NCBI GenBank assembly: GCA_015488755.1
Contig: WFNB01000093.1
Location: 1-64,000 of the forward strand
DNA from: Gammaproteobacteria bacterium
GTDB taxonomy: Bacteria; Pseudomonadota; Gammaproteobacteria; GRL18
Length of the DNA: 64,000 bases
Direction of reading: 5' to 3'
The first letter of the stretch is position 1. The number at the start of each line of letters is the position of its first letter. This document shows, piece by piece, positions 1 through 64,000 of the stretch. The translations under genes were made by a program, and so were the position numbers. The notes below the pieces were generated by a model. That model was given only the letters and a program-made list of their open reading frames with translations. It made no database searches and was not told the DNA's origin.

Positions 1-42
1 ACCCGGTTTCGTTTCACCTTGTTTGCAAATAATACATTCCAT
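1..42 (-). CDS. YgiT/MqsA-type zinc-finger protein, N-terminus only
   Basis: An ATG at 42 on the minus strand, 9 bases after the cas7c stop, opens a frame that runs off the left edge. The 14 visible residues are MECIICKQGETKPG. The CxxC followed by GE(T)xPG is the start typical of YgiT-type zinc-finger proteins, a family that includes the MqsA antitoxin. In most type I-C loci cas4 follows cas7, and this peptide does not look like Cas4. The short gap suggests it is cotranscribed with the cas genes. Only 14 residues are visible, so family membership is likely but not proven, and a toxin partner would lie outside the window. Confidence 0.65.
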   Translation of the reverse strand, partial: MECIICKQGETKPG

Positions 43-51
43 TATTTTCTT

Positions 52-921
52 TTATTTCCAATAATTTAACTTTTTCTGTAATTTTATAACACTTTCCTCA
101 TCTGGCTTATCAATACTTAATTCATAATCATCTGGACTTCTAGCCACTTCAACATTCTCTTTTAGCTTAATATTAATCCCTTTAAATAATTCTGAGGCAG
201 GTGCATTACCTAATTCATTACTATGTTTAAAAACAAATAAACCTCTGGCACTCATTTCACCACGACTTGCAGATCGATCATGGTCAAACATTTGCATCAA
301 CGATTGCCAAAATAATTCTAAATCATCTTCATCAAAGCCCGTTTGCTTTGCTAAGTGGGCAGAAATAAAACCATGACAACGATAGAGGCCATAGGGTATG
401 GTAAATTTTCGTCCCATTGTCCTATTTTCACCTTTTTGGTTTTCAGCTTCTTTCTCTGTTGTAACCGCCATACGAGTGATACTGTGCTCAGAGGCAACAA
501 TTTGATCAATGGATCGAGAAAAAGTAAGCTGCACTGGACCACGCACTTGTCCTGCATTTTTTCCTGTACTCATCACCGCACCAAAGGTACGAATATCATA
601 ATAATTGGCACACATCCATTTTTTTGCTGCTTCTGTTTTATCACCTTTTTCTTTATCTTTCACTCCATCTTGTTCATGAGCTTCATCGATCATATTGTTT
701 AGGATTGCTTTTTCTTTAACAAATATTTTTCGATGAGCATCACCTGTCTGTGTGATTTGCATAAAATTTCTTACTTTCCTTTTCAAACAAACATCGGTCA
801 CTAAGCCCATACCTGTTTCTGCATCCATGCGAGGTAAATTACCTGCATCAGGATCACCATTAGGATTACCATCTTTCACATCAAATAATAAAACAAAATC
901 ATAGCGGTTTGTTAAGCTCAT
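52..921 (-). CDS. cas7c: Type I-C Cascade backbone protein Cas7c (Csd2)
   Basis: A protein of 289 residues, the usual Cas7c length. The N-terminus has the family pattern [20 protein letters not shown], followed by [14 protein letters not shown]; mid-protein [12 protein letters not shown] and [12 protein letters not shown] also fit Csd2. In this family multiple copies form the helical backbone that holds the crRNA spacer. The start overlaps the cas8c stop by 4 bases (ATGA), so translation is probably coupled. It is the last recognisable cas gene before the left edge. All expected family blocks are present and I see no sign of damage. Confidence 0.95.
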
Positions 922-2681
922 TTTTCTTCTCCATTATTTTCTAATTTCTTAGGGGTCTTTTTTTTGAAAAAATCTTGTTTTTGGTGATAATAACCAATAG
1001 CAAAAAGACCTTGATTTTCCATATTCAAATGTGCTGGAAATTCAGTAAGTAAATCCATTATTTCACCAATATTTTTGTCTGCATTAATTTTCTGCCCTGG
1101 ATTTTCTAATTTTTTCAAATGATGCGTTGATAAACGCATTAGGGTTCCAAAGACTGATTTAGGTGTGCTACTGGCACTACTATAATAACGATCACGAATG
1201 GTTGCCTTAATTCCTTTCTGTGCATCTAATTGTAATTTTTCCAATACAGCAAATAAACGTCCTAGACAATAGCCATTACGTTTGTCTTCTTTATTAAGAG
1301 ACATTGTTAACTCCCTTTGTTTTTTATTTGATAAACGATACTTACGATTTAAGTAAGCTTTTATTGAACAAGCCCTAAGATAACTGACTTCTCCTTTTTC
1401 TGCTTTTATACGCCTAATGACAGACTGTAATAATGTTTCTGGTAATTGTCCCCCTGATAAAATGCTACGCACAATATCAGCAGGTAAATTAGGGGGAATA
1501 TTGGCATCTTTATGTTGTAAAACAGTAGCTCTTAGCAATTTTATCAGTGATGGGTAGCCATAGTGATCTCTATCAATAATATCTAAATCATCAAACCAAT
1601 GGGCTAAATTTTCAGAAAAAGAAGCCACTGTTCCTATATCCCAATAACGTATGGCGATACGAGCAACATTAGGGCTTAGACCTAAGACATAAAATTTATC
1701 ATTACCATCCCCATTCTGATAAGCACCATTATGGATAGTCGAAAATAAACTTTTGATTACATTTGCTCCCTTATCAGGATCATTTCCAGTATCAGAAAGG
1801 GTAAAAGGTAATATCTCTTCAAGTGCATTGGCATTATCTGACCAACAAACATAAGAGGTATCTACTAAACGAAATTTTGTGCTTGATGATTTACGCAATA
1901 AGTAATTAAGAGCCGTTGCATATTTAAATGATGCTTCAGCACTTACAGGAAAATTAAAACCTTTAATTTTATTATAAGATGAATAAGCAGATTCATTAAT
2001 TGAGGCTAGTGGTGCAGGTTTTTGACTCACACCACTAATATTATCATGAAGTCTAACAATGCTACTTTTTTCACCTGTAATTAAACAAAAGCCATCTTTT
2101 ACATTGGAATCAGGGAGGGGTTGTCGTTTTACCCAGTCAATAACACTATCAGATTGGCAAACAAGATAGGGATCTAATGATAAACGAAACGTTAAGTTAC
2201 AACCTTTTATTTTTAAACATTCCTCCCATAACTCAGATGATTTTAATTGTTTTAGTTCAATCTCTGAGTTTAAAAAGAGATCAACTGCTTTAACGCCTTT
2301 ATCTTTTGGTATGTCCAAACTTATTTTTTTTATTAGTGTTTTAAAACTTTCATGTTGTTTTTGTGCTATTTCAATATCTTTTTCTTTTGGAGTATCATCC
2401 AATTTAATCACTTTAGGTTGAGCTGCAATATAACCATAGTGATCCCATAAACAATAAGCGGTAGCATAGGATTTTGCTCCACTTCTTCCTGAGGCTTTGG
2501 GAACTCTAACAGGTCTAATGATCAACTTACCTTCTTCAAGCTCCTGATTATTTTCTAAATGTAAAAATTTTCCATCATGATCAATTACAATAATAAATGG
2601 AATGGCTTTTTCCTCAAACCCAAAAGGAGATAAGTCCTTCTCTTTACGATCATAGTAATCACACAAAGCTTGCAGTATCAT
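918..2681 (-). CDS. cas8c: Type I-C Cascade large subunit Cas8c (Csd1)
   Basis: A protein of 587 residues that starts [13 protein letters not shown], the characteristic Csd1 N-terminus, and contains [20 protein letters not shown] and later [15 protein letters not shown] blocks. Cas8c is the large subunit that recognises the PAM. In type I-C an internal start in this gene usually also yields the small Cas11 subunit; I did not locate that start. It overlaps cas5c upstream and cas7c downstream by 4 bases each, so the three effector genes form one translationally coupled unit. Length and architecture are normal. Confidence 0.95.
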
Positions 2682-3337
2682 CCTCGTACCTCCTCGCTTG
2701 CTCTATCGGGTACATTAATCACTCCTTGTGTCATTACTGCATTATAAAATAATGGCATCGGTTCTTTAGCTCTTTGATAATCCAGATCGTATAACATCCA
2801 ACCAAAATGACGATTTTCTTCAATTGTTGATGTTGCACTTTCAAAGTCTTCAATTAAATGGAAATCACATGAAAATTCACGGCAACCTAAGTAAGGTTGG
2901 TTAAAACATTGCCCTTTTCTAGCTCTACGTTTAAACATTTCTGCAAACTTAGCAGAGTTATCAGAAGCTTCTGCTTTGTCGGTAAGGCTAAAACTGGCAT
3001 GAATACGATAGGCAACTTCTTTAAGAAATAAACCTGCCCGTTGTTGTCTGGATTCTTCGATATACAATGCAGGCATAGCACCACCTTTCATTGCTTTGTT
3101 TATATTTCCCAAAGGCAAAACAGCGCCCACCTCATTACGCCTGATATTAACCCACTTAATCGGTTTTAATACTTCAATTTTATGAATATGCCATTCAATA
3201 GCTGGTTTCCATAAAATAGATTCAAAAATTGCTCGTGCAGAAGAAGGGGTAATAACATCATAACTGACGCGCTCTACCTTCATTTCTGGTCGTGTAAAAC
3301 AGGCATAATCACCTGATACTTCAATACAAAATCCCAT
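2678..3337 (-). CDS. cas5c: Type I-C pre-crRNA endoribonuclease Cas5c (Cas5d)
   Basis: A protein of 219 residues with the RAMP-family start MGFCIEVSGDYACFTRPEMK and the Cas5d block VSYDVITPSSARAIFESI, followed by WHIHKIEVLKPIKW. In type I-C, which lacks Cas6, this protein cuts the repeat stem-loop and leaves an 11-nt 5' handle. The single repeat at 3529-3559 keeps exactly this geometry (7-bp stem, then 11 nt). AAGGA lies about 9 bases before the ATG. It is the first gene of the cas5-cas8-cas7 operon, and its upstream region holds the predicted promoter and self-target site. Confidence 0.95.
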   Translation of the reverse strand: MGFCIEVSGDYACFTRPEMKVERVSYDVITPSSARAIFESILWKPAIEWHIHKIEVLKPIKWVNIRRNEVGAVLPLGNINKAMKGGAMPALYIEESRQQRAGLFLKEVAYRIHASFSLTDKAEASDNSAKFAEMFKRRARKGQCFNQPYLGCREFSCDFHLIEDFESATSTIEENRHFGWMLYDLDYQRAKEPMPLFYNAVMTQGVINVPDRASEEVRG

Positions 3338-3421
3338 ATTTCATATCCTTATTGTTTATATAACAAGCAAAAGAAATTATATTTCTATTTTTAGAATAAG
3401 ATTCATATTACTCAAAAAACA

Positions 3422-3449
3422 GTTATAATACAACATATGGTTCAATCAA
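3422..3449 (-). promoter_or_regulatory. Predicted sigma70 promoter of cas5c-cas8c-cas7c
   Basis: On the minus strand TTGATT (3449-3444) and TATAAC (3427-3422) are separated by 16 bases, a fair sigma70 match. Transcription would start near 3415, about 78 bases before the cas5c ATG. The -35 hexamer lies inside the site matched by the crRNA-like RNA (3441-3460). The promoter is read by eye from an AT-rich region. Confidence 0.5.
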
Positions 3450-3460
3450 TTTATTGTTTT
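3441..3460 (+). other. Candidate self-target (TTC PAM plus 17-nt protospacer) over the cas promoter
   Basis: Bases 3444-3460 (AATCAATTTATTGTTTT) are identical to 3560-3576, the first 17 bases after the solitary repeat. They are preceded by TTC at 3441-3443, the established type I-C PAM, whereas the repeat ends AAT at the equivalent place, so the site would read as target rather than as array. After base 17 the match breaks down. Partial complementarity of this kind favours binding over cleavage in type I systems. The site covers the predicted -35 box of the cas5c promoter. Confidence 0.75.
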
Positions 3461-3492
3461 AATTTTAATTTGTTGTAGGGTAATGTAAAAAT

Positions 3493-3529
3493 AAAATTCG
3501 GATTAAACCCTATGTTATAATTTAATCCG
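3493..3529 (+). promoter_or_regulatory. Predicted promoter of the crRNA-like RNA, with inverted repeat around its -10
   Basis: A consensus -10, TATAAT, lies at 3516-3521. The -35 is poor. Transcription would begin near 3528, at the first base of the CRISPR repeat. A 9-bp inverted repeat, CGGATTAAA (3499-3507) and TTTAATCCG (3521-3529), brackets the -10 and could be an operator. The regulator is unknown. It is also possible that this is the remnant of a CRISPR leader. Confidence 0.5.
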
Positions 3530-3559
3530 TCACATCTTCTCAGATGTGTGGATTGAAAT
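3529..3559 (+). CRISPR. Solitary type I-C CRISPR repeat (single copy, 31 nt)
   Basis: The unit is GT, then stem CACATCT (3531-3537), loop TCTC, stem AGATGTG (3542-3548), then the 11-nt handle TGGATTGAAAT (3549-3559). The handle is the hallmark of type I-C repeats processed by Cas5d. The usual repeat is 32 nt; here the loop is one base shorter. No second copy is present on either side, so this is not an array. Confidence 0.85.
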
Positions 3560-3589
3560 AATCAATTTATTGTTTTTATATATCTATCT

Positions 3590-3615
3590 GTGTGGGTATG
3601 TTTTTATACCCACAC
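3590..3615. terminator. Hairpin shared by the crRNA-like RNA and the 3' end of cas3
   Basis: GTGTGGGTAT (3590-3599) pairs perfectly with ATACCCACAC (3606-3615) around a 6-base loop GTTTTT. It lies 4 bases past the cas3 stop on the minus strand and at the end of the crRNA-like RNA on the plus strand, so it could end both converging transcripts. The following T-tracts are weak in both directions. Confidence 0.55.
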
Positions 3616-3619
3616 CTTT

Positions 3620-5965
3620 CTAATAAACACTGTCCTCAGCAGAACGTAATATATTAGGTAACTCAACACCTAGAGATTTATGATAATAAGAATCTAGCAA
3701 TATAAATTGTCCTGCTCTGGTATCAATACAGCCCACTTTATTAATAAATTCTTTTAATAATTGCTCAGGTATTGTTACAGTATATCGTTGCAACTTTTTA
3801 TAAATCCATTTTTGTGATGGATCAGATTCTAGTTGTGTTATCCAAGCTTCTACTGGACTTTTATCTTTATCTTTAGGGATAAAGGGTACAATAATAGGTG
3901 TACCCATATTATCTATAAGCCTGAATTTCTCTGCAGCAGTACGAAATTGAATACCTAAAGGAATATCTTTGCTTCGAGTCACATTAAGATCATCTAATAT
4001 TTTATGTTTATCTCTATCCCCCCTTGAGTTCATTAAAGTAAAGTATTGTTTAAAAACCTCTGGAGCTAAAATATCATCCACTGATCCGGATGCTAATATT
4101 TCTTTAGTTACACCTTCTCCCTGACGTAGAAAACCAACAGGGGAAGCTTGCTCTGGCTGAAATACCACGACTTTTCCAAGCTTCCCTTCATTATTTAAAA
4201 GACCTTCACGGTTACAACGACCTGCTGACTGAGCAATGGAATCTAAACCTGCCATAGAACGATAAACCACAGGAAAATCAACATCAACACCTGCTTCTAT
4301 CAATTGTGTACTGATCACTCTTAACGCTCGTTGCCCTCCCTTTCGTCGTTCCTTTAAACGCTTTTTAATTTCATAAAGAATTTCACTTCTATGCTCGGCA
4401 CACATATTGGCGGATAAGTGTAAATTATTTCCATCATTAGGCATTAATTCAAATAAAGTGCGTGCTTGTCGTCTGGTATTAACAATTGTTAATACACACT
4501 CTTCTAAGGCAATTTGTTGTGCAAGCTCTTCCCAACTTATTTTTGGATCCTCTTTTTCAGGAAATTGAATATCAACCCGTTTTAAATTTTCGACTAATTG
4601 TTCTGGTTTACTCACAATTTCTTTCACATTATTTAAGCCTTTTAATAATATTTGACCAAAGGGACTTTTAGCTTCTGTTAATACGGGCTGTGTTGCCGTA
4701 CAAAGTACCCATGTGACACCAAAGTGATCACTTAATTGTTGCATAACGTGTGTGATTGGGGCGTGAAAGTCACGGGGGATTTGTTGTGCTTCATCCAAAA
4801 TAATAATGCTATTAACAATATTATGTAACTTTCTACAGCGACTGCTACGAGAAGCAAAAAGTGATTCAAATAATTGTACATTGGTGGTCACAATCAAAGG
4901 AGCATCCCAGTTTTCAGATGCCAGTCTGGATTTGCTATTTTCTTTGTCTGGTGCAACATCAAGATTACTATGATGTTCTAATACGGCATCAGGATCTAAA
5001 AAATTTCGAAACACATCTGCATTTTGTTCAATAATACTGGTAAAAGGAATGCCATAAATAATTCTTTTCTTTTTGTGAATGTGTGCATGTTTAAGGGCAA
5101 ATGCCAAACTGGATAAGGTTTTTCCTCCGCCTGTTGGTACGGTTAAACTAAATAAGCCAGGCTTTAATTCAGCCGCTTCTAAACACTCATTTAAAACAGT
5201 ATTACGAATAGTATTTAATTTTGAAGGGATACTTTTCTTTTGCAATGCTTTTATTTTGTGATTAAATTGTGACTGCAATTCATCTATTGAAAAACCTCCT
5301 TGACGATCGGCTGATTTCTTGGGTTGCATATAGCGTTCAGTGTCTAAAAAATCTGCATCAACCAAACATGAAAATAACAGTTTTATCCATAAAGCAATGG
5401 AGTCAGATGAATTGATAAATTTAGGCCATTCAGGACAGTGATCTGATAATATTTTTTCAGGTATCTCTTCACGGATGGCTTCATTAAATTCTTCTACTCC
5501 CTTCTCGCCCAACCTATATCTTAAACTCGCTTTACCACCTTCCCAATCAGGTAGGCCTGCATGATGCCCTGCAATAAGATAAGCAATAACATGGCCATGT
5601 AATGAGTCTATTTTATTGATGGCATAAATAGCACCTGCCATAGAATGAGAGCGTCTTTTATTATTTTCAATATGAGCATTTTCTTTTTCATAACCTGAAT
5701 TTATACGAATATAGTCTTGAAATTTTAATCGGTATTTTCCAAGATCATGCCAAAGACCTGCCAATAAAGCCCAATCACTACCAATATCTTTTGCAAAAAT
5801 TTGAGCCAATTCTGCTGTACCAAGTAGATGATCGGATAAACAATGAGGCTCATCCCAAAAAATCTTTTGATCCAGTTCAAGAGTATTGAGTTGTTTATTT
5901 TTATTAACTTCCTTGATATGTGCAACATAACTTTTTATTGTATTTTTATGATTATTAATGACCAT
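3620..5965 (-). CDS. cas3: CRISPR-associated helicase/nuclease Cas3 (type I-C)
   Basis: A protein of 781 residues with an N-terminal HD nuclease domain (HLLGTAELAQ, then GLWHDLGKYRLKFQDY and AGHHAGLPDWEGG) and a superfamily 2 helicase domain: Walker A VPTGGGKTLSS, motif II ILDEAQQIPRD, motif III LCTATQP, and a C-terminal motif VI region SAGRCNREG. Cas3 is recruited to the Cascade R-loop and degrades the target DNA. AGAGGA stands about 8 bases before the ATG. It is separated from cas5c by 282 bases that contain the solitary repeat, so cas3 and the Cascade genes probably have separate promoters. This would let the effector genes be controlled without cas3. Confidence 0.95.
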   Translation of the reverse strand: MVINNHKNTIKSYVAHIKEVNKNKQLNTLELDQKIFWDEPHCLSDHLLGTAELAQIFAKDIGSDWALLAGLWHDLGKYRLKFQDYIRINSGYEKENAHIENNKRRSHSMAGAIYAINKIDSLHGHVIAYLIAGHHAGLPDWEGGKASLRYRLGEKGVEEFNEAIREEIPEKILSDHCPEWPKFINSSDSIALWIKLLFSCLVDADFLDTERYMQPKKSADRQGGFSIDELQSQFNHKIKALQKKSIPSKLNTIRNTVLNECLEAAELKPGLFSLTVPTGGGKTLSSLAFALKHAHIHKKKRIIYGIPFTSIIEQNADVFRNFLDPDAVLEHHSNLDVAPDKENSKSRLASENWDAPLIVTTNVQLFESLFASRSSRCRKLHNIVNSIIILDEAQQIPRDFHAPITHVMQQLSDHFGVTWVLCTATQPVLTEAKSPFGQILLKGLNNVKEIVSKPEQLVENLKRVDIQFPEKEDPKISWEELAQQIALEECVLTIVNTRRQARTLFELMPNDGNNLHLSANMCAEHRSEILYEIKKRLKERRKGGQRALRVISTQLIEAGVDVDFPVVYRSMAGLDSIAQSAGRCNREGLLNNEGKLGKVVVFQPEQASPVGFLRQGEGVTKEILASGSVDDILAPEVFKQYFTLMNSRGDRDKHKILDDLNVTRSKDIPLGIQFRTAAEKFRLIDNMGTPIIVPFIPKDKDKSPVEAWITQLESDPSQKWIYKKLQRYTVTIPEQLLKEFINKVGCIDTRAGQFILLDSYYHKSLGVELPNILRSAEDSVY

Positions 5966-6309
5966 GTTACTATTCCTCTAAACTAAGCATCATTCATATA
6001 CATCACTAGTAAAGTAACCCCCAACCCATTCTAATAAATGCTATCAACTGCAATACATGCTAAGGTTTTTATTTTATATTGCTATAAAAAAATCATACTC
6101 CTATTATTTGTAGGTGTATATGGTGCAAAAGTATACGTGTCACTTTTTCATACACATCCGTTATTTTCGGTAATTAGGAGAATATACGGCTTAATTAACA
6201 TGTAGAGTCTTCTTGATTTTTGTTGAACAAGCCAATGGATGCTATGACTAAGGTCTGAAAATTGCTAAAATCAGCGATTATTTCACCAATACTTTAAGGA
6301 ATTTCCTCT
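5966..6309. other. Intergenic region between divergent cas3 and the polysaccharide cluster
   Basis: 344 AT-rich bases hold the 5' regions of cas3 (minus) and the carbamoyltransferase gene (plus). I see no open frame, CRISPR repeat or copy of the 17-nt self-target here. AAGGA at 6297-6301 is a plausible ribosome binding site for the GTG start at 6310. No convincing promoter pair was found by eye. Confidence 0.5.
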
Positions 6310-8082
6310 GTGCCATTGATCACCCTTGGATTATCAGGTTCTCTTAATCACGATCCCTCTGCTGCCTTATTTATTGATGGTAAGCTGGTTGCCGCTGCCG
6401 AAGAAGAACGTTTTCTTCGAGATAAGCATGCAAAAGGCAAAATGCCAGTGGAAGCGACCCGTTTTTGTCTTGATTATGCAGGTATCAGTGCTGATCAAGT
6501 TGATATTGTCGCTGTTCCCTATGCAGAGATTGATCTATCCAGTGAGGCTCGATGGCATTATGCTAAGCGTTATTGGTATGCACCGGATCGAGCCTTAGAT
6601 GCCTTATTTAATGGTAATCGTCGTTACCGTCGTTATGTGGGCTATATTAAGGCGATGTGTGAAACGGTTGGTATTGATTGGAACACGATTCAATTTGAGT
6701 CTGTAGAACACCACCTTGCTCATGCCAGTAGTGCTTATCATCTTAGTGGTTTTAAAGAAAAAACCGCCATTATGGGGATTGACGGCAAGGGTGAATATGC
6801 GACAACTTTTTTCGGTTATGGCGAGAATGGCAAAATTCATAAAATCAAAGAGTTTTATGACCCAGATTCCCTAGGTGGTGTTTATGGTGCGATTACAGAA
6901 TACTTGGGCTTTGAAATGCTTGATGGTGAGTTTAAAGTCATGGGGATGGCACCTTATGGTGATCCTAATAAGTATGACTTCTCTCGTTTAATTGAACTTA
7001 AAGAAACTAGTAAGGGCTTGGATTTTAAAGTGAATACCAAGCTGGTTAATGTGATTGGCACTCGGCGCTATAAAGAAAAGGGTAAGGGCTATTATTTTTC
7101 ACCTGAGCTGATTGATTGGTTAGGGCCTAAGCGAGAAGGGGATGAGATTGATGATCCCTATATTGATTATGCCGCCTCTATGCAACACTTATTTGAAACC
7201 ATTTCCTTAAAGTTAATGGACTATTATCTGGGTGATATTATTAAAGAAACCGGTAAAATTGCCTTTGCCGGTGGTGCTGCCTTGAATGTTAAATTAAACC
7301 AAAAAATTATTGCTCGTGATGAGGTGAAAGAACTCTTTGTCCAACCGGCGGCGTCTGATGCAGGCACTGCTATTGGGGCAGCCAGTTATGTCATTGCCAG
7401 CAAAGGCTTTGAACTGGAAAAAATGGAGCATGTGTTTCTTGGTCCAGAATTTAGTAATGAGCAGTGCATCAGCGCTTGCCAAAGCTATCAAACAAACGAT
7501 CAGCAAGCCGTTCAATTTACGCAAATTAATGATGTCCCCAAAACCATTGCTAAAATTCTAGCAGATGGTAATCCTGTATCATGGTTTCAGGGTCGTATGG
7601 AGTTTGGCCCTAGAGCCTTGGGCGGACGTAGTATTTTAGGTTGCCCTAGTGTGCCAGGTGTTGCCGATAGAATTAATGAGCAAATAAAATTCCGTGAGCG
7701 CTGGCGACCCTTTTGCCCCAGCATGTTAGACACCGTTGCACCGATTATGCTAAAAACCGATCATCCAGCTCCTTTTATGACCTTTACTTTTGAAGTCAAT
7801 GATGGCTGGGCAGAACGAGTGCCTGAGGTCGTGCATGAAGATGGTACGGCGCGAGCACACACGGTAAAAGAGTCGGTTAACCCTAGATATTATGCCTTAC
7901 TTAAAGAAGTTGAAGTGTTAACAGGCAATGGCGTGGTCTTGAATACCTCATTAAATCGCCGAGGGGAACCGGTGGTGTGTACCCCCGAAGATGCCCTAAG
8001 GATGTTTTATGGTTCGGATTTACAATATTTAATTATGCAGGATATTTTGGTTACCAAAACGACATCACCGGCTTATGAATAA
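6310..8082 (+). CDS. Carbamoyltransferase of the NodU/CmcH/TobZ family
   Basis: A 590-residue protein with a GTG start. The N-terminal half has the Kae1-like fold signature: LGLSGSLNHDPSAALF, metal-binding HHLAHASSAYH near residues 133-143, and GIDGKGEYATT. The C-terminal YrdC-like part has SWFQGRMEFGPRALGGRSIL near residues 425-444. Members transfer a carbamoyl group from carbamoyl phosphate, through carbamoyl-AMP, onto a hydroxyl of a sugar or other acceptor. Its stop overlaps the next glycosyltransferase start by 8 bases, so the acceptor here is most likely a sugar of the surface polysaccharide. The exact acceptor cannot be read from sequence. Confidence 0.9.
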   Translation: MPLITLGLSGSLNHDPSAALFIDGKLVAAAEEERFLRDKHAKGKMPVEATRFCLDYAGISADQVDIVAVPYAEIDLSSEARWHYAKRYWYAPDRALDALFNGNRRYRRYVGYIKAMCETVGIDWNTIQFESVEHHLAHASSAYHLSGFKEKTAIMGIDGKGEYATTFFGYGENGKIHKIKEFYDPDSLGGVYGAITEYLGFEMLDGEFKVMGMAPYGDPNKYDFSRLIELKETSKGLDFKVNTKLVNVIGTRRYKEKGKGYYFSPELIDWLGPKREGDEIDDPYIDYAASMQHLFETISLKLMDYYLGDIIKETGKIAFAGGAALNVKLNQKIIARDEVKELFVQPAASDAGTAIGAASYVIASKGFELEKMEHVFLGPEFSNEQCISACQSYQTNDQQAVQFTQINDVPKTIAKILADGNPVSWFQGRMEFGPRALGGRSILGCPSVPGVADRINEQIKFRERWRPFCPSMLDTVAPIMLKTDHPAPFMTFTFEVNDGWAERVPEVVHEDGTARAHTVKESVNPRYYALLKEVEVLTGNGVVLNTSLNRRGEPVVCTPEDALRMFYGSDLQYLIMQDILVTKTTSPAYE

Positions 8083-9178
8083 AAAAACAGTCTTACAGCT
8101 TTGCCATGATTATAGTGTGCCTTATTTGGATGTTGCTCGCCAATATGCCAGTTTATTTAAGGGAACGGATTATCGGGTGATCACTGTGTATCTTATTGGC
8201 AATAAAAACAGTGAGGTTGTTCATTATACCGATTCAGATGAGGTTTTATTTCTAGAAAATTGCTCTAAAGAATTGCGTGGTTTAAAGCGTAAACAGATCA
8301 AACAAGTCAAACAATTATGTCAGCAATACGATTTTGATTTTATTATTGCCCATCGTTATAAGGCCATGTTTATTGCTCGACATATTGATAATATGCCGGT
8401 GATTGGTATTCATCACTCCTATGGTAATTATCTGCGTTTTATGCGCCGTTGGTATGTGAATCATCATGTTAAAAATCTTTATCTTGTTGGAGTTTCTAAT
8501 GCCATTCGTGATGATATTCGTCATTATTTGCCTAACTACCCACAAGAGCAGATTCAAACACTTTATAATCGAATTAATATCAATGCGGTTATGGAAGCAC
8601 AAGTGCCACGTTATGAAGCTAGAGAACACTTAGGTATTGCGCAAGATGCCTATGTTTTTTCTAATGTGGGACGTTTGCACCCAGATAAGGATCAAAAAAC
8701 TCTGATTAGCGCCTTTGCAAAAGTGGCTCATAAACTCCCTAAGGCGATACTAATGATTTTGGGTAAAGGTCGCCTTGAAGCCGCTTTGAAGCAACAGGTA
8801 AAAGACTTAGGTTTATCTAATAAGGTGATTTTTACTGGTATGGTGGCTAATGCTGTTAACTATTATCGAGCCTTTGATGCTTTTATTTTAAGTTCAGACT
8901 ATGAGCCTTTTGGTATGGTATTATTAGAAGCCATTATGGCCGAGGTTCCTATAATAGCCACCAATGTTGGCGGGGCTAAAGAAATTATTAGCCAACAAGA
9001 ATGGTTATTTGATGTGGGTGATGATAATGCTCTGGCAGAAAGAATGTTAGCCATGTACCAATTAGATAGCTCGCAACGAGAAGTGGTTAATACAAAAAAC
9101 AAACAGTTTTTAGAAGCAAACTTTACCGATGATGCGGTTAAAAAAGCCTTTTGGCAATTGCCCTTTATGGCAATGTAA
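8075..9178 (+). CDS. Glycosyltransferase family 4 (GT-B fold)
   Basis: A 367-residue protein. The C-terminal nucleotide-sugar domain has GRLHPDKDQKTLISAFAKV near residue 200, ILGKGRLE, and the GT4 signature SSDYEPFGMVLLEAIMAEVP with ATNVGGAKEII around residues 273-307. Such enzymes add a sugar from an activated donor to a growing glycan in the cytoplasm. It overlaps the carbamoyltransferase by 8 bases and is followed after 3 bases by a GT9 gene, so the three form one operon. Donor and acceptor are unknown. Confidence 0.88.
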   Translation: MNKKTVLQLCHDYSVPYLDVARQYASLFKGTDYRVITVYLIGNKNSEVVHYTDSDEVLFLENCSKELRGLKRKQIKQVKQLCQQYDFDFIIAHRYKAMFIARHIDNMPVIGIHHSYGNYLRFMRRWYVNHHVKNLYLVGVSNAIRDDIRHYLPNYPQEQIQTLYNRININAVMEAQVPRYEAREHLGIAQDAYVFSNVGRLHPDKDQKTLISAFAKVAHKLPKAILMILGKGRLEAALKQQVKDLGLSNKVIFTGMVANAVNYYRAFDAFILSSDYEPFGMVLLEAIMAEVPIIATNVGGAKEIISQQEWLFDVGDDNALAERMLAMYQLDSSQREVVNTKNKQFLEANFTDDAVKKAFWQLPFMAM

Positions 9179-9181
9179 TTT

Positions 9182-10231
9182 ATGAAACCAGTCTCTAATC
9201 AAAAAAAAGCGATTAACTCATCTAATAAGCCCCTAAAAGTTGCTTTTATTCCTCTACAGCGTCTTGGCGATGGTGTCATTACCTTATTGGTGGCCAATAA
9301 TCTGCATCAAAACCATTACGATGTCACTATGTTTCATGGCTTTATGCACCAATTAAATGATTGGTTTGACTTTTCCATTCAAGCGTATCCTAGTCATGAG
9401 CAAATAGAAAAACGCTTACAAGAGTTTGACTTAGTGCTAATGGATCAATGCATTCCTTATGTATTAGAAAAAGATAAGCAACAGCAAATTGTTTTATCTG
9501 AGCGTTATATTTTTTTTGCTGCTGGGCGAATGCCTAAAGAATTAATACATAATCATAGTGAACGTTTACAACAGAGTATTGGTCTTGAGCGTCTATCAGA
9601 ATACCAGTCTTTTGCCACAGCAAGCCGTGCGATAAAATATAATAAAGAAGATTCAATGGTTGATAATATGGTGAAATATTGTCAGCTCACGTTAAAATTA
9701 AGCAATATCGCTAATAATACAGGGATAGATATCCCTAATTCTTTAGAATTTCAAAAATATAAGAAGCGAGTTATTATTGCTCCGACCAGCAGTCTAGAGA
9801 AAAAAAATTGGGGTGCTAAAAAATTTATTGCTTTGGCTCGCCATTTAAAAAAACAAGGTTATGATCCTATTTTTGCGCTTGCTATGAATGAACGAGAACA
9901 GTGGCAATTCATTATTAACAATGAATTTTTAATACCAGAATTACCCACCATAAAACATTATGCAAACTATTTGTATGAGTCTTTGGCTTTTATTGGTAAT
10001 GACTCTGGTGGTGGACACATGGCCTCAATGATGGGCATACCGGTACTGACTATAGTGAGCAGTCCACGGAAAATAAATTTCAAATGGCGACCCGGTTGGG
10101 GAAACAATGCGGTTGTTGCCCCGTTTGTTAGCCCTAAGTTTATGGGTAAACGTTATTGGCAGAATTTTTTACCGGTTAGAAAAGTGCTTAATGCCTTTTC
10201 TAAGATGATAAAAACTGAGGCTAATGACTAG
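9182..10231 (+). CDS. Glycosyltransferase family 9 (heptosyltransferase-like)
   Basis: A 349-residue protein with the GT9 layout: N-terminal FIPLQRLGDGVITLLVANNL, mid-protein APTSSLEKKNWGAKKFIALA, and C-terminal FIGNDSGGGHMASMMGIPVL that resembles the GNDSGPMH donor-site motif of WaaC/WaaF. Family members attach heptose or related sugars in the LPS core. The second half of the motif differs from classical heptosyltransferases (SGGGH for SGPMH), so the donor may differ. Last gene of the plus-strand operon; 155 bases without features follow. Confidence 0.8.
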   Translation: MKPVSNQKKAINSSNKPLKVAFIPLQRLGDGVITLLVANNLHQNHYDVTMFHGFMHQLNDWFDFSIQAYPSHEQIEKRLQEFDLVLMDQCIPYVLEKDKQQQIVLSERYIFFAAGRMPKELIHNHSERLQQSIGLERLSEYQSFATASRAIKYNKEDSMVDNMVKYCQLTLKLSNIANNTGIDIPNSLEFQKYKKRVIIAPTSSLEKKNWGAKKFIALARHLKKQGYDPIFALAMNEREQWQFIINNEFLIPELPTIKHYANYLYESLAFIGNDSGGGHMASMMGIPVLTIVSSPRKINFKWRPGWGNNAVVAPFVSPKFMGKRYWQNFLPVRKVLNAFSKMIKTEAND

Positions 10232-10386
10232 AACCTTAAAGTAAGTGATCCCTATGCTATACTGAGTTATCCTGTCCCAAAAGTTCTTAACTATCATCAG
10301 TCGTTAAATTTATATTTTCACGAAAATGGTTTCACTTGAGTGATTATAATGTCTTGAACTAATCAGAACTTTGATAGGTGTAAGTC

Positions 10387-11244
10387 TTATAGTTTTTCAA
10401 TTTGCTCTTGATCAAGCCCAGTTAACTCAATAATATCGGCAATAGAATAGCCCTTTTGTTTTAATTTGCTAGCAACTTCCATTTTTCCAGCATTCATCCA
10501 TTTAACTTTTCCTTTTTCTAGACCTTTTTCTAGGCCTTTTTCTAGACCTTTTTCTAGGCCTATATTATATGATGGTAATTCATCTATTCGTACTGATAAC
10601 ATGGTTTCTTCCTCTTGTACGACTTTCTGTAGTTCTCTATTCAAGGACAGTATTTCCAACATAGCCATTGAATCTCGAAAGCCTTTTTCATTGTTTTGGT
10701 GATAATGCTTTAACTTACGGATAATGTGATGGATCACCTCACGTTCATTACGTCCCTTAAAATCACAAAGAATGGCAATAATAAGAGCATCGGGTTTATT
10801 GGACTGTAAAAAATTCTTACAATCAACTTCGTGCATATCAATCAGATGGTAATGATACTCCAAGCCATTGCTATATATGCTATTGGCCATTGTTAAAGAG
10901 TCTTTACCGATATAAATCAGATATTGTTCCACATCATAGTTGGGCCATTGTAAACGGATGTCAGTGAGATAGCGTAACATGCGAATGCCAATTTTTGGAT
11001 CATTATTATTTTGTATCTCAACGTGTAATAAATACTCTCTATTTGCCTCTTTTACTAAGACCACAATATCAGCACGACGTTCTTCGATACGCTGAGTTTG
11101 TGTTTCTAATACTTCCAATGAGATAATATCTAGATTAAACAAGTATTTACTGATGTCTTCAATCAGCCGTTTGATGATATCTTTGGAAATAATGTCTTTT
11201 TCTGCCATGAGGAAAGTATAGTTGATTGTTGCAATAATTGCCAT
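10387..11244 (-). CDS. Rpn-family (PD-(D/E)XK) recombination-promoting nuclease-like protein
   Basis: A 285-residue protein. The N-terminal two thirds have the PDDEXK pattern of the Rpn/YhgA-like family: RRADIVVLV with a candidate metal Asp, then EYLLHVEIQN with the E-x-Q pair, and MLRYLTDIRLQWP after it. The C-terminus has four LEKG tetrapeptides and then a helical ending, SIADIIELTGLDQEQIEKL, typical of the group. An internal Met at residue 13 (MAEKDIISKD) may be the true start. Rpn proteins cleave DNA and promote recA-independent recombination, and some act in phage defence. It interrupts the glycan cluster and has no clear functional link to it. Confidence 0.8.
   Translation of the reverse strand: MAIIATINYTFLMAEKDIISKDIIKRLIEDISKYLFNLDIISLEVLETQTQRIEERRADIVVLVKEANREYLLHVEIQNNNDPKIGIRMLRYLTDIRLQWPNYDVEQYLIYIGKDSLTMANSIYSNGLEYHYHLIDMHEVDCKNFLQSNKPDALIIAILCDFKGRNEREVIHHIIRKLKHYHQNNEKGFRDSMAMLEILSLNRELQKVVQEEETMLSVRIDELPSYNIGLEKGLEKGLEKGLEKGKVKWMNAGKMEVASKLKQKGYSIADIIELTGLDQEQIEKL
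10511..10558 (-). repeat. Four tandem 12-bp units encoding LEKG in the Rpn-like gene
   Basis: Four exact-length units, CCTTTTTCTAG followed by A or G alternately (plus strand), occupy 10511-10522, 10523-10534, 10535-10546 and 10547-10558. Read on the minus strand they give the repeated peptide LEKG. The unit is a multiple of three, so slippage would change the length of the linker and keep the frame. Confidence 0.95.
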
Positions 11245-11275
11245 TAAGGGGAGCAGAGTTAAGCTCTTGCTACCC

Positions 11276-12169
11276 CTATCCCAGTGATATTTTGTTGATA
11301 TCGCCGTGATCCTTTAATGCCTGATTAACATTAATATACTGCCACTCGGTCACCTTAATTTTATAGGGAAACCATGATTCATCAGGCCAGCCTAAATTAT
11401 ATTCTGGGGCAATAATAACTTTATTCTCATTATCATTTAACCATCCTCCCCACCAAGAGAAGGTGCTATTAGCAAGAATATTGTACCGACAACGGGTGAG
11501 TAAATGCATATCAACGACGGCAGGATTATTGCGTGAGATGTATTTATTGGGCAGCTGTTCAAAAACCTGTGCAGCAAAATCTGGATCATCACTAATAATA
11601 ATATAAAAGAGATCCTCAGATAAGTTCTTAAGTGCTTCTTGGTAATAAGCAATGGGTAATAGCCAACCTAAGCCATCTTTTTTTTCTTCCATTGCCTGAT
11701 AATCAGAACGGCGCACATGAATGCAACATCTTTTTTCTATGGGGATATTAATTTCATCTTCAATATTTCTTACTTGCTCACGATAGTGTACTCTTGGAGT
11801 AAACCACCTTAAGATATTGTTACGGTTATCCTTAAAATAATATTCCGACTGGAAGGTTCCCTGTACGGTATAACCATCTTTTAGATCAAAAAATTCTGGT
11901 TCAATGAGCTCATGAAGTTTTGTGCTACTAAAGGGTATTTGTTTAAAGCGAAATAAACGTTTTCTAGAAAAGGGGTTTAATTCATAAAAAAAACGTTGCC
12001 AAAATAATGAAAATTTTGTTTCACCCGACAATTCAAAGTCTTCAAAAAGAGACCCTTTTTTACCCCCTCGAAAGCAGAATTGATAGCCTTTTTGATCAGC
12101 CAGAGTTTTACAGGCGGCGTATTGAAACATATTGTTGCCTGTTTGGGCATTCATTTTAAGCATTAACAT
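11276..12169 (-). CDS. Glycosyltransferase family 11 (alpha-1,2-fucosyltransferase type)
   Basis: A 297-residue protein with the GT11 blocks: N-terminal NAQTGNNMFQYAACKTLA, CCIHVRRSDYQ near residue 150 (the GDP-sugar binding motif), YIIISDDPDFA, and ILANSTFSWWGGWLN near residue 230. GT11 enzymes transfer fucose, or a similar GDP-linked sugar, to a galactose O-2. No GDP-fucose synthesis genes are in the window. It follows the upstream glycan gene by 5 bases on the same strand, so it is the last gene of the minus-strand glycan operon. Confidence 0.88.
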   Translation of the reverse strand: MLMLKMNAQTGNNMFQYAACKTLADQKGYQFCFRGGKKGSLFEDFELSGETKFSLFWQRFFYELNPFSRKRLFRFKQIPFSSTKLHELIEPEFFDLKDGYTVQGTFQSEYYFKDNRNNILRWFTPRVHYREQVRNIEDEINIPIEKRCCIHVRRSDYQAMEEKKDGLGWLLPIAYYQEALKNLSEDLFYIIISDDPDFAAQVFEQLPNKYISRNNPAVVDMHLLTRCRYNILANSTFSWWGGWLNDNENKVIIAPEYNLGWPDESWFPYKIKVTEWQYINVNQALKDHGDINKISLG

Positions 12170-12174
12170 AGGCT

Positions 12175-13455
12175 TTACTGGTACTCTTTTGCTAAAATGG
12201 ATAAGCTCATAGTATCCATTTTTTCATTAATTTCAATAATAGGAAAATCTTCTTTATTTTGTGTAATTGAATAAAGGCAATGACTGATATAGTCTATGGA
12301 GTCTTGCTGATATTCTAAATGATAGTGGGCAAATTTTTGTGCCTGCTCGATATAATAAGGATAATCCTTAAGCATGGTCTTAATATTATCAGCTAATTGT
12401 TGCTCATTGGTTGCTCTTGGGAGATAAAATTTTTCCAGAGATAATTCATCATTTAGATTGTCTATATTATAAGGGCAGACTAATAAGGATGGTCTGTTTA
12501 ATAGAGCAGAATCAATAACAGCATTGGTGTAAATACTCAGACTGATGGCTATGGGTTCTAGGCAATGGGTCAGTTTTTCTAAGGCATTAAGTGTTTTTAT
12601 ATTGCTAATAGTTTGTGATGCCTCTTGCCAATAGGTACTACGACTTCTGGGATGCGGTTTAATGTACAGTGTATAGTCTGGGTTATTTTCAGCCCATTTT
12701 TTTATATAATCATAAATATTTTGGTAGCTACGTTGCTTTTCTAAATCAGGATAAATACCAAACAATAAAATATTTTTATTGGCACTTCCTGCTTTAAGTG
12801 TAAAGTCTTTATTTGAAAAATAAGGGCCGGTTAATACCGCTTTAGTATGACCAAAACGGACTTGACGTTGCATGATTTTATCAAGAGAACTGCGACCATA
12901 TAAAAAATAATAATCATAATCAATTAAACTAAAACGAGCAAAATTATCTGTGGCAACACAATGCGCTATATGTACCAGTTTACCACAAGGCTGTATGGCT
13001 TCTCTTAGAAAGGAAGAATAAATTGAACCGTTTCTATCGCTAATAATAATTTTTGGCTGATAAGAATCTACAATATACTGGACATAACTGGCATTGAATA
13101 AGTGCTTAAAAGTAACAGCGTATTTATAACGAGTGAGTAAGCGTTTTTTTAAAATTTTGGACGGCCTTTGTTGAGCCGTTTCCAATACTGTGAGTCCCTG
13201 CTTTTGTAATTGAGCAATTAATGGATCTCTAAGCCTTAAGGCCATTGATTTTTCTGAGGCGTGTAAAAATAGAATATCACAGGTGTTATTCTTTAAATGA
13301 GATCGACTAAAAAATAAGGTAAAGAAACTGTATAGATAATAACGCAACGGTTCGATAATGCGCTTGGAAAATTTTATCTTTCCCTCAGAGGATTTACGCA
13401 TTTTATTTTGCCAGATAAAATAGTCTTGATACTGTTTTATTTTGTGCTTATTCAT
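12175..13455 (-). CDS. Putative capsule/teichoic-type glycosyl- or glycerophosphotransferase (GT-B-like)
   Basis: A 426-residue protein that I do not recognise with certainty. The C-terminal half has YTLYIKPHPRSRSTYW, the K-x-HP motif shared by CDP-glycerol glycerophosphotransferases, KpsC/KpsS and polysialyltransferase-like enzymes, followed by SLSIYTNAVIDSALLNRPSLL, where that group usually binds the nucleotide donor. No signal peptide or clear membrane span; FFTLFF near residue 40 is short. It lies 9 bases after the CMP-ulosonate synthetase gene, which fits transfer of a CMP-activated residue. The donor is inferred from context only. Confidence 0.6.
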   Translation of the reverse strand: MNKHKIKQYQDYFIWQNKMRKSSEGKIKFSKRIIEPLRYYLYSFFTLFFSRSHLKNNTCDILFLHASEKSMALRLRDPLIAQLQKQGLTVLETAQQRPSKILKKRLLTRYKYAVTFKHLFNASYVQYIVDSYQPKIIISDRNGSIYSSFLREAIQPCGKLVHIAHCVATDNFARFSLIDYDYYFLYGRSSLDKIMQRQVRFGHTKAVLTGPYFSNKDFTLKAGSANKNILLFGIYPDLEKQRSYQNIYDYIKKWAENNPDYTLYIKPHPRSRSTYWQEASQTISNIKTLNALEKLTHCLEPIAISLSIYTNAVIDSALLNRPSLLVCPYNIDNLNDELSLEKFYLPRATNEQQLADNIKTMLKDYPYYIEQAQKFAHYHLEYQQDSIDYISHCLYSITQNKEDFPIIEINEKMDTMSLSILAKEYQ

Positions 13456-13464
13456 TGGGCAATA

Positions 13465-14211
13465 TTACAATAAAGTGATTTTTTTAACAATTTTATCGAC
13501 ATCTGAGGGTATGTCTACGGCCAATGATCCAGCTTCTACTTCGACCATTTTAACCTTAATGCCTGCTTCTAAAAAGCGTAAGATTTCAATATCCTCTACA
13601 GCTTCTAATGGAGTTTTTTGGCTATTGCTATGAAAGAGTTTAAGGTGCTGTTTAGAAAAGGCATAGATGCAGACCTGCTTATAGGCAAAGTGAAAATCCC
13701 CCTCCTTTGATAAAGGAATACCAGCTCTACTCATATATAATAATGAGCCGTGTTGATCGCAAACCACTTTTGGGACGGTGAGTGAATCAAACTCTTCTGG
13801 TGAGCTTATTTTGCACATGGCATTAATAATTTGCTCTGGGTGATTAATATAGTCATTGATAATGGCTTGTATGTCACTTGGCTTAATTAAAGGCTCATCA
13901 CCTTGCACATTAATAATAAAGTCACACCCTAATTGTTCATTTGCTTCAGCTAATCGGTCTGTACCTGTTAAGCAGGTGCTGGAGGTCATAATAACCTGAC
14001 CACCAAAACCAGTGACTGTATCGGCAATGCTTTGGTCATCAGTGGCCACATAGACTTTTTGTGATCCAACCGCATCGCAACAGCGTTGCCAAACATGTTG
14101 GATCATAGGTTGGCCACAAATATCCACCAAGGGTTTTCCTGGGAAACGGGATGATTGATAACGTGCAGGGATTAGCACAGCAAAATTATAAGTGTTAAAT
14201 TGGGTGTTCAT
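13465..14211 (-). CDS. kdsB: CMP-ulosonate synthetase, KdsB-type (3-deoxy-manno-octulosonate cytidylyltransferase)
   Basis: A 248-residue protein with the KdsB signature set: AVLIPARYQSSRFPGKPL, VYVATDDQSIADT, STCLTGTDRLAEA, and FIINVQGDEPLI. The family couples CTP with Kdo to give CMP-Kdo and PPi for LPS or capsule. I chose the ATG at 14211, which gives the normal family length; a TTG at 14232 would add 7 residues and overlap the HAD gene. It sits in an operon with a HAD phosphatase and a pyruvate-aldolase-like gene, so its substrate may be an unusual ulosonic acid. It could equally be the only kdsB of the genome. Confidence 0.85.
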   Translation of the reverse strand: MNTQFNTYNFAVLIPARYQSSRFPGKPLVDICGQPMIQHVWQRCCDAVGSQKVYVATDDQSIADTVTGFGGQVIMTSSTCLTGTDRLAEANEQLGCDFIINVQGDEPLIKPSDIQAIINDYINHPEQIINAMCKISSPEEFDSLTVPKVVCDQHGSLLYMSRAGIPLSKEGDFHFAYKQVCIYAFSKQHLKLFHSNSQKTPLEAVEDIEILRFLEAGIKVKMVEVEAGSLAVDIPSDVDKIVKKITLL

Positions 14212-14221
14212 TGTTTTTTTC

Positions 14222-14884
14222 TTAATCGACAAAGGAATGCATCACGGGAAAGTGATACGCTTGTGCTCGTGCCAACATTTTTTCTTTTACATTGGAATAA
14301 GGGACATAAAATAGAAAATCAATCCCATTATCTATGGCCGCTTGATGATCAGCAATAGCATCACCAATAAAGAGCACTTTTTTATTTTTATGCTGTTTGA
14401 TGATGTGCTTAACATTATCGGATTTTGTTATCGGGCTACCCAGTATGGCGTTAAAATAATGAGCCAGATCGCGTTGTTTAAAGATTCTAATCAGTTGTTT
14501 TTCTTCTGAACCTGAAGCAATGTAGAGTATTTTATCACTTAAAGAATTGAGTAAATTTTGCATACCATCTGTCATGGCAACCTGTAAATATTCTTGTTCA
14601 ACTGCATTGTTATAGTATTGTAAAATCAACTGTTGTTGCTGAATACTTTTTTCTTTGCTGAGCCCCCATAATGTTTCGACAAAATATTGACTATGGAAAT
14701 AGCGACTTTTACCAAAATTATTTTTAAAGGCATCAATGGCAGAAGAGATTAATTCATTTGGAAATTCAGAGTCTTTTAATGCGACCCGCATGGCGGCTAT
14801 TTTCATTGTGTTGGAATCTAAAATAACCCCATCACAATCAAAAATAATGACATCATAAGCAGTGAATATATCACAGCAGGGCAT
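14222..14884 (-). CDS. HAD-superfamily phosphatase
   Basis: A 220-residue HAD hydrolase of subfamily I. Motif I is VIIFDCDGVILDS near residues 12-24 (nucleophile Asp and the second Asp at +2), motif II is LYIASGSEE, and motif IV is VLFIGDAIADHQAA. It would remove a phosphate from a small metabolite in the cytoplasm. It overlaps the upstream aldolase gene by 14 bases, and kdsB follows after 10. A sugar-acid phosphate made by the aldolase and later activated with CMP is the most natural substrate. It is not a close match to the shorter KdsC (motif placement and cap differ). Confidence 0.8.
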   Translation of the reverse strand: MPCCDIFTAYDVIIFDCDGVILDSNTMKIAAMRVALKDSEFPNELISSAIDAFKNNFGKSRYFHSQYFVETLWGLSKEKSIQQQQLILQYYNNAVEQEYLQVAMTDGMQNLLNSLSDKILYIASGSEEKQLIRIFKQRDLAHYFNAILGSPITKSDNVKHIIKQHKNKKVLFIGDAIADHQAAIDNGIDFLFYVPYSNVKEKMLARAQAYHFPVMHSFVD

Positions 14885-16496
14885 AAACAGATCCTTTTTT
14901 AATTGGGTAGGTTGTTGGTGTGATGGCTATAATATCTAAGTTACTATGCTTATCTTGTAATAATTGAAACAGACTGATCATTTCTTGTTGGCGTTTATCG
15001 GTAGCGTCATAGCCATCAAAACCTGCTAATATGATCTGTTGAGCATGCCCTGTTATGGCCACACATAAGGCATAGGCGATGGTTAAATCATAAGGAATAA
15101 CACATGAATTCTGCTCGGCCTGAAACGTATTGGTTGCTATTTTTACACCATAATTAATAGAATCGGGTAGGGTATTAAGGTGTTTAATTTCATTTTCTTT
15201 AAAACGATGTTTAGGATAGATTAGAGGCTTATTCAATTTCTGATAATGGTTATAGTCAGATAAAAATTTCAGATTATGAGAGATACAAAAATAGTTAATT
15301 AGGACATTATCAATTTTGTCGACCAAATTAATACCGATAACAATGGGCTGATATTTTTTAATATACAATTCAAGAGCACGTTTATGTTCATTTGTGCCAG
15401 AGGCATTAGAAATAATTAAGACATCACGGCCGCTAAAAATAGGGTCTAGCTTTTGTCCTATTGCTTCACTATTGGTATTGCTCAGTGATAAAGCGGTTTC
15501 TAATAATTTGCCATCGTATTTATTGGTTCCCCCTTCTTCTAGTAAAAATTTAATGGAGCCGACTAACTCTTCTTTGCCTAAATGGCTATTGGATAACATA
15601 TTTTGAATATACATTGGGTGGACATTATGTTGTGCGCCTAAAAAATAAAGCAAATGCTCCCCCCAACCATAGCGTTTTTTTAAAGGCTCAAATTGTTGTA
15701 TGACTAACTCATAAATAGAATAAGGATTGAAGGTTTTTTTATTTGCTTGATTTTTCTTTACAAGCAGGCTGGCCAATAATTTCTCAGTGGCTGTGTTGCC
15801 TGCACCTCGTCCCATGCCGGTAATAGTTGCATCGATCCACTGTACGCCTGATTCTATGGCCAATAAGCTATTATCTAAGGCTCGCCCCATATTATTATGT
15901 GTATGTATCCCCAATGGTTTATGCCATTGGCTGCGTAGGGCGGTAATAATACGAGTGACTTCATGGCTATCCATATTGCCTAAGGAATCAGCAAAATAAA
16001 GGATGTCTACACTATTCCATAAGGCAATTTGTTTCGCTGTATTACTGATCAACTCAGATGCTTTACCGCTTGCTTGCATTAAGTTAAAGGCAACTTGATA
16101 ACCCATATTTTTTAATTCAAGAGCAATCTCTCTAGATGCCTCCACCTCTTGAAAATAAGCAGCAATTCGCACTAAGGATATTTTGCTCTTATTTTTAGGG
16201 CTAAATAACTGGTGAATGGCAGTATGGATGCTCTTATCTGATGAGAGTATGGTTTTGGCATCTAACATAACAGCATAATCAAGATTATCAGGCAGTGATA
16301 AACTATTTAGATAATCTTCAGATGTATAGGCAAAAGCCCCTAGAAAAATTTCTTTAGGGAAATTTCTTAGGCCTAATTCGACGGTGTTAATACCGGAGCG
16401 GCTGATAGCACTTAAATAGTCATTGACTAAGTCTTCTGAAAAATTCCAAGCATTATAATAACCACCGTCACGCAAAGTGCAATCAAGTATGTTCAA
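14871..16496 (-). CDS. HMGL/DmpG-like pyruvate aldolase fused to an unknown C-terminal domain
   Basis: 541 residues in two parts. Residues 1 to about 300 are a TIM-barrel aldolase of the HMG-CoA lyase/4-hydroxy-2-oxovalerate aldolase superfamily: NILDCTLRDGGYYNAWNF at the start, and metal-binding GIHTHNNMGRALDNSLLA with GMGRGAGNTATEKL after it. Residues from about 340 (GRDVLIISNASGTNEHKRAL) to the end look like a Rossmann-type domain with ILAGFDGYDATDKRQ, vaguely like MptE/DUF115 domains. Genes of this type occur in glycan clusters. With the HAD and KdsB-type genes directly downstream, I infer that it joins pyruvate to a sugar aldehyde. It overlaps both neighbours. Confidence 0.75.
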   Translation of the reverse strand: MNILDCTLRDGGYYNAWNFSEDLVNDYLSAISRSGINTVELGLRNFPKEIFLGAFAYTSEDYLNSLSLPDNLDYAVMLDAKTILSSDKSIHTAIHQLFSPKNKSKISLVRIAAYFQEVEASREIALELKNMGYQVAFNLMQASGKASELISNTAKQIALWNSVDILYFADSLGNMDSHEVTRIITALRSQWHKPLGIHTHNNMGRALDNSLLAIESGVQWIDATITGMGRGAGNTATEKLLASLLVKKNQANKKTFNPYSIYELVIQQFEPLKKRYGWGEHLLYFLGAQHNVHPMYIQNMLSNSHLGKEELVGSIKFLLEEGGTNKYDGKLLETALSLSNTNSEAIGQKLDPIFSGRDVLIISNASGTNEHKRALELYIKKYQPIVIGINLVDKIDNVLINYFCISHNLKFLSDYNHYQKLNKPLIYPKHRFKENEIKHLNTLPDSINYGVKIATNTFQAEQNSCVIPYDLTIAYALCVAITGHAQQIILAGFDGYDATDKRQQEMISLFQLLQDKHSNLDIIAITPTTYPIKKGSVYALL

Positions 16497-17590
16497 TTTA
16501 TTTTTCCATTGTATTTTTTAATCAGAGAATGCCATTGTTCTATTAATTGGGCATTAAAATCTTGTGTAAGTACCCACTTGCTTTGAACCTCTAATAGTTG
16601 ACTCATGGTATTATTATGTTCTTTTTTTATGGGGTCATAAAGTTTGTGCAAATGTTTGATTGCTTTTGTTAGCCAAATAATTTTTGCCGTATCTTGTGCT
16701 TTATTTTTATACCTAAATTGTGCATAACTTAGTTCTAAAAGAACTTTTCTTAATTTTTTATTCTTAAACTGTAGATGTAATAATTTTTTTAAAAACCGAT
16801 AGGCAATAGGTGGCTTTGGTATGGATAATTTAAGTTTAGAGATGCTATTAGGCTGTTTAATAAGTGATTTTTCTGTGTGTTGGCTTAAATAATAAGCAAT
16901 TTGTTGATCATAAAATAATTTTTCTTTGCCAAAATAATGCACCACGATATCGTCGCTGGCATGCAGTGTTGTTTTTTGTCGTAAAATTTCACTGATTGCC
17001 AGCTGTTCGACAATAAAAATACCATCACTTAAACGATAAAAATTATCCAATAATACCAGTGCTTCATCTAATAAAATAAGATGCTCAGGGTGTAAACCAA
17101 TCACACCTGAATTCCACATAATGGCATTATCAGGGAAATAATATTGCTTATTATAAAAATCTAAAAATGATGTATTTTGTAGTTTTTCATAAATATTTTG
17201 ACAATCAGAGATAGGTGTTTCTTGATTAAATAATACGCTATTGCTTGTTGATATTTTATTGAATATTTCTATGGGATGCTTAATGAAATAAGTATCTGTA
17301 TCAATAAAGACAAGGGGTACCTTATATTTCTCTAGTATCATTGCGATAGAGCGATTTTTTGCTCTATGATTATAGCTGTCCTTACCGATCCACTCTTGAT
17401 ATCGTTGCTCATCAAAGGTTTCAATTAAAATTGGAAAGTTGGCAAAAGACTGAGGCCGATCAGTGACCACGATAATTTCAATATCCTGTTGGTCTTTATT
17501 CAAATAGGACAAGGCAGACAAAATACTGTATTTTGCTTCCTGATAGTAAGAGGTGTTATCACCATAGACTAAATACATTAATAATTTCAT
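16493..17590 (-). CDS. Putative GT-A-type glycosyltransferase
   Basis: A 365-residue protein. Near residue 95 it has VPLVFIDTDTYFIKHP, a DxD-like motif in the setting seen in GT8/GT-A enzymes, preceded by KNRSIAMILEKY. NSGVIGLHPEHLILLDEAL fits the acceptor-side region of GT-A folds. The C-terminal third is basic and helical. It overlaps the ligase gene upstream by 1 base and the aldolase gene downstream by 4, so it belongs to the same operon. No family could be fixed by eye and the linkage it makes is unknown. Confidence 0.6.
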   Translation of the reverse strand: MKLLMYLVYGDNTSYYQEAKYSILSALSYLNKDQQDIEIIVVTDRPQSFANFPILIETFDEQRYQEWIGKDSYNHRAKNRSIAMILEKYKVPLVFIDTDTYFIKHPIEIFNKISTSNSVLFNQETPISDCQNIYEKLQNTSFLDFYNKQYYFPDNAIMWNSGVIGLHPEHLILLDEALVLLDNFYRLSDGIFIVEQLAISEILRQKTTLHASDDIVVHYFGKEKLFYDQQIAYYLSQHTEKSLIKQPNSISKLKLSIPKPPIAYRFLKKLLHLQFKNKKLRKVLLELSYAQFRYKNKAQDTAKIIWLTKAIKHLHKLYDPIKKEHNNTMSQLLEVQSKWVLTQDFNAQLIEQWHSLIKKYNGKIN

Positions 17591-18855
17591 TATTTATTCA
17601 CACTCCTAGAATAAACAGTCTTTAATTCTTTTGGTGATGTAGTTAGATGCACTTTTCGACCAATAAAAATACCAATAGGAAGCCACATAATCATATAATA
17701 CTTATTAGGCTTGGTCACGATTTCTGCAATTTCAAATAGTTGTACACTTAATGAGAAGAGCAGTATGCCTAGTGCCAACCAGACAAAATCATCATGTAAA
17801 TATTTTTTTACGCTGACAAGGAGTTTTGTTAGCATGGCTAAGTAAAGAGTCAAACCGATTAAGCCCGAAAAATAAAAAATACTCAAATACAGATTGTGAG
17901 GATGTGGAATGATACAGGATAATTTGATGCCATTAACCATTTGTGTCACGGTATAATGAAATGTGGCATTGGAGCCATAACCTAATAGGGGTTTGTCAAC
18001 AATATAAGATAAGGTTAGCAGCCAGTTTTGTGGGCGAAAGCTAAGGCCATCTCGGTAAATAAAACGGTCAAAAATTTCGGGGAAAATAAATAAAATAATG
18101 GTACTTGAGCTGAGTAATAAAAGTGTTCCATAACGTAGTATTGTGTGATATTTATTGATGTATAGATAGCATAATAGGGTAAAAAAGAGTGCTATCCACA
18201 TGGTTCTTGAATAAGTAAAAAATGCAGCAATCAGAATTAGAATAGAGGCAATAAATAGGATTATTTTTATAATAGATGGTGTTTTTATTCTCAATAACAT
18301 GATTCCTAGAGTAAAAAAAGTACCCAGATAAATAGCAAATACTTGAGGATGGTTTAAAGAGTTCCAGCCCTCAAAGCCTGTATTACTCAGTCTATGGTTT
18401 AGCTCTTGATTGTTGATAAGATAGTTTTGCACGATAAATAAAAGTGAAAATAAAGCCACATAAATAAGTGTTGCACTGAGGGTGATATAGAGTAACTGCT
18501 CTTTTTTACTAATAATGCTAACCCCCACAATGTATAAAATACATAATAGAGATGCTTTGAGTTCATTGCTTAAATTACTATTATCAGACCATAAATTGCT
18601 CAAGCTATAATAAAATATAAAAGAAAATAATAATAAATATAATGTTGAGTTGATCTTTAGCTCGCTAAGGATATTTTTCCAGTTAACTAAAAATAATAAA
18701 ATCAAAGGTAGATAAAAACCAAAATAAACCCAAGTACGATAGCCGTGGTCAAATACCAAAGAGCCGAGTAATTGAATAAACAAGCCAAGGGCTAACCATT
18801 TTTCAAGGATCAGTATTATATCGCTTGTGTGAATGGATTTTATTAAATTATGCAT
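17590..18855 (-). CDS. O-antigen ligase/polymerase (WaaL/Wzy superfamily)
   Basis: A 421-residue membrane protein with about ten hydrophobic segments. It has the Wzy_C-type region FFTYSRTMWIALFFTLLCYL and, after a large periplasmic loop, IIPHPHNLYLSIFYFSGLIG, the conserved H-x-H-N block of the superfamily. Members either polymerise O-units or transfer glycan from undecaprenyl diphosphate to lipid A-core in the inner membrane. The two activities cannot be told apart reliably from sequence. It overlaps the kinase gene upstream by 8 bases. No Wzx flippase is visible in the window. Confidence 0.85.
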   Translation of the reverse strand: MHNLIKSIHTSDIILILEKWLALGLFIQLLGSLVFDHGYRTWVYFGFYLPLILLFLVNWKNILSELKINSTLYLLLFSFIFYYSLSNLWSDNSNLSNELKASLLCILYIVGVSIISKKEQLLYITLSATLIYVALFSLLFIVQNYLINNQELNHRLSNTGFEGWNSLNHPQVFAIYLGTFFTLGIMLLRIKTPSIIKIILFIASILILIAAFFTYSRTMWIALFFTLLCYLYINKYHTILRYGTLLLLSSSTIILFIFPEIFDRFIYRDGLSFRPQNWLLTLSYIVDKPLLGYGSNATFHYTVTQMVNGIKLSCIIPHPHNLYLSIFYFSGLIGLTLYLAMLTKLLVSVKKYLHDDFVWLALGILLFSLSVQLFEIAEIVTKPNKYYMIMWLPIGIFIGRKVHLTTSPKELKTVYSRSVNK

Positions 18856-19510
18856 TGCTGCTCTTTAATAATTGGCTTGTTTGTAAAAATTTACGAACAA
18901 ATAAAGGGTTATTAATAGAGCAATGTTGGAGATAGGATTGCTCGATACTTTTGCTACCTTGTAATAAATTAATATCTTCTGCAATGCGAAAGATATGTTT
19001 TAAATTGCGTATCCGCTTAAAATAACCTAATGAAAAAGGGCTAATGCTCATATCTGAAATATCAATTAAGCCAAGTTGTTGATTTGGCATAACAATAATA
19101 TTGCCAAAATGTGCGGCACGAAAATAAATGCCCTTATCATGTAAGTGGGCAATAAATTCACCGACCTTTGCTAAGAATGCTTCATTGTGTGGGTGTTTAT
19201 GCAGATAATGTCTGAGTGTCATGCCTTCAAGTTGTTGATAATGCACGGCCGTACGCTGTATGGCTTTTATTTTATAAAGGGCAATTAGCTGAATTGTGGG
19301 AATATTGAGTTTATGGAGTTTTCTGGTGTTGTTGGCAAAGCGCCGAGCAGGTGAATACAGTGTTGCTTGAGAAATAAAGCGCTTCACCCGAAATAATTTT
19401 AAAATACTCTGATCAGCCAATTCTAAGACTTTCTTACCATATTCATCCTCTGTGAGCATTGTGGCATTTTTTGTAAGGGCATCAAATTCTTGCTGACTGA
19501 GTGTTTGCAT
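18848..19510 (-). CDS. WaaP/InaA-like lipopolysaccharide kinase family protein
   Basis: A 220-residue protein resembling the Kdo/WaaP kinase family in small form, often labelled toluene tolerance protein. Visible kinase elements are KLFRVKRFISQA near the N-terminus (possible ATP-lysine), VHYQQLEGMTLRHYL, and the catalytic/metal region GIYFRAAHFGNIIV with LGLIDISDM (DFG-equivalent Asp). The usual catalytic Asp of the HRD-like motif appears to be Ala here, so activity is uncertain, although I believe related proteins look similar. It is first in the minus-strand glycan operon, which supports a role in LPS core phosphorylation. Confidence 0.7.
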   Translation of the reverse strand: MQTLSQQEFDALTKNATMLTEDEYGKKVLELADQSILKLFRVKRFISQATLYSPARRFANNTRKLHKLNIPTIQLIALYKIKAIQRTAVHYQQLEGMTLRHYLHKHPHNEAFLAKVGEFIAHLHDKGIYFRAAHFGNIIVMPNQQLGLIDISDMSISPFSLGYFKRIRNLKHIFRIAEDINLLQGSKSIEQSYLQHCSINNPLFVRKFLQTSQLLKSSNA

Positions 19511-19545
19511 GTAACTATGTTATCTACTGGTTGTGTGTGGCACGA

Positions 19546-19597
19546 TTGACTTGAGTGCCAAATGCGAAATTATGTAGGATTATCCCATAAATCCTAC
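19546..19597 (+). promoter_or_regulatory. Possible msbA promoter region with an inverted repeat
   Basis: TTGACT at 19546-19551 could be a -35 box, with a weak ATTATG 17 bases on. An 8-bp inverted repeat, GTAGGATT (19574-19581) and AATCCTAC (19590-19597), follows with an 8-base gap. It sits between divergent genes and may be an operator. Weak evidence. Confidence 0.3.
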
Positions 19598-19671
19598 AAT
19601 GTATGCCACAACATGCTGAATTTATGTGAAATATGATATGATCCCCGTTTTTAAGAATAAATGAGTGTATT

Positions 19672-21411
19672 GTGAATCAGCCAAGCAAACAATCTAGCCT
19701 GCAAGTCTATCTGCGTTTACTGCAATACCTTAGACCTCATTGGAAGCTTTTTGTTTTAAGTGTGTTTGGTTATGCACTTTATTCTGGGTCACAACCTTTA
19801 TTAGCCGATATTGTTGGCCAATTAACCGATGCTGTTTATGACCAAGATCCGCAAGCCATTTATCTAATCCCCTTGAGCCTGCTGGCTATTTATTTTGTCC
19901 GAGGTTTAGGTGGTTTTATTGGTACCTATTTTTTAGCCAAAGTCTCTTTTTCTATTGTTCATTCCCTACGCACGGAAATGTTTAATAAACTGGTGTTGCT
20001 ACCCAATAGCTATTATGAGCAGAATAACTCAGGTCATTTGATCTCGATGATCACCTTCAATGTCGGGCAAGTTACTGGAGCTGCCACCAATGCCGTCAAA
20101 GTGATTATTCGTGAAGGTATCACCGTGCTGGCGTTGCTGGGTTTTTTATTTTATTCAAACTGGCAATTGTCTATGACTTTTTTGGCTATTGCACCACTAA
20201 TTGCCTTGGTGGTGGCCTATGCGAGCAAACGTTTTAAAAAACTGAGCAAAAAAATACAGGTAACCATGGGGGATCTGACCCATATTTCATCAGAAGCCAT
20301 CAATGGTTATAAAGAAGTAAAAAGTTTTGGTGGTGAGCAATATGAACAGGCACGTTTTTTAGCGGCCAGTCAAAAAAATTATCGCCAAAATATGAAAATG
20401 GTCATGACCTCAGCGATTAATACGCCGGTGTTACAAATGATTGTTGCCTCAGCTTTATCATTCTTAATTTTTCTGGCATTAAGTTTTTTAGGTGACATGC
20501 AGCCAGCAGAATTTATCTCCTATATTGTTGCCGCTGGTTTACTGCCCAAACCCATTCGTCAGTTAAGTGAAGTCAACTCAACCATTCAAAAAGGGATCGC
20601 TGCAGCAGAAAGCGTCTTTATGGTCTTAGATGAACAAGCAGAGCAAGATAATGGGGATTACGAGGTTGAGCGAGTTATTGGGCGTTTAGAATTTAAACAG
20701 GTGTCATTTTCCTATCTACAATCCGATAAAATCGTGATTAATGACTTTAATCTCACCATTGAGCCGGGGCAAACAGTGGCTTTGGTTGGACGTTCAGGCA
20801 GTGGTAAGTCTACTTTAGCGAGCTTAATTTCACGTTTTTATGATATTCAAAGTGGTGATATTTTATTAGATGGTCATAGCCTACAGCATTACACATTAGC
20901 CTCATTAAGAGATCAAATTTCATTAGTAACTCAGGATGTGACCTTGTTTAATGACACCATTGAAAAAAATATTGCCTATGGTGCTTTGAGCCATCATACG
21001 CGTGAAGAGGTGATTCAGGCGGCAGAAGCGGCTTATGCGATGGAGTTTATCTGTGAGCAAAGTGATGGTCTGGACACTCTGGTCGGTGAAGATGGCGTGC
21101 TTTTATCTGGGGGACAAAGACAACGTTTAGCCATTGCTCGTTCACTTTTAAAAAATGCCCCGATTTTAATTCTCGATGAAGCGACCTCGGCTTTGGACAC
21201 GGAATCAGAACGTAAAATTCAATCAGCCTTAGAAAATGTGATGCAAGGGCGCACGACTTTGGTGATTGCTCATCGTTTATCCACCATTGAAAATGCCGAT
21301 CACATTGTGGTGATGGATAAGGGGCAAATCATTGAGCAGGGTACCCATCAAGAGCTACTGGCTCTGGGTGGTTTTTACTATCAATTACATAATCAGCAGT
21401 TTAGTGATTAG
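19672..21411 (+). CDS. msbA: Lipid A flippase MsbA (ABC exporter)
   Basis: A 579-residue half-transporter with an N-terminal six-helix ABC exporter domain and a C-terminal ATPase: Walker A VGRSGSGKSTLAS, Q-loop VTQDVTLFNDT, signature LLSGGQRQRLAIARSLL, Walker B ILILDEATSALDT and H-loop IAHRL. Length and order are those of MsbA, which moves lipid A-core across the inner membrane. The start is GTG, since the ATG just upstream at 19661 meets a stop after four codons. Its place next to LPS genes supports MsbA over other exporters of the same architecture. Confidence 0.9.
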   Translation: MNQPSKQSSLQVYLRLLQYLRPHWKLFVLSVFGYALYSGSQPLLADIVGQLTDAVYDQDPQAIYLIPLSLLAIYFVRGLGGFIGTYFLAKVSFSIVHSLRTEMFNKLVLLPNSYYEQNNSGHLISMITFNVGQVTGAATNAVKVIIREGITVLALLGFLFYSNWQLSMTFLAIAPLIALVVAYASKRFKKLSKKIQVTMGDLTHISSEAINGYKEVKSFGGEQYEQARFLAASQKNYRQNMKMVMTSAINTPVLQMIVASALSFLIFLALSFLGDMQPAEFISYIVAAGLLPKPIRQLSEVNSTIQKGIAAAESVFMVLDEQAEQDNGDYEVERVIGRLEFKQVSFSYLQSDKIVINDFNLTIEPGQTVALVGRSGSGKSTLASLISRFYDIQSGDILLDGHSLQHYTLASLRDQISLVTQDVTLFNDTIEKNIAYGALSHHTREEVIQAAEAAYAMEFICEQSDGLDTLVGEDGVLLSGGQRQRLAIARSLLKNAPILILDEATSALDTESERKIQSALENVMQGRTTLVIAHRLSTIENADHIVVMDKGQIIEQGTHQELLALGGFYYQLHNQQFSD

Positions 21412-21525
21412 CCTGAGCTTCACCGTACATACGAAGACTATTAGATAGAAGACCTTACAAGTAGCTCCTTTTTAGATCTGACTTTGCATTTTCACTAAGC
21501 TTATAAATGCCCATTATGCTTTGCT

Positions 21526-21612
21526 TCATCCTTGATGTCTTAATAGCTCTGTCAAAATATCGGTGGCTCTTTTTTCTGGCTGTTTAAGCTGAATAATATT
21601 ATCATTGTTCAT
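21526..21612 (-). pseudogene. Possible 5' scrap of an IS256-family transposase gene
   Basis: A 28-codon frame on the minus strand begins MNNDNIIQLKQPEK and continues TDILTELLRHQG before a stop. This resembles the first residues of many IS256-family transposases. Nothing further of the transposase is visible. It lies in the 319-base gap between msbA and the defence operon, a plausible insertion boundary. The match is short and rests on memory of the family. Confidence 0.35.
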
Positions 21613-21730
21613 GATTTTATCGTGGTGGATAAATTTTCAACAGAATACGTCAACCTATTTTTTTATCAAATACCAGATATGATTATATCTCAATATCTTC
21701 CTGTGAAAGCCAAATAAAACAGCATACATT

Positions 21731-24700
21731 ATGATAAAAATATTCAACAATAAAACTGATAAAGTGGGTGATGACTTTAAGAAAAGCATTACTACGGGTA
21801 GCAAAATTGATATTGCAGCCGCTATTTTCTCTATCTACGGGTATGCAGCATTAAAAAAAGAACTTAATAAAATCAAGCAACTCAGGTTCATATTCACAGA
21901 CCCTACATTTATAGAATTGGATAAAAATAAAAGAGAGCAAAAACAATTTCAAATCAACTCCAATAATAGAAAAAAATCAATCAGTGGATCGGTTTTTGAA
22001 ATAGACCTAAAAAATGAACTAAAAGGCAAAGCAATTGCTCAAGACTGTAAAAAATGGATTACCGAAAAAGTAAGCTTTAAAAGCAATGCGGGCAATCAAT
22101 ATATCCAGCCACATTTAAGCCTGTCAAATCAGATGGGCAATTTTATATATACAGGAATAAATGAATTTAGCAGTGCAGGCTTTGGCTATCAAAAAGACAA
22201 CACGGTCTTAAACCAAATCATCAAAATAGATGATTTAGAGACAACCCAGCAATACACCCAGAATTTTGAAGATGTATGGAATGATAAAAAAGTATTAAAG
22301 GATGTTACAACAGAAGTCATTGACTACATAGCCGAACTATACAAAGAAAATTCACCTGAGTTTGTTTACTATGTCACCCTGCATAATATTTTTAATGAAT
22401 TTTTAGAAGATGTCTCTGAAGATGAGCTTGCCAATGAAAAAACAGGCTTTAAAGAATCGGTTATATGGAACATGCTCTATGATTTCCAACGTGATGCTGT
22501 TTTAGGTATTATTAATAAATTAGAACGTCACAATGGTTGCATATTAGCGGATAGTGTCGGCTTAGGTAAAACCTTTTCAGCATTAGGCGTGATTAAGTAT
22601 TATCAAGAACGCAATCGCACTGTATTAGTTCTTTGCCCAAAAAAACTAGGTGATAACTGGAAAACATTCTTAAATAATTATAATGACAACCCGTTAATTA
22701 AAGACCGTTTTAATTACGATGTGCTGTATCACACCGATTTATCAAGAAATAGAGGCTTTTCAAATGGCATTGATTTATCAAGAATAAATTGGGGCAACTA
22801 TGACCTTGTGGTAATTGATGAATCGCATAACTTTAGAAACAATGACCCCAAAAAAGATAAAGTTACCCGCTACCAAAAACTACTCCAGCAAGTCATGCAA
22901 GCAGGTGTTAAAACAAAAGTATTAATGCTTTCAGCTACCCCCGTTAATAACAAATTTACTGATCTTAAAAACCAGATTGCATTAGCTTATGAAGGTCAAA
23001 CAAATGTGATTGATGGCAAAATGGAAGTAAGCCAGTCTGTTGATAGCATTCTACGAAATTCACAAAAAATATTTAATGATTGGTCAAAGCTAGATGATAA
23101 TGAACGTACCAGCCAACAACTGCTAAGTCGCTTAAACCAACATTTTGATTTCTTTAAATTACTCGATAGTGTCACCATTGCCCGAAGTCGAAAGCATATC
23201 GAAAAATATTACGATATGGCGAAAATTGGACAATTCCCTACGCGATTAAAGCCAATAACACACCGTTCGGACATTACAAAACTCAAAGGTTTTATTGGTA
23301 TCACTGATTTATACCAAGAACTATCAAAACTCAATTTATCTATTTATTCACCAATGAACTATATCTTAGCCAGTAAAGTACCGTTTTATAGTGATTTATA
23401 TGATACTGAAACCAATCAAGGTTCTAGTTTTAAGCAATCGCATAGGGAAAAAAGCCTACAGACCTTGATGCGAGTCAATCTACTTAAACGTTTAGAGAGT
23501 TCAGTCGACTCCTTTCGGATTACCCTAGAAAAGCTAGTCAAGCGAATACATAAAAATATCAATAGCATTGATGACTTTGAAAAAAAAGGCACCAAAATCT
23601 ATGCAGAGGAGCCACAGATCAATGATGTTAATTTGGACATTGAACGTGATGACTGGCTAGATACTGAATTTAGTATTGGTGATAAAGTAAAAATCAACCT
23701 TGCAGATATGAATACATCAGGTTGGAAGAGTGATTTACAAGAAGATTATGCCATAGCCAATGCGCTACTAGGTGAAATAAAAAAAATCACACCTGAACAT
23801 GATAAAAAGCTACAAGACTTAAAACAGTTTATTAGTGACAAAATCAACAAGCCCATCAATGATGGCAATAAAAAAATTATTATCTTTAGTGCCTTTGCAG
23901 ACACCGTAGACTACCTCTATAAAAATATAGCCGCTTACAACAAAGAACAGCATAACCTTGAGAGTGCGAAAATCACGGGATCAGATAAAAATAAAACCAC
24001 GCTGGATATTGCCAACGAATTTAATAATATCCTTATCAATTTCTCACCACGCTCAAAAAACCGAGGCAACACCACAACTTCAGAGATAGACATACTCATT
24101 GCTACCGACTGTATTTCAGAAGGGCAGAACCTGCAAGATTGTGATACCTTAATCAACTACGATATTCACTGGAACCCCGTCAGAATCATTCAACGCTTTG
24201 GACGAGTCGATAGAATAGGTTCACCAAACAAGGTGATCCAACTTATTAACTTCTGGCCACAACTTTCCTTAGACGATTACATTAACTTAAAAAGTCGAGT
24301 GGAAAGTAAAATGTTTATGGTGGATATGACCGCCACAGGAGAAGACAACGTATTAACCAATCAATCCTCTGATTTATTATTCAGAAAAAAACAACTTGAA
24401 CAGCTACAAGATGAAGTTATTGACCTTGAAGATGTCGATACAGGCATATCAATTACAGATTTAGGCTTGAATGATTTTCGTATGGACTTGGTAAACTACG
24501 TTAATGAAAATGGCAGCTTAGAGAGTGTCCCCAATGGCATACATACGGTGTGCAATAAAGCGATTGAAAAAGGTATCCATAAAGGCTGTGTGTTTGTGCT
24601 AAAAAATATCAATAATGACGTTAATATTGACAATACCAATCAGCTACACCCTTTCTATCTTGTCTATATCAAAGAAAATGGAGAAATACTATCGAATCAT

Positions 24701-24979
24701 CTCAATGTAAAGCATACATTGGATATATTAAGACTACTATCAAAAGGAAAAGACGAGCCAATAAAAGAAGCATACCAACGCTTTAACTCAGAAACAGACG
24801 ATGGCAATAATATGGATGCCTACTCAACACTACTGGGCAAAGCCATTGACTCTATTCTAAATGCTAAAGCAGAAAGTGATATAGACAGCCTTTTTTCAGT
24901 AGGCGGTACCAGTGCCTTGGTTAATCATATTCAAGGACTGGAAGACTTTGAATTACTGACCTTTACAGTCATCAAGTAA
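21731..24979 (+). CDS. SNF2-type DEAD/DEAH helicase with N-terminal PLD-like domain
   Basis: A 1082-residue protein, first gene of the six-gene defence operon. Residues 1 to about 110 look like the PLD-like domain often found on such helicases (TTGSKIDIAAAIFSIYGY). Helicase core: ADSVGLGKTFSA at 273-284 (Walker A), VVIDESHNFRN around 360-370 (motif II), MLSATPVNNK (motif III), then the second RecA lobe with ISEGQNLQDCDTLINYD and IQRFGRVDRIG around 820-830 (motifs V-VI). It would translocate on duplex DNA with ATP. Similar helicases precede type III restriction genes in various genomes. Its role in the system is not established from sequence. Confidence 0.85.
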   Translation: MIKIFNNKTDKVGDDFKKSITTGSKIDIAAAIFSIYGYAALKKELNKIKQLRFIFTDPTFIELDKNKREQKQFQINSNNRKKSISGSVFEIDLKNELKGKAIAQDCKKWITEKVSFKSNAGNQYIQPHLSLSNQMGNFIYTGINEFSSAGFGYQKDNTVLNQIIKIDDLETTQQYTQNFEDVWNDKKVLKDVTTEVIDYIAELYKENSPEFVYYVTLHNIFNEFLEDVSEDELANEKTGFKESVIWNMLYDFQRDAVLGIINKLERHNGCILADSVGLGKTFSALGVIKYYQERNRTVLVLCPKKLGDNWKTFLNNYNDNPLIKDRFNYDVLYHTDLSRNRGFSNGIDLSRINWGNYDLVVIDESHNFRNNDPKKDKVTRYQKLLQQVMQAGVKTKVLMLSATPVNNKFTDLKNQIALAYEGQTNVIDGKMEVSQSVDSILRNSQKIFNDWSKLDDNERTSQQLLSRLNQHFDFFKLLDSVTIARSRKHIEKYYDMAKIGQFPTRLKPITHRSDITKLKGFIGITDLYQELSKLNLSIYSPMNYILASKVPFYSDLYDTETNQGSSFKQSHREKSLQTLMRVNLLKRLESSVDSFRITLEKLVKRIHKNINSIDDFEKKGTKIYAEEPQINDVNLDIERDDWLDTEFSIGDKVKINLADMNTSGWKSDLQEDYAIANALLGEIKKITPEHDKKLQDLKQFISDKINKPINDGNKKIIIFSAFADTVDYLYKNIAAYNKEQHNLESAKITGSDKNKTTLDIANEFNNILINFSPRSKNRGNTTTSEIDILIATDCISEGQNLQDCDTLINYDIHWNPVRIIQRFGRVDRIGSPNKVIQLINFWPQLSLDDYINLKSRVESKMFMVDMTATGEDNVLTNQSSDLLFRKKQLEQLQDEVIDLEDVDTGISITDLGLNDFRMDLVNYVNENGSLESVPNGIHTVCNKAIEKGIHKGCVFVLKNINNDVNIDNTNQLHPFYLVYIKENGEILSNHLNVKHTLDILRLLSKGKDEPIKEAYQRFNSETDDGNNMDAYSTLLGKAIDSILNAKAESDIDSLFSVGGTSALVNHIQGLEDFELLTFTVIK

Positions 24980-24991
24980 CGAGAACAGAAA

Positions 24992-25672
24992 ATGAGCCTA
25001 CCCCTACCCCTACCCCTACCCGACAGTGCATTAGTGAATGGCTTTATTCCCAAAACCAAGTTCTACGAGAAAGTGGTGATAAGCGCTAAATTAAAAAATG
25101 ATTTTGTGAATAAGATACAACGAATCACTTGGCACTATAAGCTCTCAGAAAATACGCTGGGTATCAATAAAACAGAGGCAGTAACAGAAATACAAATTTT
25201 TACTATCGAATTAAAAGAGCAACAGATTCCTAAAAATATTCTGACTCTGATTGATAAAGTCATTCCCTACCAAATTCTGTATCAATTTACCTATAATGAG
25301 CAAGCAGCATACGGGATCACCTTAAAAGGCTTAACTGAGTTTGAAAAATCAAAGCCAAGCGATTATTACTTTTCACAATGGAACGAGCCAATTCAATTTG
25401 ATTTTACAGGTACAGACTTAGAACAGGTCTACCAAAAGCTGATTAAAGCCTTTATTAAAAACAAACCAACGCAATCTACTCAAGCCCATGATTTTAAGGC
25501 AGTGATTGAAACTGACCAGAAAATCAAACAGCTAGAAAAAGACATTGGCTTATTAGCAAAGAAAATCAGCAAAGAAAAACAAATGAATCGAAAAGTCGAT
25601 TTAAACAAAATATTATTAGATAAACAGCAACAGCTAGAAACGATACAAAACGGAAATAATCATGCAAAGTGA
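24992..25672 (+). CDS. DUF4391 domain protein
   Basis: A 226-residue protein. After a short Leu-Pro repeat it has FIPKTKFYEKVVISAKLKNDF and ITWHYKLSENTLGI, which fit the DUF4391 family that accompanies helicase/restriction clusters. The C-terminal 60 residues are rich in Lys, Glu and Gln and probably form a coiled coil (KQLEKDIGLLAKKISKEK). No catalytic motif is visible. It starts 12 bases after the helicase stop and overlaps dinD by 11 bases, so it is part of the same unit. Function is unknown; an adaptor role is a guess. Confidence 0.7.
   Translation: MSLPLPLPLPDSALVNGFIPKTKFYEKVVISAKLKNDFVNKIQRITWHYKLSENTLGINKTEAVTEIQIFTIELKEQQIPKNILTLIDKVIPYQILYQFTYNEQAAYGITLKGLTEFEKSKPSDYYFSQWNEPIQFDFTGTDLEQVYQKLIKAFIKNKPTQSTQAHDFKAVIETDQKIKQLEKDIGLLAKKISKEKQMNRKVDLNKILLDKQQQLETIQNGNNHAK
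24997..25020 (+). repeat. (CCTACC)4 hexanucleotide repeat at the start of the DUF4391 gene
   Basis: Four perfect CCTACC units directly after the second codon encode LPLPLPLP. The unit is two codons long, so changes in copy number would keep the frame. Confidence 0.95.
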
Positions 25673-26513
25673 AATCATACAATCATTAACCACTAATTTT
25701 GAGTCTTGTGCTCATAAAACTGATGAAGGTATTGAGTTTTGGTTGGCAAGAGAGCTACAACATTTATTAGATTATTCAGAATGGCGGAATTTTCAAAAAG
25801 TACTATTAAAAGCAAAAACCACCTGCGAAATTTCAGGGAACAGCATTCCTAATCATTTTGTTGAGGTCAACAAAACGATAGAAATGCCCAAAGGCGCAAG
25901 CAAAGAAATAGATGACATGATGCTCACTCGCTATGCCTGTTATCTTATTGCTCAAAATGGTGATAGTAAAAAAGAGAAGATAGCCTTTGCACAAACCTAC
26001 TTTGCCATACAAACACGAAAATCGGAGCTAATAGAACAGCACTTATTAGAGTCTGAGCGGGTACAAGCACGGCAGAAATTAGCCAGCACTGAAAAAGAGC
26101 TTTCGACGGTGATATTTGAGCAAACAGGGGGGAATCAAAACTTTGCCATCATCAGAAGCAAGGGTGATAAAGCATTATTCAATCACAGTACGGCGCAAAT
26201 GAAAAATAAATGGGGTGTAAAAAACAAACCTTTAGCCGACTTTATGCCCACGATTCTGTTAAAAGCTAAAGACTTTGCCACAGAAATTACTATTTTTAAT
26301 GCTAAAGACAAAAGCATGGCAACAGAACACGCCATATCCAACGAGCATGTAACCAATAACACCAGCGTCAGAAATACCCTTATTTCTCGTGGCATTGTGC
26401 CAGAAAATTTACCGCCTGAAGAAGATGTTAAAAAGGTCGAGCGAAAATTAACGGCTAATAGCAAAAAGTCACTTAAAGATAACACGGGCTTTAAAGATGG
26501 AGCAGGAAACTAA
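25662..26513 (+). CDS. dinD: DinD-like DNA-damage-inducible protein
   Basis: A 283-residue protein, close in length to E. coli DinD. It matches the family along its N-terminal two thirds: IEFWLARELQHLLDYSEWRN (BRO-N-like start), CEISGNSIPNHFVEV, MLTRYACYLIAQNGDSKK, and AQTYFAIQTRKSELIEQ. E. coli DinD is SOS-induced and can inhibit RecA filament activity. Here it is embedded in a restriction operon, between the DUF4391 gene and mod, which suggests a role in defence rather than in a free SOS regulon. I saw no obvious LexA box directly before it. Confidence 0.85.
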   Translation: MQSEIIQSLTTNFESCAHKTDEGIEFWLARELQHLLDYSEWRNFQKVLLKAKTTCEISGNSIPNHFVEVNKTIEMPKGASKEIDDMMLTRYACYLIAQNGDSKKEKIAFAQTYFAIQTRKSELIEQHLLESERVQARQKLASTEKELSTVIFEQTGGNQNFAIIRSKGDKALFNHSTAQMKNKWGVKNKPLADFMPTILLKAKDFATEITIFNAKDKSMATEHAISNEHVTNNTSVRNTLISRGIVPENLPPEEDVKKVERKLTANSKKSLKDNTGFKDGAGN

Positions 26514-26516
26514 AGA

Positions 26517-28493
26517 ATGAAAAAACTCAACATGCAAACACCCAATATCACCGAGCAAAACATAGAACAGATTGCCAAATTATTCCCCCATGTAATAACA
26601 GAAAGCCAAGATGAACACGGCAACACCCAAAAAGCCATTGATTTTGACCTGCTAAAGCAAAGTTTATCCAATGTATTAGTGGATGATAGCGATGAGCGTT
26701 ACCGCTTAGATTGGCCGGGCAAAAAAGCTTCTCTATTAAAAGCGAATACCCCGATTAACAAAACCCTACGCCCATGCCGAGAAGACAGCGTAAATTTTGA
26801 TACCACAGAAAACGTCTATATCGAAGGCGATAACTTTGAAGTCTTAAAGATTTTACAAGAATCTTATTTAGGCAAAATCAAAATGATTTATATCGACCCA
26901 CCGTATAACACAGGCAAGGATTTTATTTATAAAGACAACTACACCGCTAAAAAAGCCGATTATGAAGAAGAACTAGGCACAACGGATGAGGACGATAACA
27001 AGCTGTTTAAAAATACCGATACCAATGGCCGATTCCATTCAGATTGGTTGAGTATGATGTATGAACGGCTGATTGTGGCACGGGATTTACTGAAAGAAGA
27101 TGGGGTTATCTTTATCAGTATTGATGATAATGAAGTGCATAATTTAAGGGAGATTGGTGATGAGGTTTTTGGGGAGGAGAATTTTATTGTAGACCTAGTA
27201 TGGGAAAAGAAAAAAAAGGGAACGTTTCTATCTAAAACAATTACAAATATAAAAGAATATATTTTTGTTTACTCAAAATCTATTAATAATTTTCAAGGGT
27301 TAATAGGGGAAATTAATTCTGAAACAGAAACATACCCTTGCGTTAACGCCTCAAATAAACGTGAAATAAGAAGGGTGCCAGTTGGAATTATAAGCAAATA
27401 TAAAGAAAAAAATTACTTCCTGAAGAAAGGTTCAAAAATATCTGTAAATACTATGGATCTAATTCTACATACAGATTTAGTCATTAAAGAGGGTGTTTTA
27501 GCAGAAGAATTAGTAATTGAAGGTAATTGGAGGTATCGACAAGATTTAATGAAGTCTTTTGCTTTAAAAAAAGAACTTTATATAACGCAAGATTTATACT
27601 TAAGAAGAATTGTAAAAGAACCAAGATATAAAACATTAAAAGATTTATTGCCTAGATTGGGGAAAAATAAAGACTCTAAGTATAAAGACTTCAATATTAA
27701 TAATCTTTTTGAAGATGGCTGGGGATCAAATGAGGACGGTGAAGAAGAGCTTAGGTTATTAATGGATAACAATGGGTTATTAGAATTTCCAAAACCAGCA
27801 AAACTAATTAAAAAGATAATTACATCTGTTAGAGACGATGATCTATTAATCCTCGATTTTTTCTCTGGCTCAGCCACCACCGCCCATGCCGTTATGCAAC
27901 TAAACGCCGAAGACAACGGCAAGCGAAAATTCATTATGGTACAACTCCCCGAAGCCACCGACGAAAAATCCGAAGCTTATAAAGCAGGTTATAAAACCAT
28001 TGCAGAAATAGGCAAAGAACGCATACGCCGTGCTGGAAATAAAATAGTCGAAGAGAATCAAGATAAAGCAGGTATTGAACAGCTGGATATTGGTTTTCGC
28101 GTCTATAAAACCGCCTCCAGTAATATGAAAGATGTCTATTATCACCCTAATAAATTAAGCCAAGGTGAGCTGTTTGATTTAGCAAGCAATATCAAAGAAG
28201 ATCGCACTCCTGATGATTTACTCACTCAAGTCATTTTAGATTTAGGGCTAGAGCTGAATTTACCGATTGAGAAAAAAGATATACACGGTAACACAGTGTT
28301 TATTGTGCAAAGCAAAGCCTTAGTGGCCTGTTTTGATGACAATATTAATACTAAAATCATTGATGAAATAGCCCAATTAAAACCGTTTAAAGTAGTGTTT
28401 AAAGATGCCAGTTTTGCCGAGAGTAAAGACCGTATTAATTTAGAAGAACGCTTTAAACGCCTTTCATCTGAAACCTTGATTACGGTGATATAA
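26517..28493 (+). CDS. mod: Type III restriction-modification methyltransferase Mod
   Basis: A 658-residue beta-class methyltransferase. Catalytic motif IV, DPPYNTG, is at residues 127-133 and the AdoMet motif I, ILDFFSGSATTAHAV, begins near 445, the order expected for Mod. The target recognition domain lies between, at about 220-440; its DNA (27180-27850) is visibly more AT-rich than the flanks. Mod recognises the site and methylates adenine on one strand, and it is also needed for cleavage by Res. It starts 3 bases after dinD and is followed after 1 base by the RhuM gene. Confidence 0.93.
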   Translation: MKKLNMQTPNITEQNIEQIAKLFPHVITESQDEHGNTQKAIDFDLLKQSLSNVLVDDSDERYRLDWPGKKASLLKANTPINKTLRPCREDSVNFDTTENVYIEGDNFEVLKILQESYLGKIKMIYIDPPYNTGKDFIYKDNYTAKKADYEEELGTTDEDDNKLFKNTDTNGRFHSDWLSMMYERLIVARDLLKEDGVIFISIDDNEVHNLREIGDEVFGEENFIVDLVWEKKKKGTFLSKTITNIKEYIFVYSKSINNFQGLIGEINSETETYPCVNASNKREIRRVPVGIISKYKEKNYFLKKGSKISVNTMDLILHTDLVIKEGVLAEELVIEGNWRYRQDLMKSFALKKELYITQDLYLRRIVKEPRYKTLKDLLPRLGKNKDSKYKDFNINNLFEDGWGSNEDGEEELRLLMDNNGLLEFPKPAKLIKKIITSVRDDDLLILDFFSGSATTAHAVMQLNAEDNGKRKFIMVQLPEATDEKSEAYKAGYKTIAEIGKERIRRAGNKIVEENQDKAGIEQLDIGFRVYKTASSNMKDVYYHPNKLSQGELFDLASNIKEDRTPDDLLTQVILDLGLELNLPIEKKDIHGNTVFIVQSKALVACFDDNINTKIIDEIAQLKPFKVVFKDASFAESKDRINLEERFKRLSSETLITVI

Positions 28494-28494
28494 G

Positions 28495-29526
28495 ATGGCG
28501 AAACAACCCGAAAAAACAATAACAGCACAAGATAACACACCATTTTTGCTTTATACCACGCCTAATGGAGACGTTAAGGTTGAAATATTTATTCAAGATG
28601 AAACCGTCTGGTTAACCCAAGAAAAAATGGGGGTTCTATTCGGGGTGCAAAGACCCGCAATTACTAAACATTTAAAAAATATATTTAAAAGCAAGGAGTT
28701 AAGCGAAAATTCAGTTAGTTCCATTTTGGAACATACTGCGACTGATGGAAAAACCTATAAAACCAAATTTTATAATTTAGACGCGATTATCTCCGTGGGC
28801 TATCGTGTCAATTCAAGCCAAGCCACTCAATTTCGTATTTGGGCAACGCAAATATTAAAGGACTATATCATCAAAGGTTTTTCTATGGATGATGAACGAC
28901 TTAAAAATGGTCGGTTTTTTGGTAAGGATTATTTTAAAGAACTGCTGGAACGCGTTCGCTCTATTCGTAGCAGTGAGCGGCGAATTTATCAACAAGTAAC
29001 GGATATTTTTGCAGAATGTAGCCTTGATTATGATATGAATTCAGAGACTTCAAAAGTATTCTATGCAACGGTGCAAAATAAATTTCACTTTGCCATTACA
29101 GGGCAAACTGCCGCAGAAATTATTTATTCAAAAGCCGATAGGAATAGTCAACATATGGGATTGATGACTTGGAAAAATGCCCCGAGTGGTCGAGTGCTTA
29201 AATCTGATACGGTGATTGCTAAAAATTATTTATCTGAAAAGGATATTAAAAAATTAGAACGAAGCATCTCAGGTTATTTTGATTATATTGAAAGATTGAT
29301 AGAAAATAACACCACTTTAACCATGCAAACCTTAGCAGAGTCAGTCAATAGCTTTTTGGAATTCAATCAATATAAAGTGCTTGAAGGCAAAGGGAAAATA
29401 TCACACATCGATGCAAAATTTAAAGCCCATGCTGAATATGATGAATTTAATAAGGTTCAAAAAATAGAATCAGACTTTGATCGTGAAATTAAAAAAATAT
29501 TCGTGAATAAGGATGGTGATAAATGA
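28495..29526 (+). CDS. RhuM-family protein
   Basis: A 343-residue protein that matches the RhuM family first named in Salmonella: VKVEIFIQDETVWLTQEKMG, FGVQRPAITKHLKNIF (helix-turn-helix-like), AIISVGYRVNSSQATQFRIW, and ILKDYIIKGFSMDDERLKNG. The family is widespread in mobile and defence loci, often beside Fic or restriction genes, but its molecular role is not settled. Here it sits between mod and res and overlaps res by 4 bases, so it is coexpressed with them. DNA binding through the N-terminal part is likely. Confidence 0.88.
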   Translation: MAKQPEKTITAQDNTPFLLYTTPNGDVKVEIFIQDETVWLTQEKMGVLFGVQRPAITKHLKNIFKSKELSENSVSSILEHTATDGKTYKTKFYNLDAIISVGYRVNSSQATQFRIWATQILKDYIIKGFSMDDERLKNGRFFGKDYFKELLERVRSIRSSERRIYQQVTDIFAECSLDYDMNSETSKVFYATVQNKFHFAITGQTAAEIIYSKADRNSQHMGLMTWKNAPSGRVLKSDTVIAKNYLSEKDIKKLERSISGYFDYIERLIENNTTLTMQTLAESVNSFLEFNQYKVLEGKGKISHIDAKFKAHAEYDEFNKVQKIESDFDREIKKIFVNKDGDK

Positions 29527-32500
29527 AACTAATATTTAAATACCAAGCCTATCAACAAGATGCCACGCAAGCTGTGGTAGATTGTTTTTCAGGACAAAAC
29601 AAAGGGCAAAGAAAAGAAATTACTGATCGAACCGATATGGTTGTGCATGAAATATTTGCTAATAAAAAAATCGAGTTGTCTGCAAATGAATTGATAAAAA
29701 ATGTTCAAGCCACGCAGAAACAACAAGGTCTGAGTATCAGTAAGCAGTTATTAGGTTTAGATGACACACCCAATTTCAGTATCGAAATGGAAACAGGTAC
29801 AGGTAAAACCTATGTTTACACCAAAACCATGTTTGAGCTGAACCAAAAATATGGCTGGAGTCAATTTATTATTATGGTGCCATCGGTGGCGATTCGGGAA
29901 GGAGTGCATAAATCTTTAGAAATAACCGCCGATCATTTTCAGGATTTGTACGGTAAGAAAATCCGCTTTTCAATTTACAATACCCAAAATAAATCCAATC
30001 TTGTCAATATTAAAAGTTTTGCCCATACTACCAATATTGAAGTGTTGATTATGAATTATCAGGCCTTTGCCACCAAAAGCAAAGAGTCACGCAAGATATA
30101 TCAACAATTAGACAGCCTACAATCAGAACGCCCAATTGATATTATCAAACGAGCCAGACCTATCTTAATTATTGATGAGCCACAACGCTTTGGCAAGTCC
30201 GAAAGTCTATTTAAAGAATTTAATCCTCTGTTTGTCTTACGCTATTCGGCTACTCATAAAAAAGATAAAAAATATAATGAAATTTATAGGCTAGATGCCA
30301 TAGATGCTTATAACCAAAAACTGGTTAAAAAAATCAGGGTGAAAGGTATTGAGGTGCTAGGAAATAGCGGTACGAACAGTTATCTTTTTTTAGATGCCAT
30401 TAATATTCACCCTAAACACTACCCCACAGCCGGCCTTGAGTTTGAAATAAAGCAAAAAACAGGCATAAAAAAGGTGCTGAGAAAAATAGTAGAACAAGAT
30501 AATCTATTTATTTTATCCAATGAATTAAAGCAGTACCAAGGTTTTATCGTTAAAGAAATAAACGCCTTAAGCAATACCGTTTCATTTACTAATGGTGTCA
30601 CCATTGGCGTAGGGCAAAGTATAGGGGAGGTAGACGAGCAACATATCAGGCGGATTCAAATTCGAGAGACCATACATTCACATCTGGAAAAAGAACGGGC
30701 TTTATTTGCTAAAGGCATCAAAGTGTTATCGCTATTTTTTATTGATGAAGTGGTCAAATATCGAGACTATGATCAAGCGGATGAAAAAGGCGAATATGCC
30801 CGTGTTTTTGAAGAGGAATATCAACTCGCCATTGCTGAATGCGATTTACTTGAGGATGAATACAATCACTATTTAGATAGCCATAAGGTAGAAGCAATCC
30901 ACAAAGGTTATTTTTCGGTAGATAAAAAAGGCAAGCTGGTTGATTCCATAAAAAAAACCAAAATGGAAAAACAAAACAGTACCGATATTAGTGCTTATGA
31001 TTTAATTATGAAAAATAAGGAGCGGTTACTGAGTTTTGATGAACCGACCCGCTTTATTTTCTCCCACTCTGCTTTGCGTGAAGGTTGGGATAATCCGAAT
31101 GTTTTTCAGATTTGTACCTTAAAACATAGCCAAGCCGAAGATAACAAACGCCAAGAAATTGGTCGAGGGCTAAGAATTAGCGTCAAATGCCGTGGTGAAG
31201 CTAAAGGCTCACGCATGGATATTGCGGCACTAGAGGATGATTTTTTTGATGTGAATACCTTAACGGTGATCGCCAGTGAGTCTTATGATAATTTTTCTAA
31301 ACAATTACAGAAAGAGATTGTTGAATCACTGTCTGACAGACCTGTCATTTTGACTTCTGATATTTTAGTGGATCGTGTTCTTAGCAATGAAAAGGGGCAG
31401 CAATTTACTTTTGATAGCAAGTCTGCAATGGATCTTATCTTTAAGTTTAGAGAAAAATCTTATGTTGATGCAGATTACAAAATTACAGATGAACTTATTA
31501 AGGCTATGGAGGATGATACGGTAGAACTACCTACCGAACTCATCCCCTTTAAAGCCAGTGTTTATGAGTTAATGCAAAAAATACACACCACGGCAAATTT
31601 TCAAGCCAGTGAGGATGGTAAAGCCGATAATATTGATATTGCTGATTTTAAACCCAATGCCAATTTTGCTAAAAAAGAGTTCCAAGACCTATGGCATAAA
31701 ATCAAGTGTGAAACAGTATATAAGGTTGATTTCTCAGATCAAGAGCTCATTAAAAATAGTGTCATAACGATAGATAATAATTTATCAGTAAAAAAAGTGA
31801 CTGTTCATATTACCGAAGGTGTGCAGAAAGAAACAATCGATGAAAGTAGCTTAAAATCCAGTGACAGCATGAGGAAGACCAAAAATATTACTGAAAAAGT
31901 AGATACCTTACTGGGAGCAGTTCAATACGATTTAATCGGTGAAATAGCAAAGGAAGCCCAACTCACTAGAAAAACAGTAGCGACTATTCTACAAACAATA
32001 CGGGCTGATACCTTTCATCAATTTCAAATAAACCCTGAGGATTTTATTAAAAAAGTCTCTAAAATCATCAACGATGAAAAAGCGGCTACTTTAATCAATA
32101 ACATTGTCTACTCTAAAATTGATAGCACGTATGAAGACCAAATATTTACGGTTAATCGTTTTAAAGGTTCTTTGAACAGTAATATTTTAGAGGTGAAAAA
32201 GCATATTTATGATTACTTAAAATCAGATTCTAAAATAGAGCGTGAATTTGCCCAAGACTTAGAAAGTGGTGAGATTTTAGTCTATGCCAAGCTCCCCAAG
32301 GGCTTTAAAATCCCTACCCCTGTGGGTAACTATAACCCTGACTGGGCAATCGTTTTTGATACAAAACAATTCAAGTATGTTTATTTTATTGCAGAAACAA
32401 AAGGTAGTATGGAAACGATGCAGTTAAGAGAAATTGAAAAGAAAAGAATTGATTATGCTAAAAAACATTTTGATGCGCTAGGTCATACCGATATAAAATA

Positions 32501-32549
32501 TGATGTAATTACAACTTATCAGGATCTTAGAGATAAGGTGATGTTGTAA
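29523..32549 (+). CDS. res: Type III restriction enzyme Res (helicase-nuclease)
   Basis: A 1008-residue protein. The superfamily 2 helicase has METGTGKTYVYTKT near residue 90 (Walker A), LIIDEPQRFGKS near 218 (motif II), LRYSATHK (motif III), and SALREGWDNPNVFQICTL with EIGRGLRI (motifs V-VI). The C-terminal PD-(D/E)XK nuclease shows NYNPDWAIVF near 939 and YFIAETKG near 958. Res works in a complex with Mod and cleaves beside unmodified sites after ATP-driven communication. It overlaps the RhuM gene by 4 bases and ends the operon. All motifs are intact, so the enzyme is probably active. Confidence 0.93.
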   Translation: MKLIFKYQAYQQDATQAVVDCFSGQNKGQRKEITDRTDMVVHEIFANKKIELSANELIKNVQATQKQQGLSISKQLLGLDDTPNFSIEMETGTGKTYVYTKTMFELNQKYGWSQFIIMVPSVAIREGVHKSLEITADHFQDLYGKKIRFSIYNTQNKSNLVNIKSFAHTTNIEVLIMNYQAFATKSKESRKIYQQLDSLQSERPIDIIKRARPILIIDEPQRFGKSESLFKEFNPLFVLRYSATHKKDKKYNEIYRLDAIDAYNQKLVKKIRVKGIEVLGNSGTNSYLFLDAINIHPKHYPTAGLEFEIKQKTGIKKVLRKIVEQDNLFILSNELKQYQGFIVKEINALSNTVSFTNGVTIGVGQSIGEVDEQHIRRIQIRETIHSHLEKERALFAKGIKVLSLFFIDEVVKYRDYDQADEKGEYARVFEEEYQLAIAECDLLEDEYNHYLDSHKVEAIHKGYFSVDKKGKLVDSIKKTKMEKQNSTDISAYDLIMKNKERLLSFDEPTRFIFSHSALREGWDNPNVFQICTLKHSQAEDNKRQEIGRGLRISVKCRGEAKGSRMDIAALEDDFFDVNTLTVIASESYDNFSKQLQKEIVESLSDRPVILTSDILVDRVLSNEKGQQFTFDSKSAMDLIFKFREKSYVDADYKITDELIKAMEDDTVELPTELIPFKASVYELMQKIHTTANFQASEDGKADNIDIADFKPNANFAKKEFQDLWHKIKCETVYKVDFSDQELIKNSVITIDNNLSVKKVTVHITEGVQKETIDESSLKSSDSMRKTKNITEKVDTLLGAVQYDLIGEIAKEAQLTRKTVATILQTIRADTFHQFQINPEDFIKKVSKIINDEKAATLINNIVYSKIDSTYEDQIFTVNRFKGSLNSNILEVKKHIYDYLKSDSKIEREFAQDLESGEILVYAKLPKGFKIPTPVGNYNPDWAIVFDTKQFKYVYFIAETKGSMETMQLREIEKKRIDYAKKHFDALGHTDIKYDVITTYQDLRDKVML

Positions 32550-32682
32550 AATTCTGAGTAGATGATCAAATAATGTTAGAGAATTTAATAGAGTTCCCAA
32601 TCTTATTATAGAAAACTGGGTGTCTGAGTAATTGCTTAATAGATATAACTGAACTTTGAATTTATTTTTAAGATCATCTTGT

Positions 32683-33582
32683 CTAGAGTTCAGCTTGATT
32701 AATCAACTGACATACGGCCTTTATCCCCTGCAAAATTCTGGGTGTATGGCGCACTAAATGATCGGGGTTGACCGCATATAAACGCTTGTTCTTTACCGCA
32801 TCCAGATAAGGCCATTGTTGCCAACGTTGGAGCCATTGTTTGGAACTATCAGCCATGCCTGTGGCAATAATAATTTCTGGATTCCGCTCTAATATGGACT
32901 CAATGGTGGGTGTTAAGGTAAGTGATGGTGTTGTCGTTTGGGTCTGGGCAAAAATATTCTCACCACCACAGAGTGAAATGACTTTTGATATTAAGTGTTG
33001 TTGATTAACGCTCATAACAGGCTTATTCCAGATTTGAATAAAGGTTCTTTTTTTACGCATACTACTATCAGATTGAGCCTGTTGTAGTCTTTTTAATTGT
33101 TTTATAAATAGATCGGCCTGCTGTTCTGCGATGCTTTGAGTGCCCATTAATTGCCCTAGATGACGCATGGTTTTAGGAATATCCATCAATTCATGAGGCT
33201 CACTGAGGTAGACAATAAGCCCCAGCTTTTTTAATTGTTCAATCTGATGAGCAGGGTTGCCACTTTGCCATGCGATCACCAGATCAGGCTCTAGCATAAG
33301 AATTTGTTCCATATCCAAGGCATTGTAGCGACCCACCCGAGGCAGTTGCTGTGCTGCTGGTGGATAATCACTGAAACTGACCACGCCCTTGAGATAATCG
33401 CCTCCACCCGAAGCAAATACCAGCTCAGTTAGGCCAGGAGATAGACTGATAATACGTTGTGCTGTTTGTGCCAGATGAATGGTTTGCCCACTATCATCCA
33501 CAACGGAAATACCCTCTGCCAATACCATCGAAGCAGAGCTGATGAATAAGATAAATAATAAATAGTATTTATTGAGGGGCAT
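32683..33582 (-). CDS. btuF: Vitamin B12 ABC transporter periplasmic binding protein BtuF
   Basis: I place the start at the ATG at 33582, which shares one base with the btuD stop (TAATG) and opens a signal peptide (PLNKYYLLFILFISSASMVLAEG); a longer frame reaches 33654 but lacks this support. The mature protein of about 275 residues has the helical-backbone metal-receptor pattern RIISLSPGLTELVFA, GRYNALDMEQILMLEPDLVI and NPEIIIATG. It would deliver cobalamin from the periplasm to BtuCD. The B12 riboswitch upstream of the same gene run supports cobalamin over haem or siderophore. Confidence 0.85.
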   Translation of the reverse strand: MPLNKYYLLFILFISSASMVLAEGISVVDDSGQTIHLAQTAQRIISLSPGLTELVFASGGGDYLKGVVSFSDYPPAAQQLPRVGRYNALDMEQILMLEPDLVIAWQSGNPAHQIEQLKKLGLIVYLSEPHELMDIPKTMRHLGQLMGTQSIAEQQADLFIKQLKRLQQAQSDSSMRKKRTFIQIWNKPVMSVNQQHLISKVISLCGGENIFAQTQTTTPSLTLTPTIESILERNPEIIIATGMADSSKQWLQRWQQWPYLDAVKNKRLYAVNPDHLVRHTPRILQGIKAVCQLINQAEL

Positions 33583-34406
33583 TATGACTCTGTCTCTGCT
33601 AGTGTGGGTACAAAGAGTGTTTGTGAGTGACTGCTTACTTGCTCTATAGGACAATGGTACAGCTGGCTGAGGTTCTCACTGTTAAGAATATCTTGGCTTG
33701 CGCCTGATAAATAATGACCATCATCAAATAATAGTAATATGTGATCGCAAAAACGATAGGCGAGATTGGGATCATGGATCACCATAATGCCACATTTTCC
33801 TGCTTCGTCATTCTGAGAGGTCTGAGTTTGCGTAAACTGTCTTTTTAATAGAGACAGTATGTCCAACTGTGCCTTAATATCCAAATGATTGACAGGCTCG
33901 TCTAATAAATAATAATTAGGGTTTTGAGTGAGTAAGGTGGCTAAATTTAAGCGCCGCTTTTCGCCTCCGGACAAACTACTGATCATACGCTCACTCAATG
34001 AGGCTAGACCGACATTGTCTAATGCCTGATAAGCCAATTGCTGGTCGTGTTGACTTTCCCACTGCCAATGGTTAATAAACGGGTGGCGACCGATGAGTGT
34101 CGCCTCTAGCACGGTTGAAGGAAAATGATACTCATACTCTTGTAGCATCAGTCCCATTTCACGTGCCAAGTGACGGCGTGTATAATGATGGAGTTCCTTA
34201 TTATTTAGATGAATTGAGCCGTGCTCAATGTCGTTAAGTCCCATTAGGCTATGCAATAAGGTTGTTTTGCCAACACCATTGATCCCCATAATAGCCCAAA
34301 ATTCTCCTGCTCTAAACTGCACGTTTAAGTGCTGGCAGATTATTTTTCCTGCAATGCTTAAGCTGAGATCGTGAGTACTGAGTGTCTTGCTATTATTTAT
34401 AGGCAT
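33582..34406 (-). CDS. btuD: Vitamin B12 ABC transporter ATPase BtuD-type
   Basis: A 274-residue ABC ATPase of the FecE/BtuD group: Walker A MGINGVGKTTLLHSL, Q-loop MLQEYEYHFPS, signature SSLSGGEKRRLNLATLL, Walker B NYYLLDEPVNHLD, H-loop VIHDPN. It energises the BtuC permease from the cytoplasm. It overlaps btuC by 1 base and btuF by 1 base. The family also serves haem and siderophore uptake; the assignment to cobalamin rests on the riboswitch-led neighbourhood. Confidence 0.88.
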   Translation of the reverse strand: MPINNSKTLSTHDLSLSIAGKIICQHLNVQFRAGEFWAIMGINGVGKTTLLHSLMGLNDIEHGSIHLNNKELHHYTRRHLAREMGLMLQEYEYHFPSTVLEATLIGRHPFINHWQWESQHDQQLAYQALDNVGLASLSERMISSLSGGEKRRLNLATLLTQNPNYYLLDEPVNHLDIKAQLDILSLLKRQFTQTQTSQNDEAGKCGIMVIHDPNLAYRFCDHILLLFDDGHYLSGASQDILNSENLSQLYHCPIEQVSSHSQTLFVPTLAETES

Positions 34407-35383
34407 TATGCAGAACGCCTCAGTAAGTAGAGAAATAGGGGGACACCGATTAATGCTGTGAGTACGCCAACGGGCAATTGTTGGGGGGCTAGTAAGGTGC
34501 GAGCCAAGGTGTCGGCCAATACTAATAGTATCCCACCGGATAAGGCACTGGCAGGTAATAAAATCCGATGATCGGTACCAATAATAAGGCGCACTAAATG
34601 GGGGATCACCAAGCCGACAAAACCAATGCTACCGGCTAAAGTAATTGCCCCTGCGGTGAGTAAGGAGGATAAGAAAAAAATAATGATGCGTAATTGTTTA
34701 CTATGAATACCTAGACTACTGGCCTGAATATCACCCCATAATAAAATATTTAATTGCCGGGCAATGAATAATGAGGCGAGTAAACCGATGCTTAAAATAA
34801 GATAAGCGGGTAATAAGGGGCGATCATAGCTGAGATCACCCATGAGCCAGAATAACATGCCGTGGATCTTTTCTGGGGGGGCAATGACCAGTACAAAGCT
34901 GATTAATGCACCCCAGCCAGAGGCAAGAATAATACCCGTTAATAATAGCCGTGAAATGTTCCAACTGCCCTGATTATGAGCAAAACTAAAAACCAAAAAA
35001 ATGGATAGTAGGGCACCGAAAAAAGCACTGCTGGTGAGCATAAAACTACTAAGACCCAGTAACATAGCCAGTAAGGCGGCAAACGCTGAGCCTCCGGAAA
35101 CACCCAATACATAAGGGTCAGCCAGAGGATTTCTTAATAAGACCTGCATTAATACCCCTGCCAGAGATAATAGAGCACCCGCAGCAAAGGCTGCTAAGGC
35201 GCGAGGCAAGCGAAGTTCAAAAACGATACTTTGTTGTAAAGCAGAGGCGCTACCATTGAACAAGGATACGATTTCTTGAAATGATAATGTGCTAGAGCCA
35301 TTGGCTAAAGCGAAGAGAAAACTGATAAAAACTAGAGCAATCAGCAGACTTAAAAAGAAAAATGGGTGTTGTTTTAGAGTCAT
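34406..35383 (-). CDS. btuC: Vitamin B12 ABC transporter permease BtuC-type
   Basis: A 325-residue FecCD/BtuC-family permease with about ten membrane helices. Family blocks are FELRLPRALAAFAAGALLSL, GVLMQVLLRNPLADPYVLGV and GSIGFVGLVIPHLVRLIIG (the loop that contacts the ATPase). It forms the inner-membrane channel of the B12 importer. It starts 82 bases after btuB, with a GC-rich hairpin in the gap, and overlaps btuD downstream. Confidence 0.9.
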   Translation of the reverse strand: MTLKQHPFFFLSLLIALVFISFLFALANGSSTLSFQEIVSLFNGSASALQQSIVFELRLPRALAAFAAGALLSLAGVLMQVLLRNPLADPYVLGVSGGSAFAALLAMLLGLSSFMLTSSAFFGALLSIFLVFSFAHNQGSWNISRLLLTGIILASGWGALISFVLVIAPPEKIHGMLFWLMGDLSYDRPLLPAYLILSIGLLASLFIARQLNILLWGDIQASSLGIHSKQLRIIIFFLSSLLTAGAITLAGSIGFVGLVIPHLVRLIIGTDHRILLPASALSGGILLVLADTLARTLLAPQQLPVGVLTALIGVPLFLYLLRRSA

Positions 35384-35434
35384 TATCTTGCTTAGTATAC
35401 AGGATGAAGGGGATTATTGTGCGGCTTTTGAAAA

Positions 35435-35450
35435 CGGGGCTAACGCCCCG
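35435..35450 (-). terminator. GC-rich hairpin between btuB and btuC
   Basis: CGGGGC (35435-35440) pairs with GCCCCG (35445-35450) around a 4-base loop. On the minus strand it is followed by TTTTC. It lies 15 bases after the btuB stop. It may act as a leaky terminator that lowers btuCDF expression relative to btuB, or as a stabilising 3' hairpin. Confidence 0.5.
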
Positions 35451-35465
35451 CCGCCAATAATAATG

Positions 35466-37355
35466 CTACATTTCATAATGCAAAGAAGTAAAAATAAAGC
35501 GATCGGGTTGATTGTACTGATAACCGCCTTGCTTGGTCAGGACATATTGCTTATCAAAGAGGTTGTCAACCTTGGCTTTAACAGACCAATGTTTAGTAAA
35601 CTGCCAACTGGCACGAATATTCATAATACCATAGCCAGCAAGTTCTTCTCGTTCATCAGTTTTATTATAACGTCTTGAGCTGGCAATTAATGAGACGCCA
35701 TAACTGAGTGCGCCGCTGGTCTTATCGAGTGATATATTAATATTACGTTTGCTTCGTCTTGGCAACATAAGGCCAGTTTGTTCATCTACTGGGTTAATCA
35801 GTGAGAGGTTGGCACCGAGTTGCCAGCCATATAGATTGGTTGTGACACCCAGTTCAAAACCATCAATATTAGCTTTGCTGACATTTTCCATCATGCTGAT
35901 TGCAGGATAGGCACTGACATAGGTGATTAAATTATCCACCTTGGTTAAAAAATAATGTGCGCTCCATAAGGTTTGCCCTGTGGTAATATCAACGCCAAAA
36001 TCAAAACTTTCAGACTCTTCTGGTTTTAAGTTAGGATTACCACTGAAAAAAGCATCGGCTGGCCAATAGAGATCATTAAACGTCGGTGCTTTAAATGCTG
36101 TCCCGTATGAGGTGGTAATACGAACATTCTTGTCCAGATTAAAGCCTGTTCCTATCCCCCATGTACTATGTGAGCCAAAAGCCTCATTGTCATCAAACCG
36201 ATAGGATAACTGGCTATCAAACACATCACCTGAATAGAGGTATTGAGCATACAAGGCTTTATTCCAGCGGCTTTGTTCTGAATAATCGGTTGAACTATCC
36301 ACCTTATCATTTTTATAGTCCACACCCAAAGTTAAGAGATCCGCTGAATCCCGTAGGGCAATATCATTTTGCCAATTAAGGAGATTGGTCTTGGTATTAA
36401 AATGGCTTTTGGGATCAACAAAATAATTATTACTGCTACCTAAATCATGATTTGAATTGTATTGCTTGTCATAGCTCTGGCTTAGGGTGAGTTTGCTATC
36501 CCAGTCCTCAGTAATCTGATAAGCCAATGAACCACTCAAAACCTGATCGATAAAACGGGTATGAGTATTCTTGTCACTATAAGCATCAAATTCAGACTCT
36601 CCCTGACTTCTTAAAAATAGGCCGGATAAGCTTAATTGATCAGTAAACTTATGGCTGGCATTAAGTGAGAGAGAATAGTTCTCATAGCCATCATCGTCAT
36701 CATCACCGGGGTTGATAGTGCCATAAGAATCTCGACCATAAAAGTCATAGCCATCGGTTTTAAAAAGACTAAGACCACCACCAAAAGAGCTGGTCTCATT
36801 ACTATCTGCATAGCTGGCCGTAATTTCTTTGCTACTATCAGAGCCCAGACCAATACTGGCCGTAGCGGACTTTTTAGCTTGTTTCGTGGTGAATATTTGG
36901 ATGACACCCCCTATGGCATCAGAGCCATACAAACTGGATCGGGGGCCTCGGATAATTTCAATGCGTTCAACCTGTGAAATAGGTAGATACTCAATGGCTG
37001 TTGTGCCTAGTGTTGCTGAGCCTAGGGGAACGCCATCAATTAAGTATAAGACGTGATCAGTGTTGGTGCCCCGTAAAGAAACACCGGATGTGCTGCCAAA
37101 GCCACCGTTGCTAGTAAAACTAATGCTTGGGGTTATCTGTAATAGCTCCGGTACGGAACTGGCCTGTAAGCGTTTGATGTCTTCTTTGTTTATGATTGTG
37201 ACGGGGACTAATGTGTCATCAACCGTGCGGGCACTGCGGTTGGCAGTGACATTAATCTCTGCTAATTCAGAGGGTGTTTGTTTGGCATAAGTGACCAGTG
37301 AAGAAGTGCTTAGAGCAAGTGCTATCGCACCGCTTAATAGTTTTGGCTGCAACAT
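35466..37355 (-). CDS. btuB: TonB-dependent vitamin B12 outer-membrane receptor BtuB
   Basis: The frame extends to 37484, but I choose the ATG at 37355: it opens a signal peptide (LLSGAIALALSTSSLVTYA), has AGGA about 10 bases before it, and gives 629 residues. After the signal comes a plug domain (TVDDTLVPVTIINKEDIKRL, SFTSNGGFGSTSGVSLRGT, VERIEIIRGPRSSLYGSDAI) and a 22-strand-type barrel ending in an aromatic-rich C-terminus (FIFTSLHYEM). No clear TonB box was fixed. The riboswitch upstream and btuCDF downstream support cobalamin as the ligand. Confidence 0.9.
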   Translation of the reverse strand: MLQPKLLSGAIALALSTSSLVTYAKQTPSELAEINVTANRSARTVDDTLVPVTIINKEDIKRLQASSVPELLQITPSISFTSNGGFGSTSGVSLRGTNTDHVLYLIDGVPLGSATLGTTAIEYLPISQVERIEIIRGPRSSLYGSDAIGGVIQIFTTKQAKKSATASIGLGSDSSKEITASYADSNETSSFGGGLSLFKTDGYDFYGRDSYGTINPGDDDDDGYENYSLSLNASHKFTDQLSLSGLFLRSQGESEFDAYSDKNTHTRFIDQVLSGSLAYQITEDWDSKLTLSQSYDKQYNSNHDLGSSNNYFVDPKSHFNTKTNLLNWQNDIALRDSADLLTLGVDYKNDKVDSSTDYSEQSRWNKALYAQYLYSGDVFDSQLSYRFDDNEAFGSHSTWGIGTGFNLDKNVRITTSYGTAFKAPTFNDLYWPADAFFSGNPNLKPEESESFDFGVDITTGQTLWSAHYFLTKVDNLITYVSAYPAISMMENVSKANIDGFELGVTTNLYGWQLGANLSLINPVDEQTGLMLPRRSKRNINISLDKTSGALSYGVSLIASSRRYNKTDEREELAGYGIMNIRASWQFTKHWSVKAKVDNLFDKQYVLTKQGGYQYNQPDRFIFTSLHYEM

Positions 37356-37371
37356 ATAAAGGATTCCTGAT

Positions 37372-37390
37372 AACACACGCCCCGTGTGTT
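37372..37390 (-). promoter_or_regulatory. Hairpin next to the btuB ribosome binding site
   Basis: AACACAC (37372-37378) pairs with GTGTGTT (37384-37390) around GCCCC. On the minus strand it ends only a few bases before the AGGA that serves btuB. It is a candidate for the expression platform of the riboswitch, acting on translation. Confidence 0.4.
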
Positions 37391-37502
37391 CATAATGAAT
37401 GAATAATAACGGGGAGGGATGTAGGAACAGGGGACGCAGACAAAAAGTAAACTGAATTAATCTTCTGAACCAACGATTGCCCACCGCGCACGTTTAAGCT
37501 AA

Positions 37503-37700
37503 TTCCAATGGTCGGTCTCCGGGCTTATGAAGAATACGTTTTTTAGACCTATTACTGACAATCCCTTCCCATACTATGTGCTCATCTTTTTAAGAGGCAT
37601 ATCCTTTTAAGAGGCATAGTACAGTGGCGTTTATTGTCATACATTCATTTACCGTTGCGGGGGCAGCGTTGGTTTTGCACCAACTTCCAATTATTACCCA
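37503..37700 (-). promoter_or_regulatory. Cobalamin (B12) riboswitch upstream of btuB
   Basis: On the minus strand the conserved parts occur in order: GGAAGTTGGTGCAAAACCAA, then CGCTGCCCCCGCAACGGTAA, ATGGGAAGGG, and the B12 box AAGCCCGGAGACCGACC near 37511-37527. This is the standard cobalamin aptamer, which represses B12 uptake genes when adenosylcobalamin is abundant. A 17-bp tandem duplication at about 37584-37617, in the variable arm, enlarges the loop of a stem formed by ACTATG and CATAGT. The downstream stretch to btuB (37356-37502) holds the expression platform. Confidence 0.93.
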
Positions 37701-37866
37701 CTGAAATGTGGCGCTTATTCTATGGTGTCATTGGCTATTTGTCAATTAAGGAAAAACTGTGCAGTCTTAAGCTTAGCTTAATTTTTTATTGCTATAATTG
37801 CATTCTTTCGATGCACTTAAATAACAAAAAATTGGCACTTATAAACAACTGATTGTGAGGCAGACT

Positions 37867-39165
37867 ATGCTACGCTTTACCCATAGTGGCGATGATCACC
37901 CCTATCCTTTAGCTAAAAACTTTTATCAGATTGTCTTGCCCAGTATTGTTATCCTAAGTCTTATTATTTCTCTGCTGATGGGGCAAGGTAGTAAATGGTT
38001 GATAGAAAAAATTTATCTGGAACTTTCACAGAGAAAATCGGCAACTATTAATCGAGCCATTGAAAAAAAAGATGCTCAGACATGGCAGGCAATTCAAACC
38101 ACGGATGATCCCATGGCACTCTATCAAACACCAGCAGGGCAACATATACTACATGCCTTAAGAGAAGAAGTGAGTGAACTCGGACTGGCTCATTTAAAAA
38201 TTTACACTAAAGAGGCATTCCTAATCTATTCTAGTGAGGAAGAAGATATTGCTCATTTTGATATGAGCGATGGTTATCGACAGGCATGGAATGGTGTGAA
38301 TAACCTAATAAGAAAAGAGATGAAAGAGGGTAATACTCTTTATGAACTTTATGTTAGAGTACCTAATAGTGAGCAGCACATTGTTATGGAACTTTATGAG
38401 AGCATTGGCTATTTAGATAGTGTTTCTAAACAGATCATTATTCCTGCGATAGTGCTTCCTCTTCTTGCTTTATTGTTGATTACTGTTGTTATTGCTTATT
38501 TTGTTTTACGTGCTCAAGATGATATCAATTATCGTACCAATCTGATTTCAGAATTCCGTCGCCGCTTACAAACGTTGGTGTCTCAAGAGGCGGTTTCTAC
38601 TTTGCGATCAACAATAGGAAAAGGGTCGGTTGTTTCAAGACGAATAAAAGCCACCGTGCTTTTTTCTGACATTCGAGGGTTCACTAATTTTTGTGATTCT
38701 CAATCTCCAGAACAAGTGGTTTCTTTTTTAAATCAGTCACTAGGCATTGTTATTGATGCAGTGAGCCAAAATAAGGGCGATGTGGATAAAATAATTGGTG
38801 ATGCTGTCTTAGCATATTTTCAAGGTAATGATGCGGAACAAAGAGCATTTGATGCTGCCCAACAAGCAATAACTATCATGAAAACTAAAAATCTTCCTAG
38901 AGGCGTAGGCATTGGTATTCATACAGGGGAAGTATTAATTGGTACCATTGGTGCGTCAAACCGTATGGACTTTACCATCATTGGTGATACCGTTAATATT
39001 GCCTCACGTTTATGCTCGGCTGCAAAAGAAGGTGAAATTGTGATTGATCAGCAAAGTTTTCAGTGCCTATTTCCTCTAAATAATAGTTTAATTGAACGGC
39101 TCAAAATTAAAGGAAAGGAGCAGGCATTAGATGTTGTCCGTATTGAGGATAAAAACTTATGTTAG
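37867..39165 (+). CDS. Membrane-bound class III adenylate/guanylate cyclase
   Basis: I use the ATG at 37867 with GAGG 6 bases upstream (a GTG at 37855 is in frame). The 432-residue protein has a first membrane segment (IVLPSIVILSLIISLLMG), an extracytoplasmic domain of about 150 residues, a second segment (IVLPLLALLLITVVIAYFVL), and a C-terminal catalytic domain from about 260. There ATVLFSDIRGFTNF and DKIIGDAVLAYF carry the two metal Asp residues, and GIGIHTGEVLIGTIG and IIGDTVNIASRL follow. It would make cAMP or cGMP in response to an outside signal. The ligand and the nucleotide choice are not visible. Confidence 0.88.
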   Translation: MLRFTHSGDDHPYPLAKNFYQIVLPSIVILSLIISLLMGQGSKWLIEKIYLELSQRKSATINRAIEKKDAQTWQAIQTTDDPMALYQTPAGQHILHALREEVSELGLAHLKIYTKEAFLIYSSEEEDIAHFDMSDGYRQAWNGVNNLIRKEMKEGNTLYELYVRVPNSEQHIVMELYESIGYLDSVSKQIIIPAIVLPLLALLLITVVIAYFVLRAQDDINYRTNLISEFRRRLQTLVSQEAVSTLRSTIGKGSVVSRRIKATVLFSDIRGFTNFCDSQSPEQVVSFLNQSLGIVIDAVSQNKGDVDKIIGDAVLAYFQGNDAEQRAFDAAQQAITIMKTKNLPRGVGIGIHTGEVLIGTIGASNRMDFTIIGDTVNIASRLCSAAKEGEIVIDQQSFQCLFPLNNSLIERLKIKGKEQALDVVRIEDKNLC

Positions 39166-39201
39166 TCACTTGGAGTCGTTATCTTTTTGTAGGAATTCAA
39201 G

Positions 39202-40218
39202 TTGAGAGATAATAAAATTGATTTTTTAAGATTTGTTGGGCTATCAATGATAGTGCTTGCTCATGTTGGGGCACCGAATATATTCTTTCAAATTAGGAAC
39301 TTTGATGTCCCATTAATGGTAATGGTATCGGGGATGTCATTTGGTTTGGCTTTTAAAGGTGAACCCTTTGTCCAGTATTTATGGAAAAGAATAAAGCGTC
39401 TTGTTTTCCCTGTCTGGCTATTTCTAACACTATTTTTTGTGTCGGTCTACTTGTTTAAACCATCAAAAGATTATTTGAATTGGGAGATTATATTCACAAG
39501 CTACTTCTTTATAAGTGGAATAGGTTATGTTTGGATAATAAGAGTGTTTGTTTTAGTGGCCTTAGTGGCACCATTTATTTATTCACAAAGTAATAAAACG
39601 AAGCATGACGCACTATTTCTAACTCAACTAGTATTTATCTATGTGATTTATGAGATATGCCGATATATCTTTCTGCCATATACCTATGATGGCTTAGGAA
39701 GGTATTTGTCTTTGATTGTCTTTTATTTAGTTCCTTATTCCCTGTTATTTGCCTTTGGCCTAACGCTTCCTAAGCTTAAGATGAAGTTCAATATCCAACT
39801 ATTGTTATATTTTTCACTTTGTTTTGTCAGTTTAGCTTTATATTTATGGATTACGACGGGAAGCTTTGTTTCGACACAAAATTATAAATACCCACCCTCT
39901 ATCTATTATTTTTCATATGCGATAGCAGTAACCCTTTTTCTGTGGCTTGTGGGCGATAGTCTTTTGGTCACTATAGAAAAATATAAGCGACTGAATCGCA
40001 TTATTATATTTGTTGCCCATAATTCTATTTGGATATATCTATGGCATATACCATTAGTAAAAATAATACATCTGAATTTTTTCTTTAATTACCTGCTTGT
40101 TTTTTCTATTGCTTTGATGATTACATTTATGCAAGTAAGTTTAGTAACAAATATTCTTATTCCTGCATTACCTAATGATAAGATGAAAAAAAATGCTAAA
40201 ATGATACTGACAGGCTGA
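39202..40218 (+). CDS. Acyltransferase family 3 membrane protein (OafA-like)
   Basis: A 338-residue protein with about ten membrane segments. It begins RDNKIDFLRFVGLSMIVLAH, the family start with the R-x-x-x-F-x-H-like motif region, and later has FVAHNSIWIYLWHIPLVKII, a typical C-terminal block. These enzymes O-acylate glycans or other surface molecules. The start is TTG with AGGAA about 6 bases upstream. It lies 36 bases after the cyclase and beside an O-acetylation pseudogene on the other strand, so a link with glycan acylation is plausible. Confidence 0.8.
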   Translation: MRDNKIDFLRFVGLSMIVLAHVGAPNIFFQIRNFDVPLMVMVSGMSFGLAFKGEPFVQYLWKRIKRLVFPVWLFLTLFFVSVYLFKPSKDYLNWEIIFTSYFFISGIGYVWIIRVFVLVALVAPFIYSQSNKTKHDALFLTQLVFIYVIYEICRYIFLPYTYDGLGRYLSLIVFYLVPYSLLFAFGLTLPKLKMKFNIQLLLYFSLCFVSLALYLWITTGSFVSTQNYKYPPSIYYFSYAIAVTLFLWLVGDSLLVTIEKYKRLNRIIIFVAHNSIWIYLWHIPLVKIIHLNFFFNYLLVFSIALMITFMQVSLVTNILIPALPNDKMKKNAKMILTG

Positions 40219-40221
40219 TAA

Positions 40222-40820
40222 TTAAATATGGATATCCAATTTATGCTCAGCTTTTTCTGTTTGTTGAAACCAAGGATATGCTTTAGATGTTTTGATATCT
40301 AAAATTAATTTTTTGGTATAAATGTCACGAGTTTCATGCACAACATGGTAGTAGGTATTTAACATATCTTTTGTTGGAAATTTATTTGCATAGGGATCAC
40401 CGACAATAAATAGTTCATTATCATTAAGATAGTGTTTTATTCTTGAGATAAAAAGATTGAGCCCTTTTTGATACCGTTCGCTATAACATTTATCACCCAC
40501 CACTACAGGCCAAGTGAAAAAAATATGAACACCCTTTGTTTTTAAGCGTTTTATAACACTCATACTTTCTTTAAAAGCTGGTGTTACGCTGAGTTTATAA
40601 TGTATGGGCTCTGCTAGCACATATTGATCACAGGTTAGTTTTTGAGTGACAGGATCAGCTGGTGGAATAGGAGGTTCCTGTTGAAAAAAATAGTCTCCTC
40701 GATACCCTGTTTTAAATATTTTTCTTTTTTCCTTAATAAGCGTTTTTGCAGTAGGAAAAAATAGGTAAAAAATGAAAAGGGTAAAAAGAAAAAAATAAAT
40801 TCGTAGCTATTAAAAAGCAC
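40222..40820 (-). pseudogene. Composite remnant: MBOAT N-terminus joined to an SGNH/AlgJ-like C-terminus
   Basis: The frame from 40820 starts LFNSYEFIFFFLPFSFFTYF, the classic opening of AlgI-type MBOAT O-acyltransferases, but turns into unrelated residues and stops at 40635. A second frame, open from at least 40716 to the stop at 40222, reads FKTGYRGDYFFQQEPPIPP and later VLAEPIHYKLSVTPAFKESM and GVHIFFTWPVV, which looks like the C-terminal part of an SGNH-type partner protein. MBOAT and SGNH genes are usual neighbours in O-acetylation operons. A deletion with frame change near 40720-40740 seems to have joined them. Nothing functional is expected. Confidence 0.65.
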
Positions 40821-40870
40821 TTGAGGTGATCATCTTTAGTTAAGATTGAAGTATAACGATAGAATAGAAA

Positions 40871-40919
40871 TGGTGCCCAGACCTGGAATCGAACCAAGGA
40901 CACAGGGATTTTTAGCCCA
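40871..40919 (-). repeat. tRNA-Phe 3'-end fragment (candidate att site)
   Basis: Bases 40871-40918 match 49094-49141, the CCA end, T arm and anticodon arm side of tRNA-Phe, at 45 of 48 positions, with the first 26 identical. The 5' half of a tRNA is absent, so it is not a functional gene. A duplicated tRNA 3' end is the usual scar of integration by a tyrosine recombinase. Confidence 0.85.
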
Positions 40920-41175
40920 TAAATATAGCGTTTCAAATCAATAGATTAAGAGATTAAGGAAGTTGTTTTTCCTAATAATATTATCGCAAGATTGTAGCAA
41001 AAAATCTATTATCAAGCAATTAGAATATTGCTGTAACAGCATTGATCATTAGGAGGCTTCTTATAAATCTTTTGACTTCATTGGACTGATATTGGCTGTG
41101 TAATGATTTGTGTTCGTACTTGCTTGCATGGGACACCTCTAATTTATTGGATATTACAAAATATATAATTAACAC

Positions 41176-41206
41176 TTGTAATTAACAGTACCTATGTTAA
41201 TATAAA
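41176..41206 (+). promoter_or_regulatory. MerR-type operator-promoter with 19-bp spacer
   Basis: TTGTAA (41176-41181) and TATAAA (41201-41206) are separated by exactly 19 bases, and the whole spacer is the inverted repeat TTAACA-N7-TGTTAA (41182-41200). An over-long spacer filled by a dyad is the hallmark of MerR-activated promoters. It stands immediately before the merR-like ATG (41210), so that mRNA would be leaderless or start inside the codon. An alternative -10, TAATAT (41198-41203), would give a leaderless start at the ATG. Confidence 0.6.
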
Positions 41207-41209
41207 ATT

Positions 41210-41635
41210 ATGCAAGATAATACTGAAAGACATTATTCATTGGATGAACTGTGTACCTTGACTGATACTCCTAAGCGTACTGTGCGTTTTTATATGGGGC
41301 AGGGATTAATGGATCGCTCCGAAGGCCAGAAAAAAGGAGCCTATTATCTTGAAAAACACTTAATGCAATTATTGGAAATTAAGAAATGGCAAAAAGCCGG
41401 TTTGTCACTAGATCGAATTAAAAGCTTAATGCATCAGGGTATTGATGAGTTGGTTCCACCCATTTCACCTCATCAGCTTGGAATGATTGAGATCTGGAGT
41501 CATTTAAGCATTGCCGATGGTGTGCAATTACAAATTGAAGCCAATCGTGCTGAGTTAACACCTGAACAAGTTCGAGCTTTGTCCAGTGTGATCATGAAAG
41601 AATATGAACGATTGATTAAAATAAAAGAAAAATAA
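41210..41635 (+). CDS. MerR-family transcriptional regulator
   Basis: A 141-residue protein. The N-terminal winged helix-turn-helix is typical: YSLDELCTLTDTPKRTVRFY, MGQGLMDRSEG, and LMQLLEIKKWQKAGLSLDRI. The C-terminal half has no cysteine cluster, so it is not a classical metal sensor. There is no ribosome binding site, in line with a leaderless mRNA. It lies 17 bases before the VIT-VWA gene and directly after a MerR-type dyad promoter, so it most likely controls its own operon. The inducing signal is unknown. Confidence 0.88.
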   Translation: MQDNTERHYSLDELCTLTDTPKRTVRFYMGQGLMDRSEGQKKGAYYLEKHLMQLLEIKKWQKAGLSLDRIKSLMHQGIDELVPPISPHQLGMIEIWSHLSIADGVQLQIEANRAELTPEQVRALSSVIMKEYERLIKIKEK

Positions 41636-41652
41636 GAATAAGGAGACAAAAT

Positions 41653-43893
41653 ATGAATGCAATAATGACTGAGCAGGTTGTGTTTCCTAAAAATAATGAA
41701 CAGTTAATGGTGTTAAAAAAATCTGAGGTAACGGTTTACGTACAAGCGCCCACGGTAGAAACACAAATTACCCAGCATTTTATCAATATGGAAAGCCAGG
41801 CAATTGAAGCCGTTTATACTTTTCCATTGCCACTGGAATCGGTCTTACTGGATGTACTGGTTAAATTAGATGATAAATTGATCCGAGGCCAGATCCAGAA
41901 AAAGGCTGAGGCTATTGAAGGTTATGAAGGTGCCATCAGTGATGGTGATACAGCTGTCTTGTTAGAAAAAGTAGATGAAGGGCTTTTTACATTGAATTTG
42001 GGTAACCTGCTATCAGGGCAGAAGGCCGAAGTCACGTTAATTTATAGCCAGTTATTACACTGGCTGGACAAAGAAATACGTTATGTCTTACCGACGGTGA
42101 TAACACCCCGCTATGGCTATTCCCCACTGGAACCACAGCAACAGCACGATTATGACTTTCGTGCTGAATATCCACTGACATTTGAGATGAAAATCAGTGG
42201 ACTCTTAAGTGATGCTGATATTCATTCTCCGACTCATCCAATCAAAGCTTATAAAAATGAAAAGACCGTGATGATTTCCCTAAATAAGGAAGCTTTTCTG
42301 GATCGTGATTTAGTCATTAATTTTCTCAGTACCTCGGATAAAACAAGTTATTCGGTGGCTGAGAAGGATGAGCAGCAATATGCTGTGATTGCCAGCTTTA
42401 AGCCTGAAATCTCTAATGAAATAGAAATACAGCGGCAAGCCAGAAGTCTGCATATTGTTGTGGATTGCTCGGGTTCCATGCAGGGTGATTCGATTAACCA
42501 AGCGAAACAAGCCTTATTGTTAGTATTGGATGAATTGGAACCTGAAGATTATTTTTCAGTGATCCGTTTTGGTTCATCAATAGAAAAAATGACTGATGAC
42601 TTGATACCGGCAACACAGGAAAATATTGCATTGATACGTCCTCGGATACGACATATGCAGGCTGATTTGGGGGGCACTGAAATTTGCAATGCACTGGATA
42701 CTGTGATGTGCCAGCGTAGTACTCTTTATTACCAAGATGTGTTTCTTATCACCGATGGTGAAGTTTGGGGCGATGATGAGTTATCCGAACTGTCTCGACA
42801 GTTAAAAAAACGTGCCATACGGGTCTTTAGTGTTGGTGTTGGCTCCGCTGTCAGTGAGAAGTTGGTACGTGAAATTGCACAAGAGACTCATGGTGCCTGT
42901 GAGTTTGTTACACCGGGTGAAGAGATGGTTAATAAAATTCATCGTCATTTTAAGCGAATTTTAAAACCGATGTTTTATAAAAAAAATATTAACTGGGGAC
43001 AGGAAGTCTTATGGCAGTCTGAATTGCCTGCCTTGTTTCCAGGGGATCAGTATACGGTTTATGCTTTGTTAAAAGAAAAACCCGTAGTGGATATTATTTT
43101 AACCGCCAAAACGGATAATGATTTAACCATTAGTGAAACATTAAAGTGTGATCTCAATCAACAGGGTAGGCAAAGTGCTGTCACCCGTATGGTTGTCGAT
43201 CAACAACTCATGACTCTGGATAATAATGAACGGGTCGAACAGGCGGTCAGGTATCAGTTAATGGATGAAACTACCGCTTTTTTGATGGTAGATGAAAATG
43301 AAGAACGAGAGGGTGATGAACTTCCTGCGTTTCGAAAAGTACAACAGATGATGGCGGCTGGTTGGGGTGGCAGCTCATCCGTTGTGCTTGGTTCAGATGA
43401 TTTTTCTTTGGATGATAGTGCACCCTTTGTCAGTGAATCAGAGGATTTAAAATATCTGGATATTCCTGCATTTTTACGAAGAGATAGTGAGCCTGAACCT
43501 CGTTCCAGTCGAGTCATGTTCTCAAAAGCAGCACCAGCGGTATACAATCAAAATGAGGTTGAAGAAGTTAAACCCCAGGTATTTATTGAGAGTTTAGACA
43601 CCTTTATTAACGATCATAAACTTGAACTGCAATCACTTTCATTGGATGACTTGCTGGAGAATGGTTTGCCTGATGAGATTGCTGATAACCTGTTTCAATG
43701 CTTAGAACAAGTTGATGAACGATCATCACAACTTATTGTGTGGTTTGTTTACCAACTGGCTTTAAGACTCTTAGGCCGTTTTAATGGATTTCGACGTCAA
43801 CTACGAAAGGCCAGTAAATCAGTACATTTAAAAGAGGCTTCCAGAGAATTTATCGATGATATTCTTGATGATGTATATGAGTCTGGTTGGTGA
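41653..43893 (+). CDS. VIT and von Willebrand factor A domain protein
   Basis: 746 residues, with AAGGAG 7 bases upstream. Residues 1 to about 130 are a VIT domain (VETQITQHFINMESQAIEAV, YTFPLPLESVLLDVLVKLDD). A VWA domain follows from about 265, with the MIDAS motif VVDCSGSMQGDS near 270, GTEI and LITDGEVWGD. The C-terminal 300 residues are acidic, then helical (FNGFRRQLRKASKSVHLKEA). No signal peptide, so it is probably cytoplasmic. VIT-VWA proteins mediate metal-dependent protein contacts; here the partners are likely encoded next to it. It is coexpressed with the merR-like gene. Confidence 0.88.
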   Translation: MNAIMTEQVVFPKNNEQLMVLKKSEVTVYVQAPTVETQITQHFINMESQAIEAVYTFPLPLESVLLDVLVKLDDKLIRGQIQKKAEAIEGYEGAISDGDTAVLLEKVDEGLFTLNLGNLLSGQKAEVTLIYSQLLHWLDKEIRYVLPTVITPRYGYSPLEPQQQHDYDFRAEYPLTFEMKISGLLSDADIHSPTHPIKAYKNEKTVMISLNKEAFLDRDLVINFLSTSDKTSYSVAEKDEQQYAVIASFKPEISNEIEIQRQARSLHIVVDCSGSMQGDSINQAKQALLLVLDELEPEDYFSVIRFGSSIEKMTDDLIPATQENIALIRPRIRHMQADLGGTEICNALDTVMCQRSTLYYQDVFLITDGEVWGDDELSELSRQLKKRAIRVFSVGVGSAVSEKLVREIAQETHGACEFVTPGEEMVNKIHRHFKRILKPMFYKKNINWGQEVLWQSELPALFPGDQYTVYALLKEKPVVDIILTAKTDNDLTISETLKCDLNQQGRQSAVTRMVVDQQLMTLDNNERVEQAVRYQLMDETTAFLMVDENEEREGDELPAFRKVQQMMAAGWGGSSSVVLGSDDFSLDDSAPFVSESEDLKYLDIPAFLRRDSEPEPRSSRVMFSKAAPAVYNQNEVEEVKPQVFIESLDTFINDHKLELQSLSLDDLLENGLPDEIADNLFQCLEQVDERSSQLIVWFVYQLALRLLGRFNGFRRQLRKASKSVHLKEASREFIDDILDDVYESGW

Positions 43894-43993
43894 AAACTCA
43901 GCTTATTTTAGCCTGTCAGTTTAGAGGGAGACATTGACCATTATAGTGTCGCATTCAATTGATTAACAGGTTGATAACAAGAGAAGGATAGAT

Positions 43994-45625
43994 ATGCTTT
44001 GTCTTAATTCTAAAATTGAAAGTAACCGTTACCTGTTTGAATCGGATCGTATTTTATGTGTGCAATTAACCAATGACATCACAAAACAAACGATCAAATA
44101 CACAGTAGATGAGGAGTCTTGTGAATTTATTGATCAACACACCTTTATTCGATTATTTCGTCTACAAGAAAGACTATTAGATTGTCCACTCTCTGCAAAA
44201 CAGTTTTCAAAACTTATACGGTCAATTAATCGATCACTAAACCAGCGTCTGAAACAACCAATTAAAGTCGAACGTCTTAACTGGATGTCAACGGTGACTG
44301 TAATGGGGTCGGTTACCTATGAAATTTCTTATGATTTAAAACAGCTCCAATCTTTTGGCTTGATGGACTATTACACGCTGGAAGAAGAGGAAATTCCGGT
44401 CTCTGTCATTCCATTATTGATCACCAGTTACTGGCTACGCTATCTGATCCAGCAAGTGGCTAAACAGGATATTTGGTCGATTGTCAGTTCTTCTGAAAAA
44501 TTTTTAACTCATTTAACTGATACGATATTAAAAGCTCTGGAAAAGGATGATCGTTATTGGGAAATGAAAAATCAATTGTTACCCGAAGAATTAAATATTG
44601 ATCCAGATATCATTGCTTTGGTAGAGTTCATTAACGATGATAATTATATTCGTTCTAACGATTATTCCCGAGTATGGCAACATAAAAAACTCTATCAACA
44701 ATTATATGATGAAAAGAGTTATCTGAGGTTGATGGATTATGCCATTAAAGATGGTCTGTGGCGGAAATACTCAGAGGATAGCAAAGGACTTAAGGACTAT
44801 TTTTTAGATAAAGGGATCAGTCCGACAGGATGGCATTACATTTGCCACTATGGTGACTGTTTGTTTAAGGAACTCTGGGCTACACAATCCTCAGGTAATT
44901 ATCTACAAACTGCTCAAAAATATCTCTCTGTTCTGGAAAAAGCAGGATGTCCGTCATTACCGTCAAGTCAGTTTCAAAAAATCTGGTTTTCAGTTTATGC
45001 AGATAGCTTTAATAGTCTCTATGATGAATGCAATATTTGGGAAAATATCCCGGAACAAATCTTAAAAATTATCTTTAATCATCTCTATCAGCAGAATGAA
45101 TTGAATGATGAGTTACTGCAGCAGTTAGAAAAAATTCTCCAATGGATTGAAGAAGTTGATCCCATTCTGGATCATAATCAAATTAAATCGGGTTGGCAGT
45201 GGCTTAGTAAAAAATCGAATGAATGGTACCAGAGCACGATTGACGAAATGCAGATAAATCACCTGATATGGGATCCGATTTTAACGATCAAAGATGATCA
45301 ATTAGAGGGTTTCATTATCAATGAATTAACCAGTGGATATCAGCTATTTGAGGCTTCTGTTTTAATGAGAAACTGCCTTGATGGTTTTACTGATGAATGC
45401 ATGAATAATGAAAAGCGTTTTTTTACGGTCTACGAGAATGAACAGAAGAAACGACCTTTGGCAGCTATTGGTTTGAGCTGGTCAGAAAATAAAGAGTGGA
45501 CTGTCTATGAAGTTAAAGGGTTTGCTAACCAACCAGTTGAATCAATAATTATTGAGTTGGCTCATAAACTGTGTCAAAAATGCCTTCCCTTTGGTTTGAA
45601 AGATCAGAAGAGCCCTGTTGGGTGA
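43994..45625 (+). CDS. PcfJ-like domain protein of unknown function
   Basis: A 543-residue protein with AGAAGGA about 7 bases before its ATG. I recognise only the C-terminal region: from about 452, LFEASVLMRNCLDGFTDECM, RFFTVYENEQKKRPLAAIGL and WTVYEVKGFANQPV resemble the core of PcfJ-like proteins, where an M-x-N/H-C pattern and an R-x-F-x-V strand are conserved. The first 440 residues are mostly helical without known motifs. The gene lies 100 bases after the VIT-VWA gene on the same strand. Its last 55 bases overlap a small frame that may be a broken gene. Confidence 0.55.
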   Translation: MLCLNSKIESNRYLFESDRILCVQLTNDITKQTIKYTVDEESCEFIDQHTFIRLFRLQERLLDCPLSAKQFSKLIRSINRSLNQRLKQPIKVERLNWMSTVTVMGSVTYEISYDLKQLQSFGLMDYYTLEEEEIPVSVIPLLITSYWLRYLIQQVAKQDIWSIVSSSEKFLTHLTDTILKALEKDDRYWEMKNQLLPEELNIDPDIIALVEFINDDNYIRSNDYSRVWQHKKLYQQLYDEKSYLRLMDYAIKDGLWRKYSEDSKGLKDYFLDKGISPTGWHYICHYGDCLFKELWATQSSGNYLQTAQKYLSVLEKAGCPSLPSSQFQKIWFSVYADSFNSLYDECNIWENIPEQILKIIFNHLYQQNELNDELLQQLEKILQWIEEVDPILDHNQIKSGWQWLSKKSNEWYQSTIDEMQINHLIWDPILTIKDDQLEGFIINELTSGYQLFEASVLMRNCLDGFTDECMNNEKRFFTVYENEQKKRPLAAIGLSWSENKEWTVYEVKGFANQPVESIIIELAHKLCQKCLPFGLKDQKSPVG

Positions 45626-45834
45626 TCGTCAGAGCGGTTCGTTATCCTGAAAAAGAAGCCCAATTGCCAGAAAATATTGAAGCTATTCAATTCCGTTGTG
45701 CTCATATGGGGAAGATGGGACATTTTGCTTCGGTTGCTGTTAGTAGTTCTGATGAGCCCTTTGATGATAAAGGTCATATTATGCCGTTATATCGTGGGTA
45801 TGGCCTATACTATATGTACGTTTTGAAGGTTTGA
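45571..45834 (+). pseudogene. Truncated small gene (C-terminal domain only)
   Basis: An 87-codon frame from a GTG, overlapping the PcfJ-like gene by 55 bases. From SLWFERSEEPCWVIVRAVRY to MPLYRGYGLYYMY it reads like a compact conserved C-terminal domain (HFASVAVSSSDEPFDDKG). There is no ribosome binding site or natural N-terminus, so I read it as the remains of a larger gene whose 5' part was lost. It could also be a translated short protein. I cannot name the family. Confidence 0.4.
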
Positions 45835-45862
45835 AGAAAATAAAAAAAGGCTGATCAGCAGA

Positions 45863-47725
45863 ATGACCTTAGAAAAATCCCTACAAAAACAGTATCAGAA
45901 AGCCGTTGACTCTATTCGCCAAGCTGATTCTCTGCTCATCACTGCCGGGGCTGGTATGGGGGTTGACTCTGGACTGCCCGATTTTCGTGGGACTAGCGGT
46001 TTTTGGCAAGCCTATCCTGCTTTGGGCAGGAAGGGAATGACGTTTGAAAAAATTGCCCATCCAGATAATTTCAGAGACGATCCAAAAACAGCTTGGGGTT
46101 TTTACGGGCATCGTTTAAATCTGTATCGAGAAACAGATCCTCATCTTGGTTTTAAATTACTTAAAGCTATTGGTGAAAGTATGCCTAAAGGCTACTTTGT
46201 TTTTACCAGCAATGTTGATGGCCAGTTTCAAAAAGCAGGCTTTCCTGAGGAAAAAATTAATGAATGTCATGGTTCTATCCATCATTTACAATGCAGTGAA
46301 CTAAAATTAGAAACACAATGCCATCAGATATGGTCAGCGGATGATTTGAAAATCACAGCAGATAACATAAACTGCCAATGCACTTCTGAACTGCCTGTGT
46401 GCCCACATTGCGGTAGTATTGCCCGGCCTAACATCCTGATGTTTGATGATTTTTCCTGGTTGCCCAACCGGAACATCGAGCAAAAAAAACGTTATGATGA
46501 ATTTTTAGAACAGGCAGGCGACCTTGTTATTATCGAATTAGGTGCAGGTACCGCCATCCCGACCGTCAGACATCAGGGGGATTTTCAATACGGCTCATTA
46601 ATTCGAATTAACCCGAGAGAGCCTGAACTCAATAAAAAAGAGGGGGTTTCTATCCCAGTTGGCGCTTTAGAAGCACTTAATGGAATCTATGATCATCTCC
46701 CTGAGAAGAAAAAGTTTGCTTTTGAGCCACTGCATGAAGATATAATGACACAATGGATTCATATTGATTTGCAGTGTCAGGGCTATAGAAATGAAACATT
46801 CCCCCTTAGAGTAAAACTTTATGCAGGGGCACTTGCCGATCTTATTAAAGATGCCCAGCAGGCCTATCGTTTGTATGAACTCTTTAATATCAGACGCCCA
46901 GGAGACCTCTGGAAATATTTTATAGTTGAACTGCTTGATGTGCCTGATGATATTCGAGAAAGAGTTAAAACGGGATCACGCAATGGACAAGGTAATAAAA
47001 TCTGGCCAGATAATACCATACTGCTTAACAGATTTGATTCATTTTTTGGTTGGTTCGGTGATGACACAGAGCCTGATTCAGCCTGTTGGTTAAGCGAAAG
47101 AGAAGGGGCTAGGTTTATACAATTAGCAAAAAAATATTTTTCTGTGGTCAATATTGCAAAATTATTAATAAACAAACAAGCCGATCCACTCGTACAGCAT
47201 GAAATTAAACGGATCAATAAGAATGAACATAGAAATGACTATCTGACAAAAATATCCTATAAAATAACTTGGCCTAACTATCAATCTTGGGTGACGCCAA
47301 AATATACAAATGATTATTACAATAAGTTAACAGAAGTGATCCAAAATAAAATAGTTCATTCCATTGCCTATCGATATCCAATTGATTACCACACTGTTCG
47401 ATTGCTGGCGACGGAACAACGGATCAGAATGGATAAAGTTGGGGGCAGAGCACATGAAGCATTTAAGCTGAATATTCTAGATGATCCTCATGATGATCTT
47501 CTAGAATGGGAGGCTACCATTTTTTGGTATAGTGAAGGTATTGGTCATGGTGATTTATTCATCGAGCAGGAAAACACCTGTGGTTCTGACGTTAGGGAAT
47601 TAATTGCTTTAAACAGAATACACAGTGAATATCTCTTATTACTACATGATATAGGTGACTTACAGGACTATACGAAAACATCGGGTATGCATTGGTGTCT
47701 GTATAAAAAAATTTCTAGTGGCTGA
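45863..47725 (+). CDS. Sirtuin (SIR2) protein with long unknown C-terminal extension
   Basis: 620 residues. The first 270 or so are a full class SIR2 domain: ITAGAGMGVDSGLPDFRGTS near 28-46, FTSNVDGQFQKAGF near 114, the catalytic His in ECHGSIHHLQC near 135, a Cys pair CPHCGSIARPNI, and VIIELGAGTAIP. It should bind NAD+ and act as deacylase or NADase. The remaining 350 residues match nothing I know (DLWKYFIVELLDVPDDIRER, DYHTVRLLATEQRIRMD). SIR2 domains are frequent NAD-depleting effectors in phage defence. Being next to VIT-VWA and PcfJ-like genes on an island fits that idea, but the Zn-binding, deacylase-like form also allows a modifying enzyme. Confidence 0.85.
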   Translation: MTLEKSLQKQYQKAVDSIRQADSLLITAGAGMGVDSGLPDFRGTSGFWQAYPALGRKGMTFEKIAHPDNFRDDPKTAWGFYGHRLNLYRETDPHLGFKLLKAIGESMPKGYFVFTSNVDGQFQKAGFPEEKINECHGSIHHLQCSELKLETQCHQIWSADDLKITADNINCQCTSELPVCPHCGSIARPNILMFDDFSWLPNRNIEQKKRYDEFLEQAGDLVIIELGAGTAIPTVRHQGDFQYGSLIRINPREPELNKKEGVSIPVGALEALNGIYDHLPEKKKFAFEPLHEDIMTQWIHIDLQCQGYRNETFPLRVKLYAGALADLIKDAQQAYRLYELFNIRRPGDLWKYFIVELLDVPDDIRERVKTGSRNGQGNKIWPDNTILLNRFDSFFGWFGDDTEPDSACWLSEREGARFIQLAKKYFSVVNIAKLLINKQADPLVQHEIKRINKNEHRNDYLTKISYKITWPNYQSWVTPKYTNDYYNKLTEVIQNKIVHSIAYRYPIDYHTVRLLATEQRIRMDKVGGRAHEAFKLNILDDPHDDLLEWEATIFWYSEGIGHGDLFIEQENTCGSDVRELIALNRIHSEYLLLLHDIGDLQDYTKTSGMHWCLYKKISSG

Positions 47726-47952
47726 TATTTTTCTTATACGGAATTTGTGAAACGGCCGAAAGTTCAATACAAGTGTTCAACTACTTTGTGATTTTTAACC
47801 GTAATAGAACTGAAGAGTCGTTCTAATACATAATCTATAGAACAAAAAAATAGGCTATGGACAAAAGAGCCTGCTAGATCCTAATAATTAGTTAATACTG
47901 CAATAGTAAACTGCAGTCTATACGATCTATTTTTGTAGAGTAGGAATACGTT
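47726..47952. other. Intergenic gap before the NucS-like gene
   Basis: 227 bases without a gene. A small inverted repeat, ACTGCA and TGCAGT, lies around 47896-47916 and may belong to the promoter of the nuclease gene. AGGA at about 47941-47944 serves the ATG at 47953. Nothing else is visible. Confidence 0.4.
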
Positions 47953-49005
47953 ATGGCAATATACCAAATTGATAACAATGAGATTATCGCAATTAGAGAA
48001 ACCTCCTTTGCTGAACGTGGCTTGAAGGAAAGGTCAGATCTGCAACGCTTGCTGAAAAAACAGATACAAATTATATCCCCAGATACTCTGATCGTGGCTG
48101 AAGAATTTGGTGAATGGGAAGAAAGTCGGCGTCGTATTGATTTACTTGGAATTGATAAAGCAGCCAATATTGTTGTTATTGAATTGAAGCGCACGGAAGA
48201 TGGTGGTCATATGGATCTTCAAGCCATTCGTTATGCAGCAATGGTATCTACGTTGACATTTGAGCGAGTTGTAGAAATATTTGAAAAATACCTCAAAGAT
48301 AATGATTCGGATGATAATTCTCGTGAAAAGATATTAGAATTTCTTGATTGGGAAGAGGCTGATGAAGACCAATTTGGTCAGGATGTTCGAATTATTCTGG
48401 CATCCGCTGAATTTTCTAAGGAGCTGACTACGGCTGTGATGTGGCTTAATGAAAGAAATTTGGATCTCCGTTGTGTACGTCTTAAACCCTATAAAGATGG
48501 TGAGCGAACTCTACTTGATGTGCAAACGGTAATTCCTTTACCAGAAGCCTATCAGATACAAATTAGAGAGAAACAGCAAAAAGAACGTCAGTCGCGGCAA
48601 ACAAGTAAAGATTTTACACGTTTTGATGTTATCGTTAATGGAGAAACAATTCCAAATTTACCTAAACGGGGTGTAATGTTTAATGTAATTAAACCCATTA
48701 TTGACTCAGGTGTTCATCCTGATGAAATTGCCAAGTTAATACATTGGAGAAAAAATAGTTTATTTTATATTTTTGATGAAATTTTGGATACAGAATCTGT
48801 CATTGAAAGACTAATGGAAGAAGATCTTGGTGGTAAGGTTAAAAAATATAGACGATTTTTTAGCAAAAAGGATGAAATATTTTACATCGGTGATAAGACC
48901 TATTTGTTAACCAATCAATGGGGAAAGGCAACTCTGGATGCAGTTGAAATACTAAAAGATAATTTTCAAAACTTGGAAATTGATATTATTCCCACATCAA
49001 GATAA
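47953..49005 (+). CDS. NucS/DUF91-like PD-(D/E)XK nuclease
   Basis: A 350-residue protein. The N-terminal nuclease core has TLIVAEEFGEWEESRRRIDL with the metal Asp near 62, then ANIVVIELKRTEDGGHMDLQ with the E-x-K pair near 76-78 and AIRYAAMVSTL, as in DUF91/EndoMS-NucS-type proteins. After about 215 a second part (RFDVIVNGETIPNLPKRGVM, SLFYIFDEIL) has no assignment from me; the C-terminus may be a winged-helix-like region. A separate promoter is likely because of the 227-base gap. It is the last gene before the tRNA-Phe. DNA cleavage is inferred from the motif. Confidence 0.7.
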   Translation: MAIYQIDNNEIIAIRETSFAERGLKERSDLQRLLKKQIQIISPDTLIVAEEFGEWEESRRRIDLLGIDKAANIVVIELKRTEDGGHMDLQAIRYAAMVSTLTFERVVEIFEKYLKDNDSDDNSREKILEFLDWEEADEDQFGQDVRIILASAEFSKELTTAVMWLNERNLDLRCVRLKPYKDGERTLLDVQTVIPLPEAYQIQIREKQQKERQSRQTSKDFTRFDVIVNGETIPNLPKRGVMFNVIKPIIDSGVHPDEIAKLIHWRKNSLFYIFDEILDTESVIERLMEEDLGGKVKKYRRFFSKKDEIFYIGDKTYLLTNQWGKATLDAVEILKDNFQNLEIDIIPTSR

Positions 49006-49093
49006 ATATAGCATTTTCTTAAGATGTAATCCCAAAATAGAAAAGATAGTGATATAAAATTGGGGGCAGGTAATTTATTGAAATAAAGAAAAA

Positions 49094-49169
49094 TGGTGCC
49101 CAGACCTGGAATCGAACCAGGGACACAGGGATTTTCAGTCCCTTGCTCTACCGACTGAGCTATCTGGGC
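49094..49169 (-). tRNA. tRNA-Phe (anticodon GAA)
   Basis: 76 bases on the minus strand, starting GCCCAGATAGCTCAGTCGGT and ending with encoded CCA. The acceptor arms GCCCAGA and TCTGGGC pair, the anticodon loop CTGAAAA holds GAA, and the T arm CCTGG-TTCGATT-CCAGG is complete. It is very similar to E. coli tRNA-Phe. The 3' end faces the island, and its duplicate lies at 40871. Confidence 0.97.
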
Positions 49170-49448
49170 AAGTAGTTAAGGCTTGCTGTTTCAACGGCGT
49201 GTATTTTGTCGTTTTTGTTTGGTACTGTCAAGAAAAAATTATATTAATTTATATTTAATGAACTATTCGGCAATGGGAATTAAGAAGGGGTTGAGAAAAA
49301 GAATTGAAATCAATTAGAAATAGAGTGTTTTTATAAGATATAAGGCTTGATTTTTTCCTTTAAATATCGGATAATCCCCTGCTTTTAAAATTAGCCGTAA
49401 TAAAAATTACTGTAATAATATATTTTCCACACTTTCAGGAGTAGCCCC

Positions 49449-49712
49449 TTGGCAAATTCACCACAAGCTAAAAAACGCGCACGTCAGGCAGTTAAACGTC
49501 GTACTAGAAATGTTGCAAAACGTTCTGAGTTTCGTACCGTACTTAAAAATACAGTTTATGCTATTGATGCAGGCGATAAAGAGACTGCAATCAGCGCATA
49601 TAAGGCTGCTACACCTGTGATTGATAGCATGGTAAGCAAAGGGCTTATTCATAAAAATAAGGCTGCTCGTCATAAGAGTCGTTTGAATGCTAGAATTAAG
49701 GCTTTAAGTTAA
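49449..49712 (+). CDS. rpsT: 30S ribosomal protein S20
   Basis: An 87-residue basic protein: [56 protein letters not shown]. It binds 16S rRNA early in 30S assembly. The start codon is TTG after CAGGAG, as in E. coli, where rpsT also uses UUG and S20 limits its own synthesis. It precedes murJ and ribF, the usual gammaproteobacterial order. Confidence 0.97.
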
Positions 49713-49867
49713 GCTCTATTAAAAACTGAGATTACGTTTTTCGCAAGAGTTTTTGCTATTTGACTATATGGAACTAAGCTCTATATAGGGGATGTATTTT
49801 TATAAGTGGGTGCTTCTATGATTAGATGCCTTTGTGAGTAGACAGTTGATCGTATGCAACTGAAATA

Positions 49868-49899
49868 AAGAGTTAACTCTTAAGCACAGCTACTATAAT
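49868..49899 (+). promoter_or_regulatory. Possible promoter with a perfect 14-bp palindrome, rpsT-murJ gap
   Basis: AAGAGTTAACTCTT (49868-49881) is a perfect palindrome that contains a candidate -35, TTAACT (49873-49878). TATAAT follows at 49894-49899 after 15 bases. A ten-base motif AGYACAGCTA occurs three times at 49883, 49901 and 49918, about 17-18 bases apart. The rest of the 294-base gap (49713-50006) holds no gene that I can see. Confidence 0.4.
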
Positions 49900-49905
49900 A
49901 AGTAC

Positions 49906-49975
49906 AGCTAGATTTTTAGTACAGCTAAATGTATTGTAATAAAAAAGCCGAACTCAGTGAGTTCGGCTTTTTTAT
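49906..49975 (+). ncRNA. Possible short RNA or attenuated leader ahead of murJ
   Basis: A transcript from the TATAAT at 49894-49899 would start near 49906 and meet a strong intrinsic terminator at 49947-49973, giving about 70 nt. It may be a small RNA of its own or an attenuator for murJ. No sequence family was recognised. Confidence 0.3.
49947..49973 (+). terminator. Strong intrinsic terminator between rpsT and murJ
   Basis: GCCGAACTC (49947-49955) pairs with GAGTTCGGC (49959-49967) around AGT, followed by six T and preceded by six A, so it can work in both directions. It lies 234 bases after rpsT and 34 bases before the murJ start. Confidence 0.9.
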
Positions 49976-50006
49976 TTTCTGGCTAAATTATAAAACGAGT
50001 ATTGAT

Positions 50007-51560
50007 GTGTTTAAATCCACCCTGATTGTTAGTTTAATGACCCTGCTCTCTCGTATACTCGGTTTTTTAAGAGATGTGGTGTTTGCTCGTGAATTTGCTG
50101 CTTCTGCAGGGATGGATGCCTTTCTAATTGCCTTTAAAATCCCTAATTTTATGCGTCGTCTATTTGCTGAAGGGGCGTTTAATCAAGCATTTGTGCCCAC
50201 TCTGGGTGAGTATAAAGAAAATAAAGATAAAGCAGCGGTCGAAGATTTAATTGCGCATGTTTCAGGTACTTTGGGTGGCTGGCTTTTTATGATTACTTTG
50301 CTTGGGGTTATTGCCGCTCCCTTGGTCATTATGTTATTTGCTCCGGGCTATTTAGATCAACAAAATCAGTCTCAATATGACTTAACTGTGAGTTTGTTGC
50401 GCATTACCTTTCCCTATATTTTATTTATTTCTCTAGTGGCCTTTGCCGGAGGGATTTTAAATACCTATGGACATTTTGCCGTGCCTGCGTTTACCCCAGT
50501 ATTGCTTAATGTCGTATTAATTTCTGCTACCTACTATATTGTTCCTATGATGGAACAACCTGTTATAGGCTTGGCTATTGGTGTCTTTTTGGCAGGCCTA
50601 TTGCAATTATTATTTCAATTGCCTTTTTTGGCGCGGATGGGCTTTTTACGTTGGCCACGCTGGAATACTCAGCATATTGGGGTAAAAAAAATACTGGCCT
50701 TGATGTTGCCAGCCATATTTGGTGCATCCGTGGCGCAAATTAATTTATTACTGGACACTATCATTGCTTCTTTATTGATGACCGGTAGTATTTCATGGTT
50801 GTATTATTCTGATCGTTTAATGGAGTTTCCTCTTGGTGTCTTAGGTGTAGCACTTGCAACCGTCATTTTACCTAGCTTATCTAAACAACATATTAGTGAG
50901 TCAAAAGAAGCTTTTTCTGCCACTTTAGATAATGCCATTCGCTGGGTTATTTACCTAGGTGTTCCTTCGGCAGTGGGCTTATTTATGCTGGCAGCACCGA
51001 TTATTACGACCTTATTTGGTAGTGATAAGTTTTTGCAACATGATATTGAAATGTCTGCTATGAGTTTGATGGCCTATAGCTTTGGTTTGTTGGGCTTTAT
51101 TTTAGTTAAAGTGTTATTGCCGGGGTTTTATTCTCGTCAGGACACTAAAACGCCGGTAAAAATAGGTATTAAAGCGCTGATCATTAATATGATCTTCAAT
51201 ATTATTATTGTTCTGCCTTGGTTTTTATTAGGTTATCCGGGTGCTCATGCTGGCTTAGCGGTGGCAACATCCATATCAGCCTTTAGCAATGCCTATTTAT
51301 TATACCGTTGGTTACGTCGTCATGATGTTTATCAGCCTGCTCAAGGGTGGCCTAAAGTCTGGTTGCAGGTGTTTACTGCCAATGTGCTTATGGTGATGAT
51401 TTTATGGTGGCTGAGATATGATTTGGTACAGTGGTTAGCATGGTCAAATAGTGATCGAATTATGCATTTATTAGTCACTATTTTACTAGCGGTGAGCGCT
51501 TATTTTGCCTGTTTAATTGTTTTAGGTGTGCGAAAACATAATTTTTTCCCTACTAGCTAA
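50007..51560 (+). CDS. murJ: Lipid II flippase MurJ (MviN)
   Basis: A 517-residue membrane protein with about 14 helices: LIVSLMTLLSRILGFLRDVV, FAREFAASAGMDAFLIAFK, IPNFMRRLFAEGAFNQAFVP. It moves lipid II to the periplasmic side for peptidoglycan synthesis. The open frame reaches back to 49929, but that part runs through the terminator stem at 49947-49973, so I choose the GTG at 50007, which matches the family N-terminus. No strong ribosome binding site precedes it. The position between rpsT and ribF is conserved. Confidence 0.93.
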   Translation: MFKSTLIVSLMTLLSRILGFLRDVVFAREFAASAGMDAFLIAFKIPNFMRRLFAEGAFNQAFVPTLGEYKENKDKAAVEDLIAHVSGTLGGWLFMITLLGVIAAPLVIMLFAPGYLDQQNQSQYDLTVSLLRITFPYILFISLVAFAGGILNTYGHFAVPAFTPVLLNVVLISATYYIVPMMEQPVIGLAIGVFLAGLLQLLFQLPFLARMGFLRWPRWNTQHIGVKKILALMLPAIFGASVAQINLLLDTIIASLLMTGSISWLYYSDRLMEFPLGVLGVALATVILPSLSKQHISESKEAFSATLDNAIRWVIYLGVPSAVGLFMLAAPIITTLFGSDKFLQHDIEMSAMSLMAYSFGLLGFILVKVLLPGFYSRQDTKTPVKIGIKALIINMIFNIIIVLPWFLLGYPGAHAGLAVATSISAFSNAYLLYRWLRRHDVYQPAQGWPKVWLQVFTANVLMVMILWWLRYDLVQWLAWSNSDRIMHLLVTILLAVSAYFACLIVLGVRKHNFFPTS

Positions 51561-51649
51561 ATCAACTCTACTTTAAGAAGGCATATTGTTGTAGACTTAT
51601 GGGTTTACATAAAACCGTGTGTTTTATCGCAAATAAAATGAGATACAAA

Positions 51650-52642
51650 ATGGAAATAATCCGTGGTTTGCACAATTTGAGTCCGCAAAAACAGGCTTGT
51701 GTTGCTACGATAGGTAATTTTGATGGCGTGCATAGTGGCCATCAGCATATTTTGGCGCAATTAGCTCAAAAAGCAACAGAAGCACTTGTGCCCTCTTTGG
51801 TGATTATTTTTGAGCCTCAGCCGCAAGAATTTTTTGTTCCACAACGTGCGCCTGCACGTCTGACTCGGTTTCGTGATAAGGCTGAAGTCATTGCCGATTG
51901 TGGTATTGATAAGCTATTGGTTATCCACTTCAATACCGCTTTTTCACAGCTGAGTGCAGACGATTTTGTGCAACAGATCCTAGTGGACAAGCTGCGCATT
52001 TGCTATTTACAAGTGGGCGATGATTTTCAGTTTGGCAAACAACGGCAGGGTAATTTTTCTTTATTACAAGAACGAGGCAAGCAGCTTGGCTTTGAAGTTG
52101 AAAGCACCCCAACGTTTGCCATCGCTGATAAGCGAGTGAGTAGCACCCGTATTCGCCAAGCCTTAATGGCGGGTGATATGGAGCTGACACGGCAATTATT
52201 AAAACGTCCTTATTGGATGTCAGGCCATGTCCAACATGGTGCTAAGTTAGGCAGAACCATTGGTTTTCCAACGGCAAATATCCCTTTGCACCGCGAAACA
52301 CCAGCTGTCTCAGGTGTTTTTGCGGTACGTTTATGGGGTAAGGATTTAGGGATTTGTAAAGATTCTTTAGTGCAAGATAGCAATAATACAGATTTACTAG
52401 ATGATGATAAACAGGGTCTTGATGGTATTGCTAATATTGGCTATCGTCCTACCGTTGATGGTAAAAAAGGCTTATTAGAAGTTCATCTGTTTAATTTTTC
52501 AGGTGATTTGTACGGTAACTTAGTGCATGTGGATTTTTTGCATAAGATCCGTAATGAGATGAAATTTAGCTCTTTTGAATTATTAAAAGAGCAAATCAAA
52601 AATGATGTAATAATGGCTAAGGCTTATTTTGATAGACCTTAA
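51650..52642 (+). CDS. ribF: Bifunctional riboflavin kinase/FAD synthetase
   Basis: 330 residues from the ATG at 51650, which gives the usual start EIIRGLHNL; earlier in-frame ATGs at 51599 and 51638 would add non-conserved residues. The N-terminal adenylyltransferase has TIGNFDGVHSGHQHILAQ and later STRIRQALMAGDMELT. The C-terminal kinase has GRTIGFPTANIPL and IANIGYRPTVDG. It makes FMN and then FAD. Between the last two motifs there is an acidic insert of roughly 20 residues (NNTDLLDDDKQ) that most homologues lack. Next gene is ileS, 36 bases on. Confidence 0.93.
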   Translation: MEIIRGLHNLSPQKQACVATIGNFDGVHSGHQHILAQLAQKATEALVPSLVIIFEPQPQEFFVPQRAPARLTRFRDKAEVIADCGIDKLLVIHFNTAFSQLSADDFVQQILVDKLRICYLQVGDDFQFGKQRQGNFSLLQERGKQLGFEVESTPTFAIADKRVSSTRIRQALMAGDMELTRQLLKRPYWMSGHVQHGAKLGRTIGFPTANIPLHRETPAVSGVFAVRLWGKDLGICKDSLVQDSNNTDLLDDDKQGLDGIANIGYRPTVDGKKGLLEVHLFNFSGDLYGNLVHVDFLHKIRNEMKFSSFELLKEQIKNDVIMAKAYFDRP

Positions 52643-52678
52643 GCAAATAAAAGAGTGATCCATGAAAGTGAGAATGTT

Positions 52679-55501
52679 GTGAGCAAGCAAACGATCTATA
52701 AAGAAACTTTAAACTTACCTAAAACAAAATTCCCAATGAAGGCTAATTTGGCACAGCGTGAGCCAAATAGGTTAGCACAGTGGGAAGAGCAGGGTATTTA
52801 TCAACAATTACGTGAAAAAGCGGCAGGTCGTCCCAAGTTTATTCTTCACGATGGTCCTCCTTATGCCAATGGTGATATCCATATTGGTCATGCCGTCAAT
52901 AAAATCCTTAAAGATATTATTATTAAATCTCAAACCTTAGGGGGCTATGATGCGCCTTATATTCCTGGTTGGGATTGCCATGGCTTGCCAATTGAATTAA
53001 ATGTAGAAAAAAAATTAGGCAAAGCAGGCGTTAAAGTTGATGCGAAAACTTTTCGTAATGGCTGTCGTGACTATGCTCGAAAGCAGGTTGAAGGGCAAAA
53101 AACAGACTTTAAACGCCTAGGTGTTATGGGTGATTGGGATAATCCCTATTTAACTATGGATTTTAATTTTGAAGCCAATATTATTCGCACTCTAGGTAAA
53201 ATTATTGATAAAGGGCATTTACACAAGGGTTCTAAACCCGTGCACTGGTGTACTGACTGTGGCTCGGCATTGGCCGAAGCAGAAGTTGAATATGAAGATA
53301 AAAAATCACCTGCCATTGATGTTCGTTTTAAAGTTGTAGATAAAGTCGCCGTGTTGCATTGTTTTTCTGTTACGGGCGAACAAGATGAGCAAAGAGATAT
53401 TAATGCCGTTATCTGGACAACTACCCCGTGGACACTCCCTGCTAATCAGGCGGTTGCATTACATGCTGAGTTTGATTATGTGTTAGTAAAAACCCCTGAT
53501 GAGCTACTTATTTTAGCAGAAGATTTATACCTGAGTGCCTTACAGCGCTATGGCATAGAAGATTTTAAAGTATTGGGGCGCTGTAAAGGGGCACAATTGG
53601 AATATCAGACCTTACAACATCCTTTCTATGATCGTCAGGTACCGATTATTTTAGGTGATCACGTTACTGCTGACTCAGGAACCGGTGCGGTACATACGGC
53701 TCCAGGTCATGGTCAAGAAGATTATATTGTTGGCTTAGACTATGACTTGGCGGTTGATAATCCTGTCGGTGCCAATGGTTGCTTTGTCAGTGGTACCGAG
53801 ATTTTTGAAGGACAGCATGTTTTTAAAGCCAACCCTTTGGTCTTAGAGGTACTTAAAGAAAAAGGTGCTTTATTACACCATGAAGAATTATTACATAGCT
53901 ATCCTCATTGCTGGCGTCATAAAACACCAATTATTTTTCGTGCCACACCACAATGGTTTATTAGTATGGATCAAGCCGGTTTGCGTACCTTAGCCACACA
54001 AGCAGCACAAAAAACCGTTTGGTTACCTGACTGGGGCAAGGCTCGCATTGAGGGTATGTTAGAAAATCGCCCAGACTGGTGTATTTCCAGACAGAGAACT
54101 TGGGGGGTACCGATTGCTGTTTTTGTGCATAATGAGACTCAAGAGTTGCACCCAGATACGCCGGCATTAATTGAAAAAGTGGCTCAACGAGTGGCACAAA
54201 ATGGTATTGATGATTGGTTTGAGATGGATGCAGTCGAATTATTGGGTGATGATGCCCAGCACTATAGCAAAGTCAATGATACCTTGGATGTCTGGTTTGA
54301 CTCAGGGGTGACTCATGCCTGTGTGATCAACCAACGTGACGAATTGCAATTTCCTGCGGATCTCTATTTAGAAGGCTCTGATCAGCATCGTGGTTGGTTT
54401 CAATCATCATTATTAACCTCTGTTGCTGTCAATGATGTTGCCCCTTATAAAGAAGTGTTGACTCATGGTTTTGTGGTGGATGCCAAGGGCAAGAAAATGT
54501 CCAAATCCAAGGGCAATGTTGTATCACCGCAGAAAATCATGAAAACTCTGGGAGCAGATATCTTGCGTTTATGGGTTTCTTCGACGGATTATACGGGCGA
54601 AGTCAGTGTTTCCGATGAAATCTTAAAACGTACTGCAGATGCCTATCGCCGTATTCGCAATACCGCCCGCTTTATGCTGGCCAATATGGATGGCTTTGAG
54701 CCAACAAAAAATCGTGTTAATGTTGAGCAAATGCTACCTTTGGATCGTTGGATCACCGTAAAAGCCGAGTTTTTACAGCAAGAAATTATCGCTGCGTATG
54801 AGCAATATGACTTTCATTTAGTGTATCAAAAAGTGCATAATTTTTGTGCCATAGATTTGGGCGCATTTTACTTAGATGTTATTAAAGACCGCCAATATAC
54901 GACTCAGGCCGACAGCATTGCTAGGCGTTCAGCACAAACAGCATTGCATCATATTGTTGAAGCTATGAGCCGCTGGATTGCCCCCATTTTAAGTTTTACT
55001 GCTGAAGAGCTGTGGGAATTTATTCCCGGTGAGCGCACCCAATCCGTCTTTTTTGAAACATGGTATCAATTTCCAGCTGAAATTCAGGATGAAATGGACG
55101 ATGCCTACTGGCAACAAGTGCTCAAAGTGCGTGTGGCGTGCAGTAAAGAAATGGAAAAATTGCGGGTGGATAAAACCATTGGTTCTTCTTTGGATGCAGA
55201 GATTGATTTATATTGTGATGAAAGCATGCATGCCTTGTTAAGTAAACTGGATGATGAACTGCGCTTTGTTTTGATTACCTCAGATGTGCATTTACATCAC
55301 TTATCAGAAAAGCCAGCAGATGCCGTACTTATTGATGATCTTGCTGGGCTGGCACTGACTGTAAACGCATCAGAACACGCTAAATGTGTTCGTTGCTGGC
55401 ATCATCGTGATGATGTGGGTCAGCATAGTGAACACCCTGAACTATGTGGTCGTTGTGTAGACAATGTTACCGGTGATGGTGAAGTGCGCCATTATGCCTA
55501 A
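52679..55501 (+). CDS. ileS: Isoleucyl-tRNA synthetase
   Basis: 940 residues from the GTG at 52679 ([20 protein letters not shown]); a GTG at 52655 is also in frame. Class I signatures are [20 protein letters not shown] and the KMSKSKGN loop. The editing domain is present ([15 protein letters not shown]) and the C-terminal zinc site keeps its Cys pairs (CVRCWHH, CGRC). It charges tRNA-Ile and is of the bacterial mupirocin-sensitive type by length and zinc site. It stands in the usual ribF-ileS-lspA order. Confidence 0.96.
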
Positions 55502-55528
55502 ATCTAACTATTGGCAAGGCAGACGCTT

Positions 55529-56017
55529 ATGCTAAAGTATTTATGGCTGACTCTATTGGTGATTATTGCTGATTTATCCAGCAAAGCCATTGTTTCTGAA
55601 CACTTTTATTTATATGAAGTGCTGGTGGTGATCCCCCACTGGTTTAATTTAACCTTGGCGCATAATTCAGGGGCTGCCTTTAGTTTTTTGGCCAATGAAT
55701 CTGGCTGGCAGCGTTGGTTTTTTGCTGCTATTGCCTTATTAGTCAGTGTGGTTATTTTTTTCTGGATCAAACGCCTACAAGCACACGAACACTGGTTGGC
55801 AATTGCACTGGCTCTTGTGCTCGGTGGTGCCCTAGGTAATTTATGGGATAGACTAACCTTGGGCTATGTGGTTGATTTTTTAGATTTCTATTACCAAAAT
55901 GGCACTCAGGCAATGCATTGGCCAGCATTTAATGTTGCCGATATGGCCATTAGTATGGGTGCCTTTCTCTTAATTGTGGATGCGCTTTTTAGCAAAGACA
56001 GCTCACAGCAAAAATAA
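55529..56017 (+). CDS. lspA: Lipoprotein signal peptidase (signal peptidase II)
   Basis: A 162-residue membrane protein with four helices. Catalytic-region motifs are FNLTLAHNSGAAFSFLANES, GNLWDRLTLGYVVDFLDFY (first Asp) and PAFNVADMAISMGAFLL (second Asp). It cleaves prolipoprotein signal peptides before the lipid-modified Cys in the inner membrane. I chose the ATG at 55529; a TTG at 55511 is in frame and would add six residues. It starts 27 bases after ileS and ends 9 bases before fkpB. Confidence 0.95.
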   Translation: MLKYLWLTLLVIIADLSSKAIVSEHFYLYEVLVVIPHWFNLTLAHNSGAAFSFLANESGWQRWFFAAIALLVSVVIFFWIKRLQAHEHWLAIALALVLGGALGNLWDRLTLGYVVDFLDFYYQNGTQAMHWPAFNVADMAISMGAFLLIVDALFSKDSSQQK

Positions 56018-56026
56018 GGAGATCCC

Positions 56027-56482
56027 TTGACCAATTCCGATTCAATCAGCACAACCAAAACCGTTAATAAAGACAGTCGTCTAAGTATCCATTTTAGTTT
56101 GACTTTGGCTGATGGTACACCAGTGGATGGTACTCAAGATGGTGAACCTATGACCTTTACCTTAGGTGATGGTACGATGATAGCGGCCTTTGAAGAGATT
56201 CTATTAGGCTTGTCTGAGGGGGATAAACAGCAAGTGAGTCTGGATCCCAGAGAGACTTTTGGTTTTCCTGATGAAGAAAATAAACACTGGATGAATCGAG
56301 CAGATTTTGCCTTAGATAGTGAACTGGAAAAAGATCTGATGATTGAATTCAGCACCCCCTCTGGTGAACAACTGCCAGGTATTATACTGGAGTTAAAAGA
56401 AGACCAAGTGTTGGTTGACTTTAATCACCCACTGGCAGGCTATGAGCTTATTTTTACTGCTGAAATTATCCGTATTCATTAA
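56027..56482 (+). CDS. fkpB: FKBP-type peptidyl-prolyl isomerase FkpB (SlpA)
   Basis: A 151-residue SlyD/SlpA-type FKBP: SIHFSLTLADGTPVDGTQDG, LLGLSEGDKQQVSLDPRETF (the position where the IF insert domain joins) and DFNHPLAGYELIFTAEI at the end. It isomerises prolyl bonds and acts as a chaperone in the cytoplasm. TTG start after a strong AGGAG. The metal-binding His tail of SlyD is missing, as expected of FkpB. The lspA-fkpB-ispH order is conserved. Confidence 0.93.
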   Translation: MTNSDSISTTKTVNKDSRLSIHFSLTLADGTPVDGTQDGEPMTFTLGDGTMIAAFEEILLGLSEGDKQQVSLDPRETFGFPDEENKHWMNRADFALDSELEKDLMIEFSTPSGEQLPGIILELKEDQVLVDFNHPLAGYELIFTAEIIRIH

Positions 56483-56555
56483 TGCTTAGGGCTTAAGCCT
56501 TTGCTCCGATGCTTCTCCCAACAAACTCTTAGCGCCTTTACCCCAAGGAATAACT

Positions 56556-57494
56556 ATGCAACTAAAACTTGCTAATCCCCGTGGCTTTTGTGCCGGTGTT
56601 GATCGAGCCATTGAAATAGTTGAACGGGCATTAACCTTATTTGGTTCGCCCATTTATGTTCGTCATGAGGTGGTTCATAATCGTGCGGTGGTTGAATCAC
56701 TACGTGAGCGTGGGGCGTTATTTGTTGAAGAGCTTAGTGATGTGCCTGACGGTAGTATTGTCATATTCAGTGCTCATGGGGTATCAAAAGCCGTCAAAGA
56801 GGAGGCCGAACAACGAGATGTTAAAGTCTTTGATGCGACCTGTCCCTTGGTTACTAAAGTTCATTTGGAAGTGGCTCGTTTTAGTCAGGCCGGTATCGAA
56901 TGTATTTTAATTGGCCATGAAGGACATCCAGAAGTGGAAGGCACAATGGGGCAATATGATCATCAAAATGGAGGACATATCTACCTAGTTGAAAAAGCAG
57001 AAGATGTCCCTTCTTTAATGGTGAATAACCCCAATAAACTGGCCTATGTCAGTCAAACCACACTCTCAATGGATGATACTGCCGATGTGATCCATGCTTT
57101 AAGGAAAAAATACCCGAAAATAAATGGCCCTAAAAAAAATGATATTTGCTATGCGACCCAAAGTCGTCAGGATGCCGTAAAATATATTTCTCAACAGGCG
57201 GATCTAGTCTTAGTGGTCGGTTCACCCAATAGCTCTAATTCAAATCGTCTTAAAGAAGTTGCACAAAGACAGGGGATTAAAGCGTATCTTATTGATTCAG
57301 CCAAAGAAATAAAAAAAGAATGGTTAGAGGACTGCCATTATATTGGAGTGACAGCAGGGGCATCAGCACCGGAATATCTGGTTGCTGAAGTTGTTGAATG
57401 TCTCAAGAAAAAAGGTGTAAAAACTGAAAATATTGAAGTGGGTGAAAAAGAGACCGTCGTGTTTTCATTACCCAAAGAATTGCAAAGTGTATAA
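56556..57494 (+). CDS. ispH: 4-hydroxy-3-methylbut-2-enyl diphosphate reductase IspH
   Basis: A 312-residue protein with the three cluster-binding Cys in place: [27 protein letters not shown] and [14 protein letters not shown]. Substrate-binding His occurs in [12 protein letters not shown] and [15 protein letters not shown]. It is the last step of the MEP pathway, giving IPP and DMAPP with a 4Fe-4S cluster. AAGG precedes the ATG at 56556. It ends the rpsT-to-ispH housekeeping block. Confidence 0.97.
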
Positions 57495-57595
57495 ACTATC
57501 ATTTTTCTAGGCTTATCAAGCCTGAGCGTTATTTCGCTCCAGTTGCTGATTTGTTGTACAATGGCAATTTCCATTACTAAGGATAGATAGTTAAC

Positions 57596-58183
57596 GTGTT
57601 TTCTGATCCCATACTTAGCACCGCCTTAATTATTACCGCCTATTTGTTCGGTTCTATTTCAGCCGCCATTATTGTGTGCAAAATAATGGCTTTACCTGAT
57701 CCTAGAACGCAAGGCTCAAATAATCCCGGGGCGACAAATGTGTTGCGTATTGGTGGCAAAAAAGCAGCTGCCATTACGTTGATGACTGATATGCTTAAAG
57801 GGTTTATTCCTGTCTTAGTTGCTGTATTGCTCAATAGCGATGAAGTGACTTTAGCTCTGGTTGCTATTGCTGCTTTCTTAGGGCACTTATATCCGGTATT
57901 TTTTGGCTTTAAAGGAGGCAAAGGCGTTGCTACCGCACTGGGTGTTTTTCTTGCTCTTAGCTGGCCAGTGGCCTTGGCAATGATCTTGACATGGTTATTG
58001 GTTGCCTATGGTTTAAAAATATCATCCATGTCGGCACTGGTCGCATCGGCCTTATCGCCATTTTACTTTTGGTGGCTTAATGGTTCAAATATCTTTATCA
58101 TTATGTCATTCTTTATTACCGTGCTACTTTTTTGGCGCCATCGGACAAATATCAAGCGCTTGCTCGAAGGCACTGAAAAATAG
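57596..58183 (+). CDS. plsY: Glycerol-3-phosphate acyltransferase PlsY
   Basis: A 195-residue membrane protein with the three PlsY motifs: GSISAAIIVCKI (motif 1 region), GSNNPGATNVLRIGGKKAA (motif 2) and FGFKGGKGVATALGVFLALS (motif 3). It transfers an acyl group from acyl phosphate to glycerol-3-phosphate for phospholipid synthesis. GTG start after GGATAG. It converges with tsaD, leaving 5 bases between the stops, the common gammaproteobacterial arrangement. Confidence 0.95.
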   Translation: MFSDPILSTALIITAYLFGSISAAIIVCKIMALPDPRTQGSNNPGATNVLRIGGKKAAAITLMTDMLKGFIPVLVAVLLNSDEVTLALVAIAAFLGHLYPVFFGFKGGKGVATALGVFLALSWPVALAMILTWLLVAYGLKISSMSALVASALSPFYFWWLNGSNIFIIMSFFITVLLFWRHRTNIKRLLEGTEK

Positions 58184-58188
58184 GGTCG

Positions 58189-59208
58189 TTAGGCAGGCGC
58201 TTGCAATTGATCCAGTGGCCATCTTGGCGTGGTTTGAAAACCCTTGCCATCGTGTTCTCCTGCTTTTAAACGCTGTAAGCCAGCATAAGCAATCATGGCA
58301 CCATTATCCGTACAAAATTGCAGTTTAGGATAAAAAATTTCTATGGAATGATCGTGGGCTAATTTTGTTAAACGGGTTCGCAAGTGCTCATTAGCACTCA
58401 CACCACCGGCAATGACTATACGTGAGTGTTGGGTTTCTTTTAATGCCCGCTTACACTTGATACTCAAGGTATCGACTACGGCATCTTCAAATGCATAGGC
58501 AATATCTGCTTTGGTTTGTTCTGACTGATCCGATTGCGTCCAAGTATTTAAAACAAAGGTTTTCAGACCGCTAAAACTCATATCTAAACCAGGACGATTG
58601 ACCATAGGACGAGGAAATTTATAACGATTTCTAACACCTTTAAGGGCTAACTTGGCAATGGCAGGGCCTCCAGGATAATCCAAACCGAGCATCTTGGCTG
58701 TTTTATCAAAGGCTTCACCAACGGCGTCATCTAAAGACTCACCTAGTATTTTATACTGGCCAATTGCTTGCACGTCAATGAGTAGGGTATGCCCACCAGA
58801 AACCAATAAGGCCAGAAAAGGAAACTCAGGCGTGTGCTCCTCAAGCATGGGGGCTAGTAAATGACCTTCCATATGATGCACACCAATGCTTGGGCATTGC
58901 CAAGTCCAAGCCAGAGTGCGTCCTACGGCAGCACCCACCATGAGCGCCCCCATAAGTCCTGGCCCTGCGGTATAAGCAATGCCATCAATATCGTTACTTT
59001 GACAGTGTGCCTGCGCCATAACCTCTTGTATGAGTGGAATAATACGCCGCACATGATCTCGAGAGGCCAGTTCAGGTACAACACCACCATAGTCAGCATG
59101 TAATGCGATTTGGCTGTAAAGTGCTTCAGCTAACAGGCCATGTTGATCATCATAGATTGCAATGCCTGTTTCATCACAAGATGTTTCTATTCCTAATACT
59201 TTCATCAT
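58189..59208 (-). CDS. tsaD: tRNA t6A37 threonylcarbamoyltransferase TsaD
   Basis: A 339-residue Kae1/TsaD protein: [20 protein letters not shown], the metal-binding His pair in [31 protein letters not shown], and [16 protein letters not shown]. With TsaB, TsaE and TsaC it makes t6A in tRNAs that read ANN codons. Two ATGs stand in tandem at 59208 and 59205, after GAGGAG; either could be used. It is divergent from rpsU, with a 242-base shared control region that holds no other gene that I can see. Confidence 0.96.
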
Positions 59209-59450
59209 TGTATTCTCCTCTGCTCACTATTTTTTTTCAACTGATTTATTTAGGTTCAAGGTTTGAAAAAATAAGCAAAGATCTTTTGCATTTATTTACT
59301 CTTAGGAGTATGATCCCGTCTCTGCGTTCTGAGTCACTAGAGCATCTTTTTAGCAGATAAAAAGAGGAAGGGCGCGGTTATAAAAAGTCAACGCATTATC
59401 TAAGCGTTGCGATAACATATTTTAAATTTTGGTAGGAGCTAGGAGTCTAC

Positions 59451-59666
59451 ATGCCATCGGTAAAAATCAAAGAAAACGAGCCATTTGACGTAGCATTACG
59501 TCGTTTCAAACGTTCTTGTGAAAAAGCAGGCGTATTATCAGAAGTGCGTCGTCGTGAGCATTATGAAAAGCCTACCGCAGTGCGTAAACGCAAAGCTGCT
59601 GCTGCTGTTAAACGCTGGCAGAAAAAGCAATCTCGTGAGATTGGTCGTCGCAAGCGCATGTACTAA
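59451..59666 (+). CDS. rpsU: 30S ribosomal protein S21
   Basis: A 71-residue basic protein: [40 protein letters not shown], ending [12 protein letters not shown]21 aids initiation of translation on natural mRNA. GGAGCTAGGAG precedes the ATG. It is first in the macromolecular synthesis operon, followed by yqeY, dnaG and rpoD. Confidence 0.97.
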
Positions 59667-59821
59667 ATATTGATTCTTTCTGCATGATACTCTGATAGGT
59701 GCTTTTTGAGAGCTACTTAAAGAGTGTGCTTTAAGAAGTTATTAATAGAATAAGATATTAAATTTCATAAAGCTATCATTTGATTTATGGTTTTATGTTA
59801 TGAACTTATAGGCTGAAAAAT

Positions 59822-60274
59822 ATGAGCCAGACAGTAAAGTCTCGTCTTCAAGATGATATGAAAAGCGCTATGCGGGCGAAGGAAAAAGATCGCCTTATTG
59901 TCATTCGTGGCACGATTTCTGCCATTAAACAGCGTGAAATTGATGAACGAATAGAACTTGATGATACGCAAATTCTGGCAATATTAGATAAGCTGGTAAA
60001 ACAGCGACGGGACTCTGCCCAGCAGTTTCGTGATGCTGATCGTATCGATCTGGTTGAAAAAGAAGAAATGGAGATGGCTATACTCCAAGAGTACCTTCCT
60101 GTCGCTTTAAGCGAAACAGAAATTGCTCTATTAATTGATGATGCCATTAGTCATGTCGGTGCTCAGTCAATGCAAGATATGGGCAAAGTAATGGGCATTC
60201 TAAAACCCAAGGCTCAGGGGCGGGCTGACATGTCGCATGTGAGCAGCCTAATCAAACAAAAGCTAGCGGGATAA
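59822..60274 (+). CDS. yqeY: GatB/YqeY domain protein
   Basis: A 150-residue protein of the YqeY family: RLQDDMKSAMRAKEKDRLIV, EIDERIELDDTQILAILDKL, and MGKVMGILKPKAQGRADMSH near the end, the tail domain shared with the GatB subunit of amidotransferases. The family may bind tRNA, but its exact role is not settled. It lies between rpsU and dnaG, as in many proteobacteria. Confidence 0.92.
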   Translation: MSQTVKSRLQDDMKSAMRAKEKDRLIVIRGTISAIKQREIDERIELDDTQILAILDKLVKQRRDSAQQFRDADRIDLVEKEEMEMAILQEYLPVALSETEIALLIDDAISHVGAQSMQDMGKVMGILKPKAQGRADMSHVSSLIKQKLAG

Positions 60275-60373
60275 TATTCCGTATAGTTGCTTTTCTAGTA
60301 AGTAAAATGAGTGTTTCTACTGGACACTTTTTATAAGTAAACATCTTCTAAAATAAATTGAGTTTGAGCATCT

Positions 60374-62212
60374 ATGGCTGGACTGATCCCTAGAGAATTT
60401 ATTGATGATGTACTGGCTCATACCGATATTGTTGAAGTCATTGACAGCAGAGTGCCTTTAAGACGTTCTGGCTCTAACCACATGGCTTGTTGTCCCTTTC
60501 ACGGCGAAAAAACGCCTTCATTTAGTGTTAACCAACCCAAACAGTTTTATCATTGCTTTGGTTGTGGTGTCAGTGGCAATGCCATTAATTTTCTAATGGA
60601 ATATGAGCATTCCAGCTTTGTTGATGCGGTTGAAGAGCTAGCACAAATGGTTGGCATGCAAGTACCTAAAGTTGCCTATGATCAGAAGGCACAAAAACAG
60701 GCACCAGAACAGTTTGCATTACTGGATCAAGTGGCTAATTATTATCAACATCAAATGAAGCACCATCCTCAGGCTCAACAAGTGCAACACTATGTACAAC
60801 AAAGAGGGCTTAGTGCTGAAGTAATCAATAATTTTTGTTTGGGTTTCTCCCCCCCAGGCTGGGACAATGTTCTCAATAGCATTGGTGCGGATGATGAAGC
60901 CAAAGTTCAGGCACTTTATGCAACAGGCATGTTGATTAAACGTGATGAAGAACAAAATACCCCTCAAAAGCAACATTATAAACAACAATCTGCCTACTAT
61001 GATCGTTTTAGAGAACGCCTTATGTTTCCTATTCGGGATCGACGTGGCCGGACGATTGCATTTGGTGGGCGAATTTTAGGTGATGGCAAACCTAAATATT
61101 TGAATTCACCAGAAACTTCATTGTTTCATAAAGGCCAGCAACTCTATGGCCTGTATGAGCTGAAGCAGAAATTACGCAAGATTGAAAAAATACTGGTTGT
61201 AGAAGGCTATATGGATGTTGTTTCTTTGGCCCAATATGGTATTGATTATAGTGTCGCCACATTAGGCACAGCAACAACTGCAGAACATTTGCAGATACTC
61301 TTTCGTCTTTGTGATGACGTATTTTTTTGCTTCGATGGTGATAGAGCAGGTAGGGATGCTGCATGGCGAGCAATGAGCAATGCCTTAGTTGCCATAAAGC
61401 CCGGCAAACAAGCGTATTTTATGTTTCTTCCTGATGGTGAAGATCCTGATACGCTGGTAAGAGCACAGGGTAAGGATGGTTTTGAAGCACAAATGACTCA
61501 TGCCATGACGTTTTCAGAGTTCTTTTTTGATAGCTTAATGCAAGACATTAATATGGATTCCTTAGATGGTCGTTCAAAACTGATTGATTTAAGTCAGCCG
61601 TATCTAGAAAAAATACCCCAAGGTGCTTTCCAAACCTTAATGGTGTCTAAGCTATCAGAATTATCTGAAATTGATATAAGTCGTTTGGAGCAACTACTTG
61701 GTTTTAGTACCTCACAGAGAGCAAACAATAAGTCTCAGAATCGAAAAAGTATTTTTACTGAACAAGCCACCTATAATAAAAGCAAAGGCGTAACAAGAGA
61801 AGCGCCTTCACCGATTAAAAATGCCATTACATACTTGTTGCAATACCCTTATTTAGCAGCACAGGTAGGTGATCCTGGGCGCTTTATGGCATTAGAGTTG
61901 GATCATGTCGTTGTTTTTGTCAAGCTACTTGATTTATTACAGAATGAGCCCAATTTGACAACAGCGAGGATCTTGACTTATTGGCAGCATAATGAGCATT
62001 ATCAATACTTGTGTTCACTTGCTGTTGAGCCTTTATTAATTACCGATGAAAAAGCAATTAATCGAGAGTTTTATGATATATTACAACTGCTTATGAGGCG
62101 CTTGCATCAGCAACGCCTTACTCAACTACAGCGTAAATTACGGCAACAGGGTCTGGGGAAATCACAAATGAATGAATTTTCCTCCTTGCTGTCAAAGTTA
62201 AAATCAGATTAA
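60374..62212 (+). CDS. dnaG: DNA primase DnaG
   Basis: 612 residues. The N-terminal CHC2 zinc finger has CCPFHGEKTPSFSV and FYHCFGCGVSGNAINFLMEY. The RNA polymerase domain has RLMFPIRDRRGRTIAFGGRI. The Toprim core has ILVVEGYMDVVSLAQYG and FFCFDGDRAGRDAAWRAM, with the metal acids. The C-terminal DnaB-binding domain starts at about 440. It makes RNA primers at the fork. It begins 99 bases after yqeY. Confidence 0.96.
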   Translation: MAGLIPREFIDDVLAHTDIVEVIDSRVPLRRSGSNHMACCPFHGEKTPSFSVNQPKQFYHCFGCGVSGNAINFLMEYEHSSFVDAVEELAQMVGMQVPKVAYDQKAQKQAPEQFALLDQVANYYQHQMKHHPQAQQVQHYVQQRGLSAEVINNFCLGFSPPGWDNVLNSIGADDEAKVQALYATGMLIKRDEEQNTPQKQHYKQQSAYYDRFRERLMFPIRDRRGRTIAFGGRILGDGKPKYLNSPETSLFHKGQQLYGLYELKQKLRKIEKILVVEGYMDVVSLAQYGIDYSVATLGTATTAEHLQILFRLCDDVFFCFDGDRAGRDAAWRAMSNALVAIKPGKQAYFMFLPDGEDPDTLVRAQGKDGFEAQMTHAMTFSEFFFDSLMQDINMDSLDGRSKLIDLSQPYLEKIPQGAFQTLMVSKLSELSEIDISRLEQLLGFSTSQRANNKSQNRKSIFTEQATYNKSKGVTREAPSPIKNAITYLLQYPYLAAQVGDPGRFMALELDHVVVFVKLLDLLQNEPNLTTARILTYWQHNEHYQYLCSLAVEPLLITDEKAINREFYDILQLLMRRLHQQRLTQLQRKLRQQGLGKSQMNEFSSLLSKLKSD

Positions 62213-62400
62213 GTTTCTACCATTAAACTTTTTATGGATATTTTATATCGTCTGCTCGCAGAATAGTGCTCTATATGTTAAAATGACAAGTTACTTTTTC
62301 CTTTTATTCGTTTTTATTTACTTTTTATTCTAAAAGTTGTTTTGAAACTTTACCTTAACTCGTATTTAAAATAATGCATTCTATCAAGTGATAATATTTT

Positions 62401-64000
62401 ATGGATCAAACCACTCAACAATCTAAAATAAAAATTCTTATCGAGCGCGGTAAAGAACAGGGTTATTTAACGTATGCAGAAGTGAATGATCATCTGCCTA
62501 ACGATATTTTAGAGCCGGAGCAAATTGAAGACATCATTGCGATGATCAATGACATGGGGATTAAAGTTGTTGAAGCCGCTCCTGATGCTGACGATTTAAT
62601 TGTTGAAGGTTCTTCAACAGACACAACAGATGATGATGCCGTTGAAGAAGCAGCAGCAGCACTGGCCTCTATGGATTCAGAGTTTGGTCGTACCACCGAT
62701 CCTGTTCGCATGTACATGCGCGAAATGGGTTCTGTTGAGTTATTAACTCGTCAGGGTGAAATTAAAATTGCTAAGCGTATTGAAGAAGGCATGAAGCAAA
62801 TGTATAGCGCATTAGCCTCATACCCAGCAACCATTGGTTTGTTGTTAGCAGAATACGATAAAATTGCACTTGAAGAACGTAAAATCACAGACATCCTTAG
62901 CGGTACAGGTTTTGCGCTACTTGAAGAAGAAGACATCGAAGATCATTTGTTAGCTAACCCCGCATCAACACCTAATGATTCCAAAGATGATGACGATGAA
63001 GAAGACAAAGAGCCTGTCGGACCTGATATGGAGCTTGTTAAAGAGCATTTTGAGCACATTCGTACTTTGAATGAAAAGCTTTTATGTTTAGAAGAAGGTG
63101 ATGGCTACGATAGTGATGATTGTAAGGCCTTGCGTGCAGAGATGGCTGAGGCATTTATGAAACTTAAGCGTACCCATAAGCTTAATGATCGTATGATTGC
63201 TGCTTTGCGTTCATTAATCGAACGTATTCGTATGCACGAAAAAATAATACTAACAGCCTGTGTTGACAAAGCACACATGCCAAGAAAAGAATTTATCACC
63301 TCTTTCCCTAAAAATGAGACCGATCTAAATTGGTTGGATATGCACATTGAAAAAGGCGATGCTTACTCAGAGGTTCTGAAAGAGCATGCAGATGAAATCA
63401 GAAAAGCACAAAGAAAACTCGTTGCTATCGGTAAAGAATGCCGTATGAGTATTTCAGGCATTAAAGATGTTAACCGACAAATGTCTATTGGTGAAGCCAA
63501 AGCACGCCGTGCTAAAAAAGAAATGGTCGAAGCTAATTTACGTCTGGTTATCTCTATTGCTAAAAAATACACTAACCGCGGCTTACAATTTTTAGATCTG
63601 ATTCAAGAAGGCAATATCGGCTTAATGAAAGCGGTTGATAAATTTGAATACCGTCGTGGTTATAAATTTTCTACCTATGCAACATGGTGGATCAGACAGG
63701 CAATTACTCGCTCTATTGCCGATCAGGCTCGCACCATTCGTATCCCCGTGCATATGATTGAAACCATTAACAAGCTAAATCGTGTGTCTCGTCAACTATT
63801 ACAAGAAAAAGGGCGTGAAGCAACACCAGAAGAACTGGCAGAAAAAATGGAAATGCCAGAAGATAAAGTACGTAAAGTGCTTAAAATTGCCAAAGAACCT
63901 ATTTCAATGGAAACCCCCATTGGTGATGATGAAGATTCACATCTAGGCGATTTTATTGAAGATCAGAATATTCAATCACCTTCTGAAACGGCGAATACAA
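62401..64000 (+). CDS. rpoD: RNA polymerase sigma factor RpoD (sigma-70), 3' part outside the window
   Basis: An open frame from the ATG at 62401 to the window edge, 533 full codons. Region 1.1 starts [20 protein letters not shown]. Region 1.2 is [20 protein letters not shown]. An acidic non-conserved region follows ([10 protein letters not shown]). Region 2 has [60 protein letters not shown]. Region 3 begins at [15 protein letters not shown]. Region 4 is cut off. It is the housekeeping sigma factor and the last gene of the rpsU-dnaG-rpoD operon, 188 bases after dnaG; the gap may hold a further promoter. Confidence 0.97.

Follow-up and report, generated by a model that had tools for sequence, protein, structure and literature searches.

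To our knowledge, all CMP-activated ulosonic acids of known biosynthesis (Kdo, sialic, legionaminic and pseudaminic acids, and Kdn) start from PEP via KdsA or NeuB. In the Kdo pathway (KdsD-KdsA-KdsC-KdsB), a C3 unit is joined to an aldose phosphate, the product is dephosphorylated by a HAD enzyme, and the free acid is activated with CMP by a KdsB-family synthetase. Kdo genes duplicated for capsule synthesis (KpsU type) are also known. The nonulosonic acid pathways (NeuB-NeuA, PseI-PseF, and LegI-LegF) provide CMP-activated 2-ulosonic acids for surface glycans. We analyzed a window of 64,000 nucleotides, the whole stretch at positions 1 to 64,000 of contig WFNB01000093.1 from a Gammaproteobacteria bacterium (assembly GCA_015488755.1). 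It contains a cassette of three genes, coding for an aldolase, a HAD phosphatase, and a CMP-ulosonate synthetase, that resembles both kinds of pathway in these respects. We propose that the cassette probably constitutes a complete pathway of its own, in which a CMP-activated 3-deoxy-2-ulosonic acid distinct from Kdo is made for a surface glycan.

Organization of the Cassette Operon and Genomic Context

Eight closely packed genes, all on the minus strand, occupy positions 11276-19510 of the window. The first gene of the run (18848-19510) codes for a WaaP/APH-like small kinase with weak similarity to Kdo kinase and Bud32, and it is followed by genes for an O-antigen ligase/polymerase-like membrane protein (17590-18855; Wzy_C, E 3.1e-15) and for a protein without significant Pfam or NCBIfam match that would be glycosyltransferase-like as judged from its sequence (16493-17590). 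The genes of the cassette come next, overlapping or nearly touching each other: the two-domain aldolase gene (14871-16496), the HAD phosphatase gene (14222-14884), and the gene for the KdsB-type CMP-ulosonate synthetase (13465-14232). A preliminary description of the window had read these genes as a DmpG/HMGL-like aldolase with an extra domain, a HAD phosphatase, and a KdsB-type enzyme, and the Pfam and NCBIfam matches agreed with that assignment. The aldolase gene starts with a TTG at 16496 that overlaps the stop codon of the gene preceding it (TTGA), and the HAD gene in turn overlaps the aldolase gene by 14 nt. The first in-frame start of the synthetase is a TTG at 14232; an ATG at 14211, which lies 10 nt past the HAD stop, is more likely to be the one used. 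The HAD protein (220 aa; HAD_2, E 8.5e-14) is beta-PGM-like and presumably C1-capped, it has an intact DxDGV motif, and we propose it as an ulosonate-phosphate phosphatase.

Just downstream of the synthetase gene lies a gene (12175-13455) whose product contains the sequence KPHPRS with an "HP" motif and shows weak polysialyltransferase similarity (POLYST, E 0.0013, below the gathering threshold), being thus a candidate CMP-ulosonate-using glycosyltransferase. Homologues of it also adjoin the cassette in genomes of the same genus and in Pseudomonas sp. GD04019. The last gene of the operon (11276-12169) codes for a GT11-family glycosyltransferase (E 7.6e-20), and a GT11 gene is also kept next to the cassette at another locus (L021).

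A profile scan of the window proteins detected neither kdsA nor neuB, as the preliminary description had noted for the neighborhood of the cassette. These genes are located elsewhere in the same genome, the only kdsA on contig C103 and neuB only on contig C44, and two copies of kdsC are present on contigs C104 and C5. The same description had advised searching the genome for a second kdsB, whose absence would have spoken against a specialized cassette. One was found on contig C5, with a score of 274 bits where the cassette copy reaches 164; the genome thus possesses another kdsB, together with a separate kdsA and kdsC, and this check turned out in favor of the earlier reading. The aldolase gene was carried by three of 15 relatives of the same genus and, leaving aside the genome of the window itself, by six of about 370 sampled genomes of the class, and because of this patchy occurrence we regard the cassette as an accessory, variable surface locus.

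The Aldolase and Its C-Terminal Domain

The aldolase (541 aa) consists of an N-terminal DmpG/HMGL-like metal-dependent TIM barrel (residues 1 to about 301) and a C-terminal Maf/GT42/MptE-like domain (residues ~345-541). HMGL-like of Pfam covers residues 2-257 (E 3.9e-26). The closest relative of the barrel found by sequence search in PDB was 3dxi (E 5e-49, 31% identity), an entry from Bacteroides vulgatus entitled "N-terminal domain of a putative aldolase (BVU_2661)", and the next were DmpG-type 4-hydroxy-2-oxovalerate aldolases. However, the protein scored 97 bits against the model of the latter enzymes (TIGR03217), below its cut-off of 286, and therefore it is not expected to be a 4-hydroxy-2-oxovalerate aldolase. 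In an alignment with its relatives, residues R17, D18, H200, and H202 of DmpG (1nvm), the active-site Arg and the three metal ligands, corresponded to R9, D10, H198, and H200 and were kept in all 45 sequences. The residue that acts as the catalytic base in DmpG, His21, was replaced by a tyrosine (Tyr13) in the same 45 sequences, so neither the activity nor the substrate of DmpG can be transferred to this protein. Altogether, its residues make it look like a functional metal-dependent enzyme of the superfamily. No relative of the aldolase was found in the viral contigs searched.

The extra domain mentioned in the preliminary description was modeled alone with AF2 (residues 345-541; pLDDT 94.6). 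Its best fold match with VIA-align was the Maf glycosyltransferase 5mu5 (Z 15.1, rmsd 2.8, 183 residues), followed by SteA (Z 12.0), archaeal MptE/HPPK (Z 11.5), the GT42 sialyltransferases CstI and CstII (Z 10.3-10.9; CstII, 10.9), and mammalian GT29 sialyltransferases (Z about 8-8.9); Foldseek alone ranked SteA and HPPK first. PF01973 (MptE-like) matched 22 of the 45 relatives, at best with 3e-7, and neither this nor any other Pfam family matched the C-terminal domain of the window protein itself. The model thus predicts that the domain shares the fold of the Maf, GT42, and GT29 transferases. The members of this fold group that transfer sugars take CMP-ulosonates as donors. A Maf enzyme accepting Kdo and Neu5Ac as donors has been reported (PMC11339370).

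This fold raises the possibility that the domain is itself a glycosyltransferase consuming the CMP-ulosonate, the first and the last steps then residing in one protein; this would be a variant of the proposed pathway compatible with all its other steps, and we consider it rather unlikely. It would fit with the ranking of Maf and the sialyltransferases among the fold matches and with a GFDGY-like motif that is near-invariant across the 45 sequences. Against it, sequence conservation is lower in the domain than in the barrel (mean pairwise identities of 32 and 43%, respectively), the window protein has a degenerate version (SNASG) of the G-x-GPS motif, separate transferase candidates are found beside the cassette (12175-13455 in the window and PF01973 proteins at loci L085 and L063), and a fusion protein described below (L102) does without the domain. 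Because of the lower conservation, the degenerate motif, and the separate candidates, we favor on balance, without strong confidence, that the domain is a sensor of CMP-ulosonate or CMP regulating the aldolase, and otherwise a transferase. PDB sequence searches with the MptE/GT42-like and GT29-like neighbors at L063 and L044 gave no match, and therefore a transferase role can only be suggested for these two proteins.

Conservation of the Cassette in Other Genomes

The neighborhoods of 77 other two-domain aldolase loci, chosen by similarity of the aldolase only, were compared. Neighbors were tallied by six-frame HMM search, since plain gene calling missed HAD and synthetase genes lying under longer overlapping ORFs. 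A CMP-ulosonate synthetase gene was present within 5 kb on the same strand at 71 of the 77 loci, being KdsB-type at 50 and NeuA-type at 21 (CTP_transf_3 was confirmed by Pfam for two of the NeuA-type proteins), and a HAD gene of the same family lay beside the aldolase gene at 55, with none nearby at the other 22. The three-gene arrangement therefore recurs in dozens of genomes, far beyond chance. Carriers of the aldolase include gamma-, alpha-, and betaproteobacteria, Bacillus, Rossellomorea, Bacteroidota, Omnitrophota, Prochlorococcus, and SAR11. The cassette neighbors are surface-glycan genes, coding for nucleotide-sugar dehydratases, glycosyltransferases, and flippases, and on a Leisingera plasmid the aldolase gene adjoins glycosyltransferase genes. 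No match to an enterobacterial homologue of the locus was obtained in E. coli complete genomes, so the cassette could not be linked to a known O-antigen structure. In a Bacteroidetes single-cell genome, an ORF of 592 aa (L102:1118-2896) fuses an HMGL-like barrel (residues 24-276) to a CTP_transf_3 domain (residues 352-561) and lacks the aldolase C-terminal domain. The conserved cassette, the two synthetase classes that can replace each other beside the aldolase, and this aldolase-synthetase fusion back the earlier view that the locus follows the logic of Kdo and sialic acid synthesis through another class of aldolase.

Variants were also observed. An extra HpcH/HpaI-type aldolase gene is present at six loci (L024, L032, L038, L042, L043, and L045), and at three SAR11 loci (L066, L068, and L092) the aldolase is paired with a B12-radical SAM protein and lacks an adjacent synthetase, which suggests that it may serve more than a single function. 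One-domain relatives of the aldolase occur in unrelated clusters of Mesorhizobium and Paraburkholderia.

The HMGL-like protein might also carry out some other carboxylate chemistry and be no pyruvate aldolase, the synthetase then activating a non-ulosonate acid, for instance a glycerate- or phosphonate-like one, as a CMP or CDP donor. The tyrosine in place of the DmpG base and the one-domain relatives just mentioned would be in agreement with this, and cytidylyltransferases are able to serve other acids, as with CpgD acting on phosphoglycerate (PMC12275187) and the nucleotidyltransferases of phosphonate tailoring (PMC6697681). However, the aldolase is adjoined by synthetases of two ulosonate-type classes, KdsB and NeuA, it bears a domain with a predicted CMP-ulosonate transferase fold, and the PEP-mutase family is absent among the most frequent neighbor families. 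We therefore consider this explanation very improbable, the least probable of those weighed here, and retain the ulosonate pathway.

The CMP-Ulosonate Synthetase and the Identity of the Sugar

The window synthetase matches CTP_transf_3 (E 4.8e-47) and scores 164 bits against TIGR00466 (kdsB), whose cut-off is 155 and whose NCBIfam name is 3-deoxy-manno-octulosonate cytidylyltransferase. This score above the equivalog cut-off, and the fact that Kdo genes can be duplicated for capsules, would favor the cassette being an alternative route to ordinary Kdo, with the aldolase standing in for KdsA and a second HAD and KdsB boosting CMP-Kdo for a Kdo-rich glycan. Several results make this improbable. 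In E. coli KdsB numbering (the KdsB of the own genome and the canonical set show the same residues), the CTP/metal residues R10, K19, R78, D100, R157, and D235 are kept in cassette synthetases. The sugar-side residues are not: R164, H181, G183, and Q211, present in all 30 canonical KdsB proteins, are changed to K, Q, C, and I, respectively, in 43-46 of 51 cassette synthetases. The window protein follows this pattern, retaining R10, K19, D100, and D235 and having K, Q, and I at positions 164, 181, and 211. The half of KdsB that holds R164, H181, G183, and Q211 has been assigned to Kdo binding and dimerization (PMC3149649). In an alignment, KpsU (1gq9) retains the His and the Gln at these positions.

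Phylogenetic analysis agreed with a distinct, cassette-specific type. In a tree that included lower-scoring KdsB-like proteins, 46 of the 51 KdsB-type cassette synthetases formed one clade (support 100/98) apart from canonical and other KdsB-like proteins, and the remaining five (from Omnitrophota, Microthrix, Nitrosomonadales, and SAR11) fell outside it; with top-scoring KdsB alone, a single clean split was obtained.

Two genomes were particularly informative in relation to ordinary Kdo. Bacillus sp. ISL-41 (L085) contains kdsB, kdsA, kdsD, and kdsC in a row at 4096-7221, directly upstream of the cassette at 8968-12064, with PF01973 proteins between them. Despite this complete Kdo gene set, the cassette there retains a HAD and a synthetase gene of its own. 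In the draft genome of Rossellomorea aquimaris (L041/G438), which carries the cassette, the best KdsA match was 127 bits (cut-off 314), the best KdsD match 44 bits (cut-off 204), and the sole match to the NeuB model 32 bits, coinciding in position with the weak KdsA-like one. With no KdsA, KdsD, or true NeuB in this draft, the aldolase is its only visible source of a 2-ulosonate, and since no KdsD reaches the cut-off, arabinose-5-phosphate supplied by that enzyme is not needed. The coexistence in Bacillus and the sole occurrence in Rossellomorea lend weight to the earlier suggestion that the product may be a non-standard 2-keto sugar acid, whose chemistry we still infer.

Proposed Pathway and Comparison With Known Systems

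We infer the chemistry of the cassette (the use of pyruvate, the aldose partner, and the product) as follows. The aldolase, with a divalent metal, would add the enolate of pyruvate to an aldehyde to give a 3-deoxy-2-ulosonate phosphate, as its family and conserved residues suggest. The aldehyde would most likely be an aldose phosphate out of central metabolism; no gene for forming a sugar phosphate is among the most frequent neighbor families, which suggests such an origin. The phosphate would then be removed by the HAD phosphatase, and the KdsB-like enzyme would use CTP to form the CMP-ulosonate, its CTP/metal residues being conserved and the sugar being predicted. Finally, a transferase of the operon, with the product of 12175-13455 as best candidate, might add the ulosonate to the glycan.

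We also put forward, more tentatively, that the cassette may represent a third class of CMP-ulosonate biosynthesis, one that does not depend on PEP. Its class II pyruvate aldolase would be self-regulated through, or work with, a fused CMP-ulosonate-binding domain, would make a 3-deoxy-2-ulosonic acid for which no such route is known, and would have spread horizontally via surface-glycan loci of many phyla, including Gram-positives, SAR11, and Prochlorococcus. A search of the open-access literature found no paper linking this aldolase family to ulosonate synthesis, which is weak evidence of novelty. If the proposal is true, starting from an aldolase would be a new, PEP-independent way to make CMP-activated ulosonic surface sugars, the structurally solved but functionless aldolase family of 3dxi would gain a role, and many genes annotated as 3-deoxy-manno-octulosonate cytidylyltransferase would probably act on another sugar.

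Compared with the Maf, GT42, and GT29 transferases, with which the predicted fold is shared at an identity of only 8-16%, the C-terminal domain is smaller, it is fused to an aldolase, and in the window it has a degenerate GPS-like motif. Among relatives with a solved structure, BVU_2661 (3dxi) is nearest to the catalytic domain; the solved chain is without the C-terminal domain and the title of the entry gives no function. The cassette enzyme has in common with the DmpG/BphI-type aldolases (1nvm, 4lrs, and 4jn6) a metal-dependent TIM barrel and the active-site Arg, Asp, and two His. It differs from them in the tyrosine replacing the base His, in a C-terminal domain of different fold, and in its biosynthetic sugar context, the window operon having no acylating aldehyde dehydrogenase partner. 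The nonulosonic acid pathways share with the cassette loci the NeuA-type synthetase found at 21 of the 77, and differ in relying on a NeuB-family synthase where the cassette has an aldolase. In relation to the Kdo pathway, the cassette HAD is beta-PGM-like and not of the KdsC type, KdsD is not part of the cassette, the synthetase has altered sugar-side residues, and an enzyme of the pyruvate-aldolase type takes the place of the PEP-dependent KdsA.

Other genes of the window and its genome

Immediately downstream of the glycan operon, on the reverse strand, lies a gene (10387-11244) whose product carries LEKG units repeated close to its C-terminus (LEKGLEKGLEKGLEKGK) and calls to mind Rpn/transposase-type nucleases. 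A run of genes on the forward strand (21731-32549) resembles a defence island: it codes for an HKD+SNF2 helicase, a type I specificity-like subunit, a type III restriction methyltransferase, a type III restriction enzyme and a protein of the PADLOC candidate family PDC-S05. Elsewhere, the same genome contains two kdsC genes, with a kdsC immediately ahead of the housekeeping kdsB (contig C5, 95665-97027).

Gene partners of the aldolase in other genomes

Among loci recovered from other genomes by similarity to the aldolase, a B12-binding radical SAM protein adjoins or lies near it in L036, L059, L070 and three SAR11 loci (L066, L068 and L092), being in the latter its sole adjoining same-strand partner. 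An HpcH/HpaI-type aldolase gene was found near the DmpG-like one in L024, L032, L038, L042, L043 and L045, and three of these six loci encode a further HAD protein together with an LdpA-like Fe-S protein. Two Marinobacter cassettes contain a protein with what looks like a GT29-like sialylmotif (VALVGPVASEVEQGAEIDGHDLVVKLGYRG; L040, 10650-11918; L044, 10603-11874), and searches of PDB and Pfam with these proteins gave no matches. In the Gram-positive Bacillus sp. ISL-41 (L085, 3297-8937), a complete kdsB-kdsA-kdsD-kdsC set is flanked by three PF01973 putative transferases and surrounded by glycan genes; this gene content suggests a Gram-positive surface polymer containing Kdo.
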